From Shimia abyssi (GTDB taxonomy: Bacteria; Pseudomonadota; Alphaproteobacteria; Rhodobacterales; Rhodobacteraceae), in the NCBI RefSeq assembly GCF_003014475.1, contig NZ_PYGJ01000003.1, positions 186,001 to 250,000 of the forward strand: 64,000 bases of DNA, in the 5' to 3' direction. The position numbers were made by a program, and so were the translations under genes. Positions 1-64,000 of this stretch are shown one piece after another (the first letter of the stretch is position 1; every line of letters starts with the position of its first letter). The notes below the pieces were generated by a model, which saw nothing but the letters and a program-made list of their open reading frames with translations, did no database searches and was not told the DNA's origin.

Positions 1-797
1 TCGCGATTGATGGCGAAACGATTGGGCCAGATATCGCGTTGAACACGGATGTGGGGCGTTTTGCGTTAACGGAGAAGGGGGCAATTACCTTTGCGCCACC
101 CAAGGGTTTGCAAATGGAACCCATCTGGCTTCCTCCGCCTGAGGCAGTTGTTGGACGTGTGATTGAAATTGCCAATGATGGGTATCGCGACAGCACGCTG
201 TGGAAACACTTGGGGTATTCATTGTTCCGAGTGATTGCCGGGTTCTTCTTTGGTGCACTGCTGGGTATTCCGCTGGGATATGCAATGGGTCTAAGCAACT
301 GGTTCCGTGGTTGGTTTGAACCGATTGTTGAATTCATGAGGCCTGTTCCGCCGCTGGCGCTAATTCCGCTGGTCATTATCTGGTTTGGGATTGGCGAGAC
401 GGGCAAGATTATCCTGTTGTTCCTCGCCTCGCTCTGGATCATGGCGATTTCGGCAAGGGCAGGTGTGTCTGGTGTGAATATCACCAAGGTGCACGCAGCC
501 TATTCGCTGGGTGCGAGCAAGATCCAGATCCTGCGTAACGTTATCATTCCAAACTCTCTGCCTGAGATCTTCACCGGCGCGCGGGTTGCCATGGGAGTAT
601 GTTGGGGAACGGTTGTGGCCGCCGAATTGGTTGCAGCGTCCGAAGGAGCGGGCATGATGATCATGGTCGCGTCCAAGTTCCAGCTGACTGATATCGTGCT
701 CATGGGGATCATCCTGATTGGTGTGATCGGGTTTGGCATCGACATTTTGATGCGCCGACTTGAGAACCTGTTGGTGCCGTGGAAAGGGCGCAGCTAA
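1..797 (+). CDS. Taurine/nitrate-type ABC transporter permease (5' end outside window)
   Basis: Inner-membrane permease of the NitT/TauT ABC family, closest in feel to TauC/SsuC. The frame is open to the left edge, so the start lies upstream; a TTG at 39 is only an internal codon. The visible part has about six hydrophobic segments and the cytoplasmic EAA-type loop (AYSLGASKIQILRNVIIP around residues 150-170 from codon 39), which contacts the ATPase. The binding protein and ATPase genes are presumably upstream. A strong terminator follows at 837, separating it from the peptide-transport operon. The substrate cannot be read from the permease; taurine, sulfonate or a pyrimidine precursor are all possible. 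Confidence 0.88.
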   Translation, partial: AIDGETIGPDIALNTDVGRFALTEKGAITFAPPKGLQMEPIWLPPPEAVVGRVIEIANDGYRDSTLWKHLGYSLFRVIAGFFFGALLGIPLGYAMGLSNWFRGWFEPIVEFMRPVPPLALIPLVIIWFGIGETGKIILLFLASLWIMAISARAGVSGVNITKVHAAYSLGASKIQILRNVIIPNSLPEIFTGARVAMGVCWGTVVAAELVAASEGAGMMIMVASKFQLTDIVLMGIILIGVIGFGIDILMRRLENLLVPWKGRS

Positions 798-836
798 AGA
801 GTAATTTTTGCTGAAAAGCCAAGGAAAAAATAGTTG

Positions 837-874
837 GTGCGCGTGTCCGATGACACGCGCACTTTTGTTTTTTG
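837..874 (+). terminator. Intrinsic terminator after the TauC-like permease
   Basis: A perfect 10-bp stem (GTGCGCGTGT at 837-846 with ACACGCGCAC at 853-862) closes a 6-nt loop and is followed by a T-rich tract to about 874. It lies between the two ABC transporter units and should insulate them. Confidence 0.9.
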
Positions 875-954
875 CAGAATGGGTCATACTCTTGGGTGGA
901 AACAGTGTTCCGCGCTTGGAATAAGACGTGGAACAAAGGAACAGGGAGATGCTT

Positions 955-2520
955 ATGTTCAGATATGCTGCCATTTCAGCGTTGGCTTTGGCCTGCGCTT
1001 CGGCTGCCACTGCCGAGACGATTCGTTGGGCGGGGACCACAGATCCACAGACGATGGACCCTCATGCGGTAAATTCGGCACCGGTGCTGGGGTTTCTGAA
1101 TAACGTATTTGAAGGGCTTGTCCGGCGCGGCAAGGATATGTCTGTCGAGCCAGCACTAGCAACATCATGGGAGCCAATTGGTGACGGCGAAGGCTGGCGG
1201 TTTACGCTGCGCGAGGGTGTGAAATTCCACGATGGTGCGGAATTCACGGCTGAGGACGTTCTGTTCAGCTATCAGCGGGCCTCAGACGAGGCATCTGACA
1301 CACGCAGCTGGTTTGCGCCTGTGTCGGGGGTGAATGTGATAGACGATTTCACGGTCGACATCATGACATCCGCCCCGAACCCGATTTTCCCGGACTCGAT
1401 CGCTAACTGGATGATCATGGACAGTGGCTGGGCCGAGACGAACAGCGCGACGTTGCCGGATAAAGAGAATGGTAACTATGCGACGTTGAATGCGAATGGC
1501 ACCGGTGCATTCATGGTGACGGATCGCCAGCCCGGATTGTCGACAACGTTGACCCCGTTTGGCGGCTGGTGGGATGAGGCTGAGCACAACATTACCGAGG
1601 CCACCTTTACGCCAATCGATAACCCTGCGACAGCTGTGGCGGCGTTGCTGTCTGGCGATGTGGACATGATAAACCCGGTTCCTATTCAGGACGCCGCGCG
1701 GGTCGATCAACGAGACGGCACCAAGGTGATCCGTGGCATTGAGGCACGAGTAATAATGCTGGGATTTGGCCATGAGGCTGACCAGCTCAAATACACCGCG
1801 ATGGCAGGGGAGAAAAACCCGTTCCAGGACGTGCGTGTCCGCGAGGCGGTGGCGAAGGCAATCAATGTGGATGCAATCCGGCAGACCATCATGCGGGGCA
1901 GCGCCGAGGAGGCGAGCCAGCTGGTGAGCCCGGCAATGCGCGGTTATTCCGATGCAAATGCGGCGCGGACAGCATATGATCCTGAAGGGGCTAAGGCTTT
2001 GCTGGCAGAAGCTGGGTATGCGGATGGGTTCAGCTTTGGTCTGAAGTGCCCCAACAACCGCTATCTGAACGATGAGGCCGTTTGTCAGGCTGTTACGGGG
2101 ATGCTGGCGCAAGTAGGAATCAGTGCCGAGTTGGATGCGATGCCGGTTCAGAATTATTGGCCCGAGTTGCGGGCGGATAATTTTGACATGTATTTGCTGG
2201 GCTGGTCGCCGGGCACGTTTGATCACGAGCATCCGGTTCGCTTTCTAGTGACAACACCAAACGCTGAGAAAAAGCTGGGTTCGTGGAACTTTGGCGGGTT
2301 CTCGAATGCGCGTGTTGATGAGCTGTTGCCGATGGTTCAGTCCGAGATTGATGACACAAAGCGGCAGGCGATGATTGATGAGACTGTTGCGATATATCAG
2401 TCTGAACATGCCTATGTGCCGCTTTACGTTCAGCCGCTAGTTTGGGGTGTGCGTGACAATGTTGAACTGACACAGCGTCCGGATAACTTCTTTATCCTGC
2501 GTTGGGTTACAATGAACTAA
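955..2520 (+). CDS. Dipeptide/oligopeptide-type ABC transporter substrate-binding protein
   Basis: Periplasmic solute-binding protein of family 5 (DppA/OppA type), 521 aa from the chosen start. The ATG at 955 is preferred because AGGGAG at 943-948 sits six bases upstream and the protein then begins with a clean signal peptide (MFRYAAISALALACASAATAE); an in-frame GTG at 928 would add nine unlikely residues. Family-like features are the N-terminal TDPQTMDPH, the EPALATSWE region and the FTLREGVKFHDGAEFTAEDV block, which is the signature region of the family. It heads an operon with two permeases and a double ATPase. Substrate (peptides, opines or other) is not evident. Confidence 0.93.
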   Translation: MFRYAAISALALACASAATAETIRWAGTTDPQTMDPHAVNSAPVLGFLNNVFEGLVRRGKDMSVEPALATSWEPIGDGEGWRFTLREGVKFHDGAEFTAEDVLFSYQRASDEASDTRSWFAPVSGVNVIDDFTVDIMTSAPNPIFPDSIANWMIMDSGWAETNSATLPDKENGNYATLNANGTGAFMVTDRQPGLSTTLTPFGGWWDEAEHNITEATFTPIDNPATAVAALLSGDVDMINPVPIQDAARVDQRDGTKVIRGIEARVIMLGFGHEADQLKYTAMAGEKNPFQDVRVREAVAKAINVDAIRQTIMRGSAEEASQLVSPAMRGYSDANAARTAYDPEGAKALLAEAGYADGFSFGLKCPNNRYLNDEAVCQAVTGMLAQVGISAELDAMPVQNYWPELRADNFDMYLLGWSPGTFDHEHPVRFLVTTPNAEKKLGSWNFGGFSNARVDELLPMVQSEIDDTKRQAMIDETVAIYQSEHAYVPLYVQPLVWGVRDNVELTQRPDNFFILRWVTMN

Positions 2521-2570
2521 AAGCATGGCCGGCGCATCCAACGGGCTGCGCTGGCCAAAGTGAATTTCCC

Positions 2571-3533
2571 ATGTTTTCCTTTGTGATACGCCGCATTCTT
2601 CAGGCGCTGCTTGTTCTGCTTGTTGTGGGGTTGGTGGCGTTTGCCATGTTTAATTTCATCGGTGATCCCATCGATAATATGCTGGGCCAGGAGCGCACGC
2701 AGGAGGATGTGGACCGCCTGAAAGAGCGCTTGGGATTGGATCAGCCGTTTGTGGTGCAATACGCCAAGTTCCTGCTGGCCGCTGCGCAAGGAAATTTTGG
2801 CGTGTCCTATGAACAGGGTCGGCCTGTGGCGGATATTCTGGCCGAACGCGCGCCCGCGACGCTGGAGTTGGCCGCAGTGTCAGGGGTGTTTGCCTTGACC
2901 CTTGGGATTGTGCTGGGCGTATTCACGGCCATTCGGCGCGATGGATTCTGGGCCAATGTGATCATGACGCTGAGTTTGGTCGGGGTGTCGTTGCCGACAT
3001 TTCTGATTGGTATTTTGCTGATCTACCTGTTTTCGGTCGAGCTTGACTGGTTGCCGAGTTTCGGGCGCGGCGACACGGTGCAGATTGGCGGCTGGAGTAC
3101 TGGGTTGTTGACAACTAGCGGGCTGACAGCGCTGATTTTGCCGTCCATTACGCTGGGGCTCTATCAGATGACGCTGATCATGCGGTTGGTGCGGTCCGAG
3201 ATGCTGGAAGTGATGCGACAGGATTACATCCGGTTCGCACGCGCACGCGGTCTGAGTGAGCGAACTGTGACGTTTCGCCATGCGCTTAAGAACACCATGG
3301 TGCCGGTGATTACAGTGACCGGTTTGCAGCTGGGGTCATTGATCGCATTCGCGATTATCACTGAGTCAGTGTTTCAGTGGCCCGGAATGGGGCTGTTGTT
3401 TATCAACGCGATCCAGTTTGTCGATATCCCGGTTATGGCGGCGTATCTGATGATGATCTCAGTGATGTTTGTCGCGATCAATTTGATCGTGGATATCCTT
3501 TATGTGGCGGTAGATCCGAGGTTGCGAACATGA
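2571..3533 (+). CDS. Peptide-type ABC transporter permease (DppB-like)
   Basis: Inner-membrane permease of the DppB/OppB family, 320 aa. The ATG at 2571 gives the standard N-terminus (MFSFVIRRILQALLVLLVVG, first membrane helix); the frame is open further upstream but overlaps the end of the binding-protein gene. Further visible marks are the LGLDQPFVVQY segment in the first periplasmic loop and the EAA loop around FARARGLSERTVTFRHALKN. It overlaps the next permease by ATGA, which implies translational coupling. Confidence 0.93.
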   Translation: MFSFVIRRILQALLVLLVVGLVAFAMFNFIGDPIDNMLGQERTQEDVDRLKERLGLDQPFVVQYAKFLLAAAQGNFGVSYEQGRPVADILAERAPATLELAAVSGVFALTLGIVLGVFTAIRRDGFWANVIMTLSLVGVSLPTFLIGILLIYLFSVELDWLPSFGRGDTVQIGGWSTGLLTTSGLTALILPSITLGLYQMTLIMRLVRSEMLEVMRQDYIRFARARGLSERTVTFRHALKNTMVPVITVTGLQLGSLIAFAIITESVFQWPGMGLLFINAIQFVDIPVMAAYLMMISVMFVAINLIVDILYVAVDPRLRT

Positions 3534-4468
3534 TTGAAGCAATAAAACACGCGCCGGGGCGGATTAAGCGGGCGTTGGATAGCGACTTTTTCTGGAAATT
3601 TCGCCGCTCGCCCGTCGCGGTGATATCTTTTGCGGCAACGTTTCTATTGGTGATGTCAGCATTGTTCGCGCCACTTTTGGCGACGATGAACCCGTTTGAT
3701 CCGGCCAGTTTGAACTTGATGAATGGGTTCACACCGCCCGTGACGCCAAGTGCATTTACCGGCGAAACCTTTTTGATGGGGGCTGACGATCAGGGGCGGG
3801 ATGTGTTTTCGACGATCCTTTATGGGATGCGCATATCGCTGTTTGTCGGTTTTGCGGCCGTAACGCTGGGGCTGTTGATTGGTGTGACATTGGGGCTGAT
3901 CTCGGGGTATTTTGGTGGCTGGACGGACACGATCATCATGCGGATTGCCGATGTGCAATTGACCTTTCCGTCGATCTTGGTCGCGATGTTGATTTTTGGT
4001 GTGGCCAAAGGGTTTACGCCGCCTGAATACCGCGACCAGCTGGCAATATGGGTTCTGATCCTGTCGATTGGATTGTCGGATTGGGTGCAGTTTGCGCGCG
4101 TGGTGCGTGGCGCGACGATGGTGGAGAAGAACAAGGAATACGTTCAGGCGGCGAGATTGATCGGGCGCGGCGCGATGCCGATTATCTTCCGCCATATCCT
4201 GCCGAATGTGTTGTCGCCGGTCTTAGTGATTGCGACAATTTCGCTGGCGCTTGCAATCATCGCTGAAGCGACGCTGTCGTTTCTAGGCGTGGGTGCACCG
4301 CCGACGCAGCCGTCGCTGGGGACATTAATTCGAATTGGGCAGGGGTATCTTTTCTCGGGTGAGTGGTGGATTTTGTTTTTCCCGTCAGTGACATTGCTGG
4401 CGCTGGCCCTGTCGGTGAACCTTTTGGGGGATTGGCTGCGTGATGCGCTGAATCCCAAGTTGCGGTGA
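3530..4468 (+). CDS. Peptide-type ABC transporter permease (DppC-like)
   Basis: Second inner-membrane permease of the operon, DppC/OppC family, 312 aa. Its ATG at 3530 overlaps the TGA of the dppB-like gene. The N-terminal hydrophobic segment (residues about 22-46), the GADDQGRDVFSTILYG motif typical of DppC proteins and the EAA loop (QAARLIGRGAMPIIFRHILP) are all present. It forms the heterodimeric channel with the preceding permease. Confidence 0.93.
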   Translation: MIEAIKHAPGRIKRALDSDFFWKFRRSPVAVISFAATFLLVMSALFAPLLATMNPFDPASLNLMNGFTPPVTPSAFTGETFLMGADDQGRDVFSTILYGMRISLFVGFAAVTLGLLIGVTLGLISGYFGGWTDTIIMRIADVQLTFPSILVAMLIFGVAKGFTPPEYRDQLAIWVLILSIGLSDWVQFARVVRGATMVEKNKEYVQAARLIGRGAMPIIFRHILPNVLSPVLVIATISLALAIIAEATLSFLGVGAPPTQPSLGTLIRIGQGYLFSGEWWILFFPSVTLLALALSVNLLGDWLRDALNPKLR

Positions 4469-4477
4469 GGGGCGATT

Positions 4478-6184
4478 ATGGCGTTGCTGAATATTCGTGA
4501 TCTGACCGTGGAATTCCCAACCCGTCGCAAGGTTTTCAAAGCTGTAAACGCGGCCTGTCTGACGGTTGAGCCGGGCGAGATACACGGTCTGGTCGGGGAA
4601 AGCGGCGCGGGTAAGTCGACGATTGGCGCTGCGGTCATGGGTCTTTTGGAACGGCCCGGACATATCACCGGTGGTACAATAGCCTACCGCGAAGACGAAA
4701 TAAGCGGACTGGATGACGAGGCGATGCGCAAGTTGCGTGGGCGCAAGATTTCGATGATCTTTCAAGATCCTCTGACGTCTTTGAACCCTTTGTTTACGAT
4801 CCGCCAGCAGTTGACCGAAACGATTATTGCCAATCTGAAAGTTGGTAAGGTGGATGCGGATGCGCGCGCATTAGCGTTGTTGCAGCGCGTGGATATTCCT
4901 GATCCTGAAACGCGGCTGGATCAGTATCCGCATCAGTTTTCCGGTGGTATGCGACAGCGTGTGGTTATTGCGCTGGCGCTGTGCTCAGAACCCGAAGTCA
5001 TTATTGCGGACGAGCCGACAACCGCGCTGGATGTGGCGGTGCAGGCGCAGATTTTGGAGTTGATCCGGGATCTGGCCGTCGAACGGCAAGTCGGTGTCAT
5101 TCTGATTACACACGACATGGGCGTCATAGCTGACACGACGGACCGCGTTACCGTGATGTATGACGGTTCAGTTGTCGAAAGCGGACCAACGGCGCAAGTG
5201 CTGGGGCAGCCTGAACACGACTATACTAAGTCGTTGATTGCCGCCGTGCCACGCCCGAACCGCAAGGTGCACCGGTTTCCACAGGTAAGCTATGGCGGGC
5301 GGATGACGAGCTTCGCCATTGAAGAGATTGCAAAGGGTTGGCCAGTGCGGGAGGCGCCTGAGGGGGCTTTGGTTTCGGTCGCTGGCGTCACCAAGCGTTT
5401 TGCTGAGAAGGGCGGGCTACTGCCATGGCAACGTCGCCATTTTAAGGCTGTAGATGACGTCAGTTTTGACATTGTTCCGGGCGAAGTTTTTGGAGTTGTG
5501 GGTGAAAGCGGGTCTGGTAAATCGACGATTGCACGGGTGATCTCAGGCCTTTACCGCGCGGATGGTGGGAATATTTATTTCGACGGTCGACTGGTGAGCG
5601 AACCGTCGGACAAAGAAGCCATTCGGGCGTTCCGCCAAGACATTCAGATGATTTTTCAGGATCCTTACAGCTCTTTGAACCCAAGAATGCGGGTTGATGA
5701 TATCGTGGCTGAACCGATAAAACATCATGGTCTATTATCAGGGCACGCGGCAAAGCTGCGCGTGGGTGAATTGCTGGAGCAAGTTGGTCTGGGCGCGGAT
5801 GCGGCGGCCAAGTATCCGCACGAGTTTTCAGGTGGTCAGCGGCAGAGAATTTCGATTGCTCGTGCGTTGGCGACGCAGCCGAAGTTTCTGATTTGTGACG
5901 AGCCGACAAGCGCATTGGATGTGTCGATCCAAGCGCAGATATTGAATATTCTCAAGGACCTGCAGGAGCATCTTGGGTTGACTATGCTGTTCATCAGTCA
6001 TGATTTGCCGGTGGTTCGGCAAATGTGTGACCGCGTTGCGGTGATGAAACAGGGCAGGATCGTGGAGTTACAGGAAACAGAGGCGCTGTTTTCCGATGCG
6101 AAGGAGAATTATACGCGCGAGTTGCTAAGCCTGATGCCGCGTATGTCTGACGTGTCGGACGAGGTACAACTACCTGATTATTGA
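4478..6184 (+). CDS. Double-domain ABC ATPase for peptide-type uptake (DppD-DppF fusion)
   Basis: 568-aa protein carrying two complete nucleotide-binding domains that are separate proteins (DppD and DppF) in many bacteria. Domain 1 has Walker A GESGAGKST (residues 40-48), signature FSGGMRQR and Walker B VIIADEPT. Domain 2 has Walker A GESGSGKST from about residue 342, signature FSGGQRQR and FLICDEPTSALD. Each domain ends with the oligopeptide-binding C-terminal region typical of the family. The gene starts 10 bp after the dppC-like stop, with GAGGGG upstream. Such fusions are common in Rhodobacterales. No further gene follows in the operon. Confidence 0.94.
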   Translation: MALLNIRDLTVEFPTRRKVFKAVNAACLTVEPGEIHGLVGESGAGKSTIGAAVMGLLERPGHITGGTIAYREDEISGLDDEAMRKLRGRKISMIFQDPLTSLNPLFTIRQQLTETIIANLKVGKVDADARALALLQRVDIPDPETRLDQYPHQFSGGMRQRVVIALALCSEPEVIIADEPTTALDVAVQAQILELIRDLAVERQVGVILITHDMGVIADTTDRVTVMYDGSVVESGPTAQVLGQPEHDYTKSLIAAVPRPNRKVHRFPQVSYGGRMTSFAIEEIAKGWPVREAPEGALVSVAGVTKRFAEKGGLLPWQRRHFKAVDDVSFDIVPGEVFGVVGESGSGKSTIARVISGLYRADGGNIYFDGRLVSEPSDKEAIRAFRQDIQMIFQDPYSSLNPRMRVDDIVAEPIKHHGLLSGHAAKLRVGELLEQVGLGADAAAKYPHEFSGGQRQRISIARALATQPKFLICDEPTSALDVSIQAQILNILKDLQEHLGLTMLFISHDLPVVRQMCDRVAVMKQGRIVELQETEALFSDAKENYTRELLSLMPRMSDVSDEVQLPDY

Positions 6185-6442
6185 CGGTTTAGTAGAAATT
6201 CCATGTTCAAAGAAGCCCACGCCATTTTAATTGGATGATAGCATCCGACAAAGCTGCCTAAGATCTCGTCGCAGTGCCGTGCGTCGCCACCATTTTTTGC
6301 CTTTGTTTATCCGATTGTGTCCTCTTACGGGGGTAGGACGAAAAGGTTTGTTTGTTTGATACGACGTTCTAAGGCATAATGAGGAGAGTCGGAGTACTAA
6401 TTTTACAATAAGTTCCGGTATTTATCGCTTTGGAGAGGCACC
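6185..6442. other. Intergenic region upstream of the porin gene
   Basis: This 258-bp stretch lies between the peptide-transport operon and the porin and is less G+C rich than the genes around it. I see no coding signal. It should hold the porin promoter and leader; no convincing -35/-10 pair could be chosen by eye. The porin ribosome-binding site GGAGAGG is at its right end. Confidence 0.5.
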
Positions 6443-7540
6443 ATGGCTTTTGAAAGAATTGATACACATTTGCTGACGGGTGCCGTTCTGGCCATTGGAT
6501 GGGTTGGGACGGTGAGTGCACAGGAGAGCACGCCTGTTGAGTTTTATGGGCAGTTGAACCCGACATTCTTGTCCTTTGACGATGGTGTTTCGAGCACAGA
6601 TATTCTGACCGACAACGATCACTCTAATACTCGTTTTGGATTTTGGTCGCGCGATATGTTCAACGTCGAAGGGCTTGAATTTAACTTTGAGACGGCCATC
6701 GGGCTTCCCTCATCTAGCGCCACGTCGCAAACCAATACGCCGGATTGGGATTGGGATGCCACCAAGCTGCGTAAAGTCGATGTTTCATACGCAGGCGATT
6801 GGGGTAAAGTGTATTTTGGTCAAGGCAGTATGGCTACCGATGGAACCGGGCAAGTGGATTTCTCTGGTACGGACCTTGTTGCATATGCCGGGTTGGCTGA
6901 TTCTGCTGGTTCATTCCTGTTCCGAAACAGCGCGGGTGCGTTGACGACGCGCAGCGTAGGGCAGGTATTCCGTGATTTGGACGGCGGACGCAGAGCGCGA
7001 CTGCGCTATGACACGCCGAGCTTTTCTGGTTTTCAGGTGTCTGGCGCCGTGGGGCGAGAGATACTGGCTGCTGGCAATGATGATACGTTTTACGATCTTT
7101 CGGCGTCTTATACCGGAGGCAATGACAACGTTCAGTTTAAAGCGGCGATCGGGTCCGCCTGGACGGACTTGGACGGCGGTGGCACATCGCAGCAAACCGT
7201 GGGGTCGATGGCTGTAATGCACAAGCCAACGGGCCTGAACGGAACACTGGCTGCGGGCTCGGTCGACGGGGGAGGAGATTATCTCTACCTTAAGGCGGGC
7301 GTATTGAGGGATTGGTTTGATGTGGGCTCGACAGCGGTAGCTTTGGATTTCTATCAAAGCGATGGACTTGTTGCGGGTGAAGATGGAGAGGCCATTGGTT
7401 TTGGTTTGGTTCAACGTTTCGACAACCAGCGTATCGAAGCCTATTTCGGTTATCGAAATTACGAACTGACCGACACGACAGGCGCAACAAACTATCGCGA
7501 TGCAAGCCATTATATGCTAGGCGCGCGGTTTAAATTCTGA
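6443..7540 (+). CDS. Outer-membrane porin
   Basis: 365-aa predicted outer-membrane beta-barrel that would let small solutes diffuse in. It has an N-terminal signal peptide ending near VSAQ (residues 28-31), then VEFYGQLNPTFLSFDDG, a typical first strand of Gram-negative porins. Alternating hydrophobic/polar stretches run along its length and the C-terminus ends in Phe (YMLGARFKF), the usual assembly signal. GGAGAGG lies six bases before the ATG. It resembles the alphaproteobacterial porins related to Rhodobacter capsulatus porin; channel selectivity cannot be inferred. Confidence 0.88.
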   Translation: MAFERIDTHLLTGAVLAIGWVGTVSAQESTPVEFYGQLNPTFLSFDDGVSSTDILTDNDHSNTRFGFWSRDMFNVEGLEFNFETAIGLPSSSATSQTNTPDWDWDATKLRKVDVSYAGDWGKVYFGQGSMATDGTGQVDFSGTDLVAYAGLADSAGSFLFRNSAGALTTRSVGQVFRDLDGGRRARLRYDTPSFSGFQVSGAVGREILAAGNDDTFYDLSASYTGGNDNVQFKAAIGSAWTDLDGGGTSQQTVGSMAVMHKPTGLNGTLAAGSVDGGGDYLYLKAGVLRDWFDVGSTAVALDFYQSDGLVAGEDGEAIGFGLVQRFDNQRIEAYFGYRNYELTDTTGATNYRDASHYMLGARFKF

Positions 7541-7581
7541 TCCTACACAATGCGGGCTGAGAGTGGCAGTTAATAGTGCCT

Positions 7582-7659
7582 TGCCCCTTGCACCGGGGCA
7601 GATTGACAACTAGAAGAACTCAGATTTTTCTTATTGCGCGCGGGGGTGTCCTCGCGCGC
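7582..7659. repeat. Two short inverted repeats in the leader of trigger factor
   Basis: TGCCCC (7582-7587) pairs with GGGGCA (7595-7600), and GCGCGCG (7636-7642) pairs with CGCGCGC (7653-7659). Neither is followed by a clear T-tract. The first may end porin transcription weakly; the second lies just before the trigger-factor start and could be a leader structure. Function is unknown. Confidence 0.4.
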
Positions 7660-7679
7660 CGCCACTTATGGGGACTCTG

Positions 7680-9014
7680 ATGCAGGTTACCGAAACACTG
7701 AATGAAGGTTTGAAGCGCGGATACAACATCGTTGTGACCGCTTCTGAGCTGGACGACAAAGTGAACGAGAAGCTGGCCGAAGCGCAGCCAGAAATCGAGA
7801 TGAAAGGTTTCCGCAAGGGCAAGGTGCCTATGCCGCTGTTGCGCAAGCAGTTTGGCGAGCGTCTGATGGGCGAAGCCATGCAGGAAGCCATTGACGGCGC
7901 GATGAACAACCACTTTGAAGAAAGCGGTGATCGTCCGGCATTGCAGCCAAAAGTCGAAATGAAAAACGGCGAAGAGTGGACACCGGGCAACGACGTCGAA
8001 GTTGAGATGTCTTATGAGGCACTTCCAGAAATCCCCGAAGTTGAGCTGAAAGGCATCACTTTGGAGAAGATGGTTGTCAAAGCCGACGACGCGGCGGTTG
8101 AAGAGGCTCTGGGTAACCTGGCCGAAACCGCACAAGATTTTAAGGCGCGCCGCAAAGGCTCGAAAGCGAAAGACGGCGATCAGGTTGTCATGGACTTCTT
8201 GGGCAAAGTTGATGGTGAAGCATTTGATGGCGGCGCCGCAGAAGATTTTCCGCTGGTTTTGGGATCGGGTCAGTTTATCCCCGGTTTTGAAGAGCAACTG
8301 GTTGGCGTGAAAGCCGAGGAAGAAAAGGACGTTACTGTTTCTTTCCCAGACGATTATCAGGCCGAGAACCTTGCCGGTAAGGAAGCAGTCTTCTCTTGCA
8401 CCATCAAGGAAGTCAAAGAGCCGGTTGCCGCTGAGTTGAATGATGAGTTGGCACAGAAGTTTGGTGCTGAAGACCTGGACGGCCTGAAGGGCCAGATTAG
8501 CGAACGTCTGGAATCTGAATACTCGGGTGCGGCGCGCTCCGTAATGAAGCGCGCCCTGTTGGACCAACTGGACGGTTTGGTGTCTTTCGATCTGCCTCCT
8601 TCGCTGGTTGAGGCCGAAGCGGGCCAGATTGCGCATCAGCTGTGGCACGAGGAAAATCCCGAGGTCGAAGGGCATGATCACCCTGAAATCGAGGCAACCG
8701 ATGAGCACAACAAGCTGGCCGAGCGCCGCGTGCGTCTGGGGCTGTTGCTGGCAGAGTTGGGGCAGAAGGCAGAAGTCGAAGTGACGGACGCTGAGATGAC
8801 ACAAGCGATCATGAACCAAGCGCGTCAGTACCCAGGTCAAGAGCGTCAGTTCTTTGAGTTTGTGCAGCAGAATGCTCAGATGCAGCAACAGCTGCGCGCG
8901 CCGCTGTTCGAAGACAAAGTTGTTGATTATGTTTTTGAACTGGCAACGGTGTCTGACAAGGAAGTGTCTAAGGACGAGCTTCAGAAAGCGATCGAAGAGC
9001 TGGACGAAGAATAA
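7680..9014 (+). CDS. tig: Trigger factor, ribosome-associated chaperone
   Basis: Cytoplasmic chaperone and peptidyl-prolyl isomerase that binds nascent chains at the ribosome exit, 444 aa, usual length. The N-terminal ribosome-binding domain shows the GFRKGKVP signature near residues 43-50 (GF in GFRKGK is the L23 contact). A central FKBP-type domain follows (about residues 150-240, with [15 protein letters not shown] and [11 protein letters not shown]), then a long helical, acidic C-terminal domain. The ATG at 7680 is chosen over one four codons upstream because [11 protein letters not shown] is the common N-terminus. It stands alone, with a strong terminator downstream. Confidence 0.97.
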
Positions 9015-9043
9015 ATCCTACGCGATCAGAATGAGATTTGATT

Positions 9044-9081
9044 GCCCGAAGCCAAGGCTGGCTTCGGGCTTTTTGTTTTTT
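9044..9081 (+). terminator. Intrinsic terminator after tig
   Basis: A 10-bp perfect stem (GCCCGAAGCC at 9044-9053 with GGCTTCGGGC at 9060-9069) and 6-nt loop are followed by TTTTTGTTTTTT. Confidence 0.95.
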
Positions 9082-9227
9082 GAGGTGGAATAGTTACTTT
9101 TTGGTTTTGCGAGCCGATCGCGTGTTTTGTCCGTGTCTGAAAGTGGCGCATCAGGCGTTGAAATATTGTATCTGCAACATCTTACTGTGTGCTACGCTAG
9201 CCTTGTGCAAGTTCAAGGGAGACGCGC

Positions 9228-9914
9228 ATGAGTAAGAAATTGATTGCAGAATTTTTTGGTACATTCTGGTTGGTATTCGGCGGTTGCGGCAGTGCGATTT
9301 ATGCGGCTGGGGTCGCAGATGTCGGGATCGGATGGCTCGGGGTCAGCCTTGCTTTTGGTTTGACTGTCATGACGATGGCCTATGCTGTGGGGCACATCTC
9401 GGGCGGGCATTTCAACCCGGCTGTGTCGCTGGGATTAATGATCGCCGGACGGTTTGAAAGCAAAGAGCTGATACCTTATTGGGTGGCGCAAGTGATTGGC
9501 GCGATTGCCGCTGGGGTCGTGCTGTATGTGATTGCGTCTAACGCGGCAGGATTTTCCGGAGCAGGTGGGTTCGCGTCGAACGGTTATGGCGCGGCGTCAC
9601 CACAGGGGTATTCGCTTGTGGCTGGATTGATCGCCGAGATCGTTCTGACGGCGTTTTTCCTGGTCATCATTCTGGGTGCGACATCAAGCGGTGCACCGGC
9701 GGGATTTGGACCAATTGCCATCGGTCTGGGGCTGACGCTGATCCACCTGATCTCTATCCCGATTACTAACACTTCAGTTAATCCTGCGCGTTCAACTGGC
9801 GTGGCGCTTTTTGCGGATGCGCCAGCGCTTGGGCAGCTTTGGTTGTTCTGGGTTGCGCCGTTGATCGGCGCGGCGCTAGGTGCGGTTATTTGGAAAGCCA
9901 TGTCTGACGAATAG
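9228..9914 (+). CDS. aqpZ: Aquaporin Z, water channel
   Basis: 228-aa inner-membrane water channel, very like Escherichia coli AqpZ through its whole length. Both NPA half-helix motifs are present (N63-P64-A65 in GGHFNPAVS and N185-P186-A187 in SVNPARS). The water-selective filter residues are all in place: Phe43, His173, Thr182 and Arg188. The bulky His marks it as an aquaporin and not a glycerol facilitator. AGGGAG upstream supports the ATG at 9228. It is a single-gene unit with its own terminator. Confidence 0.96.
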
Positions 9915-9935
9915 ACACATAGCTGAAAGTTGAGG

Positions 9936-9970
9936 CGGACCGCATTTTAAGGCGGTCCGTTTTCGTTTTA
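9936..9970 (+). terminator. Intrinsic terminator after aqpZ
   Basis: CGGACCGC (9936-9943) pairs perfectly with GCGGTCCG (9952-9959), then TTTTCGTTTT follows. Confidence 0.92.
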
Positions 9971-10006
9971 AACTGCGCGTCAGATTCTGGAAGAAAGGGC
10001 GTTGTG

Positions 10007-10420
10007 ATGGATTACACCAGCTTTGATCGCGCGGCGTACGACGCGTTTCGCCAAAATGATCGCGATGGTCCGATCCATATGCTAAATCTTATCAAGTTAC
10101 GTATTCGGGCTAATTATAGCGATGGACGGACGGCAACAGGGCGCGAGGCCTTCGCCGCTTATGGGCGCGAAAGTGAGCCGGTTTTCAAGCGCTTGGGAGG
10201 GCGGATCGTTTGGCGCGGACGTATGGAACAGATGCTGATTGGCCCCGAAAAAGAGTGGGATATCTGCTTTATCGCTGAGTATCCAAGCGTGGCAGCCTTT
10301 GCAAATATGCACAAAGAACCAGATTATCGTGCGGCTGTACAACATCGCCAAGCAGGCGTTGAAGACAGCCGCTTGATCCGGATGAACCCTTTGGATTCCG
10401 GCGGGAATTTTGGTGAGTGA
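10007..10420 (+). CDS. DUF1330 family protein
   Basis: 137-aa soluble protein with the DUF1330 fold (a dimeric alpha/beta ferredoxin-like domain). It shows the typical PIHMLNLIKLR strand near residues 22-33 and the WDICFIAEYPSVAAFANM block near residues 85-105. Biochemical role is unknown in the family. ATG at 10007 directly follows an in-frame GTG at 10004; AAAGGG is upstream of both. The gene is convergent with the transglycosylase gene, the two stops being only 3 bp apart. Confidence 0.8.
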   Translation: MDYTSFDRAAYDAFRQNDRDGPIHMLNLIKLRIRANYSDGRTATGREAFAAYGRESEPVFKRLGGRIVWRGRMEQMLIGPEKEWDICFIAEYPSVAAFANMHKEPDYRAAVQHRQAGVEDSRLIRMNPLDSGGNFGE

Positions 10421-10423
10421 CTG

Positions 10424-10939
10424 CTAGGGCCTTAGGCCGGTTTCCTGAAGGAGACCTTTGCGTTTTGCCTCGTAGTAGTAGCCGCGCGCGTACCATTTGA
10501 CTGAGTCGTCGTAGTCGCCATCGGCAACAATATAGGCCCCTCGTAAGTATTTTACCGCGTATTTTAGATTGGTTTCGGCATCTAGCAACCCGGCGCGATC
10601 ACCGCGATATCCCATGCCGCGAGCCGTCGGCAGCTGAATCTGCATGAGGCCAATGTTTGGGCCATTGGTGGCCCATGGGCGATGTGTGCTTTCACGTACG
10701 ATGACACGTTGCACCAATGGGCGGGGGACATCGTAAAAGTCTGCATATTTGTTGATGAGCTTTCGCAACTCAGGCGTCTCGTTGGGATAAAGTGGAGGCT
10801 CGCCAGACTTGGTGAGTTTTCGGATTTGCTTGGCTTCTTTGCGGTCTTGCCGTCGATCGCGACGCCCACCGCAGGCAGCCAGAAGCGGCGCAGCCGCGAG
10901 CAGCATCACGAAATGACGGCGAGTTGGGGGCGTTTTCAT
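10424..10939 (-). CDS. Lytic transglycosylase lipoprotein (SLT domain)
   Basis: 171-aa murein lytic transglycosylase, expected to cleave glycan strands from the periplasmic face of a membrane. The chosen ATG (10939) gives MKTPPTRRHF followed by a hydrophobic stretch and lipobox LAAC with Cys23; an upstream ATG at 10972 would add eleven residues. The SLT domain starts near residue 55. Glu83 in VIVRESTHRP is the predicted catalytic acid, followed by the GLMQIQLPTARGMGYRG block typical of family-1 enzymes. It is shorter than most SLT proteins but looks complete. Confidence 0.88.
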   Translation of the reverse strand: MKTPPTRRHFVMLLAAAPLLAACGGRRDRRQDRKEAKQIRKLTKSGEPPLYPNETPELRKLINKYADFYDVPRPLVQRVIVRESTHRPWATNGPNIGLMQIQLPTARGMGYRGDRAGLLDAETNLKYAVKYLRGAYIVADGDYDDSVKWYARGYYYEAKRKGLLQETGLRP

Positions 10940-10989
10940 ATTGGTATTCTTTGCTCTGCCATTTTCGGACATTATGGCGGAGCGACCGC

Positions 10990-11027
10990 AAACAAAAAAG
11001 GCCGCGTCCGGTTTTTTGGACGCGGCC
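10990..11027 (-). terminator. Intrinsic terminator of the rpsF-rpsR-rplI operon
   Basis: Read on the minus strand, GGCCGCGTCC and GGACGCGGCC (11018-11027 and 11000-11009) form a 10-bp stem around an 8-nt loop, followed by TTTTTTGTTT. Confidence 0.93.
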
Positions 11028-11050
11028 AGATATTTTGGGCGAAAAGGAGC

Positions 11051-11674
11051 TTACGCTTCTTTGTTAGCCTCTTCTTCTGCTTCCTCAGAAGCAGGGGCCA
11101 GTTCGTCATCATCAGATGCCGCTGCACCGATGTCTTCGAACAGTTCCGCGATCTCGAATTCAGCTTCCGCTTCTGCTTCTGCGGCGAGTTCCTGAATGGA
11201 CTTGCCAGAGGCTTGCAGCTCAGCTTCTTCCTGAGAACGGGCAACGTTCATTTCGATGTCGACCTGAACTTCGGGGTGCAGGATGACGTGAACGATGTGC
11301 AGGCCAAGATCCTTGATCGGCTTGGACAGAGCAATCTGTTTCTTGTCGAGCGAGAAACCGTTTTCAGTTGCTGCATCTGCGGCGTCACGAGGTGTGACAG
11401 AACCGTAGAGCGCGCCAGCGTCCGAAGCCGAGCGAATCACGATGAACTGCTGTCCATCGAGTTTTTCGGCCAGTGCTTCTGCTTCTTGCTTGGTTTCCAG
11501 GTTGCGCGCTTCGAGCTGCGCTTTCTGGGCCTCAAAAGAAGCAACATTGGACTCTGATGCGGTCAGAGCTTTGCCCTGTGGCAGTAGGAAGTTGCGCGCG
11601 TAGCCAGGTTTAACGTCAACGACGTCGCCCATTTGGCCAAGCTTGGCAACACGTTCAAGAAGGATAACTTGCAT
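11051..11674 (-). CDS. rplI: Ribosomal protein bL9
   Basis: Large-subunit protein L9, 207 aa. The N-terminal 23S rRNA-binding domain is clear ([17 protein letters not shown], then [16 protein letters not shown]), with the long connecting helix and the C-terminal domain ([10 protein letters not shown]). Compared with the usual ~150 residues it has a C-terminal extension of about 50 residues, very rich in Glu and Ala ([11 protein letters not shown] at the end). Such acidic tails are seen in other Rhodobacterales. Third gene of the rpsF-rpsR-rplI operon. Confidence 0.97.
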
Positions 11675-11685
11675 TTGGGTTCTCC

Positions 11686-11913
11686 TTACTTAACGGCGTA
11701 GGGCAGCAGGGCGAGGAAGCGGGCGCGTTTGATGGCACGGGCCAGTTCACGCTGCTTCTTTGCCGAGACGGCGGTGATGCGCGATGGGACGATCTTGCCA
11801 CGCTCAGAGATATAGCGTTGCAGCAGACGAGTGTCTTTGTAATCGATCTTTGGCGCGTTGTCGCCCGAGAAGGGGCAGACTTTCCGGCGGCGGAAAAATG
11901 GTTTTGCAGCCAT
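11686..11913 (-). CDS. rpsR: Ribosomal protein bS18
   Basis: 75-aa small-subunit protein S18 with the usual basic sequence. The [22 protein letters not shown] core and the [21 protein letters not shown]-terminal motif are diagnostic. It binds next to S6 on 16S rRNA and is encoded directly between rpsF and rplI. Confidence 0.97.
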
Positions 11914-11938
11914 GGTTTAGTGTCCTTTCTTCAAGCGA

Positions 11939-12295
11939 TCAGTTGCGGCGTTCGCGGCGGTCGCCACGTTCGTCACGTTTCTGCATCTGGACCGAGGGAC
12001 CTTCGGCGTGATCGTCGACCTTGATGGTCAGAACGCGCATCACGTCATCATGCAGGCGCATCAGGCGTTCCATTTCCTGTACCGCTGCGGCAGGCGCGTT
12101 GGTTTTCAGAAAGGCGTAGTGGCCCTTGCGGTTTTTGTTGATCTTGTAGGCCATCGTTTTGACGCCCCAATACTCGCTCTCAACAACGTTGCCGCCGTTG
12201 TCCGCGAGGACGGTGCCAAAATGTTCGATGAGGCTTTCTGCTTGCGCGTTGGACAGGTCCTGGCGCGAGATGAAAACATGCTCATAAAGCGGCAT
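11939..12295 (-). CDS. rpsF: Ribosomal protein bS6
   Basis: 118-aa small-subunit protein S6. The ATG at 12295 gives the normal N-terminus MPLYEHVFISRQDLS; an upstream ATG at 12310 adds five residues with no support. The motif WGVKTMAYKINKNRKGHY near residues 44-61 is typical. A charged C-terminal tail (RDERGDRRERRN) follows, common in alphaproteobacteria. First gene of the operon; the promoter must lie in 12296-12583. Confidence 0.96.
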   Translation of the reverse strand: MPLYEHVFISRQDLSNAQAESLIEHFGTVLADNGGNVVESEYWGVKTMAYKINKNRKGHYAFLKTNAPAAAVQEMERLMRLHDDVMRVLTIKVDDHAEGPSVQMQKRDERGDRRERRN

Positions 12296-12583
12296 GTGCA
12301 CTCCATTCAATTATCAGGCGCATTTCAAAGTGCGGGGCTGTTCCCTTTCGCGCCCCACCCACGAGAGACTGCGCGGTTCATATCTTTGCGAAAGGATGGC
12401 GCTGTATAGCCGAATTCAGGCGCGGTGCAAGGGGATTCATTTGGCCGCTTGGCTGGCACGAATTACCACGAAATGGGGCAGAGGCGATCGCGTAATTCCC
12501 TATCAGTGCCCCATTCTCGCCGGATTCTGACGGGATCATGAACTCAAGCTTAAATTGCAGATGCCATCAAGGAGAACCGGGGC
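12296..12583. other. Divergent intergenic region between rpsF and a membrane-protein gene
   Basis: This 288-bp stretch must contain the ribosomal-protein operon promoter (minus) and the promoter of the gene at 12584 (plus). I could not pick consensus hexamers confidently. A 9-bp inverted repeat, AATGGGGCA (12472-12480) and TGCCCCATT (12507-12515), is separated by 26 bp that include GGCGATCGCG. No coding signal was seen. Confidence 0.5.
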
Positions 12584-13078
12584 ATGGTTGCGCTGACACA
12601 TTTCATGGAAGAAACCCGCTCTAAGGTAGCGACCGTTGAGGGCAAAGGGCATTCGATGCCCATACGCGCCGCATCGGTCGTGTTCGGATTTGCGTTCATC
12701 TGGGCAGGGACGGGAATTTGGTTGGTTCCAGGGTTGGACCTGACACCCAATATCCTGCTCGCAAAGATGGGGCTGTCGATCTTGTTGGTGACGGCTGGCG
12801 TAGGCATGACGCAAATTGCGACAGAGAAGCCTGTGATGGAGCTGCATTTTGATGCGCGCAATCGTCAGCTGTTGGTTTATGAATCGCTTCCAAGAGGACG
12901 CCAGCATGTAACGGCCTCGATTAACTACGAAGACATTGCACGTGTAAATGTGACAGACACACAACTAAATGTGCTGGATGATAATGAGGTTGAACTCGTC
13001 TCATTGCCTTTGGATGGCCCGCATGCCCGTTTGGACGCCATTGCGCAGCTGCGCAGCCAATCGATATTTGCGGACTAA
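12584..13078 (+). CDS. Small two-helix membrane protein of unknown function
   Basis: 164-aa protein I do not recognise. It has two predicted membrane helices (about residues 27-46 and 56-76), a short cytoplasmic N-terminus and a soluble C-terminal domain of about 85 residues rich in beta-type sequence (MELHFDARNRQLLVYES, ASINYEDIARVNVTDTQLNV). AAGGAG lies 10-12 bases before the ATG. The C-terminal half resembles small bacterial PH-like membrane proteins in layout only; that is a guess. A terminator follows, so it is monocistronic. Confidence 0.75.
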   Translation: MVALTHFMEETRSKVATVEGKGHSMPIRAASVVFGFAFIWAGTGIWLVPGLDLTPNILLAKMGLSILLVTAGVGMTQIATEKPVMELHFDARNRQLLVYESLPRGRQHVTASINYEDIARVNVTDTQLNVLDDNEVELVSLPLDGPHARLDAIAQLRSQSIFAD

Positions 13079-13105
13079 AGAAGCTTCTGAACTGACCGCT
13101 TTTCT

Positions 13106-13141
13106 AAACGTCGCTGAAAACATCAGCGGCGTTTTTGTTTT
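13106..13141 (+). terminator. Intrinsic terminator
   Basis: AAACGTCGCTGA (13106-13117) and TCAGCGGCGTTT (13123-13134) form a 12-bp stem with one G-U pair and a 5-nt loop, then TTGTTTT follows. Confidence 0.9.
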
Positions 13142-13219
13142 CCTATGGTCGAGTAAGGGCGTTGCGCCATGGTTGATGTCGCGGTATCCCCTGCACACCA
13201 TGACGAAGGAGTATCATCC

Positions 13220-14161
13220 ATGAGCCGCGCATTTGTATTTCCGGGGCAGGGCGCCCAGACAATTGGAATGGGAAAGGCGCTGGCGGATGCGTATCCTGCC
13301 GCGAAGGTCGTGTTTGACGAGGTTGATGAGGCGCTTGGAGAAAGCCTGAGCGGGTTAATCTGGGACGGGGCGCAGGACGAACTGACGCTGACCCACAATG
13401 CACAGCCTGCGTTGATGGCTACGTCGCTGGCGGCGATGAAAGCGCTTGAAGCTGAGGGTGTCACGATTGAGGTTGCGTCTTATGTCGCGGGTCACTCGTT
13501 AGGTGAATATTCTTCACTGGCTGCCGCTGGTGCTTTGAGCATTTCGGACGCTGCGCGCCTTTTGCGTAAGCGGGGCGAAGCGATGCAGGCGGCTGTGCCG
13601 GTTGGACAGGGCGCAATGGCAGCGCTGCTTGGTCTCAACTTTGAGACCGCGCGCGAAGTGGCAGAAGCAGCGGCGGACGGCGAAGTTTGCCAAGCGGCAA
13701 ACGACAATGACCCAGGACAGGTTGTTGTGTCCGGGCATCGGGGAGCTGTAGAACGCGCTGTGGGCTTGGCCAAGGAAAAGGGCGCCAAACGCGCGGTAAT
13801 GTTGCCGGTGAGCGCTCCGTTTCATTGCGCATTGATGCAACCAGCCGCAGAGGCGATGGCGGTTGCGCTGGGAGAGGTGGATATTAGACGACCTGCGGTG
13901 CCGCTGGTGGCAAATGTGCTGGCGGAGCCGGTTTCTGATCCCGCAACTATTCGGTCGTTGCTGGTAGATCAGGTGACTGGATCGGTTCGCTGGCGCGAAT
14001 CGGTGTTGTGGATGGCGGAAAACGGCGTTGATGAAGTTTGGGAAATTGGCGCGGGCAAAGCTCTGGCAGGAATGATCCGCCGTATCGACCGATCTGTGGG
14101 ATGTAAGCCTGTGGGGTCACCCGATGACATAAAGGCCGCTGTAAGCAGCCTGAATGGGTGA
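13220..14161 (+). CDS. fabD: Malonyl-CoA:ACP transacylase
   Basis: 313-aa enzyme that moves malonyl groups from CoA to acyl carrier protein, starting fatty-acid elongation in the cytoplasm. Start ATG 13220 is chosen because AAGGAG is correctly spaced and MSRAFVFPGQGAQ is the usual N-terminus; the upstream open frame has no support. Catalytic Ser93 lies in GHSLGEYSSL, and the second His of the dyad is in the SAPFHCALM motif. It heads the fab block with fabG, acpP and fabF downstream. Confidence 0.97.
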   Translation: MSRAFVFPGQGAQTIGMGKALADAYPAAKVVFDEVDEALGESLSGLIWDGAQDELTLTHNAQPALMATSLAAMKALEAEGVTIEVASYVAGHSLGEYSSLAAAGALSISDAARLLRKRGEAMQAAVPVGQGAMAALLGLNFETAREVAEAAADGEVCQAANDNDPGQVVVSGHRGAVERAVGLAKEKGAKRAVMLPVSAPFHCALMQPAAEAMAVALGEVDIRRPAVPLVANVLAEPVSDPATIRSLLVDQVTGSVRWRESVLWMAENGVDEVWEIGAGKALAGMIRRIDRSVGCKPVGSPDDIKAAVSSLNG

Positions 14162-14246
14162 TATCGAGCGGGTTTGATGCCTGGACATAGAAAACTCTTG
14201 GCTGGTCCTATTGGGACATTGGTCGAGATGGTAGAAGGATAGCAAA

Positions 14247-14984
14247 ATGTTTGATTTGACTGGGAAGTGCGCACTAGTGACGGGTGCATCCGGTGGTATT
14301 GGCGGCGAGATCGCCAAAGTATTGCACGCGGCTGGCGCGACAGTTGGTTTGTCAGGCACGCGGGTTGAACCGCTGGAAGCCTTGGCGGAAGAGCTTGGCG
14401 AGCGTGCGCATGTGCTGCCTTGCAATCTAAGCGATGGCGAGGCGGTGGATGCCCTGCCAAAGCAGGCCATCGCGGCAATGGGTTCGGTTGATATTCTGGT
14501 CAACAACGCCGGAATTACCCGTGATCAGATATTTATGCGGATGTCGGACGACGATTGGCAAAGTGTGATTGACGTTAACTTGACGTCGACAATGCGATTG
14601 TGCCGTGGCGTAATGCGTCCAATGATGAAATCACGCTGGGGGCGGATCATCAATATTAGTTCCATTGTAGGTGCGACGGGCAACCCCGGGCAGGCGAATT
14701 ATGCTGCATCAAAAGCGGGTATGGTCGGGATGACAAAATCTATCGCGTATGAAACCGCGAGCCGTGGCATTACCGCAAACGCTGTGGCCCCAGGATTTAT
14801 TGCGACTGCAATGACGGAAAAGCTGAACGACGATCAGAAAGCAAAGATCAATGCTCAGATTCCAGCATCGCGCATGGGGTCACCAGAAGAGATCGCGGCG
14901 GCCGTTTTGTATTTGGCTAGCCCAGAAGCAGGATATGTGACAGGTACGACCTTGCATGTGAATGGTGGTATGGCCATGTTGTAG
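14247..14984 (+). CDS. fabG: 3-oxoacyl-ACP reductase
   Basis: 245-aa short-chain dehydrogenase/reductase that reduces 3-oxoacyl-ACP with NADPH. The Rossmann motif TGASGGIG is at residues 12-19, NNAG at 86-89, and the catalytic set Ser139 (NISSIVG), Tyr152 and Lys156 (YAASK) is intact. The C-terminus (TLHVNGGMAML) is typical of FabG. It lies 85 bp after fabD in the same direction. Confidence 0.96.
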   Translation: MFDLTGKCALVTGASGGIGGEIAKVLHAAGATVGLSGTRVEPLEALAEELGERAHVLPCNLSDGEAVDALPKQAIAAMGSVDILVNNAGITRDQIFMRMSDDDWQSVIDVNLTSTMRLCRGVMRPMMKSRWGRIINISSIVGATGNPGQANYAASKAGMVGMTKSIAYETASRGITANAVAPGFIATAMTEKLNDDQKAKINAQIPASRMGSPEEIAAAVLYLASPEAGYVTGTTLHVNGGMAML

Positions 14985-15041
14985 GCCTTGGAGCCGCTCT
15001 GGACGAGATTTGGAGCGGAGCCGTGTGCAGTTCGAAAGCGT

Positions 15042-15069
15042 TTGCCTTGTTAGGTGGATGTGCTATAGG
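15042..15069 (+). promoter_or_regulatory. Possible sigma-70 promoter for acpP
   Basis: TTGCCT (15042-15047) and TATAGG (15064-15069) are separated by 16 bp in the 234-bp gap between fabG and acpP. This would give acpP a leader of about 140 nt and its own expression level, as is usual for this abundant protein. Chosen by eye. Confidence 0.4.
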
Positions 15070-15218
15070 CGGCACAGATTTTCCCGGGGTGTCCTTTGTG
15101 GCAGGCTTGGGGCAAACCGGGCAGCCGGAAAAAGAACCGCCCTCATGGGGCAAAACCAGAGCCTGTCAAACGTACAGGCGTTGAACGGCCCCAAGGCCAT
15201 GAAGAATGAGGAATAGCT

Positions 15219-15452
15219 ATGAGCGACGTCGCAGACCGCGTGAAAAAGATCGTTGTGGAACACCTGGGTGTAGAAGAAGACAAAGTTGTAGAAAACGCGT
15301 CTTTCATTGACGATCTGGGCGCAGACAGCCTGGACACCGTGGAGCTGGTAATGGCTTTCGAAGAAGAGTTCGGTATTGAAATCCCGGATGACGCTGCAGA
15401 AACCATTCAGACATTTGGTGACGCGGTCAAGTTCATCTCGGAAGCAGCATAA
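15219..15452 (+). CDS. acpP: Acyl carrier protein
   Basis: 77-aa acidic carrier protein of fatty-acid synthesis. Ser37 in [12 protein letters not shown] is the 4'-phosphopantetheine attachment site. Length, helices and charge are normal. AGGAAT precedes the ATG. It carries the growing acyl chain for FabD, FabG and FabF encoded alongside. Confidence 0.98.
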
Positions 15453-15492
15453 GCCTGCTTCTGGTTCGTTTTGCGGGCCGATCTAGTTAATA

Positions 15493-15535
15493 AAACGCCT
15501 GCTTGGAGTGATCCGGGCAGGCGTTTCTGATTCTG
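15493..15535 (+). terminator. Probable terminator after acpP
   Basis: AAACGCCTGC (15493-15502) pairs perfectly with GCAGGCGTTT (15517-15526) around a 14-nt loop. The downstream tract is only partly T-rich, so termination may be incomplete. Confidence 0.7.
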
Positions 15536-15690
15536 TTGACCGAATTCGGGCCCGCATATGTTACACTCGGAAGGTTGGAATTTGCCGGAAACCGGACAGA
15601 ACGTGCCGAATTGAGACCATACATAGGTCGCCTTTGAGGTGAGTATTACGGTATGTCGCAACCTTTTCGCGGCCGTTTGGAGGAAGTGTA

Positions 15691-16437
15691 ATGATCATCT
15701 ATCCCACGATTGAATTGATGGGTGGCAAATGTGTGTCTCTGACACGAGGCCGCTTGGACGAGCCGTCTGTGTGGCATGTAGATCCCGTGGATATGGCGCG
15801 GGGATTTGCGCAGGCAGGTGCGAGCTGGATGCATGTGACAGATCTTGACCGAATTTCTGGCTCAGAGAGCGATAATACAGAGCTCGTGGAGGAAATTATC
15901 CGGGCGGCGGGTATTCCGGTACAACTTGGTGGAGGCATTCGAACACGTGAGCATGCCGAACAATGGATCGACAAGGGCGCGGGGCGGGTTGTGATCGGGA
16001 CAGCCGCAATTCACGATCCGGCTTTGGTGCGCGAGCTGGCAAAGTATCACCCTGACCAGATTGTTCTGGCGATAGATGTCTATCAGGGGCAGTTGATGTC
16101 GCATGGCTGGCAAGAGGCCAGCGCGCTTGTGCCGGCAGATGTTTTGCGGGCGTTTGATGATGCGCCATTGGCGGGCGTGATTGTAACAGACATCGACAGC
16201 GACATTGAAGACGGTGACGGATCGTTGGGCGTTATCACTGGTTTGGCAAGTGTGACACGCCATCCGGTTATCGCACGCGGCACAGTCCGCGCTGGTGATG
16301 ACATATCGCGTCTGAAATTTGTGCCGAACATTGCTGGTACTTTGGTCGGACGCGCGCTTTTCTCTAAGGATGTCGACCTTGCCGAAGCGCTTGATTTGGC
16401 GCAGCCTGAAGTTACGGAGAAGGCGGAATTTATCTGA
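15691..16437 (+). CDS. HisA-like TIM-barrel paralogue with altered active site
   Basis: 248-aa (beta/alpha)8 barrel clearly related to HisA, the ProFAR isomerase of histidine biosynthesis. The N-terminus (IYPTIELMGGKCVSL), the QLGGGIRT loop near residue 78 and TDIDSD near residue 166 align by motif. Two changes matter: HisA's catalytic base Asp8 is Glu8 here, and the usual phosphate-binding SGG segment is ARGTVR (residues 195-200). The other catalytic Asp, in strand 5, is present as Asp129. The gene sits alone between acpP and fabF, away from any his gene. It may be a diverged isomerase or a protein of unknown role; the true hisA is presumably elsewhere. Confidence 0.75.
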   Translation: MIIYPTIELMGGKCVSLTRGRLDEPSVWHVDPVDMARGFAQAGASWMHVTDLDRISGSESDNTELVEEIIRAAGIPVQLGGGIRTREHAEQWIDKGAGRVVIGTAAIHDPALVRELAKYHPDQIVLAIDVYQGQLMSHGWQEASALVPADVLRAFDDAPLAGVIVTDIDSDIEDGDGSLGVITGLASVTRHPVIARGTVRAGDDISRLKFVPNIAGTLVGRALFSKDVDLAEALDLAQPEVTEKAEFI

Positions 16438-16469
16438 GCCTGAACACCAAACCGTCCAATTGGCTAGAA

Positions 16470-16507
16470 AGGCGCGTCGAAAAAATTCGGCGCGCCTGAC
16501 TGTTTTT
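16470..16507 (+). terminator. Weak terminator after the HisA-like gene
   Basis: AGGCGCGTCGA (16470-16480) and TCGGCGCGCCT (16487-16497) form an 11-bp stem with one G-U pair. The T-run starts four bases later, which weakens the signal. Confidence 0.6.
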
Positions 16508-16605
16508 TGCGCCATAGATACGCGGTTTCCCGCGTCCCGCTCTTGCCCCTGAGGGGTGTTGCGGGGTAAGAGCGGAAAAAGACTTCTGGGGAAGGGCATA
16601 CCATC

Positions 16606-17865
16606 ATGCGTCGTGTAGTTGTCACTGGGCTTGGGCTTGTTACTCCGCTTGCGTGCGGTGTTGAGGAAAGTTGGACCCGTATTCTGGATGGACAGTCCGG
16701 TGCCGGGCCTATTACGCGTTTCAATACGGAACGGGTGACGACAAAATATGCTTGTGAAGTTCCGTACGGCGATGGCGCTGACGGTACATTTAATCCTGAT
16801 GATTGGATGCTGCCGAAGGAACGTCGCAAGGTCGACGACTTTATCCTCTATGGCATTGCCGCTGCGACGCAGGCGGTTGAAGATTCCGGATGGAAACCAG
16901 AGGATAATGAAAGCCGTGAGCGTACTGGTGTCATGATCGGATCTGGTATCGGCGGACTGCAGTCGATTGAACAGACCACGCTGTTGATGGCGGAACGTGG
17001 CCCGCGGCGTGTTTCGCCGTTCTTTATTCCCGGTGCGCTGATCAACCTGATTTCAGGCCAGGTAGGCATTCAATATGGCTTTAAGGGCCCTAACCATGCG
17101 GTTGTCACGGCGTGTTCGACTGGTGCCCATGCGATAGGTGATGCGGCGCGGCTGATCATGTTTGGCGATGCCGATGTGATGGTGGCCGGTGGCGCTGAAG
17201 CGGCGATTTGTGAAATTGGCATCGCAGGCTTTAATGCGTGCAAAGCATTGTCGACCAGCCGCAGTGAAGATCCCAAATCTGCGAGCCGCCCATATGATGC
17301 AGATCGCGATGGATTTGTGATGGGTGAGGGCGCAGGCGTTGTTGTGCTGGAAGAATACGAGCACGCAAAGGCGCGTGGCGCGAAAATCTACGCTGAAGTA
17401 CTCGGGTATGGGCTGTCTGGTGATGCCTATCACATTACCGCACCGTCCGAGGACGGCGAGGGCGGCGAACGCTCTATGCGTGCGGCGTTAAAGAATGCGG
17501 GCCTTGAGCCAAAAGATGTTGATTATATCAACGCTCATGGAACGTCTACCATGGCGGATGTGATCGAGCTGGGCGCGGTCGAGCGCATGATGGGTGACGC
17601 CGCAGGTAATGTTACGATGTCGTCAACTAAGTCCATGACTGGGCACCTGTTGGGCGCTGCTGGCGCGATTGAGGCGATCTTCTCGATCCTTGCGATACGA
17701 GATCAAGTTGCACCGCCAACGATCAATTTGGATAACCAAGCGGTTGAGACCGCTGTGGACCTTGTCCCGAATGTAAAGCGTGAACGCGCGATCAATGTCG
17801 CGCTGTCCAACTCGTTTGGCTTTGGCGGAACCAATGCTTCGGTGCTCTTTGGAAAGGTCGACTAA
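16606..17865 (+). CDS. fabF: 3-oxoacyl-ACP synthase II
   Basis: 419-aa condensing enzyme that extends acyl-ACP with malonyl-ACP. Catalytic Cys170 lies in VVTACSTGAHAIG, and both active-site histidines are in their motifs (INAHGTST and SMTGHLLGAAGA). Length and ends are normal. It overlaps the mltG start by one base (TAATG), so the two genes are probably translationally coupled. Confidence 0.97.
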   Translation: MRRVVVTGLGLVTPLACGVEESWTRILDGQSGAGPITRFNTERVTTKYACEVPYGDGADGTFNPDDWMLPKERRKVDDFILYGIAAATQAVEDSGWKPEDNESRERTGVMIGSGIGGLQSIEQTTLLMAERGPRRVSPFFIPGALINLISGQVGIQYGFKGPNHAVVTACSTGAHAIGDAARLIMFGDADVMVAGGAEAAICEIGIAGFNACKALSTSRSEDPKSASRPYDADRDGFVMGEGAGVVVLEEYEHAKARGAKIYAEVLGYGLSGDAYHITAPSEDGEGGERSMRAALKNAGLEPKDVDYINAHGTSTMADVIELGAVERMMGDAAGNVTMSSTKSMTGHLLGAAGAIEAIFSILAIRDQVAPPTINLDNQAVETAVDLVPNVKRERAINVALSNSFGFGGTNASVLFGKVD

Positions 17866-19016
17866 TGTGGCGCCATATCGCCTCGAACGCGATCACGATG
17901 ATGATCGTGGTGGTGTTTCTTTTAGGCGGCGTAATTTTGTTTGGCCAGTCGCAATACACTGCTGAGGGGCCGCTGGGCGCGCCAATTTGCCTTAGGGTGG
18001 AACCCGGCTCAAATATGAGCCGTGTTTCGAAAGACCTTGAGTCACAAGGGGCGATTTCAAGCGGGACACTGTTTCGTTTAGGTGCAGAGTATTCGGATAA
18101 GTCGTCTTCGTTGAAGGCCGGAAGTTTTCTGGTGCCTGCGGGTGCGTCAATGGAAGACATCACCGAGATTGTAACACGTGGTGGCGCCAATACGTGTGGT
18201 ACTGAAATTGTCTATCGCGTTGGTGTGACACGCCAAAGCGTTCAGGTGAGAGAGCTGGATCCGGCGACGGGTCGTTTTGTGGAAGTTGCTGTGTTTGATC
18301 CATCCAAAGGTGAAACACCGGACGTCTATGCACAAACGAAAGCACAATCGGATACGCGGTATCGCATTGCCATGGCAGAAGGTGTGACCAGCTGGCAGGT
18401 TATGGATGCGCTGAACAATGTTGACGTTCTAAGTGGCGAGATTGAACGGCCCGAAGAAGGTGCGTTGGCACCGGACAGTTACGAAGTGCGCGCAGGAGAT
18501 ACACGTGCCAGTGTGATCGCGCGTATGGAAGAGGCACAGCGTGTTTTGCTTGCCGCGGCGTGGGAAAGTCGCGCCGACGATGTCCCACTTTTGTCGCCGC
18601 AGGATATGCTTATTCTGGCGTCGATCATTGAAAAGGAAACCGGGGTACCGGAAGAACGCGGGCAGGTGGCCAGCGTGTTTGCAAATCGCTTGAAGCGCGG
18701 GATGCGCCTGCAAACTGACCCGACAGTCATTTACGGCATAACACAGGGCGAAGGTGTGCTCGGACGTGGCTTGCGGCAGAGTGAGCTTCGTCGAGAAACG
18801 CCATGGAATACATACGTTATTTCAGGCTTGCCTCCCACTCCGATTGCGAATCCGGGGCGAGCAAGCTTGGAAGCGGCTGCAAGTCCAGACACGACCGAAT
18901 ATGTGTTTTTTGTTGCGGATGGAACCGGCGGGCATGCTTTCGCCACGACATTGGCAGAGCACAATCAAAACGTTGCGCAGTGGCGGAAAATTGAGGCTGA
19001 GCGCGCCAATCAATAA
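17865..19016 (+). CDS. mltG: Endolytic murein transglycosylase MltG
   Basis: 383-aa inner-membrane enzyme that cuts nascent glycan strands and sets their length. It has one N-terminal membrane helix (about residues 6-26), a LysM-like region and the YceG catalytic domain. The predicted catalytic Glu is in ASIIEKETGVPEERGQVASV, followed by the conserved FANRLKRGMRLQTDPTVIYG block and GLPPTPIANPG. The gene follows fabF directly, an arrangement I would expect in this order. Confidence 0.95.
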   Translation: MWRHIASNAITMMIVVVFLLGGVILFGQSQYTAEGPLGAPICLRVEPGSNMSRVSKDLESQGAISSGTLFRLGAEYSDKSSSLKAGSFLVPAGASMEDITEIVTRGGANTCGTEIVYRVGVTRQSVQVRELDPATGRFVEVAVFDPSKGETPDVYAQTKAQSDTRYRIAMAEGVTSWQVMDALNNVDVLSGEIERPEEGALAPDSYEVRAGDTRASVIARMEEAQRVLLAAAWESRADDVPLLSPQDMLILASIIEKETGVPEERGQVASVFANRLKRGMRLQTDPTVIYGITQGEGVLGRGLRQSELRRETPWNTYVISGLPPTPIANPGRASLEAAASPDTTEYVFFVADGTGGHAFATTLAEHNQNVAQWRKIEAERANQ

Positions 19017-19039
19017 CGGCGGTATGCGCTATGAGCACG

Positions 19040-19204
19040 TCACTCGTGGTCTGAAAGTACACCTGCATCAAAGTCGTGTGGTACCGAAAATGTCACTGAT
19101 GCATCAACCGTTGCCGGAGCGATTTGCGCAGTCATCACAAGACACATAGTGGCTGCACTGAGGATCAGCGTGCTTGTGCGGGTGAGAGATTTTTGCGTTT
19201 TCAT
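19040..19204 (-). CDS. Putative small secreted protein (54 aa)
   Basis: A short minus-strand frame between mltG and the GTA cluster. The ATG at 19204 gives MKTQKSLTRTSTLILSAATM, a good signal peptide with cleavage likely after APATVDA or nearby, leaving about 20 mature residues (SVTFSVPHDFDAGVLSDHE). A purine-rich GAGAAAGAGAAG precedes the start. I recognise no family. It could be a remnant of a longer secreted protein or a chance frame; the signal peptide and ribosome-binding site favour a real gene. Confidence 0.45.
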   Translation of the reverse strand: MKTQKSLTRTSTLILSAATMCLVMTAQIAPATVDASVTFSVPHDFDAGVLSDHE

Positions 19205-19340
19205 CTTCTCTTTCTCGTCCAACGTGTGGACAAATTGCGCGAGAAATCTGACAAAATTATGGCGATGCATTCTAAACCACATTTTTGGGCATTTCTGAAT
19301 GTCCGATCTATGCATTAATCGTTTGATAATATTAAAAAAA

Positions 19341-19369
19341 TTGACATTTGGGGCGTTGCTGTGTATAAT
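19341..19369 (+). promoter_or_regulatory. Perfect consensus sigma-70 promoter upstream of the GTA cluster
   Basis: TTGACA (19341-19346) and TATAAT (19364-19369) match the consensus at every base with the optimal 17-bp spacer. An AT-rich stretch (ATAATATTAAAAAAA) just upstream could act as an UP element. Transcription should start near 19376. The first GTA gene begins at 19481, but a terminator-like hairpin lies in between. Confidence 0.85.
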
Positions 19370-19375
19370 CCATGG

Positions 19376-19431
19376 CACGCTGGTAGACGTGTGAAACGGT
19401 CCCCGGGATTTGTCCCGTGGGCCGGTTTTTA
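19376..19431 (+). ncRNA. Putative small RNA or attenuated leader before the GTA genes
   Basis: This is the segment expected to be transcribed from the consensus promoter at 19341 up to the hairpin ending at 19424 and its T-run at 19426-19430. It would make an RNA of about 55 nt. It contains no plausible open reading frame. It could be a stand-alone small RNA or the leader of the GTA transcript held back by attenuation. The evidence is purely positional and structural. Confidence 0.45.
19397..19430 (+). terminator. Terminator-like hairpin between promoter and gp1
   Basis: Positions 19397-19408 and 19413-19424 form a 12-bp stem with one mismatch (C19403-T19418) and one G-U pair, a TTTG loop, and then GTTTTT. 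It is a good intrinsic terminator, located 50 bases before the first GTA gene. Confidence 0.75.
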
Positions 19432-19480
19432 TGTTGCTCGTGCGGAGGGGTGAACCGCGCATGAGAGGCAATGAGCATAT

Positions 19481-19816
19481 ATGACCTTACAATCCCCGCC
19501 AGAGGGCGCTTCGGATTTATATCGGCATGTTGGCGAGCTTCGCCAATCTTTGAAAGATATGACGCGAACGTTGGGACGGCTGAAAGGCGGCTGTCCGGCG
19601 CGCACATCATTTGAGATTGGAGATATTCGCCGTTTGCTGGAGGAAACCCGGACGTGCATTCGATTGGCGATAGAGATGGAGAAGCGCTTTGAAATTCGTA
19701 AGCAAGAGGAAGGTGGTGGAATTGGCCCTGCCATCAACCTTAATGAGGCACGGGCTTCGATCGGGTGCCGATTGGATCGCCTCAGAGCCTGCCGAGGTAC
19801 AAACGGAATTTCTTGA
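19481..19816 (+). CDS. GTA gp1, small terminase-like protein
   Basis: 111-aa protein at the position of orfg1 of the Rhodobacter capsulatus gene transfer agent, proposed as the small terminase subunit that helps the large subunit engage DNA. It has a helical central part (residues about 12-75) with LKDMTRTLGRLKG and IRRLLEETRTCIRLAIEMEKRFEIRK, fitting a helical oligomer. The ATG at 19481 is one of three nearby; it is preferred for the GAGAGG about 15 bases upstream, but the start is uncertain. It overlaps gp2. Confidence 0.8.
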   Translation: MTLQSPPEGASDLYRHVGELRQSLKDMTRTLGRLKGGCPARTSFEIGDIRRLLEETRTCIRLAIEMEKRFEIRKQEEGGGIGPAINLNEARASIGCRLDRLRACRGTNGIS

Positions 19817-21098
19817 GGCATTGTCGGAGGGAGAGCTTGTTGCTCTCCCTTTTTTATTCGACTTCTGGGCGTTGCCACATCAGGTGCCGCCCGAAGGGAA
19901 CTGGAAGACGTGGGTGATCCTGGGTGGACGCGGCGCGGGCAAAACGCGCGCTGGGTCGGAATGGGTGCGCACGAAAGTGGAAGGGTCTGGACCCTTGGAT
20001 GTGGGGAGCGCCAGCCGTGTCGCGCTGGTTGGGGAAACCATCGACCAAGTGCGCGAAGTAATGGTGTTTGGTGACAGCGGGATTATTGCGTGTTCGCCGC
20101 CTGACCGAGTGCCGGTTTGGGAGGCCGGGCGCAAGCGGCTGGTTTGGCCAAATGGGGCCATCGCGCAAGCGTTTTCGGCGCACGACCCTGAGGGGCTGCG
20201 TGGCCCACAGTTTGATGCGGCCTGGGTGGACGAGCTGGCAAAGTGGCGAAATGCGCAAGAGACGTGGGACATGTTGCAGTTTGGTTTACGGCTTGGTGAG
20301 CATCCGCAGCAATGCGTGACAACAACACCGCGAAATGTTGCGGTGCTGAAGGATCTATTGAAACGAGAGAGCACGGTGCAGACAAGTGCGCCAACAGAAG
20401 CAAACCGGGCTTATCTGGCGGACAGCTTTCTGGAGGAAGTACGTGTCCGATATGAAGGGACTCAGCTGGGGCGACAAGAACTGGATGGTGTTCTTTTGGA
20501 CGAACCCGAAGGCGCGCTGTGGTCGCGCAAGGCGATTGATGCGGGGCGGTTGAAGAAAGCACCTGAATTGGATCGGATCGTCGTGGCGGTTGATCCGCCT
20601 GTCACAGGGCATTCAGGCTCCGATGAATGCGGCATCGTGGTGGTTGGCGCGAATACGTCGGGTGCGGTCAAGGACTGGCGGGCGGTGGTGCTTGACGATG
20701 CCTCGGTTCGGGCAGTGAGCCCTGACGGATGGGCCCGCGTGGCCATTGCCGCTATGGAAAGCTGGGGCGCAGATAAATTGGTTGCTGAAGTCAACCAAGG
20801 TGGCGATTTGGTTCAGTCTGTAATCAGGCAAGTCGACCCTTTGGTTCCCTACAAGGCTGTGCGCGCATCGCGAGGTAAAATCGCGCGGGCGGAACCTGTG
20901 GCTGCATTGTACGAGCAGGGGCGTGTGCAGCATTTGACGGGTCTTGATACCTTAGAAGATCAGATGTGCGCCATGTCACAGCAGGGGTTTCAGGGATCGG
21001 GCAGCCCGGACCGGGTGGATGCGCTGGTTTGGGCGCTGACTGAACTGATCGAGGAACCGTCTGCTAAATGGCGCCGACCTCAGTTTCGTTCACTCTGA
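19716..21098 (+). CDS. GTA gp2, large terminase subunit
   Basis: About 460-aa DNA-packaging motor ATPase and nuclease of the GTA. Walker A GGRGAGKT lies at residues 70-77 and the Walker B segment AAWVDE ends at about residue 173. The C-terminal nuclease domain has acidic motifs in VVAVDPPVTG, AEVNQGGD and PDRVDALVWAL. The GTG at 19716 is preceded by AGAGGAAG; TTG 19689 or ATG 19743 are alternatives. It overlaps gp1 by about 100 bp. The reading frame is intact. Confidence 0.93.
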   Translation: MELALPSTLMRHGLRSGADWIASEPAEVQTEFLEALSEGELVALPFLFDFWALPHQVPPEGNWKTWVILGGRGAGKTRAGSEWVRTKVEGSGPLDVGSASRVALVGETIDQVREVMVFGDSGIIACSPPDRVPVWEAGRKRLVWPNGAIAQAFSAHDPEGLRGPQFDAAWVDELAKWRNAQETWDMLQFGLRLGEHPQQCVTTTPRNVAVLKDLLKRESTVQTSAPTEANRAYLADSFLEEVRVRYEGTQLGRQELDGVLLDEPEGALWSRKAIDAGRLKKAPELDRIVVAVDPPVTGHSGSDECGIVVVGANTSGAVKDWRAVVLDDASVRAVSPDGWARVAIAAMESWGADKLVAEVNQGGDLVQSVIRQVDPLVPYKAVRASRGKIARAEPVAALYEQGRVQHLTGLDTLEDQMCAMSQQGFQGSGSPDRVDALVWALTELIEEPSAKWRRPQFRSL

Positions 21099-21239
21099 TT
21101 GCTGCGCAACGGGCACAGAGCGGTGCCGTCGGCGCGTTTTAAGACCTATCTGCGATAACTTTTCTTGTCCAAAGCGGACAGAGGATTTGGGTGCGGTACC
21201 AAAAGGCGGCGCATCGAAAAAGCTTAGGAGCGTCAGACG

Positions 21240-21287
21240 ATGGTATTTGATTTCTTTCGGCGGGGGGCCGCAGACGTGCCCGAGTAA
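21240..21287 (+). pseudogene. Original 5' end of the GTA portal gene, ended by TAA
   Basis: ATG at 21240 has a good ribosome-binding site (TAGGAG at 21224-21229) and encodes MVFDFFRRGAADVPE, which matches the usual start of GTA portal proteins. Codon 16 is TAA (21285-21287). The same frame then continues without another stop through KASATGPVVAWQGAG into the long portal frame. This is a nonsense mutation and not a frameshift. Confidence 0.85.
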
Positions 21288-21335
21288 AAAGCAAGCGCAA
21301 CCGGGCCGGTTGTCGCATGGCAGGGCGCAGGGCGT

Positions 21336-22421
21336 GTGGCATGGAGCCCACGCGATACTGTGTCTCTTACGCGGACAGGTTTTTCGGGCAATCCCGTAGG
21401 CTATCGTTCGGTGAAACTTATTGCAGAAGCTGCGGCGGCGCTGCCGCTGGTGCTTCAAGATAAAATGCAGCGCTTTGAGAGCCATCCGATTTTGGGCCTG
21501 GTGAATGCACCTAACGCAGCGCAAGGGCGGGCCGAGCTGTATGAAGCGCTTTTTGGTCAGTTGTTGTTATCAGGAGATGCATACGTCGAGGCGGTCGGGG
21601 CGGAAAACGGTGTGCCACTGGAATTGCATGTGCTGCGGTCAGACCGGATGAGTGTTGTTCCGGGTGCGGATGGGTGGCCGGTTGCCTATGAATATGCAGT
21701 AGGCGGGCGAAAACACCGGTTTGACGCGAGCGGGTTGTCACCGGTTTGCCATATCAAGAATTTCCACCCCCAAGATGATCATTATGGGTTTTCGCCAATG
21801 CAAGCGGCGGCGATGGCATTGGATGTGCATAACAGTGCATCGCGCTGGTCCAAGGCGCTGTTGGACAACGCGGCGCGTCCATCAGGAGCAATTGTTTACA
21901 AGGGGGCTGAAGGGCAGGGCAGTCTGAGCAGCGACCAGTATGATCGGTTGGTCAATGAGATGGAGAGCCATCATCAAGGCGCGCGCAATGCAGGGAGACC
22001 TATGCTGCTTGAAGGCGGATTGGATTGGAAGCCAATGGGGTTTAGCCCCAGCGACATGGAATTTCAGAAAACCAAAGAGTCCGCAGCACGTGAAATTGCG
22101 TTGGCGTTTGGAGTGCCTCCGATGCTTTTGGGCATCCAGGGTGATGCGACCTATGCCAATTACCAAGAGGCGAACCGCGCATTCTACCGATTGACGGTCT
22201 TGCCGCTGGCGACGCGGGTTTCAGCCACTGTTGGGCACTGGCTTTCGACACTGACAGGTGAAGAAGTGTCGCTGAAACCCGATCTGGATCAGGTGCCTGC
22301 CTTGTCGGCTGAACGTGACGCGCAATGGGCGCGTGTCGCGCGGGCGGATTTTCTGACTGTCGAAGAGAAGCGTGCGCTATTGGGACTTCCGGCGCAAGCA
22401 GATGGGGACCTTGATGAGTGA
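21336..22421 (+). CDS. GTA gp3, portal protein (5'-truncated by a nonsense codon)
   Basis: HK97-family portal protein that forms the ring through which DNA enters the capsid. From the GTG at 21336 it is 361 aa; the intact gene (21240-22421) would give 393 aa with codon 16 as TAA. The frame downstream of the TAA keeps portal motifs, for example SPRDTVSLTRTGFSGNPVG, KLIAEAAAALPLVL and LAFGVPPMLLGIQGDATYANYQEANRAF. The GTG has only weak upstream purines, so reinitiation would be poor. If translated, the protein lacks about 32 N-terminal residues. I judge the gene functionally damaged but cannot prove it. Confidence 0.85.
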   Translation: MAWSPRDTVSLTRTGFSGNPVGYRSVKLIAEAAAALPLVLQDKMQRFESHPILGLVNAPNAAQGRAELYEALFGQLLLSGDAYVEAVGAENGVPLELHVLRSDRMSVVPGADGWPVAYEYAVGGRKHRFDASGLSPVCHIKNFHPQDDHYGFSPMQAAAMALDVHNSASRWSKALLDNAARPSGAIVYKGAEGQGSLSSDQYDRLVNEMESHHQGARNAGRPMLLEGGLDWKPMGFSPSDMEFQKTKESAAREIALAFGVPPMLLGIQGDATYANYQEANRAFYRLTVLPLATRVSATVGHWLSTLTGEEVSLKPDLDQVPALSAERDAQWARVARADFLTVEEKRALLGLPAQADGDLDE

Positions 22422-22641
22422 GCAACGCTATGGGTTTGAACAATTCGACTGCGCGCCTGCGCTGAGGTTGGAGGCACATGAGCGCGTGGCGAAATTGCAG
22501 TTTGATGGCCTTAACCGAAGGCTCGACAAGATAGAAGAGCTGATTGAGCGACTGGAGAAGCGATTGTGGCTGACGGTGTATGGAGTGGTTGGAGTGATCC
22601 TTGCGCAAGCGTTTCAATCGTTGCTGAGTGCTGCGCCGTAA
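22414..22641 (+). CDS. GTA gp3.5-like small membrane protein
   Basis: 75-aa protein in the position of orfg3.5. It has a charged helical N-terminal part (ERVAKLQFDGLNRRLDKIEELIERLEKRLW, probably a coiled coil) followed by one membrane helix near the C-terminus (LTVYGVVGVILAQAFQSLL). Its ATG overlaps the end of the portal gene. Its role in GTA assembly is not known. Confidence 0.75.
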   Translation: MSEQRYGFEQFDCAPALRLEAHERVAKLQFDGLNRRLDKIEELIERLEKRLWLTVYGVVGVILAQAFQSLLSAAP

Positions 22642-22663
22642 GTGAGATGTGAAAGGGATGCTG

Positions 22664-23221
22664 ATGGAAAGTGAATATGAGCTTGAGCGCAAGTTCGCGC
22701 GGTTTGGCGACGGGTTGAGTGTTGCGGATGGTGCGGTGATCGAGGGCTATGCCTCTTTGTTTGGGCAAGTTGATCAGGGCGGTGACGTGGTGCAAAAAGG
22801 CGCATACGCGGCGTCGCTCAAGGCGCTGGCGGCGGCGGGGCGGCAGGTGAAGATGCTGTGGCAGCACGATCCGGCCCAACCGATTGGCATCTGGGACGAG
22901 GCCCACGAAGATGAAACTGGCCTTTGGGTCAAGGGGCGTTTGCTTGACGATGTGGCCAAAGGCCGTGAGGCGGCAAGCCTGATTGAGGCGGGCGCAATTG
23001 ACGGGTTGTCGATCGGCTATCGCACGGTCAAGGCGACAAAGACTGACAGGGGCCAGCGGCTCTTAACCGAACTGGAGCTGTGGGAAGTGTCATTGGTGAC
23101 GTTTCCGATGTTGCCCAGTGCGCGGGTGGCGGCAAAGGGGGAAACCTCGGAAAACGACGTTGCCCTGCGTGAATTGGCGGCGGCCTTTGAGGGCGCCCGT
23201 CGCGAGCTGACGCGAGAGTAG
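22664..23221 (+). CDS. GTA gp4, HK97-type prohead protease
   Basis: 185-aa protease that matures the GTA capsid. ATG 22664 is chosen because AAAGGG lies 6-8 bases upstream; an ATG two codons earlier is also possible. His68 in MLWQHDPAQPIG and Ser116 in AIDGLSIGYR fit the herpesvirus-type His-Ser protease pair of this family. Placed between the portal and capsid genes as expected. The frame is intact. Confidence 0.92.
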   Translation: MESEYELERKFARFGDGLSVADGAVIEGYASLFGQVDQGGDVVQKGAYAASLKALAAAGRQVKMLWQHDPAQPIGIWDEAHEDETGLWVKGRLLDDVAKGREAASLIEAGAIDGLSIGYRTVKATKTDRGQRLLTELELWEVSLVTFPMLPSARVAAKGETSENDVALRELAAAFEGARRELTRE

Positions 23222-23252
23222 CGTCAGCAACACCTCTAACAAGGATTTTTAG

Positions 23253-24434
23253 ATGAGTACGACCGAGATGAAGGCTCGGGCCGGAGAAGGTTTGTCTCCG
23301 GTGGCCGAGGTGAAGTCCGCCGTGGCGGGTTTCATGAATGACTTCAAAGACTTCTCACACGACATTGATGACCGCTTGAAGAAACAGGACGAACGAATGA
23401 CCATGATTGAACGCAAATCTCTGACCGCAGCACGACCCGTTTTGGCAGCTGCGACCGATTTTGACGCCCCTCACCAGAAGGCTTTCAATGCCTATCTGCG
23501 ATCGGGTGAAGACGATGGCCTGCGTGGGCTTGAGTTGGATGGCAAGTCGATGTCGACTGCTGTGAACAGTGACGGCGGCTATCTGGTGGACCCGCAAACC
23601 GCTGACAGTGTTAAGAACGTTTTGAATACCACCGCTTCGATCCGGGCGATTGCCAATGTGGTCAATGTCGAGGCTGGCTCGTTTGACGTGCTGATCGACT
23701 CGAGCGAGGCCGGCGCCGGTTGGGCTGACGAGACTTCGGGCACAACCGAAACAGGTACGCCCAATATTGAGCGCATCACCATTCCGCTGCATGAGCTGTC
23801 AGCGCTGCCCAAAGCGTCGCAACGCCTGTTGGATGACCGTGCGTTTGATATCGAGGCATGGTTGGCTGGTCGTATCGCGGACAAGTTTGCGCGAGCAGAA
23901 GCAGCGGCCTTTATCAATGGCGATGGTGCTGACAAGCCAACCGGTTTTTTGAATCATGCGACCGTCGATAACGACGTTTGGGCTTGGGGTAATATTGGCT
24001 ATGTGCCAACCGGTGTGGATGGTGACTTCAATGGCGGTGATGCCATAATTGATCTGGTTTATGTGCTGGGTGCCCAGTACCGCGCGAACGGCACATTTGT
24101 GATGAACTCCAAAACAGCCGGCGCGGTGCGCAAGCTTAAGGACGCTGATGGCCGTTTCCTGTGGTCCGACGGTCTGGCAGCTGGTGAACCTGCACGACTG
24201 CTGGGCTATCCGGTGCTGATCGCCGAAGATATGCCCGACATCGCGTCTGGTGCGGATGCAATTGCCTTTGGTTATTTTAACGCCGGGTACACCGTGGCCG
24301 AACGCCCAGATCTGCGCGTGTTGCGCGACCCGTTCAGCGCGAAACCGCATGTTCTTTTCTATGCCACTAAACGCATTGGCGGTGACGTGAGCGACTTCGC
24401 TGCGATCAAGCTGCTGCGCTTCTCGGCTTCCTAA
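23253..24434 (+). CDS. GTA gp5, HK97-type major capsid protein
   Basis: 393-aa capsid protein. The first ~105 residues are a charged helical propeptide/delta region (MNDFKDFSHDIDDRLKKQDERMTMIERK) that is cut off by gp4 in the family. The mature HK97 fold follows, with the typical GGYLVDPQTADSVKN start and AFINGDGADKPTGFL in the middle, and ends with FYATKRIGGDVSDFAAIKLLRF. The frame is intact. Two hairpins follow directly. Confidence 0.94.
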   Translation: MSTTEMKARAGEGLSPVAEVKSAVAGFMNDFKDFSHDIDDRLKKQDERMTMIERKSLTAARPVLAAATDFDAPHQKAFNAYLRSGEDDGLRGLELDGKSMSTAVNSDGGYLVDPQTADSVKNVLNTTASIRAIANVVNVEAGSFDVLIDSSEAGAGWADETSGTTETGTPNIERITIPLHELSALPKASQRLLDDRAFDIEAWLAGRIADKFARAEAAAFINGDGADKPTGFLNHATVDNDVWAWGNIGYVPTGVDGDFNGGDAIIDLVYVLGAQYRANGTFVMNSKTAGAVRKLKDADGRFLWSDGLAAGEPARLLGYPVLIAEDMPDIASGADAIAFGYFNAGYTVAERPDLRVLRDPFSAKPHVLFYATKRIGGDVSDFAAIKLLRFSAS

Positions 24435-24468
24435 AGCCGAGTTGGCGAGGGCGGAGAATCCGCCTTCG
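24423..24468 (+). repeat. Tandem hairpins at the end of the capsid gene
   Basis: Hairpin 1 pairs TCGGCTT (24423-24429) with AAGCCGA (24434-24440), spanning the capsid stop codon. Hairpin 2 pairs CGAGGGCGGA (24446-24455) with TCCGCCTTCG (24459-24468), one G-U pair, loop GAA. Neither has a T-run. They may stabilise the capsid mRNA or lower expression of the genes after it. Confidence 0.6.
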
Positions 24469-24561
24469 TTCGGGCGCGCGCCGGAAACCTTACGTTGTCC
24501 AGCCGTTCCCCTCCGTTCGAGCGACGTGAGGGCGCGCGCCCAGTTTTTGTTGGAGGGTGAA

Positions 24562-25176
24562 ATGCGGAGTTTTTCCATGATGTTAGTCGAAGAGACCTCG
24601 GTGTCGCCGTCGGCTCTGCCGGTTGATGAATTCAAAGCCCACCTTAGAATGGGCAGCGGATTTGCCGATGAAAGCCTTCAGGACAGCGTTCTGGAAAGCT
24701 TTTTGCTGGCAGCGATGAGTGCAACTGAAGCCCGCACCGGGAAGGTGCTGATTGAGCGCTGTTTTGCGTGTTCGCTCGCGGGTTGGCGCGGCGGCGCTGC
24801 GCAGGGATTGCCAGTTGCACCGGTCAACGCAGTCACAAGTGTAACTCTGAGCGATAGCGAGGGCGGAACCGTTACTGTCTCGCCTAGTGCTTACTATTTG
24901 GTAGCTGATGCACAGCGTCCAGTGCTGAAGAGCAAAGGATCTTGTTTGCCGGCGGTGCCGACAGACGGTTCTGTCACGGTGCGGTTCGTCGGAGGGTATG
25001 GCGCGTCGTGGTCTGATGTGCCCTCAGATCTGCAACAGGCCGTCTTGCTGCTTGCCGCGCATTATTACGAGTGCCGGCACGAGACATCGCTCAAGAGCGG
25101 GTGCATGCCGTTTGGCGTCACAAGTTTGCTGGAACGGTATCGGCCCGTGCGTCTTCACATGGGGGGCGGTGTCTAA
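24562..25176 (+). CDS. GTA gp6, head-tail adaptor protein
   Basis: 204-aa protein of the phage connector family (phiE125 gp8-like), which binds under the portal. ATG 24562 is preceded by TTGGAGGG; the open frame upstream has no support. The helical N-terminus (VDEFKAHLRMGSGFADESLQD, then LLAAMSATEARTGKVLIER) is typical of this family. It overlaps gp7 by one base (TAATG). Confidence 0.87.
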   Translation: MRSFSMMLVEETSVSPSALPVDEFKAHLRMGSGFADESLQDSVLESFLLAAMSATEARTGKVLIERCFACSLAGWRGGAAQGLPVAPVNAVTSVTLSDSEGGTVTVSPSAYYLVADAQRPVLKSKGSCLPAVPTDGSVTVRFVGGYGASWSDVPSDLQQAVLLLAAHYYECRHETSLKSGCMPFGVTSLLERYRPVRLHMGGGV

Positions 25177-25511
25177 TGGGCGTGCATCTATCACGGCAAT
25201 TGGTTCTGGAACAGCGCGAGACAGTGCCGGACGGCATGGGCGGAAGTTCAGAAAGCTGGAGCGCACTTGGCACGCTTTGGGCCGGGGTCGAAGGGCGCAG
25301 CGGGCGCGTGCGCCGAGTGGGTGACACGGAAATGGCCTCGGTCGGATTTAGGATCACGGTTCGCGGCGCCCCTTATGGCGCTCCGTCGCGACCGGTAGCT
25401 GGTCAGCGATTTCGCGAAGGGCAACGGGTCTTTCGAATTGACGCTGTGAGCGAGGCTGACCCGCAAGGGCGCTATTTGATCTGTTTTGCGAAGGAGGAAT
25501 TGGCCGCATGA
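25176..25511 (+). CDS. GTA gp7, head closure protein
   Basis: 111-aa protein of the phage head-tail joining family. It is mostly beta (LVLEQRETVPDGMGGSSESW, then ITVRGAPYGAPSRPVAGQRF, and a final RIDAVSEADPQGRYLICFAKEE), as expected for a stopper that closes the filled head. Its start overlaps the gp6 stop and its end overlaps the gp8 start (ATGA). Confidence 0.85.
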   Translation: MGVHLSRQLVLEQRETVPDGMGGSSESWSALGTLWAGVEGRSGRVRRVGDTEMASVGFRITVRGAPYGAPSRPVAGQRFREGQRVFRIDAVSEADPQGRYLICFAKEELAA

Positions 25512-25924
25512 GTTATGGAATGGCGGATGTCTTGCAGGCGGCGGTTTATCAAACGTTGATTGCAGACCTGACATTGGACGGGATCGTGTCCGGTGCGATT
25601 TACGATGAAGTCCCAAGCGGGACTGTGCCGACGACATATGTCACGTTGGGAACTGAAATGGCATTGGACCGTTCCGATGCAACCGGCGATGGGGCTGAAC
25701 ACCGGTTCACGGTGTCAGTTGTCTCCGGTGCCAGTGGGTTTTCACTAGCCAAGCAGGCGGCAGCCGCAGTGAGCGATGCGCTGCATCGTGCTGACCTGTC
25801 CCTATCACGTGGGCAACTGATTTTTCTGAATTTCGATCGGGCAAAAGCCAAGCGCGACACCGCGAACAGCTTGCGGCGTATCGATCTGAGTTTCCGCGCG
25901 CGCGTGGAAGACGACCAACTGTAA
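25508..25924 (+). CDS. GTA gp8, tail terminator (DUF3168)
   Basis: 138-aa protein of the DUF3168 family, which in tailed phages ends the tail tube and joins it to the head. It shows the LQAAVYQTLIADL N-terminal helix and the TYVTLGTEMALD strand typical of the family. ATGA overlap with gp7. The frame is intact. Confidence 0.85.
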   Translation: MSYGMADVLQAAVYQTLIADLTLDGIVSGAIYDEVPSGTVPTTYVTLGTEMALDRSDATGDGAEHRFTVSVVSGASGFSLAKQAAAAVSDALHRADLSLSRGQLIFLNFDRAKAKRDTANSLRRIDLSFRARVEDDQL

Positions 25925-25940
25925 CCATTGGAGACACACT

Positions 25941-26354
25941 ATGAGTGCTCAAAACGGAAAAGACTTGTTGATCAAAGTGGATCTGACCGGCGACGGGCAG
26001 TTCGAAACAATTGCGGGACTGCGCGCAACACGGGTCAGCTTTAACGCCGAAAGTGTCGATGTAACGTCGCTGGAGAGCCAGGGAGGATGGCGTGAGTTGT
26101 TGAGTGGTGCCGGTGTGAAATCAGCTGGCATTTCGGGGTCTGGGGTTTTTAAGGATGCCAGTACCGACGAGCGCACCCGTCAGATTTTCTTTGACGGTGA
26201 AACGCCAGACTTCCAAGTCATTATTCCCGACTTCGGCGTCGTAGAAGGGCCGTTTCAAGTGTCATCCATCGAGTATTCAGGCACGCATAATGGCGAAGCA
26301 ACCTATGAGCTTGCCATGGCGTCGGCGGGTGCACTGACGTTTTCGGTGCTCTGA
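25941..26354 (+). CDS. GTA gp9, major tail tube protein
   Basis: 137-aa tail tube protein of the TP901-1 major tail type. It begins MSAQNGKDLLIKVDLTGDGQFETIAGLRA and includes the SVDVTSLESQGGWRELLSGAG segment and a GEATYELAMASAG C-terminus, all common in GTA tail proteins. Ribosome-binding site GGAGA is upstream. The frame is intact. Confidence 0.9.
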   Translation: MSAQNGKDLLIKVDLTGDGQFETIAGLRATRVSFNAESVDVTSLESQGGWRELLSGAGVKSAGISGSGVFKDASTDERTRQIFFDGETPDFQVIIPDFGVVEGPFQVSSIEYSGTHNGEATYELAMASAGALTFSVL

Positions 26355-26355
26355 T

Positions 26356-26682
26356 ATGGCTAATCCATTCGCAGGTGAGGTGGAACTGGTGATCGACGGC
26401 GAGGTGCGCGTGCTCAAGCTGACGCTCGGAGCGCTTGCTGAACTGGAGGCCGGGCTGTCGAGTGGCACGTTGGTTGAGCTGGTCGAGCGATTTGAAGGTG
26501 GCGCGTTTTCTTCGCGAGACGTGCTTGCCCTGATCGTTGCCGGGTTGCGCGGTGGTGGCTGGAATGGTCGCTCGCGGGATCTGATGACGGCTGAGATTGA
26601 AGGCGGCGCCATGCAGGCAGCGCGCGTCGCCGCGCAATTGTTGGCCAAGGCATTTATTACACCGGAGAGTGAGGCGGTTTGA
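26356..26682 (+). CDS. GTA gp10, tail assembly protein
   Basis: 108-aa protein at the orfg10 position, belonging to the GTA-specific tail assembly (gpG-like) family. It begins MANPFAGEVELVIDGEVRVLKLTLGALAELE, typical of this family, with a helical C-terminal half. It starts two bases after the gp9 stop and overlaps gp10.1. In phages the matching pair makes a chaperone for the tape measure. Confidence 0.82.
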   Translation: MANPFAGEVELVIDGEVRVLKLTLGALAELEAGLSSGTLVELVERFEGGAFSSRDVLALIVAGLRGGGWNGRSRDLMTAEIEGGAMQAARVAAQLLAKAFITPESEAV

Positions 26683-26888
26683 GTGCGTTTGATTGGCCGG
26701 CGTTGATGAAAGTCGCGTTTCAGGGTTTGCGCATGGAACCAACCCGGTTCTGGGCACTGACACCAGCAGAGTTTGCAATGATGTTAGGGCGTTCTGGCGC
26801 CCTGACACCCCTGACCCGATCCGGGTTGGACAAATTGTTGGATGCCTATCCCGACACAGATTTGGGGAACGAACATGACAGAGATTGA
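26679..26888 (+). CDS. GTA gp10.1, small tail assembly chaperone
   Basis: 69-aa protein starting with TTG at 26679 (TTGA overlap with gp10). The motif FDWPALMKVAFQGLRMEPTRFWALTPAEF is characteristic of the GTA tail assembly chaperone (TAC) family. It overlaps gp11 by 14 bases. The frame is intact. Confidence 0.83.
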   Translation: MSAFDWPALMKVAFQGLRMEPTRFWALTPAEFAMMLGRSGALTPLTRSGLDKLLDAYPDTDLGNEHDRD

Positions 26889-27534
26889 TGGCCTGGACGG
26901 CCTTGATACGCAGATCGAAGCGCTGGAGGTCAGCCTTGGGCAAACCACAGCCGTGGCGGCCGGATTTGATGGCGAATTGCGGCGCATGCGCGATGCTTTG
27001 GGCGCTACGGGGCAAGACGTCGCTGCGTTGGAAAAGGGCATTGGGCGCGGGTTGAGAAAAGCATTCGATGGGTTGGTTTTTGATGGTCAAAAGCTGTCAG
27101 ACGCGCTCGAAGACGTGGCAAACTCAATGGTCGAAGCTGCGTATCGAGCGGCGTTGACGCCTGTCACGGATCAAGTCGGCGGGGCGATTGTGACAGGTAT
27201 TGGCGGGTTGATGGAGGGCTTGTTGCCTTTCGCCAATGGCGGCAGCTTTGCGCAGGGACGTGTGATGCCATTTGCCAATGGCGGCGTTGTTTCCGGCCCT
27301 GTCACATTTCCGATGCGGGGTGGCTTGGGGTTGATGGGCGAGGCCGGACCCGAGGCGATCATGCCCTTGGCCCGGGGTGCGGACGGCAAATTGGGCGTGC
27401 GCTCGGAAACTGGGCGCCCCGTAAATGTCGTGATGAAAATTAGCACACCAGATGTGGACGGTTTTCGACGTTCGCAAGGCCAGATTGCAGCCCAGATGGG
27501 GCGTGCTCTGGCGCGTGGTCAGAGAAACCGGTGA
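26875..27534 (+). CDS. GTA gp11, tape measure protein
   Basis: 219-aa protein that sets GTA tail length; it is short, as expected for the short GTA tail. The N-terminal half is helical (DTQIEALEVSLGQTTAVAA). The middle is rich in Gly (GGAIVTGIGGLMEG, FANGGSFAQGRVMPFANGG) and the part near GPEAIMPLARGADGKLGV is common to phage tape measures. ATG 26875 has GGGGAACG upstream. The frame is intact. Confidence 0.88.
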   Translation: MTEIDGLDGLDTQIEALEVSLGQTTAVAAGFDGELRRMRDALGATGQDVAALEKGIGRGLRKAFDGLVFDGQKLSDALEDVANSMVEAAYRAALTPVTDQVGGAIVTGIGGLMEGLLPFANGGSFAQGRVMPFANGGVVSGPVTFPMRGGLGLMGEAGPEAIMPLARGADGKLGVRSETGRPVNVVMKISTPDVDGFRRSQGQIAAQMGRALARGQRNR

Positions 27535-27549
27535 CAGAGAGGAAATACG

Positions 27550-28182
27550 ATGAATTTTCATGAAGAGCGTTTTCCCGCGAACCTGAGTTTTGGTTCGATT
27601 GGTGGCCCGGAACGTCGGACCGATGTGGTTACGCTGGCCAATGGTTTTGAGGAACGTAATACGCCCTGGGCGCATTCCAGACGACGTTATGATGCGGGTG
27701 TGGGGATGCGGTCGCTCGATGATATTGAAATTTTGATTTCATTTTTTGAAGCGAGACGTGGCCAGTTGCATTCCTTCCGCTGGAAGGATTGGTCAGACTA
27801 TAAGTCATGTATTGCATCGGTTGACGTAGACTTTCGTGATCAGGTTATCGCACAGGGTGATGATGTCACAACGTCCTACCAATTGGTAAAGACGTATCGG
27901 TCCGGCACGTATTCATATCAGCGTCCGATTGCTAAACCGGTAGCAGGAACCGTGCGTGTTGGCGTGTCCGGTGACGAGCTGCGCGAGGGGGTTCATTTCT
28001 CGTTAGACGAAACGACTGGTCACATTGTTCTGAACGAAGCGCCGGGGCCAGAAGCAGAGATCACAGCGGGGTTCGAGTTCGACGTTCCCGTTCGCTTTGA
28101 TACAGATCGTATTCTGACCAGTGTCGCGAGTTTTCGCGCAGGTGACGTTCCAAACGTGCCTGTTGTGGAGGTGCGTATCTGA
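27550..28182 (+). CDS. GTA gp12, distal tail protein (DUF2460)
   Basis: 210-aa protein of the DUF2460 family, the distal tail protein at the tail tip. It has the typical MNFHEERFPANLSFGSIGGPERRTDV start, FFEARRGQLHSFRWKDWSDYKS in the middle, and a beta-rich C-terminus. It overlaps gp13 by one base (TGATG). The frame is intact. Confidence 0.9.
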   Translation: MNFHEERFPANLSFGSIGGPERRTDVVTLANGFEERNTPWAHSRRRYDAGVGMRSLDDIEILISFFEARRGQLHSFRWKDWSDYKSCIASVDVDFRDQVIAQGDDVTTSYQLVKTYRSGTYSYQRPIAKPVAGTVRVGVSGDELREGVHFSLDETTGHIVLNEAPGPEAEITAGFEFDVPVRFDTDRILTSVASFRAGDVPNVPVVEVRI

Positions 28183-29069
28183 TGAGTACTCAACAGGAAT
28201 TATATGATCATCTGGAGACTGGCCTTACGACCATTGCGCGCGCATGGGGCATTGTCCGGTCTGACGGCGCGCGATTTGGGTTCACGGACCATGATTGCGA
28301 TCTAAGTTTTGAAGACTTTCAGTTCAAAGCATCAAGTGGTGTTACGGCGTCGTTATTGGAGCAGAGTTCCGGGCTTTCGGTTGACAACTCTGAGGCCCTT
28401 GGAGTGCTCAGCGACTTTGGGGTCAAGGAAGCTGACATCCTTGCCGGACGGTTTGATGATGCTCAAGTTACCGCATGGATGGTCAATTGGGCAAACCCAG
28501 ATGCGCGCACAGTTATTTTTCGCGGAAGCATTGGCGAGATCGGCCGATCCAACGGCGCTTTTCGCGCGGAATTGCGCGGGCTCTCAGAAGCCATGAATAG
28601 GCCCTTAGGGCGTGTTTTCCAGAAACCGTGCACAGCCGTTTTAGGTGATACCACGTGCCGTTTTGACACTGCCACGGGCGGTTATTCTCATCTTGCTGCG
28701 ATTGAAGAGACAGATCAGAAACGGGTTTTTTCGTGGAATAATTTGTCAGATTTTGAGCCCGGCTGGTTTATTGGTGGCGTCCTTCAAGTTAAGAGCGGCG
28801 CTGCCAATGGGCTGTCTGGGAACGTCAAGCGAGACTATGTCGGTGCGAATGGGCTCCGGGTGGTTGAGCTGTGGGAACCAATTCGGGTGCCTATATCTGT
28901 TGGTGATCAGGTTCGCTTGGTGGCGGGGTGCGACAAGCGGTTTCAAACCTGTCGTCTGAAGTTCAATAACGCGCTTAATTTCCAAGGGTTTCCAGATATT
29001 CCTGGTGAAGATTGGATGACGTCCTTTCCGTCGCAAGGGGGAGAAAACTCAGGTGGGAGTCTGCGCTGA
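28182..29069 (+). CDS. GTA gp13, tail hub protein (DUF2163)
   Basis: 295-aa protein of the DUF2163 family (phage BR0599-like), forming the hub under the distal tail ring. Four cysteines stand in two pairs in the C-terminal half: Cys150 and Cys159 (KPCTAVLGDTTCRF), Cys250 and Cys257 (GCDKRFQTCRL). I recall an iron-sulfur cluster being described in this hub in R. capsulatus, and these pairs would suit one; that link is from memory. The frame is intact and overlaps gp14 by one base. Confidence 0.88.
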   Translation: MSTQQELYDHLETGLTTIARAWGIVRSDGARFGFTDHDCDLSFEDFQFKASSGVTASLLEQSSGLSVDNSEALGVLSDFGVKEADILAGRFDDAQVTAWMVNWANPDARTVIFRGSIGEIGRSNGAFRAELRGLSEAMNRPLGRVFQKPCTAVLGDTTCRFDTATGGYSHLAAIEETDQKRVFSWNNLSDFEPGWFIGGVLQVKSGAANGLSGNVKRDYVGANGLRVVELWEPIRVPISVGDQVRLVAGCDKRFQTCRLKFNNALNFQGFPDIPGEDWMTSFPSQGGENSGGSLR

Positions 29070-29509
29070 TGGTAGAGTTTTCCAACCGGATCATCTCGGA
29101 AGCCCGAAGTTGGATCGGGACGCCGTATGTGCATCAGGCGTCTTGCAAAGGTGGCGGTACCGATTGTTTGGGGCTGGTACGTGGTGTTTGGCGTAGTCTC
29201 TATAGAAACGAGCCCGAATTGGTGCCGGCCTATAGTCGTGACTGGTCAGAACCGCAGGGCGACGAGCGATTGTGGCGCGCGGCGGCAAGCCATATGATGT
29301 CAAAATCGATCAGTGATGCAAGCCCTGGCGACTTGTGATTGTTTCGAATGAAAGACGCAGGTGTTGCAAAACATTTGGGTATTCAAAGTCGGGGCGGCAG
29401 CACGCCTTATTTCATTCACGCATATTCCGGTCATGCGGTCATAGAAAGCCCGCTGAGCGTCCCATGGGGACGCCGGATCGTGGCATGTTTTGAATTTCCA
29501 AGGAGATAA
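29069..29509 (+). pseudogene. GTA gp14, NlpC/P60 tail peptidase gene with in-frame TGA
   Basis: The intact frame would encode a 146-residue NlpC/P60 cell-wall peptidase used by the GTA tail to pass the host murein. ATG 29069 starts MVEFSNRIISEARSWIGTPY, and the catalytic Cys33 is in GGGTDCLGLVRGVW. Codon 90 is TGA (29336-29338), right after SPGDL. The same frame then continues LFRMKDAGVAKHLGI (the region with the catalytic His) to a natural end, CFEFPRR, with TAA at 29507-29509. The 89-aa product therefore lacks the catalytic His and should be inactive. gp15 follows two bases later, so the gene boundaries are otherwise normal. Confidence 0.88.
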
Positions 29510-29511
29510 TT

Positions 29512-31656
29512 ATGGCGACAGTCGTATTGGCCGCTGCGGGAGCAGCGATTGGAGGGACCCTTGGTGGCGGTGTCGCAGGTGTTTCAGCTCTAGCAGTTGG
29601 GCGACTGGCTGGCGCAACCGTTGGACGCGTTATTGACCAAAAAATTCTGGGGTCAGGGTCGGAAGCTGTTGAAAGTGGAAAGGTCGATCGGTTTGGAATT
29701 AGCGGATCTGCCGAAGGCTCGACAACTGCGCGGGTTTTTGGGCGTATGCGTGTTGCTGGGCATTTGATCTGGTCCTCCCAGTTCACGGAGGCCGTTTCAA
29801 CAACGGGCGGCGGCAAGGGTGCGCCCTCACAACCAACGGTCAGGGAATATAGCTATGCGGTTTCGCTGGCTATTGCGGTTTGCGAAGGTGAAATTCGATC
29901 CATTGGTCGAATTTGGGCCGATGGCACAGAAATCGCGCTAAATGATCTAAATTTGCGAGTCTATACTGGAAGCCCAGAGCAAATGCCTGATCCAAAGATC
30001 GAAGCCGTGGAAGGTGCAGGAACGGTTCCTGCATATCGTGGCACGGCATATGTCGTGATCGAAGACCTGGCGTTGGAAAGGTTCGGCAACCGCATCCCTC
30101 AGTTCAGCTTTGAGGTTGTGAAGGGAACGCCGGATGATATACGCGACGCGTCCTCGGATATGGCAAACAGTGTCCGTGCCGTTGCGTTGATGCCCGGCAG
30201 TGGCGAATACGCGCTTGCCACATCAACAGTGCGTCTACCTGTCGGGCCAGCAGAATACAAAAGCGTGAACGAAAACTCTCCGTCTGGGCAAAGTGATTTT
30301 CTGACGTCGATGGAACAGTTGCAGACCGAGCTGCCGAATGTGGGGTCCGCGTCATTGATTGTCAGCTGGTTTGGCGATGACCTTCGTGCGGCGGAATTTG
30401 ACCTACGACCCAAAGTTGAGCAAAAGCTGAGCGATGGCGACTCCATGAAATGGGAGGTCGCCGGTTTGTCGCGCAATGAAGCCGAAGAGCTGGCGCAAGT
30501 CCAAGGGCGGGCTGTTTACGGTGGCACGCCATGTGATGCATCAGTCGTCGAGGCAATCACGCATCTCAAGGAAACTGGCAAGGACGTGGTTTTTTATCCA
30601 TTTATCCTGATGGAACAGATGGAAGGAAACGGATTGCCAGATCCGTGGAGCGAGGCAGCGAACCAACCTAAACTACCTTGGCGGGGGCGCATAACGCAGT
30701 CAGTTGCACATGGGCGGGTCGGATCGCCGTCTGGAACGGCCTTGGCGGATCAAGAAGTTGCAGCCTTTTTTGGCACGGCATCGGCAAGCGATTTTGCCGT
30801 GCAAAATGGGCTTGTCGCGTATGCCGGCCCGGACGAGTGGCGATACAGACGGTTTATCCTGCATAATGCGGCGCTTTGTGCGTCGGCTGGTGGTGTGGAT
30901 GCGTTTTGCATCGGTTCCGAGATGAGAGGTTTGACGCAGATTTTGGGTGTGAACGGCTTCCCTGCGGTGCAAGAGTTGCGTGCCGTCGCGGCCGACGTGC
31001 GCCAGATTTTGGGGCCGGACACAAAAATCGGGTATGCGGCGGACTGGAGCGAGTATTTTGGTTTTCATCCTCAGGATGGCACGGGTGATATCTATTTCCA
31101 TCTCGATCCACTTTGGGCTGACGAAAACATCGATTTCATTGGCATTGACAACTACATGCCGCTGTCGGATTGGCGAGACGGTAAGGGGCACCTGGATGCA
31201 CAACAATGGCCGTCAATTTACGATTTGGGATATCTGAGTGGAAATATTGAAGGCGGCGAGGGGTATGAGTGGTATTACCATTCAGACGAAGCTCAAGACG
31301 CTCAAATCAGAACAGCCATTTCAGATGGCGACCATAATGAGCCCTGGGTGTTCCGCTATAAAGATATTCGCAATTGGTGGAGCAATGAACATCACCAACG
31401 CATTGGTGGCGTTCGTCAGAAGGTCGCGACTGACTGGTTGCCGGGTAGCAAACCGATTTGGTTTACCGAAATCGGTTGTGCGGCTGTCGATAAGGGTACG
31501 AACCAGCCTAACAAATTTCTGGATCCCAAATCCTCGGAATCTTCGCTACCGCATTTTTCAAATGGCGGGCGGGATGCATTCATTCAGCAACGCTATTTGC
31601 AGGCCATGCAAAACTATTGGAGTTTGGACGAAAACAATCCAAAGTCAGAAGAGTAA
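29512..31656 (+). CDS. GTA gp15 N-terminal part (TIM-barrel half), ended by an in-frame TAA
   Basis: 714-aa N-terminal half of the large tail-tip protein (host specificity protein, orfg15). It opens with a hydrophobic, Gly/Ala-rich segment (VVLAAAGAAIGGTLGGGVAG) and contains the GTA TIM-barrel-like domain, with FCIGSEMRGLTQI near residue 470 and IWFTEIGCAAV near residue 650. The frame stops at TAA 31654-31656, after AMQNYWSLDENNPKSEE. Homologues are normally one chain of about 1300 residues, and the frame reopens at once (see next entry). The TAA stands where homologues, as I recall them, have Tyr (VYxGxM), one base from TAT or TAC. Confidence 0.87.
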   Translation: MATVVLAAAGAAIGGTLGGGVAGVSALAVGRLAGATVGRVIDQKILGSGSEAVESGKVDRFGISGSAEGSTTARVFGRMRVAGHLIWSSQFTEAVSTTGGGKGAPSQPTVREYSYAVSLAIAVCEGEIRSIGRIWADGTEIALNDLNLRVYTGSPEQMPDPKIEAVEGAGTVPAYRGTAYVVIEDLALERFGNRIPQFSFEVVKGTPDDIRDASSDMANSVRAVALMPGSGEYALATSTVRLPVGPAEYKSVNENSPSGQSDFLTSMEQLQTELPNVGSASLIVSWFGDDLRAAEFDLRPKVEQKLSDGDSMKWEVAGLSRNEAEELAQVQGRAVYGGTPCDASVVEAITHLKETGKDVVFYPFILMEQMEGNGLPDPWSEAANQPKLPWRGRITQSVAHGRVGSPSGTALADQEVAAFFGTASASDFAVQNGLVAYAGPDEWRYRRFILHNAALCASAGGVDAFCIGSEMRGLTQILGVNGFPAVQELRAVAADVRQILGPDTKIGYAADWSEYFGFHPQDGTGDIYFHLDPLWADENIDFIGIDNYMPLSDWRDGKGHLDAQQWPSIYDLGYLSGNIEGGEGYEWYYHSDEAQDAQIRTAISDGDHNEPWVFRYKDIRNWWSNEHHQRIGGVRQKVATDWLPGSKPIWFTEIGCAAVDKGTNQPNKFLDPKSSESSLPHFSNGGRDAFIQQRYLQAMQNYWSLDENNPKSEE

Positions 31657-31665
31657 GAGGGCCGG

Positions 31666-33729
31666 ATGATTGATGTGACCCGAAGCCATGTGTGGGCTTG
31701 GGATGCACGTCCGTTTCCGCATTTCCCACACAATCTAACGGTCTGGTCGGACGGTGAGAACTACCGTGCCGGGCATTGGATAAATGGGCGAAGCGGTAAT
31801 CGCACATTAGAGAGCGTGGTGTCTGAAATCTGTAAGCGTGCAGGCGTTGACACCTTCGATGCGAGCCAGCTCATCGGTGTCGTAAACGGTTATGTTCATG
31901 ACGAAGTTTCCGACGCCCGGTCGGCCCTGCAACCCCTCATGGTAGCATATGGGTTTGATGCGATTGAACGGAATGGGTGCATTTTGTTCCGGATGCGCGG
32001 CACTAGCGACCCAGTTGATTTGGAAGTCGACTCCGTCGCCGTTTCGTCATCAAATTCCGAAATCATTGCAAAAGATCGCGAAGCAAATGTCGAGATTGCC
32101 GGGCGCTTGCGGCTGAATTTCGTGCAAGCGGGTGGCGCGTTCGAGGCAATTTCGGAAGAGGCGATCGACTCGGCTGAACTAACGAATTCGGTTGCTGCTA
32201 GTGAAATGCCCCTGGTGCTTTCGCGTGGTGAAGGGCGTCAGATTCTGGAAAGATGGTTGGCCGAAGCCAAGGTTGGGCGCGAGCGTGTAAAGTTTTCACT
32301 TCCTCCGTCCAAATTTGGCTTGGGTGCAGGGGACGTAGTCGCCCTGAAAGGGGATGGTCAGATTGATCAACTCTATAGAATTGATCGCGTCGAGCAGGGT
32401 GATTCCCAGTTGGTTGAAGGGCTTGCTATCGAACCATCGGTCTACGAAAAAACCGACCTTACGGAAGAGTTGCCGCGCGCATCGGCGTATGTCCCACCTG
32501 TTCCTGTGACCTCGCTGTTCATGGATTTGCCGCTGTTGACAGGGGACGAAGTACCCCATGCGCCTCATATTGCGGTGACAGCAAAACCTTGGCCTGGTTC
32601 GGTTGCGGTGTACGATTCCGCAACGGACAGCGACTATGCTCTGAACAAAATCATCAACAGTCGGGCGATCATGGGGGTGACCGAGACACCACTTTTGGCT
32701 GCGCGACCGGGTCTGTTTGACAATGGAACAGAACTCCAAGTCAAAATGATCTCTGGAAACCTGCAGGGTGTTTCGCAAGAACAGCTGTTTTCCGGGCGCA
32801 ATCTTATGGCGATTGGTGATGGGGCGAACGGCAGTTGGGAGTTATTCCAGTTTGAGGAAGCCCAGCTTGTCGGCCCCGGGCAATACTTGTTGAGCAAACG
32901 ATTGCGCGGCCAGCTTGGCTCTGATGCTGGAATGCCTGATGTTTGGCCAACCGGTAGTTGGGTTGTACTGGTCGATGGCAATATTGAGCAAATCGACCTA
33001 TCCGCCGCATCACGCAACATCGCGCGTAATTTTCGCATTGGATCTGCACGCCAAAGTCTTGATCATAGTTCCTATCGGAATAGCTCCGAGGCGTTTGCTG
33101 GAATTGGCTTGAGACCATACTCTCCGGTACATTTGCAGGCCTCGCGTGCAACAAATGGGGATGTCGCATTGAACTGGATCCGGCGGTCGAGAATTGATGG
33201 GGACAGCTGGGAGTTCCCTGAAATTCCCTTGTCTGAAGAGACCGAGCAGTACTTGGTTCGCATTTCCAAATATGGTTCGGTTTTGCGAGAGACGACGGTT
33301 TCTAGCCCATCGTGGCTCTATTTGCACAGTGAACAACTTTCAGATGGCGCGAGTGATGCATTTGACGTGGAAGTTGCGCAAGTATCTGCCCGCTTTGGTC
33401 CGGGTGCCTTCGGAAAATTGGAGGTCAGCTGGATGTGGCGTGTCCTTGCGGGGGACATCGTTGCTGTGGCGCGTTGGTTGCAAACATTACCGCAAGGTCA
33501 GCGCGCTCAAGCTGTTGAGGACGTCATTGAACGCGCCTCAGCGGCACACAAGTTTTTTCGTCGATTTGGACGATCCCATCCAGATTGGGGAAACGGGTCT
33601 CTATATGGAGCCATTACTATGCCGGGAGCCGGGCCGGAGCCGAGCTTCTCTAACGTAGAATATTGCAGATCGACTGCGCTGGTCTTGATGAAACTAACGC
33701 AATTTCGAGAGTTTTCGGCAGGTCGGTAA
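31666..33729 (+). CDS. GTA gp15 C-terminal part (tail-fibre half), same frame after the TAA
   Basis: 687-aa C-terminal half of gp15. It lies in the same frame as the N-terminal half, and only one stop codon plus GAG-GGC-CGG separate them. It begins MIDVTRSHVWAWDARPFPHF, which is internal sequence in normal gp15 proteins. The rest matches phage tail-tip domains. GAGGG at 31657-31661 precedes ATG 31666 by four bases, so this half could be made as a separate polypeptide. Whether two chains can replace one is unknown. gp15 ends the GTA cluster. Confidence 0.85.
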   Translation: MIDVTRSHVWAWDARPFPHFPHNLTVWSDGENYRAGHWINGRSGNRTLESVVSEICKRAGVDTFDASQLIGVVNGYVHDEVSDARSALQPLMVAYGFDAIERNGCILFRMRGTSDPVDLEVDSVAVSSSNSEIIAKDREANVEIAGRLRLNFVQAGGAFEAISEEAIDSAELTNSVAASEMPLVLSRGEGRQILERWLAEAKVGRERVKFSLPPSKFGLGAGDVVALKGDGQIDQLYRIDRVEQGDSQLVEGLAIEPSVYEKTDLTEELPRASAYVPPVPVTSLFMDLPLLTGDEVPHAPHIAVTAKPWPGSVAVYDSATDSDYALNKIINSRAIMGVTETPLLAARPGLFDNGTELQVKMISGNLQGVSQEQLFSGRNLMAIGDGANGSWELFQFEEAQLVGPGQYLLSKRLRGQLGSDAGMPDVWPTGSWVVLVDGNIEQIDLSAASRNIARNFRIGSARQSLDHSSYRNSSEAFAGIGLRPYSPVHLQASRATNGDVALNWIRRSRIDGDSWEFPEIPLSEETEQYLVRISKYGSVLRETTVSSPSWLYLHSEQLSDGASDAFDVEVAQVSARFGPGAFGKLEVSWMWRVLAGDIVAVARWLQTLPQGQRAQAVEDVIERASAAHKFFRRFGRSHPDWGNGSLYGAITMPGAGPEPSFSNVEYCRSTALVLMKLTQFREFSAGR

Positions 33730-33753
33730 AGTCCTAAAAAGCTAAAAGTCGAA

Positions 33754-33784
33754 GCCAGTCAGCTGTACCAATCAGTTGGCTGGC
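33754..33784 (+). terminator. Possible terminator after gp15
   Basis: CCAGTCAGCTG (33755-33765) and CAGTTGGCTGG (33773-33783) form an 11-bp stem with two G-U pairs, extended by G33754-C33784. The tail is CTGATCATTT, not a true T-run, so it may be only a 3' stability hairpin. Confidence 0.5.
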
Positions 33785-33898
33785 CTGATCATTTAAAGGT
33801 GAACTTGCCATTCCAATGTTGAATTATGCTGTTCACGGGTTTGAATTTGCTGATGTTGGGCTAAATACTGTAGTCTGGTGCAAACAGGAAGGAACACC

Positions 33899-34702
33899 AT
33901 GGCTGAGAGACGCGCTAAGGTTACCGAACTCGATCCAGTCTGGAGCCGCATTACGTCGGAAGCGGAAGAGGCGGTGAAAGAAGAACCCTTAATGGGGGGG
34001 CTCGTGCATGCTTGTGTTCTTCATCACAAGTCAATTGAACGCGCCTTGAGCTACAGGTTTGCAGCCAAGCTATCTTCGAATGAAATGTCGATGGTCGTCC
34101 TCCGGGAAGTTGCGGACGAAGCATTTGTATCTGACCCTTATCTTGCTGAAGCGGCCCGGGCAGATTTGATGGCAGTCTATGATCGTGATCCTGCCTGTCA
34201 TCGGTTGTTGCAGCCGATTTTGTATTTCAAAGGATATCAGGCCATGCAGGCCTATCGCATAGGGCACTGGCTGTGGCACCAAGGCAGGCACGACCTGTCT
34301 TACTTTATTCAAATGCGTACATCTGAAATATTCGGCATCGACATTCATCCGGCTGCCAAAATCGGAAAAGGCATCATGATCGACCACGCCCACTCAATTG
34401 TCATTGGTGAAACTGCGATCGTTGGCGACAATGTGTCGATGTTACACTCAGTTACACTTGGTGGAACTGGCAAAGAGGAAGAAGCACGGCACCCCAATAT
34501 CGGTGATGGGGTCTTGATCGGCGCAGGTGCAAAAGTGCTAGGCAACATTTCGGTTGGGCATTGCAGCCGTATCGCAGCCGGTTCCGTTGTTCTTCAGGAA
34601 GTGCCGCCGTGTTCCACTGTTGCTGGCGTTCCAGCAAAAATCGTAGGCGAAGCAGGTTGTCCGCAGCCTGCTGTCGAAATGGACCAAATACTGCAGCGCT
34701 GA
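33899..34702 (+). CDS. cysE: Serine O-acetyltransferase
   Basis: 267-aa cytoplasmic enzyme that acetylates L-serine with acetyl-CoA, the first step of cysteine synthesis. ATG 33899 follows AAGGAAG. It has the helical N-terminal domain (residues about 8-140) and the left-handed beta-helix of hexapeptide repeats (IHPAAKIGKGIMIDHAHSIVIGET, HPNIGDGVLIGAGAKVLGNI). The catalytic His is in DHAHS. A cysE directly after gp15 is the arrangement known in Rhodobacter capsulatus and supports the GTA assignment. Confidence 0.96.
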   Translation: MAERRAKVTELDPVWSRITSEAEEAVKEEPLMGGLVHACVLHHKSIERALSYRFAAKLSSNEMSMVVLREVADEAFVSDPYLAEAARADLMAVYDRDPACHRLLQPILYFKGYQAMQAYRIGHWLWHQGRHDLSYFIQMRTSEIFGIDIHPAAKIGKGIMIDHAHSIVIGETAIVGDNVSMLHSVTLGGTGKEEEARHPNIGDGVLIGAGAKVLGNISVGHCSRIAAGSVVLQEVPPCSTVAGVPAKIVGEAGCPQPAVEMDQILQR

Positions 34703-34754
34703 GTTGCAGTTGGGTAAGTGACGGCCCCGGTGGTTGACGGGGTCCGCATATTTA

Positions 34755-36059
34755 TCACACCAGCATCGTCATTGGATTTTCTAGGTTGCTAACGATATGT
34801 TCAAGCAACTCGGCGCCCAAAGCGCCATCAATTACTCTGTGATCGACGGACAGCGTAACGGACATCACCGTCGCGACATCGATATCACCGTTTTCCGTAA
34901 CCACCGGCTTTTTGATACCTGCTCCAACGGCAAGAATTGCCCCATGCGGTGGATTAATAACCGCGTCAAAGTTGGTGATGCCAAACATTCCCAAATTTGA
35001 TATTGCGAAACTTCCGCCCTGATATTCGTGTGGCGCGAGTTTCCGTTCACGAGCACGCGCGGCTAAGTCTTTCATTTCGGCGCTCAAGCTCGACAGCGAC
35101 TTCTGATCAGCGTCTTGCAAAACGGGTGTAAATAAGCCGCCTTCAATCGCAACAGCTACTGCAACATCTGAGGGTTTAAGTTTAAGTATTCGGTCTTCGG
35201 CCCAGACGGCATTTGCGTTGGGGACCGATTGCAAAGCGAGCGCACACGCCTTGATAATAAAGTCGTTGACGGAGAGTTTAACTCCGCGAGATTGCAATTG
35301 CGCGTTCAATTCAGATCTGAATGACAACAACGCGTCCAGCTGAATGTCGCGTCGCAAGTAAAAATGCGGGATGGTTTGTTTGGCTTCCGTCAGACGTGCT
35401 GCAATCGTTTTGCGCATACCATCCAGTGGCATTTCCTCAAACTCACGGCCTTCATACATCCGCGCGATAATATCTGCACTTGCGCCCTTTGGTTTTGTTT
35501 CTGCCAGTTTCTGTACTTTTTTCGCACCGGAATAGGGCCCTGCGATTGTTGCAGTTGCGCCGGTCGCTACGGCATGCTCAACATCCGCCTTAACCACACG
35601 GCCCCTTGGACCAGACCCTGAAATGATCGAAATATCAAGACCATTGTCCGCTGCAATGCGCTTGGCAAGCGGAGAAGCAAATACGCGCGCTCCCTTCGGG
35701 ATCGGGGTTGCAATCTTAGTGCTTGGGTTGGCTTTTTCGGGCGCCTTTACCTCAATTTCTTCAGCGATCGCAGCCGTTGAAGACGTCGACGCGAGCGCAA
35801 TATCCGCTTCTGTTTCGCCGTCTTCCAGCAAAACGGCAATTGGTGTATTCACCTTTACGCCTTCGCGACCCTCAGGAATGAGAATTTTTCCTATCACACC
35901 CTCGTCGACGGCCTCAAACTCCATCGTCGCTTTGTCGGTTTCGATTTCCGCGATGATATCGCCGGACTGAACCTCGTCACCTTCTTGGACGACCCACTTT
36001 GCCAGAGTGCCTTCCTCCATCGTAGGCGACAACGCTGGCATGAGTATTTCAGTTGCCAT
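34755..36059 (-). CDS. pdhC: Pyruvate dehydrogenase E2, dihydrolipoamide acetyltransferase
   Basis: 434-aa core of the pyruvate dehydrogenase complex, which passes acetyl groups to CoA. One N-terminal lipoyl domain has the lipoylated Lys in [11 protein letters not shown] (near residue 43). A peripheral-subunit-binding domain follows near residues 128-165 ([30 protein letters not shown]). The catalytic domain ends with [16 protein letters not shown], holding the catalytic His. Last gene of the minus-strand pdhA-pdhB-pdhC operon. E3 (lpdA) is at 61603. Confidence 0.96.
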
Positions 36060-36073
36060 GATCTAGATCCTCC

Positions 36074-37453
36074 TCAGCGATACGTGACTTGTTTGACGGC
36101 ATCGATCACCTCTTGGGTGGTCACCAGCGCCAATTTTTCCAAGTTCGCCGCATAGGGCATTGGCACATCTTTGCCAGTGCAATTCAAAACCGGAGCGTCG
36201 AGGTAATCAAAAGCCCTTGTCATGATTGTCGCTGAAAGGTGGTTACCAATAGCACCTACTGGCCAACCTTCTTCAACTGTCACGCAACGGTTCGTTTTCA
36301 TAACGGAATTCAATACAGTATCGTAGTCGATTGGACGCAAAGTGCGAAGGTCGATCACCTCGGCCTCTATGCCGTCCTCGGCCAGTTTTTCGGCCGCTTC
36401 AAGGGCATATTGCATCCCGATCCCAAAGCTGACGATGGTAACATCACTGCCTTCACGCCAAATACGTGCCTTTCCAAAGGGAACAGTGAAATCATCAAGC
36501 AAAGGCACTTCAAAAGAGCGCCCGTACAGGATTTCATTTTCAAGAAAAATCACTGGATTTGGATCTCTGATCGACGATTTCAGCAATCCCTTCGCATCCG
36601 AAGCCGAGTAGGGCATCGCGACCTTCAATCCGGGAATTTGGGCATACCACGCGGCATAATCCTGACTGTGTTGCGCGCCGACCCGTGCGGCTGCACCGTT
36701 CGGGCCGCGAAATACCATCGGGGCACCCATCTGGCCGCCGGACATGTACAATGTCTTGGCGGCTGAGTTGATTATCTGATCAATGGCTTGCATTGCAAAA
36801 TTGAACGTCATGAACTCGACAATGGGTTTCAGGCCGCCAAATGCAGCACCCACAGCGATCCCGGCAAAGCCATGCTCGGTTATCGGGGTGTCGATCACCC
36901 GGCGGGCACCAAATTCTTCGAGCAATCCCTGACTTATCTTGTATGCGCCTTGATACTCGGCAACTTCTTCCCCCATCAAATAGACGTCTTCGTCGCCGCG
37001 CATTTCTTCGGCCATTGCGTCGCGCAGCGCTTCTCTGACAGTCTGTTGCTTAGTCTCAGTGCCCACCGGCCAGTCCGCGCTGAGATCGGGCGCTGGCGCA
37101 TCTGAGGGCGCACCAGCAGTCGCGGGCGCCGGTGAGGCAATAGCTGCCGCCAGGGCCGGCGCAGGCGCTGTGGGGGCGTCTGAGGGAGTGGGGGGCGCGC
37201 CGGCTTCCTCGCCTTCCTCAAGAAGTGTCGCGATGGCGGTGTTGACCGGGACATTCTCTGTCCCTTCAGCCACCAATATCTGACCCATCACACCTTCATC
37301 TACAGCTTCAAACTCCATCGTGGCCTTGTCAGTTTCAATTTCCGCGATGATATCGCCTGAGGACACGGCATCGCCCTCTTTGACAAGCCATTTCGCCAGT
37401 GTGCCCTCTTCCATAGTGGGCGACAGGGCGGGCATCAGGATTTCAATTGCCAT
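36074..37453 (-). CDS. pdhB: Pyruvate dehydrogenase E1 beta with lipoyl domain
   Basis: 459-aa E1-beta subunit. The first ~80 residues are a complete lipoyl domain ([15 protein letters not shown]), joined by an Ala/Pro-rich linker of about 50 residues ([20 protein letters not shown]) to the usual E1-beta fold. That fold shows [23 protein letters not shown] and the [17 protein letters not shown] segment. This fusion is known in alphaproteobacteria, so it is not a local novelty. It lies 14 bp before pdhC and 21 bp after pdhA. Confidence 0.96.
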
Positions 37454-37474
37454 CTCTCAACTCTCCTCTGACGA

Positions 37475-38464
37475 TTATGCGTAAATGTCCGTCCACAGCT
37501 CTTCGACTGCGGGCAGGGGGCTTTCTTTGGCGAAGTCGGCGCTGGCGTTCACAATAGCCTTGATGTCCTTGTCGAGCGCCTTCAGCTCGTCCTCGGAGGC
37601 GTGTTTGCCATCCAAAAGCATTTGGCGCACATGATCGATCGCGTCGCGCTCTTCTCGCATCTTCTGGACCTCTTCGCGGGTGCGATATTTGGCAGGATCC
37701 GACATTGAATGCCCGCGATAGCGATAGGTTTTGACTTCCAGAATGTAAGGCCCTTTTCCCTTGCGGCAATGTGCCACCGCGCGTTCGCCAGCATCTTTGA
37801 CGGCCAGAACATCCATGCCGTCCACTGCTTCGCCGGGAATGCCAAAGGCCGTGCCACGCGTGTAGATATCAGGCGTCGAAGTGGAGCGCTTTTGTGCAGT
37901 TCCCATGGCGTACTGATTGTTTTCAATGACAAAAATAACCGGCAAATCCCAAAGCGCGGCCATGTTGAAGGTCTCGTAAACTTGGCCCTGATTGGCCGCG
38001 CCGTCGCCAAAATAGGTGAAGGTCACACGTCCATTGTCTTTGTACTTGTCGGCAAATGCGAGGCCAGCGCCGATGGGAACCTGAGCTGCGACGATGCCAT
38101 GACCGCCATAAAAATGCTTCTCCTTGGAGAACATATGCATAGAGCCGCCTTTGCCCTTGGAATAGCCGCCTTCGCGGCCTGTCAGCTCGGCCATGACACC
38201 GTTTGGATCCATGCCACAGGCCAGCATATGGCCGTGGTCGCGATAAGAGGTGACACGTTTGTCGCCTTCTTCGGCTGCGGCCTCCAGTCCGACAACAACG
38301 GCTTCTTGGCCGATATAGAGGTGACAAAAGCCGCCGATCAGACCCATGCCATATAGCTGGCCAGCCTTTTCTTCAAATCGACGGATCATGAGCATGTCAT
38401 AGTAGTACTGTTTGAGCTCGTCACCTGACACATTGGTCTTCTTGGTGGTGCGCTTGGCTGCCAT
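37475..38464 (-). CDS. pdhA: Pyruvate dehydrogenase E1 alpha
   Basis: 329-aa thiamin-diphosphate-dependent E1-alpha, which decarboxylates pyruvate with E1-beta. The cofactor motif GDGAANQGQVYETFNMAALW ends in IENNQYAMGT (TPP/Mg site). HMFSKEKHFYGGHGIVAAQV and RYRGHSMSDPAKYR are also typical. The N-terminus is Lys/Thr-rich (MAAKRTTKKTNVSGDE). First gene of the operon; the promoter should lie within 38465-38583. Confidence 0.97.
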   Translation of the reverse strand: MAAKRTTKKTNVSGDELKQYYYDMLMIRRFEEKAGQLYGMGLIGGFCHLYIGQEAVVVGLEAAAEEGDKRVTSYRDHGHMLACGMDPNGVMAELTGREGGYSKGKGGSMHMFSKEKHFYGGHGIVAAQVPIGAGLAFADKYKDNGRVTFTYFGDGAANQGQVYETFNMAALWDLPVIFVIENNQYAMGTAQKRSTSTPDIYTRGTAFGIPGEAVDGMDVLAVKDAGERAVAHCRKGKGPYILEVKTYRYRGHSMSDPAKYRTREEVQKMREERDAIDHVRQMLLDGKHASEDELKALDKDIKAIVNASADFAKESPLPAVEELWTDIYA

Positions 38465-38583
38465 TCCGGACCCTCCCGAATGCTGAATGGTTTAGCGTTA
38501 AACTAACGTCTCAAAAAGCCTAGCCCAGACGCGCGCCGGAGGCGAGCGGAAAAAGCTTATTGTTTATAGGAGGTTGGTGTATA

Positions 38584-38886
38584 TCAGCGGATGACGATTT
38601 CGTCGGACCGGATCATGCCAAGCACATCGCGCGCCTGTTGGTCGAGCAGATCGAGGTCAAGAAAGTCATCAGACAGCCGCTGTGTCAGGTTTTCCATGCG
38701 TGCCACTTCGGCCTGAACTATGGCGAGTTCAGCGGCAAGTTTTGCCTTTTCCGCCTGAATTTCGACACGACGGAACAGACCAAAATCACCCTGCACAGCA
38801 GCAAATGTGAAGTACGTGGCCAGAGAGAACGTCAGCCCGAAAAATACGAGCGCGCCGATGGCGGGTCTGGATTTTTGTGTCGTCAT
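38584..38886 (-). CDS. FtsB/DivIC-like septum formation protein
   Basis: 100-aa bitopic membrane protein. ATG 38886 gives MTTQKSRPAIGALVFFG with one membrane helix (residues about 9-28), then a coiled coil (VEIQAEKAKLAAELAIVQAEVARMENLTQRL), then a short periplasmic end containing LDQQARDVLGMIRSDEIVI. This layout and the closing motif fit the FtsB/DivIC family that links the FtsQ-FtsL divisome complex. It lies upstream of pdhA in the same direction, a common arrangement in alphaproteobacteria. Confidence 0.88.
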   Translation of the reverse strand: MTTQKSRPAIGALVFFGLTFSLATYFTFAAVQGDFGLFRRVEIQAEKAKLAAELAIVQAEVARMENLTQRLSDDFLDLDLLDQQARDVLGMIRSDEIVIR

Positions 38887-39028
38887 ATCTGCCTGCTGCG
38901 CCTTCTTTGAGAGGCGATCTTGGGGGCATAATGGCACATAAGATTCGCTCTGGGAATGCTTAATTTCATTGCAGAATTCCTGAGCGTGCGTGCGTGAGGA
39001 TTAATGCACATTACGGCGCAAAGCAGCA

Positions 39029-39070
39029 CGTCGGTATAACGTCGGTATTTTGTCGGTATTGCGTCGGTGT
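39029..39070. repeat. Four 9-bp direct repeats spaced exactly 11 bp
   Basis: CGTCGGTAT at 39029-39037 and 39040-39048, TGTCGGTAT at 39051-39059, and CGTCGGTGT at 39062-39070. The two-base spacers differ. An 11-bp period puts all copies on about the same face of the DNA helix, as in an operator for a multimeric regulator. They lie about 145-185 bp upstream of the FtsB-like start codon. Confidence 0.8.
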
Positions 39071-39187
39071 TGTTTTTCGCGTGCAGCGCGCGTGGGTTGG
39101 TGAAGCCTGCGTTCGGTGAAAGGCACATAGGCTTAAAACGATTGTTGCAGGTTGAAGGGTTTTGGATTGCGAGTTGCGTGCTGAGAC

Positions 39188-39215
39188 TAAAAAAGGCGCC
39201 CCTGACAGGAGCGCC
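39188..39215 (-). terminator. Intrinsic terminator after the aldolase gene
   Basis: Read on the minus strand, GGCGCTCC and GGGGCGCC form an 8-bp stem with one G-U pair and a 5-nt loop, followed by TTTTTT. Confidence 0.9.
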
Positions 39216-39239
39216 CTTAAACAATAAATGACGATCCGA

Positions 39240-40133
39240 TTAGTCAGCTACGGAGGCTTGGTAAATGCTGTCGATTGAGCCACCAATCGCGGCATTGAAA
39301 TCGTCCTCGCTTTGCTGCGCGCTCAGACCTTCGGTCAGGGCGCGGCTAAAGCTGGCGATCATGCCTGTGTTTTGCGACAGGCGATTGTTGGCCTCGTCGC
39401 GGCTGTAGCCACCCGACAGCGCCACAACCTTCATGATACGTGGATCATTAACCAGCGACAGGTATTGGTTTTTGGTCTCGGGCAGAGTCAGTTTCAACAT
39501 GACCTGCTGACCTTCGGCGAGAGTGTCGAGTTCGGTTGTGATCGCGGCCAGAAGCATGTCTTCCGCTTCAGCTTTGTCAGGTGCGTTGATGTTCACTTCG
39601 GGTTCGATAATGGGCATTAGGCCGTGGCCGAGGATCTGTTTGCCGATCTCGAACTGCTGCGCCACGTTGGCCTTGATGCCTTCTTCGTTTGCGGAATTGA
39701 TGACCGAACGCATCTTGGTGCCAAAGACATCTTTTGCCACAGCACGTTCCAGTAGGGCGTCAAGGTCAGGCATGGGTTTCATCAGCTGAACGCCGTTGGC
39801 CTCGTCGGCGAGCCCCTTGTCAACTTTGAGGAAGGGCACAACGCCGCGGTCTTCCCACATAAATGTTGGCGTGGGTTTGCCGGCGATGTCACGGTCCATT
39901 GTCATCTCAAACAGGATGGCGCCGACAACCTTGTCGCCTGTAAAAGAAGGGGCTTGGGCAATGCGGGAGCGCATGTCGTGAATCAAGTCGAACATTTCGG
40001 CGTCTGAGCTATAGGCGCTTTGGTCGATGCCATAAAGGCCGAGGGCCTTGGGTGTGGAGCCACCCGATTGATCAAGGGCGGCAACGAAGCCTTGTCCGGC
40101 GGAAATCTTTTGAGCTTGAGCAGATTTGGTCAT
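39240..40133 (-). CDS. fda: Class I fructose-bisphosphate aldolase
   Basis: 297-aa class I (Schiff-base) aldolase that splits and forms fructose 1,6-bisphosphate in the cytoplasm. ATG 40133 gives MTKSAQAQKISAGQGFVAALDQSGGSTPKAL, the usual start with the ALDQSGGSTPK substrate loop. The central region has MIIEPEVNI-like sequence (LMPIIEPEVN) and MLKLTLPETKN, which carries the predicted Schiff-base Lys. GGYSRDEANNRL is the phosphate loop. The symbol fda is used in many bacteria; fbaB would also be accepted. Transcribed alone, with a terminator. Confidence 0.93.
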   Translation of the reverse strand: MTKSAQAQKISAGQGFVAALDQSGGSTPKALGLYGIDQSAYSSDAEMFDLIHDMRSRIAQAPSFTGDKVVGAILFEMTMDRDIAGKPTPTFMWEDRGVVPFLKVDKGLADEANGVQLMKPMPDLDALLERAVAKDVFGTKMRSVINSANEEGIKANVAQQFEIGKQILGHGLMPIIEPEVNINAPDKAEAEDMLLAAITTELDTLAEGQQVMLKLTLPETKNQYLSLVNDPRIMKVVALSGGYSRDEANNRLSQNTGMIASFSRALTEGLSAQQSEDDFNAAIGGSIDSIYQASVAD

Positions 40134-40296
40134 AACGCTTTCCATTTGAAAAGGGGTCCAATGCCCGGCGGGGCAATTGCCTTGCTTCTAGTGAAGCGGT
40201 GTGACCCATGCAAATGTGATGGCGCTAACGCTTTGAAAAACCTTGCGAACATGCGCGGTTTATGTGCGTAGAGTGTGCGGTTGTGTTCGGGTGATG

Positions 40297-40326
40297 GGTA
40301 GGTCGGACAAGTTTGTCCGACCTACC
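40297..40326. repeat. Perfect 14-bp palindrome between pgk and aldolase genes
   Basis: GGTAGGTCGGACAA (40297-40310) and TTGTCCGACCTACC (40313-40326) are exact inverted copies separated by GT. It lies eight bases downstream of the pgk stop on the minus strand, but no T-run follows in either direction. It could end pgk mRNA as a stability hairpin, terminate with Rho, or be a REP-like element. Confidence 0.85.
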
Positions 40327-40334
40327 GGGGTGGT

Positions 40335-41525
40335 TCAGGACGACAGGGCAGCGACTCCGGGGAGTTCTTTGCCTTCCATCCATTCTAGAAAGGCCCCGCC
40401 GGCGGTAGAGATGTAGCTGAAATCCGCAGCGGCGCCAGAGGCGTTCAGGGCGGCAACCGTGTCACCGCCACCGGCGACGGAAATCAGTCCACCCGCTTTG
40501 GTCAGGACGGCTGCCTGAAGGGCGGCGGCGTCTGTGGCAGCATTGAACGGCTCGATTTCAAACGCACCTAGCGGGCCGTTCCAGATCAGGGTTTTACTGT
40601 TCTCAAACACAGCGGCCACGGCCGCAACGCTTGCCGGGCCCGCATCAAGGATCATGGCGTCTGTCGGGCAGGCATCCGCCGCGACCGTTTCATTGGCGGC
40701 GTTGGCGGCAAATTCGCGGGCGACGACAACGTCGCTGGGCAGGACAATCGTACACCCTGCTGACGCAGCCTTGGTCATGATTTCAGAGGCGGTGTCGGTC
40801 ATGTCGTGCTCGGCCAGTGATTTGCCGACATCGATGCCTTGAGCGGCGAGGAAGGTGTTGGCCATGCCGCCGCCGATAACAAGGTTGTCTACTTTGGCCA
40901 CCAAGTTGCCCAGCAGTTCCAGCTTGGTCGAGACCTTGGCCCCCCCCACAACCGCCGTGACTGGGCGTTGTGGATTGCCAAGAGCGCCTTCGAGGGCCGA
41001 AAGTTCGGCCTGCATCAACCGACCGGCGCAAGACGGGAGCGCGTGTGCAAGACCGCAGGTCGACGAGTGGGCGCGGTGGGCGGCAGAAAAGGCATCATTA
41101 CAGTAAATATCGCCAAGTGCCGCCATTTGCGCGGTGAGGTCGGTGTCGTTCTTGGTTTCACCTTTGTGAAAGCGTGTGTTTTCCAAGAGTAACACCTGAC
41201 CGGGGTTCAGCGCGTCAACAGCAGCCTGTGCGGCAGCGCCGACGCAATCAGCGGCAAAAACAACGGGCGCGTCAAACGCCGCTTCGAGCGCTGGGGCCAG
41301 CTGTTGCAAGGACAGGTCCGCGACGCGTTCGCCGCCGGGGCGTCCAAAATGGGCGAGCAGGACGGGTTTGCCGCCCGCGGCCAAGATATCGCGCACGGTG
41401 GGCACGATGCGCTGAATACGGGTGTCGTCGGTCACGACACCATCCGCGACGGGCACGTTGATATCGACGCGGGTCAAAACGGTCTTGTTTGCGAGGTCCA
41501 TCTGGTCGAGGGTTTTCCAGGCCAT
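40335..41525 (-). CDS. pgk: Phosphoglycerate kinase
   Basis: 396-aa glycolytic kinase that makes ATP from 1,3-bisphosphoglycerate. ATG 41525 has AGGAG upstream and gives [26 protein letters not shown]. Substrate motifs [16 protein letters not shown] and ENTRFHKGE are intact, as are the C-terminal [15 protein letters not shown] and [12 protein letters not shown] nucleotide-site motifs. Transcribed toward the aldolase gene, with 200 bp between them. Confidence 0.97.
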
Positions 41526-41675
41526 GGGTCGGGGCTCCTGCTGAAATGACTTTGTGCCTTTCCTAGCGGAATGGGGGCAAGGGTCAATGCTCAAGCGGGT
41601 TTGAGCCGGTGCTCTCTTGGCTTTCGGCGCTGGCGTGATTAATTAGCGCACAACGCTTTTTCACAGGAGGGCCCC

Positions 41676-42188
41676 ATGGCCGAGATCAAAGACCCCGAAA
41701 ACACTATCCTGATGGAGCTTAAAGACGGCACCGTCGTTATTGAGCTGATGCCGGACATCGCGCCGGGCCATGCCGAGCGCATGAAAGAGCTGGCTCGTTC
41801 GGGTCAGTATGACAACGTCTGTTTCCACCGCGTGATTGACGGGTTCATGGCCCAGACGGGTGATGTGGCCAATGGCAACATGGAAAAAGACTTTAACCTG
41901 CGCTCTGCTGGCACCGGCGGTAGCGAATTACCAAACCTGAAGGCAGAGTTCAGCCGTATTCCGCATGATCGCGGCACATTGGGTGCGGCGCGCAGTCAAG
42001 CGCCTGACAGCGCAAACAGCCAGTTTTTTATCAACTTCAAAGATAACCATTTCCTGAATGGCCAGTACACGGTCTATGGCCGTGTGATAGAAGGAATGGA
42101 GCATGTGGATGCGATCGTCAAAGGCGAACCACCCGCAAGCCCTGACCGGATGGTGAGCGTGAAAGTGGCGGCTGATGTCGATGCTTAA
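41676..42188 (+). CDS. ppiB: Cyclophilin-type peptidyl-prolyl isomerase, cytoplasmic
   Basis: 170-aa cyclophilin without a signal peptide. Active-site motifs FHRVIDGFMAQTGD, FFINFKDNHFLNGQYTVYGRV are intact. AGGAGGG lies before the ATG. The end of the gene overlaps the start of a second, exported cyclophilin, so the two are probably co-translated. Confidence 0.94.
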   Translation: MAEIKDPENTILMELKDGTVVIELMPDIAPGHAERMKELARSGQYDNVCFHRVIDGFMAQTGDVANGNMEKDFNLRSAGTGGSELPNLKAEFSRIPHDRGTLGAARSQAPDSANSQFFINFKDNHFLNGQYTVYGRVIEGMEHVDAIVKGEPPASPDRMVSVKVAADVDA

Positions 42189-42729
42189 GCTGGCAGCGGC
42201 GTTTTCGCTTGTGGCCTCGTCCGCGTTGGCGACGGGGTTGCAGATCGAGATCGAAGGTGAAGGCGCCAATGGTGTTGTCACTATTGATCTGTTCGAAGAT
42301 GTGGCCCCGCAGCATGCAGAACGCATCGCGACGCTTGCCGGGAACGGCGCGTATGATGGTGTGGTGTTTCACCGCGTGATCGATGGGTTCATGGCCCAGA
42401 CGGGCGATGTGCAATACGGCAAGATTGGCGAAAACATGCGTAATGCTGGCCGTGGTGGATCCGACCTTCCGGACCTTCCGGCAGAGTTTTCTGATAAACG
42501 GTTTGAGCGTGGCGTTGTTGGCATGGCCCGGTCACAGAACCCGAATTCGGCTAATTCGCAGTTCTTTATTATGTTCCAGGACGGGGATTTTCTGAATGGG
42601 CAATATACCGTTGTGGGGCAGGTCACCGGCGGTATGGATGTGGTGGACGCCATCAAGCTGGGCACTGGCCAGAATGGTGCTGTGGTCGGCCAACCGGATA
42701 TGATGAAGTCGGTTACAGTTACCGACTGA
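42181..42729 (+). CDS. Cyclophilin-type peptidyl-prolyl isomerase, periplasmic
   Basis: 182-aa cyclophilin with an N-terminal signal peptide (MLKLAAAFSLVASSALA). Another in-frame ATG at 42175 is possible. The active-site motifs FHRVIDGFMAQTGD and FFIMFQDGDFLNGQYTVVGQV are intact and nearly the same as in the upstream gene, so the pair may be a tandem duplication with one copy gaining export. It overlaps the upstream gene by 8 bp. Confidence 0.93.
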   Translation: MLKLAAAFSLVASSALATGLQIEIEGEGANGVVTIDLFEDVAPQHAERIATLAGNGAYDGVVFHRVIDGFMAQTGDVQYGKIGENMRNAGRGGSDLPDLPAEFSDKRFERGVVGMARSQNPNSANSQFFIMFQDGDFLNGQYTVVGQVTGGMDVVDAIKLGTGQNGAVVGQPDMMKSVTVTD

Positions 42730-42751
42730 TCTTGGTTAGCGATGATGTAGG

Positions 42752-42784
42752 GCGGGCTCGGCAAATGCCGGGCCCGCTTTTTTG
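42752..42784 (+). terminator. Intrinsic terminator after the cyclophilin pair
   Basis: GCGGGCTCGGCA (42752-42763) and TGCCGGGCCCGC (42766-42777) form a 12-bp stem with one G-U pair, then TTTTTTTG. Confidence 0.93.
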
Positions 42785-42842
42785 ATTTGTAACGGCGCAT
42801 GTGTTCTAAAGATTGCAAAGGCAATAATGAGAGGGGCGCGTG

Positions 42843-43208
42843 ATGGAGACTGCTTTGACCGCGGAGGCGTTAGAGTTGTTGCCTTTCTGGGTGACTGCGC
42901 CAGGCGGGACGGACGGCCTCAAGATTGCTGTTGGAATTTTGCTGGTTCTGGTTTTGTTGGGGTTTGGGGCGCTTTATTTCACCATACAGGCCATACCTGA
43001 CCGCATGGCCAGCGGTATGCATAAGATCCAGATGCAGCTGGTTGGGGTGCTGGGACTCATTTCGCTGTTTACAATGAACAATGCATTTTGGATCGCTGCG
43101 ATCTTGATTGCGGCTGTGCCATTGCATGAGGTGTTTCCGTCTTTGAAGTCGAGCATGGCGGCGGACATTCCACAGGATGCGGTAGCAGAGGAGCAGATTG
43201 ATGCTTGA
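42843..43208 (+). CDS. Small inner-membrane protein, DUF3302-like partner of HlyD
   Basis: 121-aa protein with two hydrophobic segments (about residues 28-49 and 67-94). The part IQAIPDRMASGMHKIQMQLVGVLGLISLFTMNNAFW resembles DUF3302 proteins such as E. coli YiaW, which are also encoded next to a HlyD-like gene (yiaV). The family match is from memory of that short region. It overlaps the HlyD gene by 8 bp, so the two should act together. Confidence 0.65.
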   Translation: METALTAEALELLPFWVTAPGGTDGLKIAVGILLVLVLLGFGALYFTIQAIPDRMASGMHKIQMQLVGVLGLISLFTMNNAFWIAAILIAAVPLHEVFPSLKSSMAADIPQDAVAEEQIDA

Positions 43209-44427
43209 GCTGATCTTTTCCGCGCTTGTCACCCTTTTACCGGATTACCTGTTCCGGCGTTATCGACAGGGCAAACGTTTGGGCATCGAGATAACGTTAT
43301 TTAACGTGTGGTACGAGCTGCGTTGGGGGCTGACGGCCTGTGCCATTTTGGCCATCTCGTTGCTAACGGTGATTTTCTATTACCACCCGACAACCAACAC
43401 AGTTTCCGCAGCTTATCGCACGGTGACGGTTTTGTCGGAGCGGGCGGGACGCGTAGAAGAAGTGTACGTTGACAACAATGCATATGTGTCATCGGGGGAC
43501 CCGATCTTCCGACTGGAAACTTCGCAGCAGGAGGCAGCGGCGGAAACCGCACGTCGGCGGTTGGATGAGATCGCAGCAGCCGCGGGTTTGATCGGTACGG
43601 AAATCGCAGGCGCAGAGGCGCGTTTAAAGGCCGCGGAGGTGGAACTGGCCCAGTTTCGCGATGATTTACAGCGGCGCGAAGATGTTGCGGTGCGCAATGG
43701 CACGGTTGTCAGCGAACAGGAGCTTGCGCGGTTGCGCTCTGGCGTGGAGGCGGCTGCGCTTATGCGTGACGGGGCAGAGGCGGCGCTGGAAGGTGCAAAA
43801 CAGCGTCGCGACATGGTTTTACCTGCGCAGGCAGCAAGCGCGCGGGCCATGCTGGCGGAAGCGGAGAACGTGATCGCGACATCGACTGTCTATGCCAGCG
43901 TTGACGGAACCGTGACACAGTTCCTGCTCAAACCCGGAGATATCGTGAACCCGATTTTGCGGCCAGCTGGTATCCTGGTGCCGGACCGGACCGGGGAGGG
44001 ACGGTTTGTTGCGTCATTTGGACAGATCTCGAGCAGTGTTCTCAAAGTGGGTATGTTGATGGAGATCACCTGTGCAACTAAGCCGATGACTGTGATCCCA
44101 ATGGTGATCGCGGCCCGTCAGGAGGCGATTGCAGGTGGGCAGTTCCGTCCGGGGGATGCGCTGTTGGACTTGCAAGATCGGCGAAGGCCCGGGACGGTGA
44201 CGGTGTTTTTGGAACCATTGTTCACGGGGCAAACAGACGATATTCAGCCGGGCAGTGCCTGTGTAGGGGTAGCTTATACCAGCCGCGCAGCACAGATCCG
44301 GGATGGCGAGATCGCAGGATTCTCCGCGTTTGTTGCACAGATTGTCGATGGCATGGGGATTGCCAATGCGCTGGTTATGCGTGCCCAGTCGATCTTGTTG
44401 CCAGTGCGGGCGCTGGTTTTCTCTTAG
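43201..44427 (+). CDS. HlyD-family membrane fusion protein
   Basis: 408-aa periplasmic adaptor anchored by one or two N-terminal membrane helices (one near residues 40-62). A biotinyl-lipoyl-like segment (ERAGRVEEVYVDNNAYVSSGDPIFRLE) precedes an alpha-helical hairpin (residues about 110-215), and the second half (STVYASVDGTVTQFLLKPGDIVNP) closes the lipoyl and barrel domains. This is the layout of YibH/YiaV and EmrA-type adaptors. No pump gene is adjacent. Start ATG 43201 follows GAGGAG; its neighbour is the DUF3302-like gene. Confidence 0.87.
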   Translation: MLELIFSALVTLLPDYLFRRYRQGKRLGIEITLFNVWYELRWGLTACAILAISLLTVIFYYHPTTNTVSAAYRTVTVLSERAGRVEEVYVDNNAYVSSGDPIFRLETSQQEAAAETARRRLDEIAAAAGLIGTEIAGAEARLKAAEVELAQFRDDLQRREDVAVRNGTVVSEQELARLRSGVEAAALMRDGAEAALEGAKQRRDMVLPAQAASARAMLAEAENVIATSTVYASVDGTVTQFLLKPGDIVNPILRPAGILVPDRTGEGRFVASFGQISSSVLKVGMLMEITCATKPMTVIPMVIAARQEAIAGGQFRPGDALLDLQDRRRPGTVTVFLEPLFTGQTDDIQPGSACVGVAYTSRAAQIRDGEIAGFSAFVAQIVDGMGIANALVMRAQSILLPVRALVFS

Positions 44428-44437
44428 GATATAAACG

Positions 44438-44472
44438 AAAAACGCCGCCCGTTGGGGCGGCGTTTAGCTTTG
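44438..44472. terminator. Bidirectional terminator between convergent genes
   Basis: AACGCCGCCC (44441-44450) and GGGCGGCGTT (44455-44464) form a perfect 10-bp stem with a GTTG loop. On the minus strand it is followed by TTTTCGTTT, serving the DUF3604 gene; on the plus strand the tail (TAGCTTTGATTTT) is weaker. Confidence 0.88.
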
Positions 44473-44484
44473 ATTTTGTTAGAT

Positions 44485-46413
44485 TTATTCCTCGGCTGGT
44501 GTGTACCAGATTGGAGAGGAATAAGCCCGTTCCTGGTGTGTGAGCACCGCGTCAGCGGGCAATTCGATGCCATAGCGCAGCTTGTCATACACGATCCAAC
44601 GGGGTGTTGGTATTTCGAGGACACGTACGTAGTAAAAGGCACGTTCCGCTGGATTGAATTCTGGATCGGTCCAGACCGTGGCCAGTTCGGATGCACCGAT
44701 TGTGTTGGACCAACTGGCGGTTTCGATGTCGACTGTGCTTCCAACGGCGGGCACATTGCCGCTGGCGTCGGCGGTGCGATCATCGGACCACGCCACATCA
44801 AAGACTTTCTCCATCAAGTCGCCATCTTCGGTCAGCCAGCCTTTGACCACTTGAACGCGGTCGAGGTTTGCGCCGATTGGGTCACGCAGAGCGGCGATCA
44901 TAAAAGAAGGCGCCGCGTCTGTTTCGCGGGGGCGCAGGTCAGAGCCCATGGGCACGCCTTTGGTATAGCCGACATCCGCGATCATACGGGTGCGCATATC
45001 GTCGTCTGAAAACTCCCAGCCGCCAAAGAAGCGCAGGCCGATACGTGGGCCTGTGGTGGCATAGGTTTCACGGCGTTTGAACGCATCAAAGATCGCCGAG
45101 CGTGTGTTTTCGGTGGCCCATACGGCGGTGTAACCGGAGGCCACAATCATGTCGCCCGGTATTTCGCCCAGATCGCTCTTGATGAACGGGTGTTCGATGC
45201 GCGTGGGCGAAGGTTCGACACTAACCGATTTGGAAAAGAAGTTATCTTCGTCTGCGGTGGCCAGTGAAGTGTGGCTGTCGGTTGCGCCACCCATGCCAAA
45301 TTTGTATGGGTTCACGCCGAATTTCTCTTCGAGCATGAGACCAAGTTTGAGTGCCTCGCGGGCATATTCACCAGCAAGCATTTCATCGGTCTTGAGCTCG
45401 GTCAGATCGAGGTTGCCGACATCCCAGTTTTCATAATCGGCAAAGCTGTCATCCGGTGACAGAAAGGGGTGTGCCTCGCCGTCGCCCTTGATCTGGGTGA
45501 CTTCGTAGTGCGGCTCCCACTTGGCGCGGGCTTCGACATAGTCCTGATTAACCTTGCCACCGTGGTAGGTGTCTTTGGTGGGGAACATCCAGCCGTTTGA
45601 GAGGTTGCCGTTATGAGCAAAGGCGACGGCGCGACCGCCGGTTTTGGCCTGATATTCCTCGAGCCATTCATAAAGGACTTTGGGATCTGTGCTGCCATAG
45701 GGCGGCTGAGTGACCGGCGGTACAACTTGCAGCGCACGCACAGGGCCGTCGCGCAGCATGACGTTACGGTGCAGGTTGAAGCCCTTGGGCACGCTCGTCC
45801 ATTCAAAGCCGATAAAGGCGGTGAAGTTGCCGGGATCATTATGTGTCTCGGCGGCCTCTACAATATGTTCCCATGTAAAGGAGAACGCGTCTGCACCGGG
45901 GCTGTATGATTCCAACAGTAATTCGGGCAGGGTGCCTTGGGAAAAGTTGGTGATCAGGTCAAAGGCGGATTTGCCGGCCTCTTCACCGCCTGCCTTGTAA
46001 CCTTCGTACCACTCAAGGCCCTTGGGATCTGCCAGTACACCAGGCTTTCCGGCCTGAAGATCAGGGGCAAAGCCCATGAGATCGGTGTGGTCAGTCAGAA
46101 CCATCCAGTCAAGCGGACGCGCAAGGCGCACCGGCTGGCCGGTCGAAGAGGTGACCTGTTCGCCTTTGGCAAAACGCCATGCGGTGTCAGGCAGCAAAGT
46201 GTTCCCAAAAGCCCCGGCATCCAGCGACAGACCGGTGTGCAAGTGGGTGTCGCCCCATAAAGGGCGCTCCGGGAAAGTACGGTTTGCGTAGGGCGAAAAC
46301 GGTTTTTCTGCAAAGGTGCCTTCGGCGGCTTCCTCTGACGGTTTAACCTGCGCGATTGCGGTTGTGCTGAGTAGCAGTGTTGATGCGGTTAAAGCCGCGC
46401 TCATCCATCTCAT
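44485..46413 (-). CDS. Exported DUF3604 protein (PHP-like)
   Basis: 642-aa exported protein with a signal peptide ([22 protein letters not shown]). ATG 46413 follows AGGGAGAG. It belongs to the DUF3604 family, whose N-terminal motif [14 protein letters not shown] (near residue 56) and LTDHTDLMG resemble metal-binding motifs of PHP phosphoesterases. [13 protein letters not shown] and GATDSHTSL add further His/Asp ligands. The substrate is not known. An IS3 element has inserted 155 bp upstream of the start and may have changed its promoter. Confidence 0.88.
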
Positions 46414-46564
46414 GGCACTCTCCCTTTTGCCTTGATTGAAGCTGTTGAAATTCACTCGTAAAACGCCGCCACGGCGATAATGAATGGGGTATGGTAACGC
46501 GTCTGCGGCAAAAGTCAAAATTGCAGATGCAATACTTTAGTTCTAGCTGAACGGTAGTGAAGTG

Positions 46565-46568
46565 CACC
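46565..46568. repeat. Target-site duplication, left copy (CACC)
   Basis: CACC directly precedes the left end of the IS element and is repeated at 47766-47769. A 4-bp duplication suits the IS407 group of IS3 elements. Confidence 0.7.
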
Positions 46569-46607
46569 GGTAATCCCCCCATTTTTGATGGGGTCCAACC
46601 GTAGAAT

Positions 46608-47408
46608 TCAGGCGGCTGTTTTAAGTTTCATAGCGGGTGTGATGCCGCCAATGCCCATGTTGGGTCGCTCGTTGTTGTAAGTCCAGAGCCATTCGGTTGC
46701 CTGGTCTTGTGCCTCCTCAATCGTTTCAAAGATGTATTGGCCCAACCATTCGCCGCGAACGGTGCGGTTGTAACGTTCGATGTAGGCGTTTTGCTGCGGC
46801 TTGCCCGGCTGGATGAATTCAAGCCGGATATTGCGTTTCTCGGCCCATGTCATGAGCGTTCCACTGATATATTCCGGGCCGTTGTCGAGGCGAATTGCCT
46901 GCGGCTGGCCGCGCCACTCAATGATTTGATTTAAACTGCGCACGACACGTGCAGCAGGCATCGAGAAGTCCACCTCTATACAAAGGCCTTCACGATTGAA
47001 ATCATCCAGCACGTTCAAGGTCCGGATCGACCGTCCATCCGCCAACTGATCCGCCATGAAATCCATCGACCACGTCTCATTAGGCCTGTCAGGAACCGCC
47101 AGTGGCTCAGGTTTGTCCCGTTTCAGCCGCTTCTTGGGCTTGATCCGCAAATTCAATTCCAGTTCGCAGTAGATCCGATAGACGCGTTTGTGGTTCCAGC
47201 CGTATCCTTGGACGTTGCGCAGGTACAAAAAGCACAGTCCGAAGCCCCAACTGCGCGTGTTAGCTGTCAAGCGTTCCAACCAATCCGCAATCTCTTCGTT
47301 CTCATCACTCAATACAGGGCTGTAGCGATAGCAGGTCTCGCTGATTTGAAACGTCCTGCACGCCAGCGCGATGCTGACCCCATGCTGTGTGACCGCCTTC
47401 ATGGCCAT
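46608..47408 (-). CDS. IS3-family transposase OrfB (DDE catalytic part)
   Basis: 266-aa integrase-type catalytic protein. The rve domain shows the DDE residues: Asp in [10 protein letters not shown], Asp in [10 protein letters not shown] and Glu in [16 protein letters not shown]. The frame is open upstream to near 47432 and joins orfA by -1 frameshifting at A6G (47432-47440, minus strand), as in other IS3 elements. The ATG at 47408 is therefore not necessarily the true start. Confidence 0.93.
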
Positions 47409-47428
47409 CTCTCGCCTCTGAGACGGCC

Positions 47429-47694
47429 TTAACGCTTTTTTCCAAGCGCTTCCTTTAGGAGATCGTTCTGCATGCTCATCTCGGCGTACATCTTCTTCAG
47501 ACGCCGGTTCTGCTCAGCCAGATCCTTCATCTCAGCAATCAAAGACGCATCCATGCCGCCAAACTTCGCGCGCCATTTATAGAAACTGGCGCTACTCATC
47601 CCATGTTCGCGGCACAGCGCAGAAACGGGCGTACCCCCTCTGCCTGCTTCAAGATGCCCATGATCTGTGCGTCGCTATATCGTGCTGTCTTCAT
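47429..47694 (-). pseudogene. IS3-family OrfA with a one-base frameshift
   Basis: Helix-turn-helix DNA-binding OrfA. From ATG 47694 the frame runs MKTARYSDAQIMGILKQAEG and then shifts: the run of five C (47634-47638, plus strand) seems to lack one base. Adding it restores TPVSALCREHGMSSASFY and the leucine-rich end ([13 protein letters not shown], then [10 protein letters not shown]). Without it the frame ends at TGA after CAANMG. Either this copy is dead or the run is a sequencing error. Confidence 0.82.
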
Positions 47695-47765
47695 CAATAA
47701 TCTCCTCAGATATCCTGCCGAGAAAATTCTACTTTTGAACACCACTAATTTTAGGGGGGATTACC

Positions 47766-47769
47766 CACC
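47766..47769. repeat. Target-site duplication, right copy (CACC)
   Basis: Matches CACC at 46565-46568 on the other side of the IS element. Confidence 0.7.
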
Positions 47770-48110
47770 GATCATGGCGACGACGTGAGCGCGATCGGTA
47801 GAACTCTGTTGGTTTTCTCGGTGCAGGAGAGGTTAGCAGTCATTGTGATTGCAGGTGATCAGGGTCTGAGAGTCATTCTGGTAACGCTTTTGGGGAGTTC
47901 CCTGTTTAATCTATTTTTCTCGAAAGTGTTTTTAAAATCAGCATCTTAATCTACGAAACAGATGCGCGGATGTGGGGCGAGCTATTCTAAGGCCACATTT
48001 TGGCCTCTATCCATCTTTGAATTGGCTTGGCCATTTCCAAGTAATGCCTGATTCTAATGAAAAATTGAAACAAAGGCTGGTTGAGCCTTGTTTTGTTTCG
48101 AGTTTTGGAA
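47770..48110. other. 341-bp region between the IS element and the Hint gene
   Basis: AT-rich for this window, with no coding frame I can support. It should hold the promoter of the Hint gene. A small AGGCCA/TGGCCT inverted repeat lies near 47989-48005, and a terminator-like hairpin at 48068-48093 is listed separately. Confidence 0.6.
48068..48097 (+). promoter_or_regulatory. Terminator-like hairpin just before the Hint gene start
   Basis: AAACAAAGGCT (48068-48078) pairs with AGCCTTGTTT (48084-48093) with one bulged A and a 5-nt loop, and the T-rich TTTTGTTT follows. It ends only about 15 bases before ATG 48111. This could be a transcription attenuator, or it could hide the ribosome-binding site. 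Confidence 0.5.
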
Positions 48111-49091
48111 ATGGCTATTGAGCAGCTGCAAATCTATCGCATTACCAGCGGGGACAGTACGTATCCCCATTTTGGCACGTTTGGAATTGCGGACGCAGGG
48201 CAGATTGAAATCGACGATTCAAACGGGTTTCGAGATGCGGAATTTGGAGATTTTACACACACAGGTGGGTCGGACGTTGGCGACCAGAATGTCATCAGCT
48301 CGAACGTCTCTGGGATCAACGTCGGAGACCTAGCAGATCTGCGTTACAAATATACGATCACTGGGTCGGACGGATCGAGTGGGACAGTGTATTTCATCGC
48401 CACAAACGGGCAGGCCAACTATGGCCCGTTGATACTGTCAGACTTTCCACTCAACTCGTCGGTGACGTATACGTTTGTGTCGTTCAACACAGACGGGGCG
48501 GTGGCCTATGACGATTTGGTGGTGTGTTTTACAGCCGGGACGATGATTGTTACCGACAAGGGGCAGGTGCCAATTGAGCACCTGCGCGAGGGTGACTTTG
48601 TGTTGACGCGAGATAACGGATTTCAACCACTGCGCTGGATCGGAAGACGGACTGTTAAACCCCGACGTAATACAGCGCCAATTTTGTTGTGCGGCGGAGT
48701 TTTGGGCAATCATGGTGACATTGTCGTGTCCCCCAATCATCGGATGTTGGTGAAGCCGGAGCAGTCAGAGCTGTTCTTCTATGAGCCCGAGGTTTTGGTC
48801 GCGGCAAAGGGATTGATTGGGTTGGATGGTGTGCAGCGTCTAAATGTGGAGACGGTTACATATGTGCACATCCTGTTTGATCGCCACGAGATCGTTTTTG
48901 CCAACGGAGCGTCAAGCGAGAGCTTTTTGCCTGGACCTCAGGCGATGGACGCATTGGAGGCGGCAACACGGGCCGAGGTGCTGGAGCTGTTCCCGGAGCT
49001 GGATCTGGAAGTTGGCGCGGTGCCGGAGGCGGCGCGTGCCTGTCTCAAGCAACATGAGGCAGCGATTTTGCGTGGTTTGTTGGTGGCGTGA
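48111..49091 (+). CDS. Hint-domain protein (Hedgehog/intein type)
   Basis: 326-aa protein with a beta-rich N-terminal part (residues 1-135; AIEQLQIYRITSGDSTYPHFGTFG) and a Hint_2 domain from Cys139 (CFTAGTMIVTDKGQVPIEHLREGD). SPNHRMLV near residue 206 has the domain's His motif, and VTYVHILFDRHEIVFANGASSESFL ends it. Many roseobacter surface proteins share this domain; self-cleavage is possible but unproven here. ATG 48111 has only a weak AGTTTTGGAA upstream; a TTG at 48081 would add ten residues. Confidence 0.87.
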   Translation: MAIEQLQIYRITSGDSTYPHFGTFGIADAGQIEIDDSNGFRDAEFGDFTHTGGSDVGDQNVISSNVSGINVGDLADLRYKYTITGSDGSSGTVYFIATNGQANYGPLILSDFPLNSSVTYTFVSFNTDGAVAYDDLVVCFTAGTMIVTDKGQVPIEHLREGDFVLTRDNGFQPLRWIGRRTVKPRRNTAPILLCGGVLGNHGDIVVSPNHRMLVKPEQSELFFYEPEVLVAAKGLIGLDGVQRLNVETVTYVHILFDRHEIVFANGASSESFLPGPQAMDALEAATRAEVLELFPELDLEVGAVPEAARACLKQHEAAILRGLLVA

Positions 49092-49174
49092 TCTGAATTG
49101 CAGCGCAGTTCGCGGGCACTCACCTGATTGCCAAGGCCTGTCGCGGTTCCAAGTGATAACTCAGTGAGCATGGC

Positions 49175-49212
49175 TAAAACGCAAAACGCGGCCCCATTCA
49201 GGGACCGCGTTT
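49175..49212 (-). terminator. Intrinsic terminator after the cold-shock gene
   Basis: On the minus strand, AAACGCGG and CCGCGTTT (49205-49212 and 49184-49191) form the core stem, followed by TTGCGTTTTA. Confidence 0.8.
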
Positions 49213-49235
49213 CGAGATAGTGTCCGTCCGCTGGC

Positions 49236-49442
49236 TTATGCCAGGGCCAGGTTCGTCGCCGACTCGCGACCGTCACGGCCTGCTTCGATGTCGAAAGTCA
49301 CTTTCTGGTTGTCGGCCAGGCCGGTCAGGCCGGAACGCTCAACGGCAGAGATGTGTACAAACACGTCTTTGCTGCCGCCGTCTGGTGCGATGAAGCCGAA
49401 GCCTTTAGTAGTGTTGAACCATTTTACGGTGCCAGTAGCCAT
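49236..49442 (-). CDS. CspA-family cold-shock protein
   Basis: 68-aa single cold-shock domain that binds single-stranded RNA or DNA. RNP1 KGFGFI is at residues 13-18 and RNP2 VFVH at 27-30. ATG 49442 gives the common start MATGTVKWFN; an upstream ATG at 49457 is unlikely. The long gap upstream (49443-49746) leaves room for a structured leader, common in cold-shock mRNAs. Confidence 0.96.
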   Translation of the reverse strand: MATGTVKWFNTTKGFGFIAPDGGSKDVFVHISAVERSGLTGLADNQKVTFDIEAGRDGRESATNLALA

Positions 49443-49746
49443 ATCCGTAGTCTCCATTTTTTTAGTTCTGTCCGCATTATGCGACAGCGCGGCGTGGTAG
49501 GTCTGTATCGAAAGACTGAATGCCGTTTAATAGGAGACAGTGGTCGAAAAGAAAAACGTCTGCACAGCGCACATACGAGGGATGGGAAAGTTTTTCAAGG
49601 CCTGCGTTCGCAAAGTGGTGTTTGATTTGAAAAAATTTGCCCGCCATCGACCGTATTGTATGCGCGGCAAGGGCGATAGGGCGTGAGGCGTACCCCAAAT
49701 GGGAAACGCCGCCCGGACTGATGGGCAGCGTTTAGAGAATGTGGGC
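49443..49746. other. 304-bp region upstream of the cold-shock gene
   Basis: It should contain the cold-shock promoter and leader (minus strand). At 49715-49736 AAACGCCGCCC and GGGCAGCGTTT form an 11-bp hairpin with one G-U pair on the minus strand, which probably marks the 3' end of the gene at 49747-50070. No coding signal is seen. Confidence 0.6.
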
Positions 49747-50070
49747 TTAGTCCGAGAATGTGTAGGATCCCATTTCACAAAGATCGAGACCGTAATCCTC
49801 GAGCCGGGTATCGTCTGAGAATTCGCCTAGAATGTCGTAGACACATGTCGTTAGCCCGTCGGCGATCACGACGGTAATCTCATAGCCCGGCGCCAGATAA
49901 CCGCCGGAAATCAAGTTTTCTTACCAGCTGTCGGAACTGCCTGAGCTAACGTGAAAGGCCGTTAGGTCAGCGCTGGAATTATTTACCAGAGTAAATTCAA
50001 GATCCTCAGCCAGCCCCACCGTGGCGGTCATCAGTGTGGCTGCGAGTACTGTTGTGAGTGGTTTGAGCAT
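49747..50070 (-). pseudogene. Small secreted protein gene with an in-frame TAA
   Basis: ATG 50070 follows AAGGA and starts MLKPLTTVLAATLMTATVGLA, a clear signal peptide, then EDLEFTLVNNSSADLTAFHVSSGSSDSW. Codon 50 is TAA (49921-49923). The same frame continues ENLISGGYLAPGYEITVVIADG and on to a natural end LDLCEMGSYTFSD with TAA at 49747-49749. The two Cys (CVYDI and LCEMG) lie after the early stop. The family is one of small secreted roseobacter proteins of unknown role. The intact product would have 107 residues. Confidence 0.75.
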
Positions 50071-50088
50071 AGTCGTGTCCTTGTGCAT

Positions 50089-50125
50089 CGGATGGACCCA
50101 AGTCTCGTGGACTTGGGTCCATCCG
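50089..50125. repeat. Perfect 16-bp inverted repeat in the leader of the broken secreted-protein gene
   Basis: CGGATGGACCCAAGTC (50089-50104) and GACTTGGGTCCATCCG (50110-50125) are exact inverted copies around TCGTG. It lies 19 bp upstream of ATG 50070 on the minus strand. No T-run follows, so it is not an obvious terminator. It could be a leader RNA structure or a regulator site. Confidence 0.85.
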
Positions 50126-50165
50126 AAGATGGCACGCGGCGCATGTCCCGGCAACGGTTTCCCAA

Positions 50166-50198
50166 CAAAAAACGCCGCCCTTGAGAAGGACGGCGTCA
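50166..50198 (-). terminator. Intrinsic terminator after bactofilin
   Basis: On the minus strand ACGCCGTCCTT and AAGGGCGGCGT (50086-type spacing: 50186-50196 and 50172-50182) pair with one G-U, loop CTC, and TTTTTTTG follows. Confidence 0.88.
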
Positions 50199-50220
50199 TA
50201 AAACATTTGATTTGAGGGCG

Positions 50221-50718
50221 TTACGCCTCGGGTGCAGGTTTCTTGACCGGTGCTGCCTTAGTGGTCAGAGGGTCGTCCTGACGTTGAACGGAACCTTCGA
50301 AATGGGCGCCGCTCTCAATTGCGATGGTCTTGTGGATGATGTCGCCTTCGACACGGGCGGTCGAGGTCAGGCGCACTTTCAAGCCACGTACACGGCCAAT
50401 GATACGGCCGTTGATCACAACGTCATCAGCGGTCACTTCGCCTTTGATGGTGGCGCTTTCACCGATGGTCAGCAGGTGCGCGCGAATGTCGCCTTCTACT
50501 GTGCCTTCGACTTGAATGTCGCCAGTTGTCTTCATGTTGCCGGTCACGTGCAGGTCAGCGGACAGCACCGATGCTGGTGGCTTGGCCTTGGGCGCGGAGG
50601 CCTTGAAGTCAGCGCCTTTTGTGGGCGCGGCGGGAATGGGTGCAGATTCGGATGCGGCGGGCTTGGCCGGATCAGCGGATTTCGGTGCAGGTTCGTTGAT
50701 TTTGCTCTTAGAAAACAT
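50221..50718 (-). CDS. Bactofilin
   Basis: 165-aa cytoskeletal protein of the bactofilin (DUF583) family. A Pro/Ala/Lys-rich N-terminal tail (residues about 1-48) precedes the beta-helix (residues about 50-145; LHVTGNMKTTGDIQVEGTVEGDI, VINGRIIGRVRGLKVRL, then SGAHFEGSVQ) and a short Pro/Lys-rich tail. Bactofilins polymerise without nucleotides at membranes. The start overlaps the end of the M23 peptidase gene by 11 bp, which fits the known pairing of bactofilins with LytM-type hydrolases. Confidence 0.93.
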   Translation of the reverse strand: MFSKSKINEPAPKSADPAKPAASESAPIPAAPTKGADFKASAPKAKPPASVLSADLHVTGNMKTTGDIQVEGTVEGDIRAHLLTIGESATIKGEVTADDVVINGRIIGRVRGLKVRLTSTARVEGDIIHKTIAIESGAHFEGSVQRQDDPLTTKAAPVKKPAPEA

Positions 50719-52048
50719 CTCTTCCAGCCTTGATAAAGGTCATCGGGTTCACGGCCCGTCCATTCACGCGTACTTCGTAGTGGAGATGCGTTCCGGTCGA
50801 GCGTCCAGAGTTGCCCATATCACCAATACGTTCGCCACGCGAGACCCTTTGACCCTTCTTTACGCGGATTTTTGCCAGATGGGCGTATCGGGTCTCGATT
50901 CCGAACTCGTGCTGGATTTTTATGAGGCGTCCGTAACCCGACAACCAGTCGGCATGGATCACGACGCCATCGGCTGTCGCGTGAATGGGGGTGCCGTAGC
51001 GGGCTGCGAAATCTGTGCCCTTGTGCATACGGCCCCAGCGCAGGCCAAAGCCGGACGTGTAACGGAACGCTGATTTAAGCGGGTTGGCGAAGGGGGCGGT
51101 TTCGGCGGCGATACGGTACATGTTGAGCTGGTCCATCTGGTCCAGCAGACGATTGGCGCGCACGGTTTCGGCTGTCAGCTCGCCACCTTTGGTGGAAAAG
51201 GTCAGCGGCAGCAGGGGACCGCCCTGGCCGTTATATCCGCGACGGACCTCTTCGAGCAGTGTGTCGGTGTCGAGCCCGGCGGCACGGAACATTTTGGTCA
51301 GCGGATCGACCGAAACGGTCATGGCGTCTTCGAGCTGGCGGAAGATCTTGTCGTTACGCTCTTGCATCAGGGCAAGGTCGAGGCGGATGTCTTCTTCGGC
51401 CTGAATGGCGGTTTGCGCAGTGGCGATCACCTGATCGCGCTCGCGGGCAGTGTCGGTCAGGGCATTTGACAGGATCGACACCATGTCATTGGCCAGCGGG
51501 CTGTTGGCTGCAAGGGCGGTGCCCTGTTCGGATTGCGCAGCGTCCATCTCTTCGAGCTGTGCGTGCGCGGTTTCGCGTTGGCGCACTGTGCGGCGCAGCG
51601 TGTCCTGAACCACCTCGATACCGGTTTCCAGTTCGCGACGGCGCGTTTCAGACGTGAGCAATTGCGATTGCATCACGGAAACCTGTTGCAAAGCTTTGTT
51701 GAAGCGTTGCTGAGCGGCGAGGGCTTCTTCGGTGCGGGCGTCGCGTTCGGCGGACAGTTCGTTTAGGCGCAGTTCGTAGGTGAGCTGATCCCGCTTGGCT
51801 TGTTCACGGAAATTGCCCGAACCGATCGAGTCCATAAGCAGGATGGCGGTGGCGATAATAGTCCAGGCGACGATGGTGGTTGATCCAAGGAACGCGATGA
51901 TTTGCGTGCTGGGTTTGAGGCGAATGAACCGGGTGTCGGACTCTGACCGCAAAAACAGACGGCGTTCCGGAAAATAGCGTTCGGCGAGTGCGTGCAATCG
52001 TATTGCGAGTGTTGTTCTCACGTGGTCTTCCCTTGATCCCATCCCCAT
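50708..52048 (-). CDS. Membrane-anchored M23 (LytM-type) murein peptidase
   Basis: 446-aa protein with one membrane helix (near residues 50-70), a long coiled coil (residues about 80-250) and a C-terminal M23 domain. Zinc ligands are in HKGTDFAARYG (HxxxD, His and Asp) and HLHYEVRVNG (HxH), so it looks catalytically competent. It would cut murein crosslinks. The overlap with bactofilin suggests a partnership such as the BacA-LmdC pair in alphaproteobacteria. The true start could be a few codons downstream of 52048. Confidence 0.9.
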   Translation of the reverse strand: MGMGSREDHVRTTLAIRLHALAERYFPERRLFLRSESDTRFIRLKPSTQIIAFLGSTTIVAWTIIATAILLMDSIGSGNFREQAKRDQLTYELRLNELSAERDARTEEALAAQQRFNKALQQVSVMQSQLLTSETRRRELETGIEVVQDTLRRTVRQRETAHAQLEEMDAAQSEQGTALAANSPLANDMVSILSNALTDTARERDQVIATAQTAIQAEEDIRLDLALMQERNDKIFRQLEDAMTVSVDPLTKMFRAAGLDTDTLLEEVRRGYNGQGGPLLPLTFSTKGGELTAETVRANRLLDQMDQLNMYRIAAETAPFANPLKSAFRYTSGFGLRWGRMHKGTDFAARYGTPIHATADGVVIHADWLSGYGRLIKIQHEFGIETRYAHLAKIRVKKGQRVSRGERIGDMGNSGRSTGTHLHYEVRVNGRAVNPMTFIKAGRDVF

Positions 52049-52203
52049 GGTGAGCGCTCTTGCGTGGTGGCGCCTCGGGGCAAGGTCTTAACGTCCGCTA
52101 AAGGAACGGGCAAGGATTTTGACCAATTTCCATACGCAACAGTGTGTTGTTGTGGCGTTTTTGGGCGGGGAGTTGCCGATGTCGCAGGGGCAGGCAGGCC
52201 GGG

Positions 52204-53046
52204 TCAGCGCGCGTATGAGGGGGGCGTTTGGTCGGAAAGGGGCCAGTAAAAATCAGGCGGTAACCCGGCGTCGGCGCGCTTTTCTTCGTTAAAGGGTGGC
52301 TTCAACGCACCGTGGAAATAGTGACGCACGAGGGCGTGAAACTGTTCCTTGGGATCGAGCGCGTGGCGGCCGCAGAGGTAATTGAACCATTTGGAGCCAT
52401 AGGCGACGTGACCGACTTCTTCGGCATAGATCGTGTTGAGCGCCTCGATGGTCTGGGTGTCCTTGGCCTGTTGAAAAATGCGGATCATGCCGGGGGTGAC
52501 ATCAAGGCCGCGGGCTTCGAGTACCATGGGGACAACCGCGAGACGCCCCAAAAGATCGTCAGCAGTGTCTTCGGCGGCACGCCACATACCAGCGTGGGCG
52601 GGAAGGGCGCCATAGAAGCTTTCTTTGGCTTCAAGGTTGTCGCACATCAAATTGAAATGATTGGATTCTTCGTCCGCAGATTTGACCCAGTCGTCATAAA
52701 AACCAAGTGGCATTTCCGTGTCGGTAAAGCGCGCGATGATGTCCCAGTGCAGGTCGACCGCGTTAAGCTCAATGTGGGCGACGGCGTGCAGCAGTGCGAT
52801 ACGGCCCTGTGGGCTGCCCGGCTTGCGACGCGGCACATCGCGGGGATCAAGCAGTTCGGGTTGCTCTGGCCGGGCCGGGCGCAAGGGTGGGTTGGCTGTG
52901 CCGATGGGCAGCGATGTACCGGCGGCGCGCGCGGCAAACCAAGTGGCGGCATGTTGACGTGAAAGTGCAGTCTTGGCGCGCCCGTCAGCGGTGGTGAGCA
53001 CCTCAACCGCCATTTGTGCGAGGGATTTGGGGAGATCTGTGGCCAT
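52204..53046 (-). CDS. DUF455 ferritin-like protein
   Basis: 280-aa protein of the DUF455 family. The helical core has possible metal-binding Glu/His residues in LLHAVAHIELNAVDLHWD (near residue 90), DEESNHFNLM and YAEEVGHVAYGSKWF, the pattern of a ferritin-like four-helix bundle. A role linked to tRNA hydroxylase (MiaE)-like chemistry has been suggested for such folds; none is shown here. It stands alone. Confidence 0.85.
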   Translation of the reverse strand: MATDLPKSLAQMAVEVLTTADGRAKTALSRQHAATWFAARAAGTSLPIGTANPPLRPARPEQPELLDPRDVPRRKPGSPQGRIALLHAVAHIELNAVDLHWDIIARFTDTEMPLGFYDDWVKSADEESNHFNLMCDNLEAKESFYGALPAHAGMWRAAEDTADDLLGRLAVVPMVLEARGLDVTPGMIRIFQQAKDTQTIEALNTIYAEEVGHVAYGSKWFNYLCGRHALDPKEQFHALVRHYFHGALKPPFNEEKRADAGLPPDFYWPLSDQTPPSYAR

Positions 53047-53189
53047 GGGTGCGCTCCGGATTTGGGGTTGAGAGGTGTTGAACGCGTTTGAGAGGGGAGA
53101 TCAAGGGGAAAGGTCGAAAGGGGCAGTGTGCTGAGTGTGCGCCAACTACGCGAAGCGGGCGCGCACCCAGTCAGTATGCGGAGGTTTGA

Positions 53190-53651
53190 TCAGAGCGCCT
53201 TGACCGCCTCAAGGACTTCGGCGGCGTGACCGTCGACCTTGACCTTGGGCCATGCCCGCGCGATCTGGCCGGAGGCGTCAATCAGGAAAGTGGCGCGCAC
53301 GATCCCCATGAAAGTCTTGCCATACATCTTCTTTTCGGCCCAGACGCCAAACCGCTCGCAGACATCGCCGAGTTCATCCGACAAGAGCGGGACGGTCAAC
53401 TCTTGCTTGGTGATGAATTTGTCGTGGCTGGAGAGGCTGTCCTTGGAAATGCCAAAGACGTGTGCACCGATGGCTTCGAACTCGGGCAGAAGCTGCGAAA
53501 ACTGTTGGCTTTCCTTTGTGCAGCCTGACGTGTTGTCGCGCGGGTAAAAGAACAGCACAACGGGCGCGCCTTGAAGGGCAGAGAGGGTGATGTCGGCACC
53601 AGAGGATGACGGCAAAGTGAATTCGGGGGCAGGGCTGTTTGCCTCAAGCAT
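53190..53651 (-). CDS. bcp: Thioredoxin-dependent peroxiredoxin, Bcp/PrxQ type
   Basis: 153-aa peroxidase that reduces hydroperoxides. Peroxidatic Cys44 lies in PRDNTSGCTKES. The second Cys of the common Bcp motif (four or five residues on) is absent (Gln here), and another Cys lies at VCERFG near residue 90, so the resolving Cys may differ or it may be a one-Cys enzyme. Its start codon overlaps that of the divergent AsmA-like gene. Confidence 0.93.
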   Translation of the reverse strand: MLEANSPAPEFTLPSSSGADITLSALQGAPVVLFFYPRDNTSGCTKESQQFSQLLPEFEAIGAHVFGISKDSLSSHDKFITKQELTVPLLSDELGDVCERFGVWAEKKMYGKTFMGIVRATFLIDASGQIARAWPKVKVDGHAAEVLEAVKAL

Positions 53652-56600
53652 GGGAGACTCCTTGGGTCGGTTTGCGTTAGGGTATATAGTTGATACGGCT
53701 GGGCAACCGATAACAGATCAATCCGAGGCGAAACTCCTGAACGAACAGCCTGATAATGCGCCGCAAAAGGGGCGCAGGCCCAGACGGGCAAGGCGCATAG
53801 GACTGTTTGCGCTAATCAGCCTGTTGCTGCCGGTTGGATTAATTGCGCTTGCCGCGTTTATCGCCATTGGCCGCCCGCTGACCGCGCCCGAATGGGTGCG
53901 CGCGCAGATCGAGGAGGGGCTGACCAAGCGACTGCCGGGATTTGATGTGTATTTGGGCGAAGTTTCGCTGGTGATTCAAGACAATCTGGACCCAAGGTTG
54001 CGGGTGCGAAATCTGGAGCTGCGCGCGGCCGATAACGCGGGCGCTATGGAGCTGGCACAGGTTGAGGCGCGGCTGGATTTTGGCGCGATGATGGATGGTC
54101 AGATCGCGCCGAGTGATATTCGGGTATCTGGTGTCTTTCTGACGGCGATCCGCCAGCAAGACGGCACGTTTAATATCTCGGTTGGTAATGGCGGCGGCAA
54201 CGGGCCGTTTGGCGAGAACACCCAGTTGGCGACGTTTGGTGATCAGATAGAGAGCTATCTGGAATTGCCGGTTTTAGCTGCACTGGACAGTTTTGTGCTG
54301 GAGGACATGACTTTGCGCTATGAAGATCTGCGGGCGCGTCAGGCGTGGACCGTGGATAGTGCGCAGCTGCGGCTGGAGAGAAATTCTGAAGAAGTGGCGA
54401 TCTCGACGCAGATGTCGTTGTTGGGGGCCAGAGATTACGCCACCAGTATCGAAGCCTTTTTGACAACGCGATTGGATTCAAGTGCGATTCAGTTTGGAAT
54501 AAACTTTGAGGATATGCCGACGGAGGGCATTGCATCGCAGTCTGCCGCCTTGGCGTGGTTGGAGATAATGCGCGCGCCATTGTCGGGATCGATGCGGGGC
54601 GAGACGGATGAGGCAGGTACCCTTGGACCGGTGAACGTAGCGCTGAGGATTGCAGACGGCGTGTTGCAGCCCGAAGAAGGTGTTCAGCCGGTGCCGTTTG
54701 AGAGCGTGACCAGTTATCTGACCTATGACCCTGTCCTGCAATCCATCAGGTTCGACGAGTTGTCGCTGGACAGTAAGTGGATCAATACCACGGCCTCGGG
54801 GCGGGCGTTTTTGCGGGACATGCAGTTAGGGTTGCCCAAGGAACTGTTGGTGCAGCTAGAGCTGAGCCGGTTTCAGGCAAATCCAAAGGAGTTGGACGAT
54901 GTGCCTCTTTCGCTGGCGCGCTCTTTTGCCGATTTCCGGCTAAAGCTGGATCCGTTTGAGCTGACGCTTGGGCAGATGGTGATATACCACGGCGAGCACC
55001 GGATGGAACTGAGCGGAGGTTTAAAGACAGAAGCGGGCAAATGGGCCTATTCCCTAGATGGCGTGTCAGACGGGCTAGATGCGGAACAGGTGCTGTTGAT
55101 CTGGCCGGATCGGTTTAAAGCAAAGCTGCGCAAGTGGATCGACAAGAATATTCATCAGATATCGTTGAGCGACATCAATCTGGCCGTGCGCAGCAAACCC
55201 GATGATGTGCCGGATGTGTATGTGGATTTCCAGTTTACCGACGCAGTGGTGAAGGTGCTGAAGACGATGCCCGTTGTGCGCGGAGGAAGTGGCTATGCCA
55301 GTCTGGTGCGCAATCAATTCCGATTGGCCGTGGAAGCCGGTGTGGTTGAGGCCGACGAAGGGGGGCTGATTGATGTGGCGGGAACGGGGTTTATCGTGCT
55401 CGATACACGGCTGAAACAATCGCCCGGTCTGGTGAAGGCGCGCGCGCGCGGTCCGGTTACAGCCGCGATGTCGCTTTTGGATCGGGAGCCGCTACGTGTG
55501 TTTAGTAAAGCCAATCTGCCGGTTGATCTGGCGGAAGGGCAGGCTGACATGCAGGGTGAGGTGCGCTTTGTCATTAAAGAAAAGCTGCCTGCTAACGAGG
55601 TGCAGTTTGATGCGCGCGGTGTGCTGAGTGATGTCCGCACTTCTCATTTCATTCCGGGCAAGGAGATCAGAGGCAACCTGAATGTGCACGCGACTAACGA
55701 ACGGGTCGAGCTGTCAGGTGGCGGAACAGTGGGGGCGGTGCCGTTTGATGGACGGTGGCATACGCGGCTGGGCAAGGAGAACGGCGGTAAAAGCTGGATT
55801 GAGGGCACGGGCGAGCTGAGCGCGCAGACGGTGGAAGAGTTTAACATCGGCCTGCCGCCGGGCACAGTGTCTGGCGCCGGAGACGCGGCGTTTGAGATTG
55901 CCTTTGAGAAAGGGCAGACGCCGCAATTGACGCTGCGCTCTGATCTGGATGGCGTTGTTTTGTCGGCACCGCCATTGGGGTGGAAGCTGAGTGAGAACGG
56001 GACAGGGACGCTGGAGGCGGATGTGACGCTTAGCAGTCCGCCGCGCGTGGACCGTCTGATGATCGATGCCGGTGGGTTGAAGGCAGAAGGTGACATCGTG
56101 CTGCGCGAGGCTGGCGGGCTGGATGTGATGCAATTGGAGAACGTAGAGGTCGGGAGTTGGCTGCGCGCCAGTGGTGCGCTGAGGGGGCGTGGTACTGGTG
56201 CGGCCCCTGCGATTGTGCTGAACTCGGGAACGTTTGATATGCGGACCATGCCGCGATCGAGCGGTGGTACAGGCCGGGGATCAGCCGCCGGGCCGGTGAC
56301 GGCAAACCTGAACCGGGTTCAGGTGACGGATGGGATATTTATAAGCGATGTGCGCGCTTCGTTGGATCTTAATAATGGGGTGTCGGGTGACTTTACGGGG
56401 GCGTTCCTTGGCGTTGCGCCGTTGAGCGGGACATTGTCGCCGCATCAGTATGGCACAGCGCTTCAGGTATCATCTCCCAATGGGGGGCGCATGGCGGCGG
56501 CAATGGGCGTGCTGAGGGCGGCGACGCGTGGCGCGCTGGAACTTACGCTGATCCCGCGGGCCGCAGTGGGGCAGTACGACGGTGAGCTGAAGATGGCCAA

Positions 56601-57027
56601 CGTTAAGGTTCAGAACGTGCCACTAATTGCAGAGCTGTTGAACGCGATATCGGTGATCGGGTTGATTGAACAACTCGATGGGCCGGGGTTGTTGTTTACT
56701 GATGTCTATTCTCGGTTCCGGTTGACGCCAGAAAAGTTGATTATCGGTGAAGGCAGCGCGATTGGGCCGAGCCTAGGGGTTTCAGCGGATGGCACTTATA
56801 CATTTGCTGGTAAGCTGTTTGACTTTCAGGGCGCTGTGTCACCGATCTATGCTGTGAACATCATTGGGCGGGCAGTGTCCAAGCGAGGAGAGGGCCTCAT
56901 TGGGTTCAACTATACAATGAAGGGCACGTCGGATGATCCTTATATCTCGGTCAATCCGCTATCGGCCTTGACGCCGGGCTTTTTTAGAGAGATTTTCCGC
57001 CGCCGTCCTCCTGACCTCAACAACTGA
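53650..57027 (+). CDS. AsmA-like large envelope protein (DUF3971/YhdP type)
   Basis: About 1125-aa protein with one N-terminal membrane helix (near residues 52-76), after a basic stretch (GRRPRRARRIG), and a long periplasmic body of repeating beta structure. DUF3971-like sequence lies in the middle, and an AsmA-type C-terminal domain carries FLGVAPLSGTLSPHQYG and GRAVSKRGEGLIGFNYTMKGTSDDPYISVNPLSALTPGF. This family (YhdP, TamB and others) is thought to carry phospholipid between membranes. The start is uncertain: ATG 53650 overlaps the divergent bcp start and lacks a clear ribosome-binding site. Confidence 0.85.
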   Translation: MGDSLGRFALGYIVDTAGQPITDQSEAKLLNEQPDNAPQKGRRPRRARRIGLFALISLLLPVGLIALAAFIAIGRPLTAPEWVRAQIEEGLTKRLPGFDVYLGEVSLVIQDNLDPRLRVRNLELRAADNAGAMELAQVEARLDFGAMMDGQIAPSDIRVSGVFLTAIRQQDGTFNISVGNGGGNGPFGENTQLATFGDQIESYLELPVLAALDSFVLEDMTLRYEDLRARQAWTVDSAQLRLERNSEEVAISTQMSLLGARDYATSIEAFLTTRLDSSAIQFGINFEDMPTEGIASQSAALAWLEIMRAPLSGSMRGETDEAGTLGPVNVALRIADGVLQPEEGVQPVPFESVTSYLTYDPVLQSIRFDELSLDSKWINTTASGRAFLRDMQLGLPKELLVQLELSRFQANPKELDDVPLSLARSFADFRLKLDPFELTLGQMVIYHGEHRMELSGGLKTEAGKWAYSLDGVSDGLDAEQVLLIWPDRFKAKLRKWIDKNIHQISLSDINLAVRSKPDDVPDVYVDFQFTDAVVKVLKTMPVVRGGSGYASLVRNQFRLAVEAGVVEADEGGLIDVAGTGFIVLDTRLKQSPGLVKARARGPVTAAMSLLDREPLRVFSKANLPVDLAEGQADMQGEVRFVIKEKLPANEVQFDARGVLSDVRTSHFIPGKEIRGNLNVHATNERVELSGGGTVGAVPFDGRWHTRLGKENGGKSWIEGTGELSAQTVEEFNIGLPPGTVSGAGDAAFEIAFEKGQTPQLTLRSDLDGVVLSAPPLGWKLSENGTGTLEADVTLSSPPRVDRLMIDAGGLKAEGDIVLREAGGLDVMQLENVEVGSWLRASGALRGRGTGAAPAIVLNSGTFDMRTMPRSSGGTGRGSAAGPVTANLNRVQVTDGIFISDVRASLDLNNGVSGDFTGAFLGVAPLSGTLSPHQYGTALQVSSPNGGRMAAAMGVLRAATRGALELTLIPRAAVGQYDGELKMANVKVQNVPLIAELLNAISVIGLIEQLDGPGLLFTDVYSRFRLTPEKLIIGEGSAIGPSLGVSADGTYTFAGKLFDFQGAVSPIYAVNIIGRAVSKRGEGLIGFNYTMKGTSDDPYISVNPLSALTPGFFREIFRRRPPDLNN

Positions 57028-57036
57028 GCGAATTCC

Positions 57037-58083
57037 ATGCAATTGTCTGATTTTGATTTTGACCTGCCTGACGGGTTGATTGCCACGCGTCCCGCCGAGC
57101 CGCGCAGTTCGGCGCGCTTATTGGTGGCTGAACCGGATCGGATTACAGACGGGGTGGTTACTGATCTGGTCGACTGGTTGCGCCCCGGTGATCGGTTGGT
57201 GCTAAACGATACCAAGGTGATCCCGGCGCGTTTGTCAGGCTATCGTGTGCGCAGAGGGCCCGAAGGCGAGACGCAGGCGCGGATTGAGATCACATTGCTG
57301 GAGCCACGGACCGGGGGGCGCTGGGCGGCGCTGGTCAAACCGCTTAAGAAAATTCGCGAGGGTGAGGAGATTATCTTTGCGGCTGGGCTGAAGGGGGTGC
57401 TGGAGGCCAAGGAAGACGGACAAGGTGTGTTGAGCTTTGATCTGGAGGGAGAGGATTTTGACGCGGCACTGGATGCAGCTGGGTCGATGCCTCTGCCGCC
57501 GTATATTGCGGCCAAGCGAGCGGCGGATGAGCGGGACAAGACCGACTACCAGACCGTTTGGGCGCGCCATTCCGGTGCCGTGGCTGCCCCCACCGCGTCG
57601 TTGCATTTTGACGCGTCATTGTTGGCGGCGTTAGAGACCAAAGGTGTGACGTTCACCCATGTGACGCTGCATGTTGGTGCGGGCACGTTCTTGCCTGTGA
57701 AGGTTGAAAACGTTGCTGAACACAAGATGCATTCGGAATGGGGACGTGTGACCCCCGAGGCGGCAAAGAAAATCGCGGCGACCAAGGCCGCTGGAGGACG
57801 GGTGATCCCGGTAGGTACAACCGCGTTGCGCCTGATCGAGAGCGCTGGGCGGGGTGGGCAGATTATGCCGTGGGAAGGTCCGACGGATATCTTTATCTAT
57901 CCGGGGTTCACGTTCCATGTTGCGGACGCGCTGATGACAAATTTTCATTTGCCAAAATCGACATTGATGATGTTGGTGTCGGCGCTGATGGGCCAAGAGC
58001 GCATACGAGAGATTTACAACCATGCGGTGGCTGAGGAATATCGGTTCTTTTCCTATGGGGACGGGTCGCTGCTGTTGCCTTGA
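57037..58083 (+). CDS. queA: S-adenosylmethionine:tRNA ribosyltransferase-isomerase
   Basis: 348-aa enzyme that adds the epoxycyclopentanediol ring in queuosine tRNA modification. The usual start [23 protein letters not shown], the [31 protein letters not shown] and [16 protein letters not shown] motifs are all intact. Ten bases separate it from the preceding AsmA-like gene, so it may be in the same transcript. Confidence 0.97.
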
Positions 58084-58090
58084 TCATCGG

Positions 58091-58918
58091 TCACTGCTGG
58101 ATGTGAATGTGATCATCATAGCGCGCGGCGCGGCATCCCTGAATGCGGATCTTGGGGTGGGAGACATTCAGGGTTCTGACCAGATGAGGCTCAATGAAAA
58201 TTTTCCCAATCCTGTCGTCTTTGGCCAAATGGGTCAGCAAGGCGCGTTTGCGCTGCTGTTCGAGGGAAAAGGTGCGCCAGAGGGGCTGAAGCAAAGTTAA
58301 GTTCCAGCGCAGGGTTGGCCAGACAGGCGGGCAGTGCGTAGGGCCGGGTTCAAAGGCAAAATAGCCGATGGGGGATCGCGTGGCGTTGGGTTGATACACC
58401 GTCGCATTGCGGTAGTAGAAGGCGAGGTCGGCCCTTCTCCCGTCATTATGCGAGAGGTGCGGCAAGAGCGGAAACCCGTTCATAAACGGGAAGTTCGCGT
58501 CGAGCACCAAGGTGACCGTGCCGGGATAGCGCCGGGACATGTGGTTCGCAGTGTCCGTTAGAACGGTCGCGAGCTCGGGGGTAACGTAGTGACGGTTGAG
58601 CACGCAGTAGACGCGGGATTGCATCTGGAGTGGGCCAGACTGCTGGCAAGTGAGCGCGACGCGCCCAAAATACGGCGTGGCGACCGGTAAGGTCAGGGTG
58701 ACGGCGGAATAGAGCAGCAAAAAGGCGAGCAATTTGTGTTTGAAGCACGTGGCGAGCAGCCAGACCAAGCCGCCGACCTGAGTGAGAATTGTCAGCAGGA
58801 TCACGAGGGCGGCGTGGAAGGAGAAGCGTAGCACTCGTTGGATTCTGTTGGGAGGGATGTGGACATGCGATCGGAATCGGTGCCGCGCGCCACTGGTACC
58901 GCTGTGAAGCGATATCAT
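58091..58918 (-). CDS. Putative LAS-type zinc peptidase with N-terminal membrane helices
   Basis: 275-aa protein from the chosen ATG. One or two membrane helices occupy residues about 31-80 and the rest should face the periplasm. Two motifs fit the LAS metallopeptidases (M15 D,D-peptidases and M74 MepA): SHNDGRRADL (residues 156-165, His157 and Asp164) and a C-terminal YDDHIHIQ (His270, His272). These would give the His-Asp-His zinc site. FIEPHL near residue 243 is a further candidate. The overall sequence is diverged and would probably be called hypothetical. The start is unsure; ATG 58969 and 59029 are alternatives. It is convergent with queA and divergent from the MFS gene. Confidence 0.6.
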   Translation of the reverse strand: MISLHSGTSGARHRFRSHVHIPPNRIQRVLRFSFHAALVILLTILTQVGGLVWLLATCFKHKLLAFLLLYSAVTLTLPVATPYFGRVALTCQQSGPLQMQSRVYCVLNRHYVTPELATVLTDTANHMSRRYPGTVTLVLDANFPFMNGFPLLPHLSHNDGRRADLAFYYRNATVYQPNATRSPIGYFAFEPGPTHCPPVWPTLRWNLTLLQPLWRTFSLEQQRKRALLTHLAKDDRIGKIFIEPHLVRTLNVSHPKIRIQGCRAARYDDHIHIQQ

Positions 58919-59027
58919 TGCCACATTATTTCGGACCCGGCGCAAAACCGACACGGCGGTGTCGCCCATAGAAGCGCGCTGGGCAGGGAAAACTTGCACC
59001 GTAAGTGAAACGTGCGAAGGTATTCTC

Positions 59028-60284
59028 ATGCTTCAGTTTCTTAAATCGGCTTGGCCGCTGCTCTTGGGTATGATGCTCCTTATGGTGGGCAATGGGATGC
59101 AGGGCACATTGCTGGGCATCCGGGGTGAGATCGAAGGGTTTTCGACCTACGAGATGTCCTTTGTCATGTCCGCCTATTTTGTCGGCTTTCTGGGGGGATC
59201 GCGCCTTGCGCCCGAGATGATACGCAGGGTGGGGCATGTGCGGGTGTTTGCGGCGCTGGCGTCGTTTATTTCGGCTGTTCTGATCCTCTATCCGACGTTG
59301 GCATCACCCTGGGCGTGGGTCGCCGGGCGGGTGTTGATCGGGTTCTGTTTTTCGGGCGTGTATGTCACGGCTGAGAGTTGGTTGAACAACGCGGCGACAA
59401 ACGAGACGCGCGGGCAGTCGTTGTCGCTTTATATGATTGTGCAAATGCTGGGGGTTGTTTCGGCGCAAGGGCTATTGCTGGTTGCTGATCCGTCTGGTTA
59501 CGTTCTGTTCGTGATCCCGTCGGTGTTGGTTTCGATCTCATTTGCGCCAATTTTGTTGTCGATCTCGCCCACGCCAGCGTTTGACACCACCAAGCCGATG
59601 AGCCTTTTGGAGCTTTATCACAATTCGCCACTTGGCTTTGTCGGGATGATCTTGCTGGGGGGCATTTTTTCGGCGCAGTTCGGGATGTCGGCGGTGTTTG
59701 CGACGCAGCTGGGGCTGAGTATCCGAGATCTGTCGATCTTTGTGGCGACGTTTTATATTGGGGCGACGTTGTTTCAGTACCCGTTGGGGTGGATGTCGGA
59801 CCGGATGGACCGACGTGTGTTGATTATGTTCGTCGCCCTTGCCGGGGGCGCGGCGGCGGTATTTGGCTGGCTGTTCACCGATAGCTATTCGATGCTGTTG
59901 CTAGCTGCGCTGATCGTTGGCGGCACGTCTAATCCGCTATATTCGCTATTGATCGCGCACACGAATGACTTTTTGGACACTGAAGACATGGCAGCCGCAT
60001 CGGGCGGCTTGGTGTTTGTTAACGGGCTGGGCGCGATTGCGGGGCCAGTGGCGACCGGTTGGATCATGGAAACATCGGGGCCATCCGGGTTTTTCCTGTT
60101 CCTTGCTGTGTTGCTGATCGCGACCGGTGTTTATGCGGGATATCGGACCACGCGGCGTGCGGCACCATCGGTTGAGGACACGGCGGCCTATTCGCCGGTC
60201 ATGCCAACTGCATCACCTGTGGCTGTTGAAGTTGCCCAAGAAATCGCCATTGAGACCATGCAGGAAGAAGAAGTGTCACAATAA
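59028..60284 (+). CDS. MFS transporter, YcaD-like
   Basis: 418-aa major facilitator transporter with about 12 membrane helices. ATG 59028 follows GAAGG and gives MLQFLKSAWPLLLGMMLLMVGNGMQGTLLGIRGEIEGFS, characteristic of the YcaD/MFS family. The signature loop WMSDRMDRR lies between helices 8 and 9. The last ~40 residues are a soluble tail rich in Glu and Ala. The substrate is unknown. Confidence 0.9.
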   Translation: MLQFLKSAWPLLLGMMLLMVGNGMQGTLLGIRGEIEGFSTYEMSFVMSAYFVGFLGGSRLAPEMIRRVGHVRVFAALASFISAVLILYPTLASPWAWVAGRVLIGFCFSGVYVTAESWLNNAATNETRGQSLSLYMIVQMLGVVSAQGLLLVADPSGYVLFVIPSVLVSISFAPILLSISPTPAFDTTKPMSLLELYHNSPLGFVGMILLGGIFSAQFGMSAVFATQLGLSIRDLSIFVATFYIGATLFQYPLGWMSDRMDRRVLIMFVALAGGAAAVFGWLFTDSYSMLLLAALIVGGTSNPLYSLLIAHTNDFLDTEDMAAASGGLVFVNGLGAIAGPVATGWIMETSGPSGFFLFLAVLLIATGVYAGYRTTRRAAPSVEDTAAYSPVMPTASPVAVEVAQEIAIETMQEEEVSQ

Positions 60285-60418
60285 GGGGTTAGTCAGCCAT
60301 TTTGCGCTGGCGATTATGTCTTTCTGTCGTAATTTGTTACTGTTCGAGAGTGATTTTTTGTGTGTAACATTTTCATGACGCCCCTTGGGGGGAGCCAACA
60401 ATTTTGAGGAGATGGGGC

Positions 60419-60997
60419 ATGGTGGGTCCCGACGAGGTTTTGGAATTCTGGTTGGACGAGGTGGGTCCGTCAGGCTGGTATGCGGTGTCCGAAGAGTTGG
60501 ATCAGAAAATCCGCGATAGGTTTGGAGACACCTGGCAGAAGGCGCAGGAAGGCGCATTTGCGCAATGGCTGACATATTCTAGTGGCACATTGGCCTATAT
60601 CATCCTGAATGATCAGTTTTCCCGCAATATGTTTCGAGGCACGCCCAAGGCATTTTGCTCGGACCGTCAGGCGCTGGCAGCGGCCAAGGTGGCAATCGAC
60701 AAGAAATGGGATCTGCGCATTGATGAACCGGCGCGCCAGTTCTTTTACATGCCGTTGATGCATTCTGAAAACTTGTGTGATCAGGAGCGGTGTATCCGCA
60801 TGTTCCTGTCGCGTATGCCCGAGCAAGGGGAAAGCAACTTGTTGCATGCCCGTGCGCATCGCGAAGTTATTCGTAAATTTGGGCGTTTTCCTTATCGGAA
60901 TGCGGCGTTGTCCCGCCCGTCCTCGCCGCCCGAGCAGGACTATGTGGCCGGTGGCGGGTATGGCGAGACCGTGCGCGCGTTGCAGGCCTCTGCCTGA
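60419..60997 (+). CDS. DUF924 family protein
   Basis: 192-aa soluble protein. It begins MVGPDEVLEFWLDEVGPSGWY and contains LAYIILNDQFSRNMFRGTPKAFCSD, QFFYMPLMHSENL and HREVIRKFGRFPYRNAALSR, the hallmarks of DUF924 (a TPR-like helical fold). The molecular role is not established. GAGGAG is about ten bases before the ATG. Confidence 0.9.
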   Translation: MVGPDEVLEFWLDEVGPSGWYAVSEELDQKIRDRFGDTWQKAQEGAFAQWLTYSSGTLAYIILNDQFSRNMFRGTPKAFCSDRQALAAAKVAIDKKWDLRIDEPARQFFYMPLMHSENLCDQERCIRMFLSRMPEQGESNLLHARAHREVIRKFGRFPYRNAALSRPSSPPEQDYVAGGGYGETVRALQASA

Positions 60998-61001
60998 ACC
61001 A

Positions 61002-61460
61002 TCATTTTTCGGCAGGCGTTTCGGGGATGACCGCGGCGCCTGTTGATGTACAGCCACGCAAGTCATAGGCCGTCTGAGCCAGACGTGCAGTTGACCGGTC
61101 GATGGCCGTGGTCATCAAACGATCAGGCGTCTGGGCAAGGTCGCTCATCGCCACCTGTATCCCATCCAGTTTAGTTCCAAGTGCCGCGAGGCGGATATCA
61201 ATGGCCTGCGCCGTGCTTTCCGGAAATCGATCCGGATTTTGTGCAAAGGCCGCTGCGTCGGCCTTGAGCTGGGCCAGATCAGTGCGCAAACCGCGAACTT
61301 CATCGGTAAGCGGCTGCATCACATTCAGGTTTTCAGCGAAATCGGCCACGATCCCTTTGGCCGTGCCAGAGAGTTGCCAAAGCAAGAATAGGCAAAGCGC
61401 AATCAAGATCAGGGTGGCGTTGATCAGGGCAAGGCAGAGGTCTTTGAGAGTTTTTTTCAT
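61002..61460 (-). CDS. Single-helix membrane protein of unknown function
   Basis: 152-aa protein I do not recognise. ATG 61460 has GGAG upstream and gives MKKTLKDLCLALINATLILI with one membrane helix (about residues 8-30). A helical, coiled-coil-prone periplasmic part follows (VMQPLTDEVRGLRTDLAQLKADAAAF), then a single Cys near residue 135. It is convergent with the DUF924 gene, with 4 bp between the stops. Confidence 0.75.
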   Translation of the reverse strand: MKKTLKDLCLALINATLILIALCLFLLWQLSGTAKGIVADFAENLNVMQPLTDEVRGLRTDLAQLKADAAAFAQNPDRFPESTAQAIDIRLAALGTKLDGIQVAMSDLAQTPDRLMTTAIDRSTARLAQTAYDLRGCTSTGAAVIPETPAEK

Positions 61461-61602
61461 GAAAGAGGCTCCGAAGGTAAAATGGCTTTGGCCAAAGAGC
61501 ACCTGCAAGTCACTGGAATGTCAACGATACAGATGCACGCGCGTTGCGGGATGGATGGAGTTGTTCTAGGTTCAAGCGAACGACGGGAAGAGGAGAGCGG
61601 GC

Positions 61603-62997
61603 ATGGCGGCGCAAAGCTTTGACATGATTGTAATTGGTGCGGGGCCCGGTGGATATGTTGCAGCCATTCGCGGCGCGCAGCTTGGCCTGAAGGTGGCGAT
61701 TGTCGAGCGTGAGCATATGGGAGGGATATGCCTGAATTGGGGGTGCATCCCGACCAAAGCGATGCTGCGTAGTTCTGAAGTGTTTCATCTGATGCATCGG
61801 GCTGGCGAGTTTGGTCTGAAGGCCGAAGGGATCAGTTATGATCTTGACGCAGTTGTGAAACGCTCGCGCGGGGTGGCACAGCAGTTGAATTCAGGGATCG
61901 GCCACCTGATGAAAAAGAACAAGGTGGCAGTGTTCATGGGCGAAGCGACGATGCCCGCCAAGGGCAGAGTGAGCGTCACCGCCGAGAAGGGCACGCAAGA
62001 GTTGACGGCGAAGCATATCGTGTTGGCCGCCGGCGCGCGGGCACGCGAACTACCTGGGCTGGAGGCGGACGGAGATCTGGTCTGGACCTATAAACACGCG
62101 CTGACACCGTCGCGGATGCCAAAGAAACTGTTGGTGATTGGGTCGGGGGCGATAGGGATCGAATTTGCGAGTTTCTACAACACGCTGGGTGCCGAGACCA
62201 CGGTTGTCGAAGTGATGGATCGCATTCTGCCAGTTGAAGATGCCGAGATAAGTGCCTTTGCCAAAAAGCAATTTGTCAAACAGGGTATGACGATCATGGA
62301 GAAAGCCATGGTCAAGCAGTTGGACCGTGGCAAGGGCAAAGTCACTGCCCATATTGAGCTCAAAGGCAAGGTCGAGACGCAGGAGTTTGACACGGTGATC
62401 TCCGCTGTCGGCATTGTTGGCAATGTCGAGGGGCTGGGGCTTGAGGCGTTGGGCGCGACGGTGGATCGCACTCATGTCGTGACAGATGAATACTGCCGAA
62501 CCGGCGTTGACGGGTTGTTTGCCATTGGTGATGTCGCGGGGGCGCCGTGGCTGGCGCATAAAGCGAGCCATGAGGGTGTTATGGTAGCCGAGCTGATCGC
62601 AGGGGGCAAACCGCACCCGGTGAAGCCCGAGAGCATTGCGGGGTGCACCTATTGCAATCCGCAGGTGGCCAGTGTCGGATATTCCGAAGCCAGGGCCAAA
62701 GAACTAGGATATGACATCAAAGTGGGGCGGTTCCCGTTTATCGGCAATGGCAAAGCAATTGCCTTGGGCGAGGCCGAGGGCATGGTTAAGACTGTCTTTG
62801 ACGCCAAAACCGGAGAGCTGCTCGGTGCGCATATGGTGGGCGCTGAGGTGACAGAGATGATCCAGGGCTATGTCATTGGACGCACGCTGGAAACGACCGA
62901 GGCCGAGCTGATGGACACCGTGTTCCCACATCCGACACTCAGCGAAATGATGCATGAAAGTGTGTTGGATGCTTATGGCCGTGTGATCCACATGTAG
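61603..62997 (+). CDS. lpdA: Dihydrolipoamide dehydrogenase (E3)
   Basis: 464-aa flavoprotein that reoxidises the lipoyl groups of the 2-oxo-acid dehydrogenase complexes with NAD. The FAD motif is IGAGPGGYVA (residues 11-20), the redox pair Cys43 and Cys48 lies in GGICLNWGCIPTK, and the NAD motif is VIGSGAIGIEF. The catalytic His-Glu is in HPTLSEMMHE near the C-terminus. It probably serves the PDH complex encoded at 34755-38464, although it is 23 kb away. GAGGAG lies upstream of the ATG. Confidence 0.95.
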   Translation: MAAQSFDMIVIGAGPGGYVAAIRGAQLGLKVAIVEREHMGGICLNWGCIPTKAMLRSSEVFHLMHRAGEFGLKAEGISYDLDAVVKRSRGVAQQLNSGIGHLMKKNKVAVFMGEATMPAKGRVSVTAEKGTQELTAKHIVLAAGARARELPGLEADGDLVWTYKHALTPSRMPKKLLVIGSGAIGIEFASFYNTLGAETTVVEVMDRILPVEDAEISAFAKKQFVKQGMTIMEKAMVKQLDRGKGKVTAHIELKGKVETQEFDTVISAVGIVGNVEGLGLEALGATVDRTHVVTDEYCRTGVDGLFAIGDVAGAPWLAHKASHEGVMVAELIAGGKPHPVKPESIAGCTYCNPQVASVGYSEARAKELGYDIKVGRFPFIGNGKAIALGEAEGMVKTVFDAKTGELLGAHMVGAEVTEMIQGYVIGRTLETTEAELMDTVFPHPTLSEMMHESVLDAYGRVIHM

Positions 62998-63006
62998 TGT
63001 GAGGAA

Positions 63007-63567
63007 ATGGCCAGTCTCAATCGCATTGTAATGAATAAGTCCAGTCGCACTTGGTTGCGTGAGTTGGATCTTGAAAACATGGATGCGGCAGAGATTTCAG
63101 GCAAGTGGGGCAGGGAGCTGCCGGTGCGCAGTTACAAGCAATACCGCTATCCAAAGCATGACATTTGTGAGGGGCCCTATCTAAATGCGCGAGGCACACC
63201 AAGACAGTTTGATCTGATCATGGCGAACCAGGTGTGGGAGCATTTGGACCGGCCTTATCGGGCATTGTGCAATGTGCATGACATGCTGCGGGATGGTGGG
63301 TATTTCTGGCTAGCGGTGCCTTTTGTCGTCCCACAGCACGCAGCGCCATATGATTGTTCGCGCTGGTCAGCGCGTGGGTTAACAAACCTATTGATAGAAG
63401 CCGGGTATCACCCGGACGAAATTCGCGCGGATCAATGGGGTAATCGGGCCGCCGCGCTGCGCAATCTGGAGCCAAGCTGGCCGCCGGAATATCATCCAGA
63501 GACCGATGATTTGACCAATGATCCGGACTTTCCGATTTGCGCCTGGGCGTTGGCGCGCAAGACATAA
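63007..63567 (+). CDS. SAM-dependent methyltransferase-like protein
   Basis: 186-aa protein resembling the second half of class I methyltransferases (type 11): FDLIMANQVWEHLDRPYRALCNVHDMLRDGGYFWLAVPFV matches the motif IV to V region. The SAM-binding glycine loop that should precede it is not obvious, so the protein may be shortened or strongly diverged. The start ATG 63007 has GAGGA upstream and lies 9 bp after lpdA, which suggests co-transcription. Confidence 0.75.
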   Translation: MASLNRIVMNKSSRTWLRELDLENMDAAEISGKWGRELPVRSYKQYRYPKHDICEGPYLNARGTPRQFDLIMANQVWEHLDRPYRALCNVHDMLRDGGYFWLAVPFVVPQHAAPYDCSRWSARGLTNLLIEAGYHPDEIRADQWGNRAAALRNLEPSWPPEYHPETDDLTNDPDFPICAWALARKT

Positions 63568-63627
63568 ATAGAATTTTTGGGAGCGACCGGCCACGTGCAC
63601 AGGGCCGATCACAATTTCCCGGTGTGT

Positions 63628-63996
63628 TTAAAGAATGGCGTGCGCAAGGATCATGAGCACACCTGACCCGAGCACATAAGCCGCGTCCACGGCAATAGCG
63701 AACCCTGATTTCTGTGCCCACGCGCCGGTGTTGGCGACATAAGCGGCTGCGCACAGGATCGCGAGCAGGGCGACGCCGAGGCTTTGAGTGGTTTTTGTCA
63801 GACCGATGATCAGCGCCAGCAAAAGGATTCCGGTCCAGTTGGTAACCATTGGAAACATTGGCATTTTTGCGGGTGGTTCCGGGCTGATGCGGGTCCCTTC
63901 GGCCCAGCGTTTTTGCAGGCCAAGAACTGGCCCATAGATAAGAAAGCCAAATGCCATCGCGGCCACGGCACCTGCGATAAAGGCAATCCAATTCAT
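63628..63996 (-). CDS. DUF1761 family membrane protein
   Basis: 122-aa membrane protein. It starts MNWIAFIAGAVAAMAFGFLIYGPVLGLQKRW and has four predicted helices, matching the DUF1761 family. No function is known. The start codon lies four bases from the end of the window, so the upstream region is not visible. Confidence 0.8.
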   Translation of the reverse strand: MNWIAFIAGAVAAMAFGFLIYGPVLGLQKRWAEGTRISPEPPAKMPMFPMVTNWTGILLLALIIGLTKTTQSLGVALLAILCAAAYVANTGAWAQKSGFAIAVDAAYVLGSGVLMILAHAIL

Positions 63997-64000
63997 ATCA

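Follow-up and report, generated by a model that had tools for sequence, protein, structure and literature searches.

A probably recently disabled RcGTA-like gene cluster in Shimia abyssi and apparent lesions in DNA uptake genes of the same genome

In Rhodobacter capsulatus, ComEC, ComF and ComM import the DNA carried by gene transfer agents (GTAs), and DprA and RecA integrate it, as stated in two papers citing Brimacombe and others (PMC10883770, PMC6473078). PMC10883770 moreover places comEC, comF, dprA and a DUF2793 gene among the genes co-evolving with GTA genes, names cysE1 as a GTA-linked gene of R. capsulatus and reports pseudogenised and lost GTAs, read there as possible cheaters. We analysed a stretch of 64,000 nucleotides of the Shimia abyssi genome (the window; positions 186001-250000 of contig C3 in assembly G000, which comprises 4.73 Mb in 48 contigs) containing a cluster that has gene content and gene order in common with RcGTA of R. 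capsulatus and the RcGTA-like GTAs of Rhodobacterales. It differs from RcGTA in having stops within gp3, gp14 and gp15 and in lacking the terminator of gp15. Recent disabling mutations are a feature it shares with the pseudogenised alphaproteobacterial clusters of PMC10883770, from which it is set apart by the apparent breakage of comEC and dprA in the same genome, a case not described in the accessible parts of that source. We consider it likely that this RcGTA-like cluster has only very recently become non-functional and that, in the same lineage, the receiving side is in decay as well.

Identity and gene order of the cluster

Stop-to-stop frames in the window, combined with tblastn searches gene by gene against 11 named loci and the GTA regions of the remaining 24 genus members, place gp1 to gp15 in canonical order on the forward strand, bearing out the preliminary description, according to which all of them are present and in order. 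The cluster lies between two genes which we take to be mltG upstream (17865-19016, with 74-82% identity and the same place in genus genomes having this end on the contig) and cysE downstream (33899-34702, open). Its first member is a gp1-like frame of 111 amino acids (19481-19816) identified by its position and by 31-46% identity to genus relatives, the NCBIfam profile search giving no family match for gp1. It is followed by the open gp2 large terminase (19689-21098), matching a terminase model below its cut-off, and by the gp3 portal (21240-22421). Frames and genus alignments support a series of further open genes: gp3.5 (22402-22641), the gp4 prohead protease (22664-23221), the gp5 major capsid protein (23253-24434), the conserved part of the gp6 head-tail connector (24571-25176), gp7 to gp10 with a small frame after gp10 (25176-26888), the gp11 tape measure protein (26875-27534) and gp12 and gp13 (27550-29069). 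The gp14 NlpC/P60 peptidase (29069-29509) and the gp15 megatron, in an N-terminal (29512-31656) and a C-terminal part (31657-33432), complete the set.

NCBIfam matches exceed the curated cut-off for the gp3 portal, gp4 protease, gp6 connector, gp11 RcGTA tape measure and gp14 NlpC/P60 proteins and for the N-terminal part of the gp15 megatron, the C-terminal part of which scores below it. Thus, both RcGTA-specific families, RcGTA_tape (gp11) and GTA_megatron (gp15), are present over their cut-offs, and the portal and gp15 of the window match solved chains of RcGTA. The same neighbours flank the cluster in genus relatives wherever they are on the contig, showing that it is passed on vertically at a constant site in the chromosome. 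The window forms one clade with its sisters G001 and G007 (support 1.0 in the GTA tree, 0.71 in the flank tree), the branching order inside this trio differing between the two trees. A genome-wide search of G000 for second copies returned a single portal locus and a single gp15 locus. In terms of descent, the cluster belongs to the RcGTA-like gene transfer agents.

In IMG/VR, a gene related to that for the GTA capsid is present on 289 stretches. Among the 80 loci fetched from there (L072-L151), at least 12 match GTA regions of genomes in this study at 99% identity or more, indicating that GTA regions are filed in that collection as viral contigs.

Lesions inside the cluster and their age

Direct reading confirmed that three genes carry a single in-frame stop each, as described before, in frames that are otherwise open and conserved: gp3 a TAA at codon 16 (21285-21287), gp14 a TGA at codon 90 of 146 (29336-29338) and gp15 a TAA at codon 715 (31654-31656). 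That these are stops and not frameshifts was likewise upheld by a frameshift search inside the cluster, which found none. Past the stops, the same frame continues with clear similarity to G001, gp3 being 90% and gp15 64% identical. The gp15 stop replaces a Tyr found in 34 of 34 aligned relatives and the gp3 stop a Gln found in both sisters, and full-length alignments have V, I or L where the gp14 stop lies.

We identified a fourth lesion, absent from the preliminary description, in which the native terminator of gp15 is now a sense codon (33430-33432); neither this loss nor the stops at the gp3, gp14 and gp15 sites occur in any of the relatives aligned there. In relatives, gp15 ends near codon 1306, in some with a small gene directly next to it. 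Because its native stop is lost, gp15 reads on into this gene, which is separate in relatives and assigned to DUF7742 by alignment and family match (33433-33729), so that position 33729, given earlier as the end of the cluster, marks the end of a gp15-DUF7742 fusion instead of that of gp15. The earlier statement that most frames are clean accordingly holds as to their being otherwise open, but not as far as the terminator at 33729. The position of the DUF7742 gene directly after gp15 in several relatives suggests that it may belong to the GTA operon and has so far been overlooked there.

The lesions differ in their expected effect. In gp3, an in-frame GTG at 21336 offers a possible restart, and this lesion alone may be leaky. 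The gp14 stop removes the C-terminal third, truncating the protein to positions 1-82 of a 134-position model, and the gp15 break falls inside the GTA_TIM domain, with profile positions 1-273 of 299 before and 279-299 after it. A functional GTA is expected to have all structural genes intact, and here gp3, gp14 and gp15 are not. Judged from the reading frames, full-length gp14 and gp15 would not be made, and hence working particles would probably not be formed.

The preliminary description had alternatively considered regulated read-through or a split system, and we consider it extremely improbable that the stops in gp15 (and in gp3 and gp14) are recoded, passed by programmed read-through or part of a functional split. 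A few bases past the gp15 stop there is an ATG at 31666 preceded by GAGG, so that the second half could be translated, and the conservation of the frames would also fit such a model. It is contradicted by the conserved Tyr at the gp15 site, by the restriction of the stops to this genome among the aligned relatives, by the interruption of GTA_TIM and the loss of a third of gp14, and by three genes being affected with two kinds of stop. Among the gp15 matches listed in a family-wide search, in which 223 of 246 genomes gave a match and 204 exceeded the cut-off, stops are confined to G000 and G255. No suppressor occurs among the 39 tRNAs found in G000, a set without tRNA-Tyr and some others.

Regarding the age of the event, the inactivation appears recent because the window branch is not accelerated, the branch lengths in the GTA protein tree being 0.226 for the window and 0.223 for its sister G001. 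The dN/dS comparison proposed in the preliminary description gave concatenated values (NG86) of 0.071 and 0.100 between the window and its sisters and of 0.122 between the sisters, at dS of 1.5 to 2.9, the synonymous distances of several genes being partly saturated or undefined; the ratio is not raised, which shows only that the event is too young to be visible in rates. Nonsense accounts for about 3.5% of single changes in the 4,566 codons. Three nonsense codons would thus be expected after about 86 neutral substitutions (18 to 253), i.e. 0.6% per site (0.1 to 1.8%), under assumed neutrality and counting nonsense codons alone. The earlier reading as a recently inactivated GTA is well supported by the unshared stops, the lost terminator, the unraised branch rate and the repeated losses in the genus. 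Speaking against our account, dN/dS is not raised, the cluster contains no frameshift, and the genes otherwise appear to be maintained still.

Receiving genes outside the window and the genomic background

We searched four uptake families, comEC, dprA, comM and comF, in 25 genomes of the genus, one per species, having picked them to test the idea of a cheater before their state was known. The comEC open frame comprises 517 amino acids in G000 compared to 677-881 in the other 24 species, and that of dprA 340 compared to 384-433 in the other species. Relative to G001, comEC has lost one base near codon 478 of 682, beside a run of T (G000 C3, 294121-296165), and dprA two bases near codon 63 of 386, with no homopolymer (L259, 8215-9370); among the 25 species these frameshifts are present in G000 only. 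The remaining comEC frame retains the competence domain, and dprA still has about 323 conserved codons in a single frame, where translation could start anew. Both genes look broken, which suggests that the species may have left the exchange system altogether. The comM, comF, holin and DUF6456 genes of G000 are intact, as is, read by eye, an endolysin-like frame (in L199), which we assume to be the endolysin. The DUF2793 gene was considered as a further part of the loss and rejected: it is missing in G000, but also in G001, G003, G015, G019 and G023, and because only 19 of 25 genomes have it, its absence was not counted.

These data bear on an explanation, following the reading in PMC10883770, according to which the lineage is a cheater that has stopped particle production and kept the uptake of DNA from producing neighbours. 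The broken production genes and the intact comM and comF genes agree with it, and the seven other GTA-broken species, which keep full-length comEC and dprA frames, may fit cheating themselves. A cheater would have intact reception genes, however, and in G000 comEC and dprA are frameshifted, comM and comF being intact; S. abyssi therefore does not look like a cheater, and we judge this explanation unlikely.

To see how common lesions are elsewhere, we checked the conserved frames of G001 against contig C3, 200 kb of contig C1 and 18 kb of contig C5 of G000, together about 1/7 of the genome, replacing a first survey that had caught few genes (35 shared). Among 200 frames conserved with G001 (128, 61 and 11 on the three stretches), lesions were found in gp15, gp3, comEC and dprA only, plus one artefact, a flag in gp5 that reflects an upstream extension. 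The gp14 lesion emerged solely in the comparison with G007. Once 11 GTA frames, comEC, dprA and comM are set aside, none of 186 other frames is broken relative to G001. With G007 (127 frames), eight further flags arose and were rejected as upstream extensions or antisense frames, because an intact and better conserved frame spans each of the spots; frames in the sisters are flagged by this method too, which thus has a false-positive rate. Two random lesions among 185 genes and four uptake genes would both fall in uptake genes about 3 times in 10,000, a figure resting on two events only.

Sequencing or assembly errors might be suspected, the lesions being known from a single draft assembly of 48 contigs and the comEC deletion lying beside a run of T. 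A second strain was sought in IMG/VR, and the only stretch obtained is identical to the window and probably derives from the same assembly, providing no independent check. The concentration of four substitution-type lesions in 14 kb, as opposed to none in the 186 G001-conserved frames outside the GTA and uptake genes, and the dprA change of two bases outside a homopolymer make errors very unlikely as the cause. Equally improbable in our view is genome-wide decay or a mutator lineage having no special tie to GTA exchange. The lesions outside the cluster, in comEC and dprA, would be expected in such a lineage, and the absence of any other broken conserved frame on the sampled stretches and the genome of G000 being the largest of the 25 listed both oppose it.

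We favour recent loss of function of the cluster together with decay of the receiving side. Selection on the whole GTA exchange, giving as well as receiving, would have lapsed, with its parts then decaying together. Against this account stand the intact comM, comF, holin and DUF6456 genes, its derivation from one genome in one assembly, and a coupling that consists of two events.

GTA lesions in the genus and loss of exchange

GTA lesions are present in eight of the 25 species and all of them are different. Large internal deletions occur in G002, G005 and G023; G009 has a gp2 stop, a gp4 frameshift, a gp5 deletion and a gp15 stop, and G014 a gp15 stop and a broken DUF6456 gene. G015 (gp5 frameshift) and G016 (gp8 frameshift) are affected at a single site each and could be assembly errors, leaving six unambiguous cases. 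Three clusters are cut by contig ends (G013, G017 and G020), and no lesion was seen in the remaining 14 genomes. Near relatives without lesion exist for G009 (G021), G014 (G022), G015 (G010) and the window (G001 and G007). The seven other GTA-broken species thus resemble S. abyssi in carrying independent lesions in the same cluster and differ from it in the kind of lesion, theirs being large deletions, frameshifts or other stops, and in their full-length comEC and dprA frames.

Several of these loci show features of their own. In G002, the deletion joins the terminase to gp15 in frame (L045, 3271-3951), creating a frame of 878 amino acids, and in G005 the portal is joined in frame to gp15 (L048, 13249-14874) in a frame of 552 amino acids. 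The DUF6456 gene, a likely GafA/GafZ-type regulator, is frameshifted with a stop in G014 (L311, 991-2072), the genome which also has the gp15 stop. In G007, a second, diverged set of gp12-gp15 homologues is present on contig C7 (L051) and is immediately followed by a DUF2793 gene (L200), the main GTA of this genome being without lesion.

A search of an open literature library retrieved no report of joint loss of GTA and comEC, which does not prove absence; a combined loss of genes for production and for reception may be a new finding. We see the balance as even on the broader proposal that GTA exchange forms a linked trait of two parts and is lost as such, in both halves in S. abyssi and in production alone in the seven congeners with full-length comEC and dprA. 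If this is true, the genus holds two ways out of the exchange, cheating and quitting, the lesions seen all being on terminal branches, a pattern to be expected were lineages lacking a GTA short-lived. In about one third of the species of the genus the GTA bears fresh lesions, different in each, while their sisters appear intact, and one of these species has lesions in uptake genes as well; this setting makes it testable whether the losers are cheaters, quitters or inhabitants of niches in which exchange does not pay.
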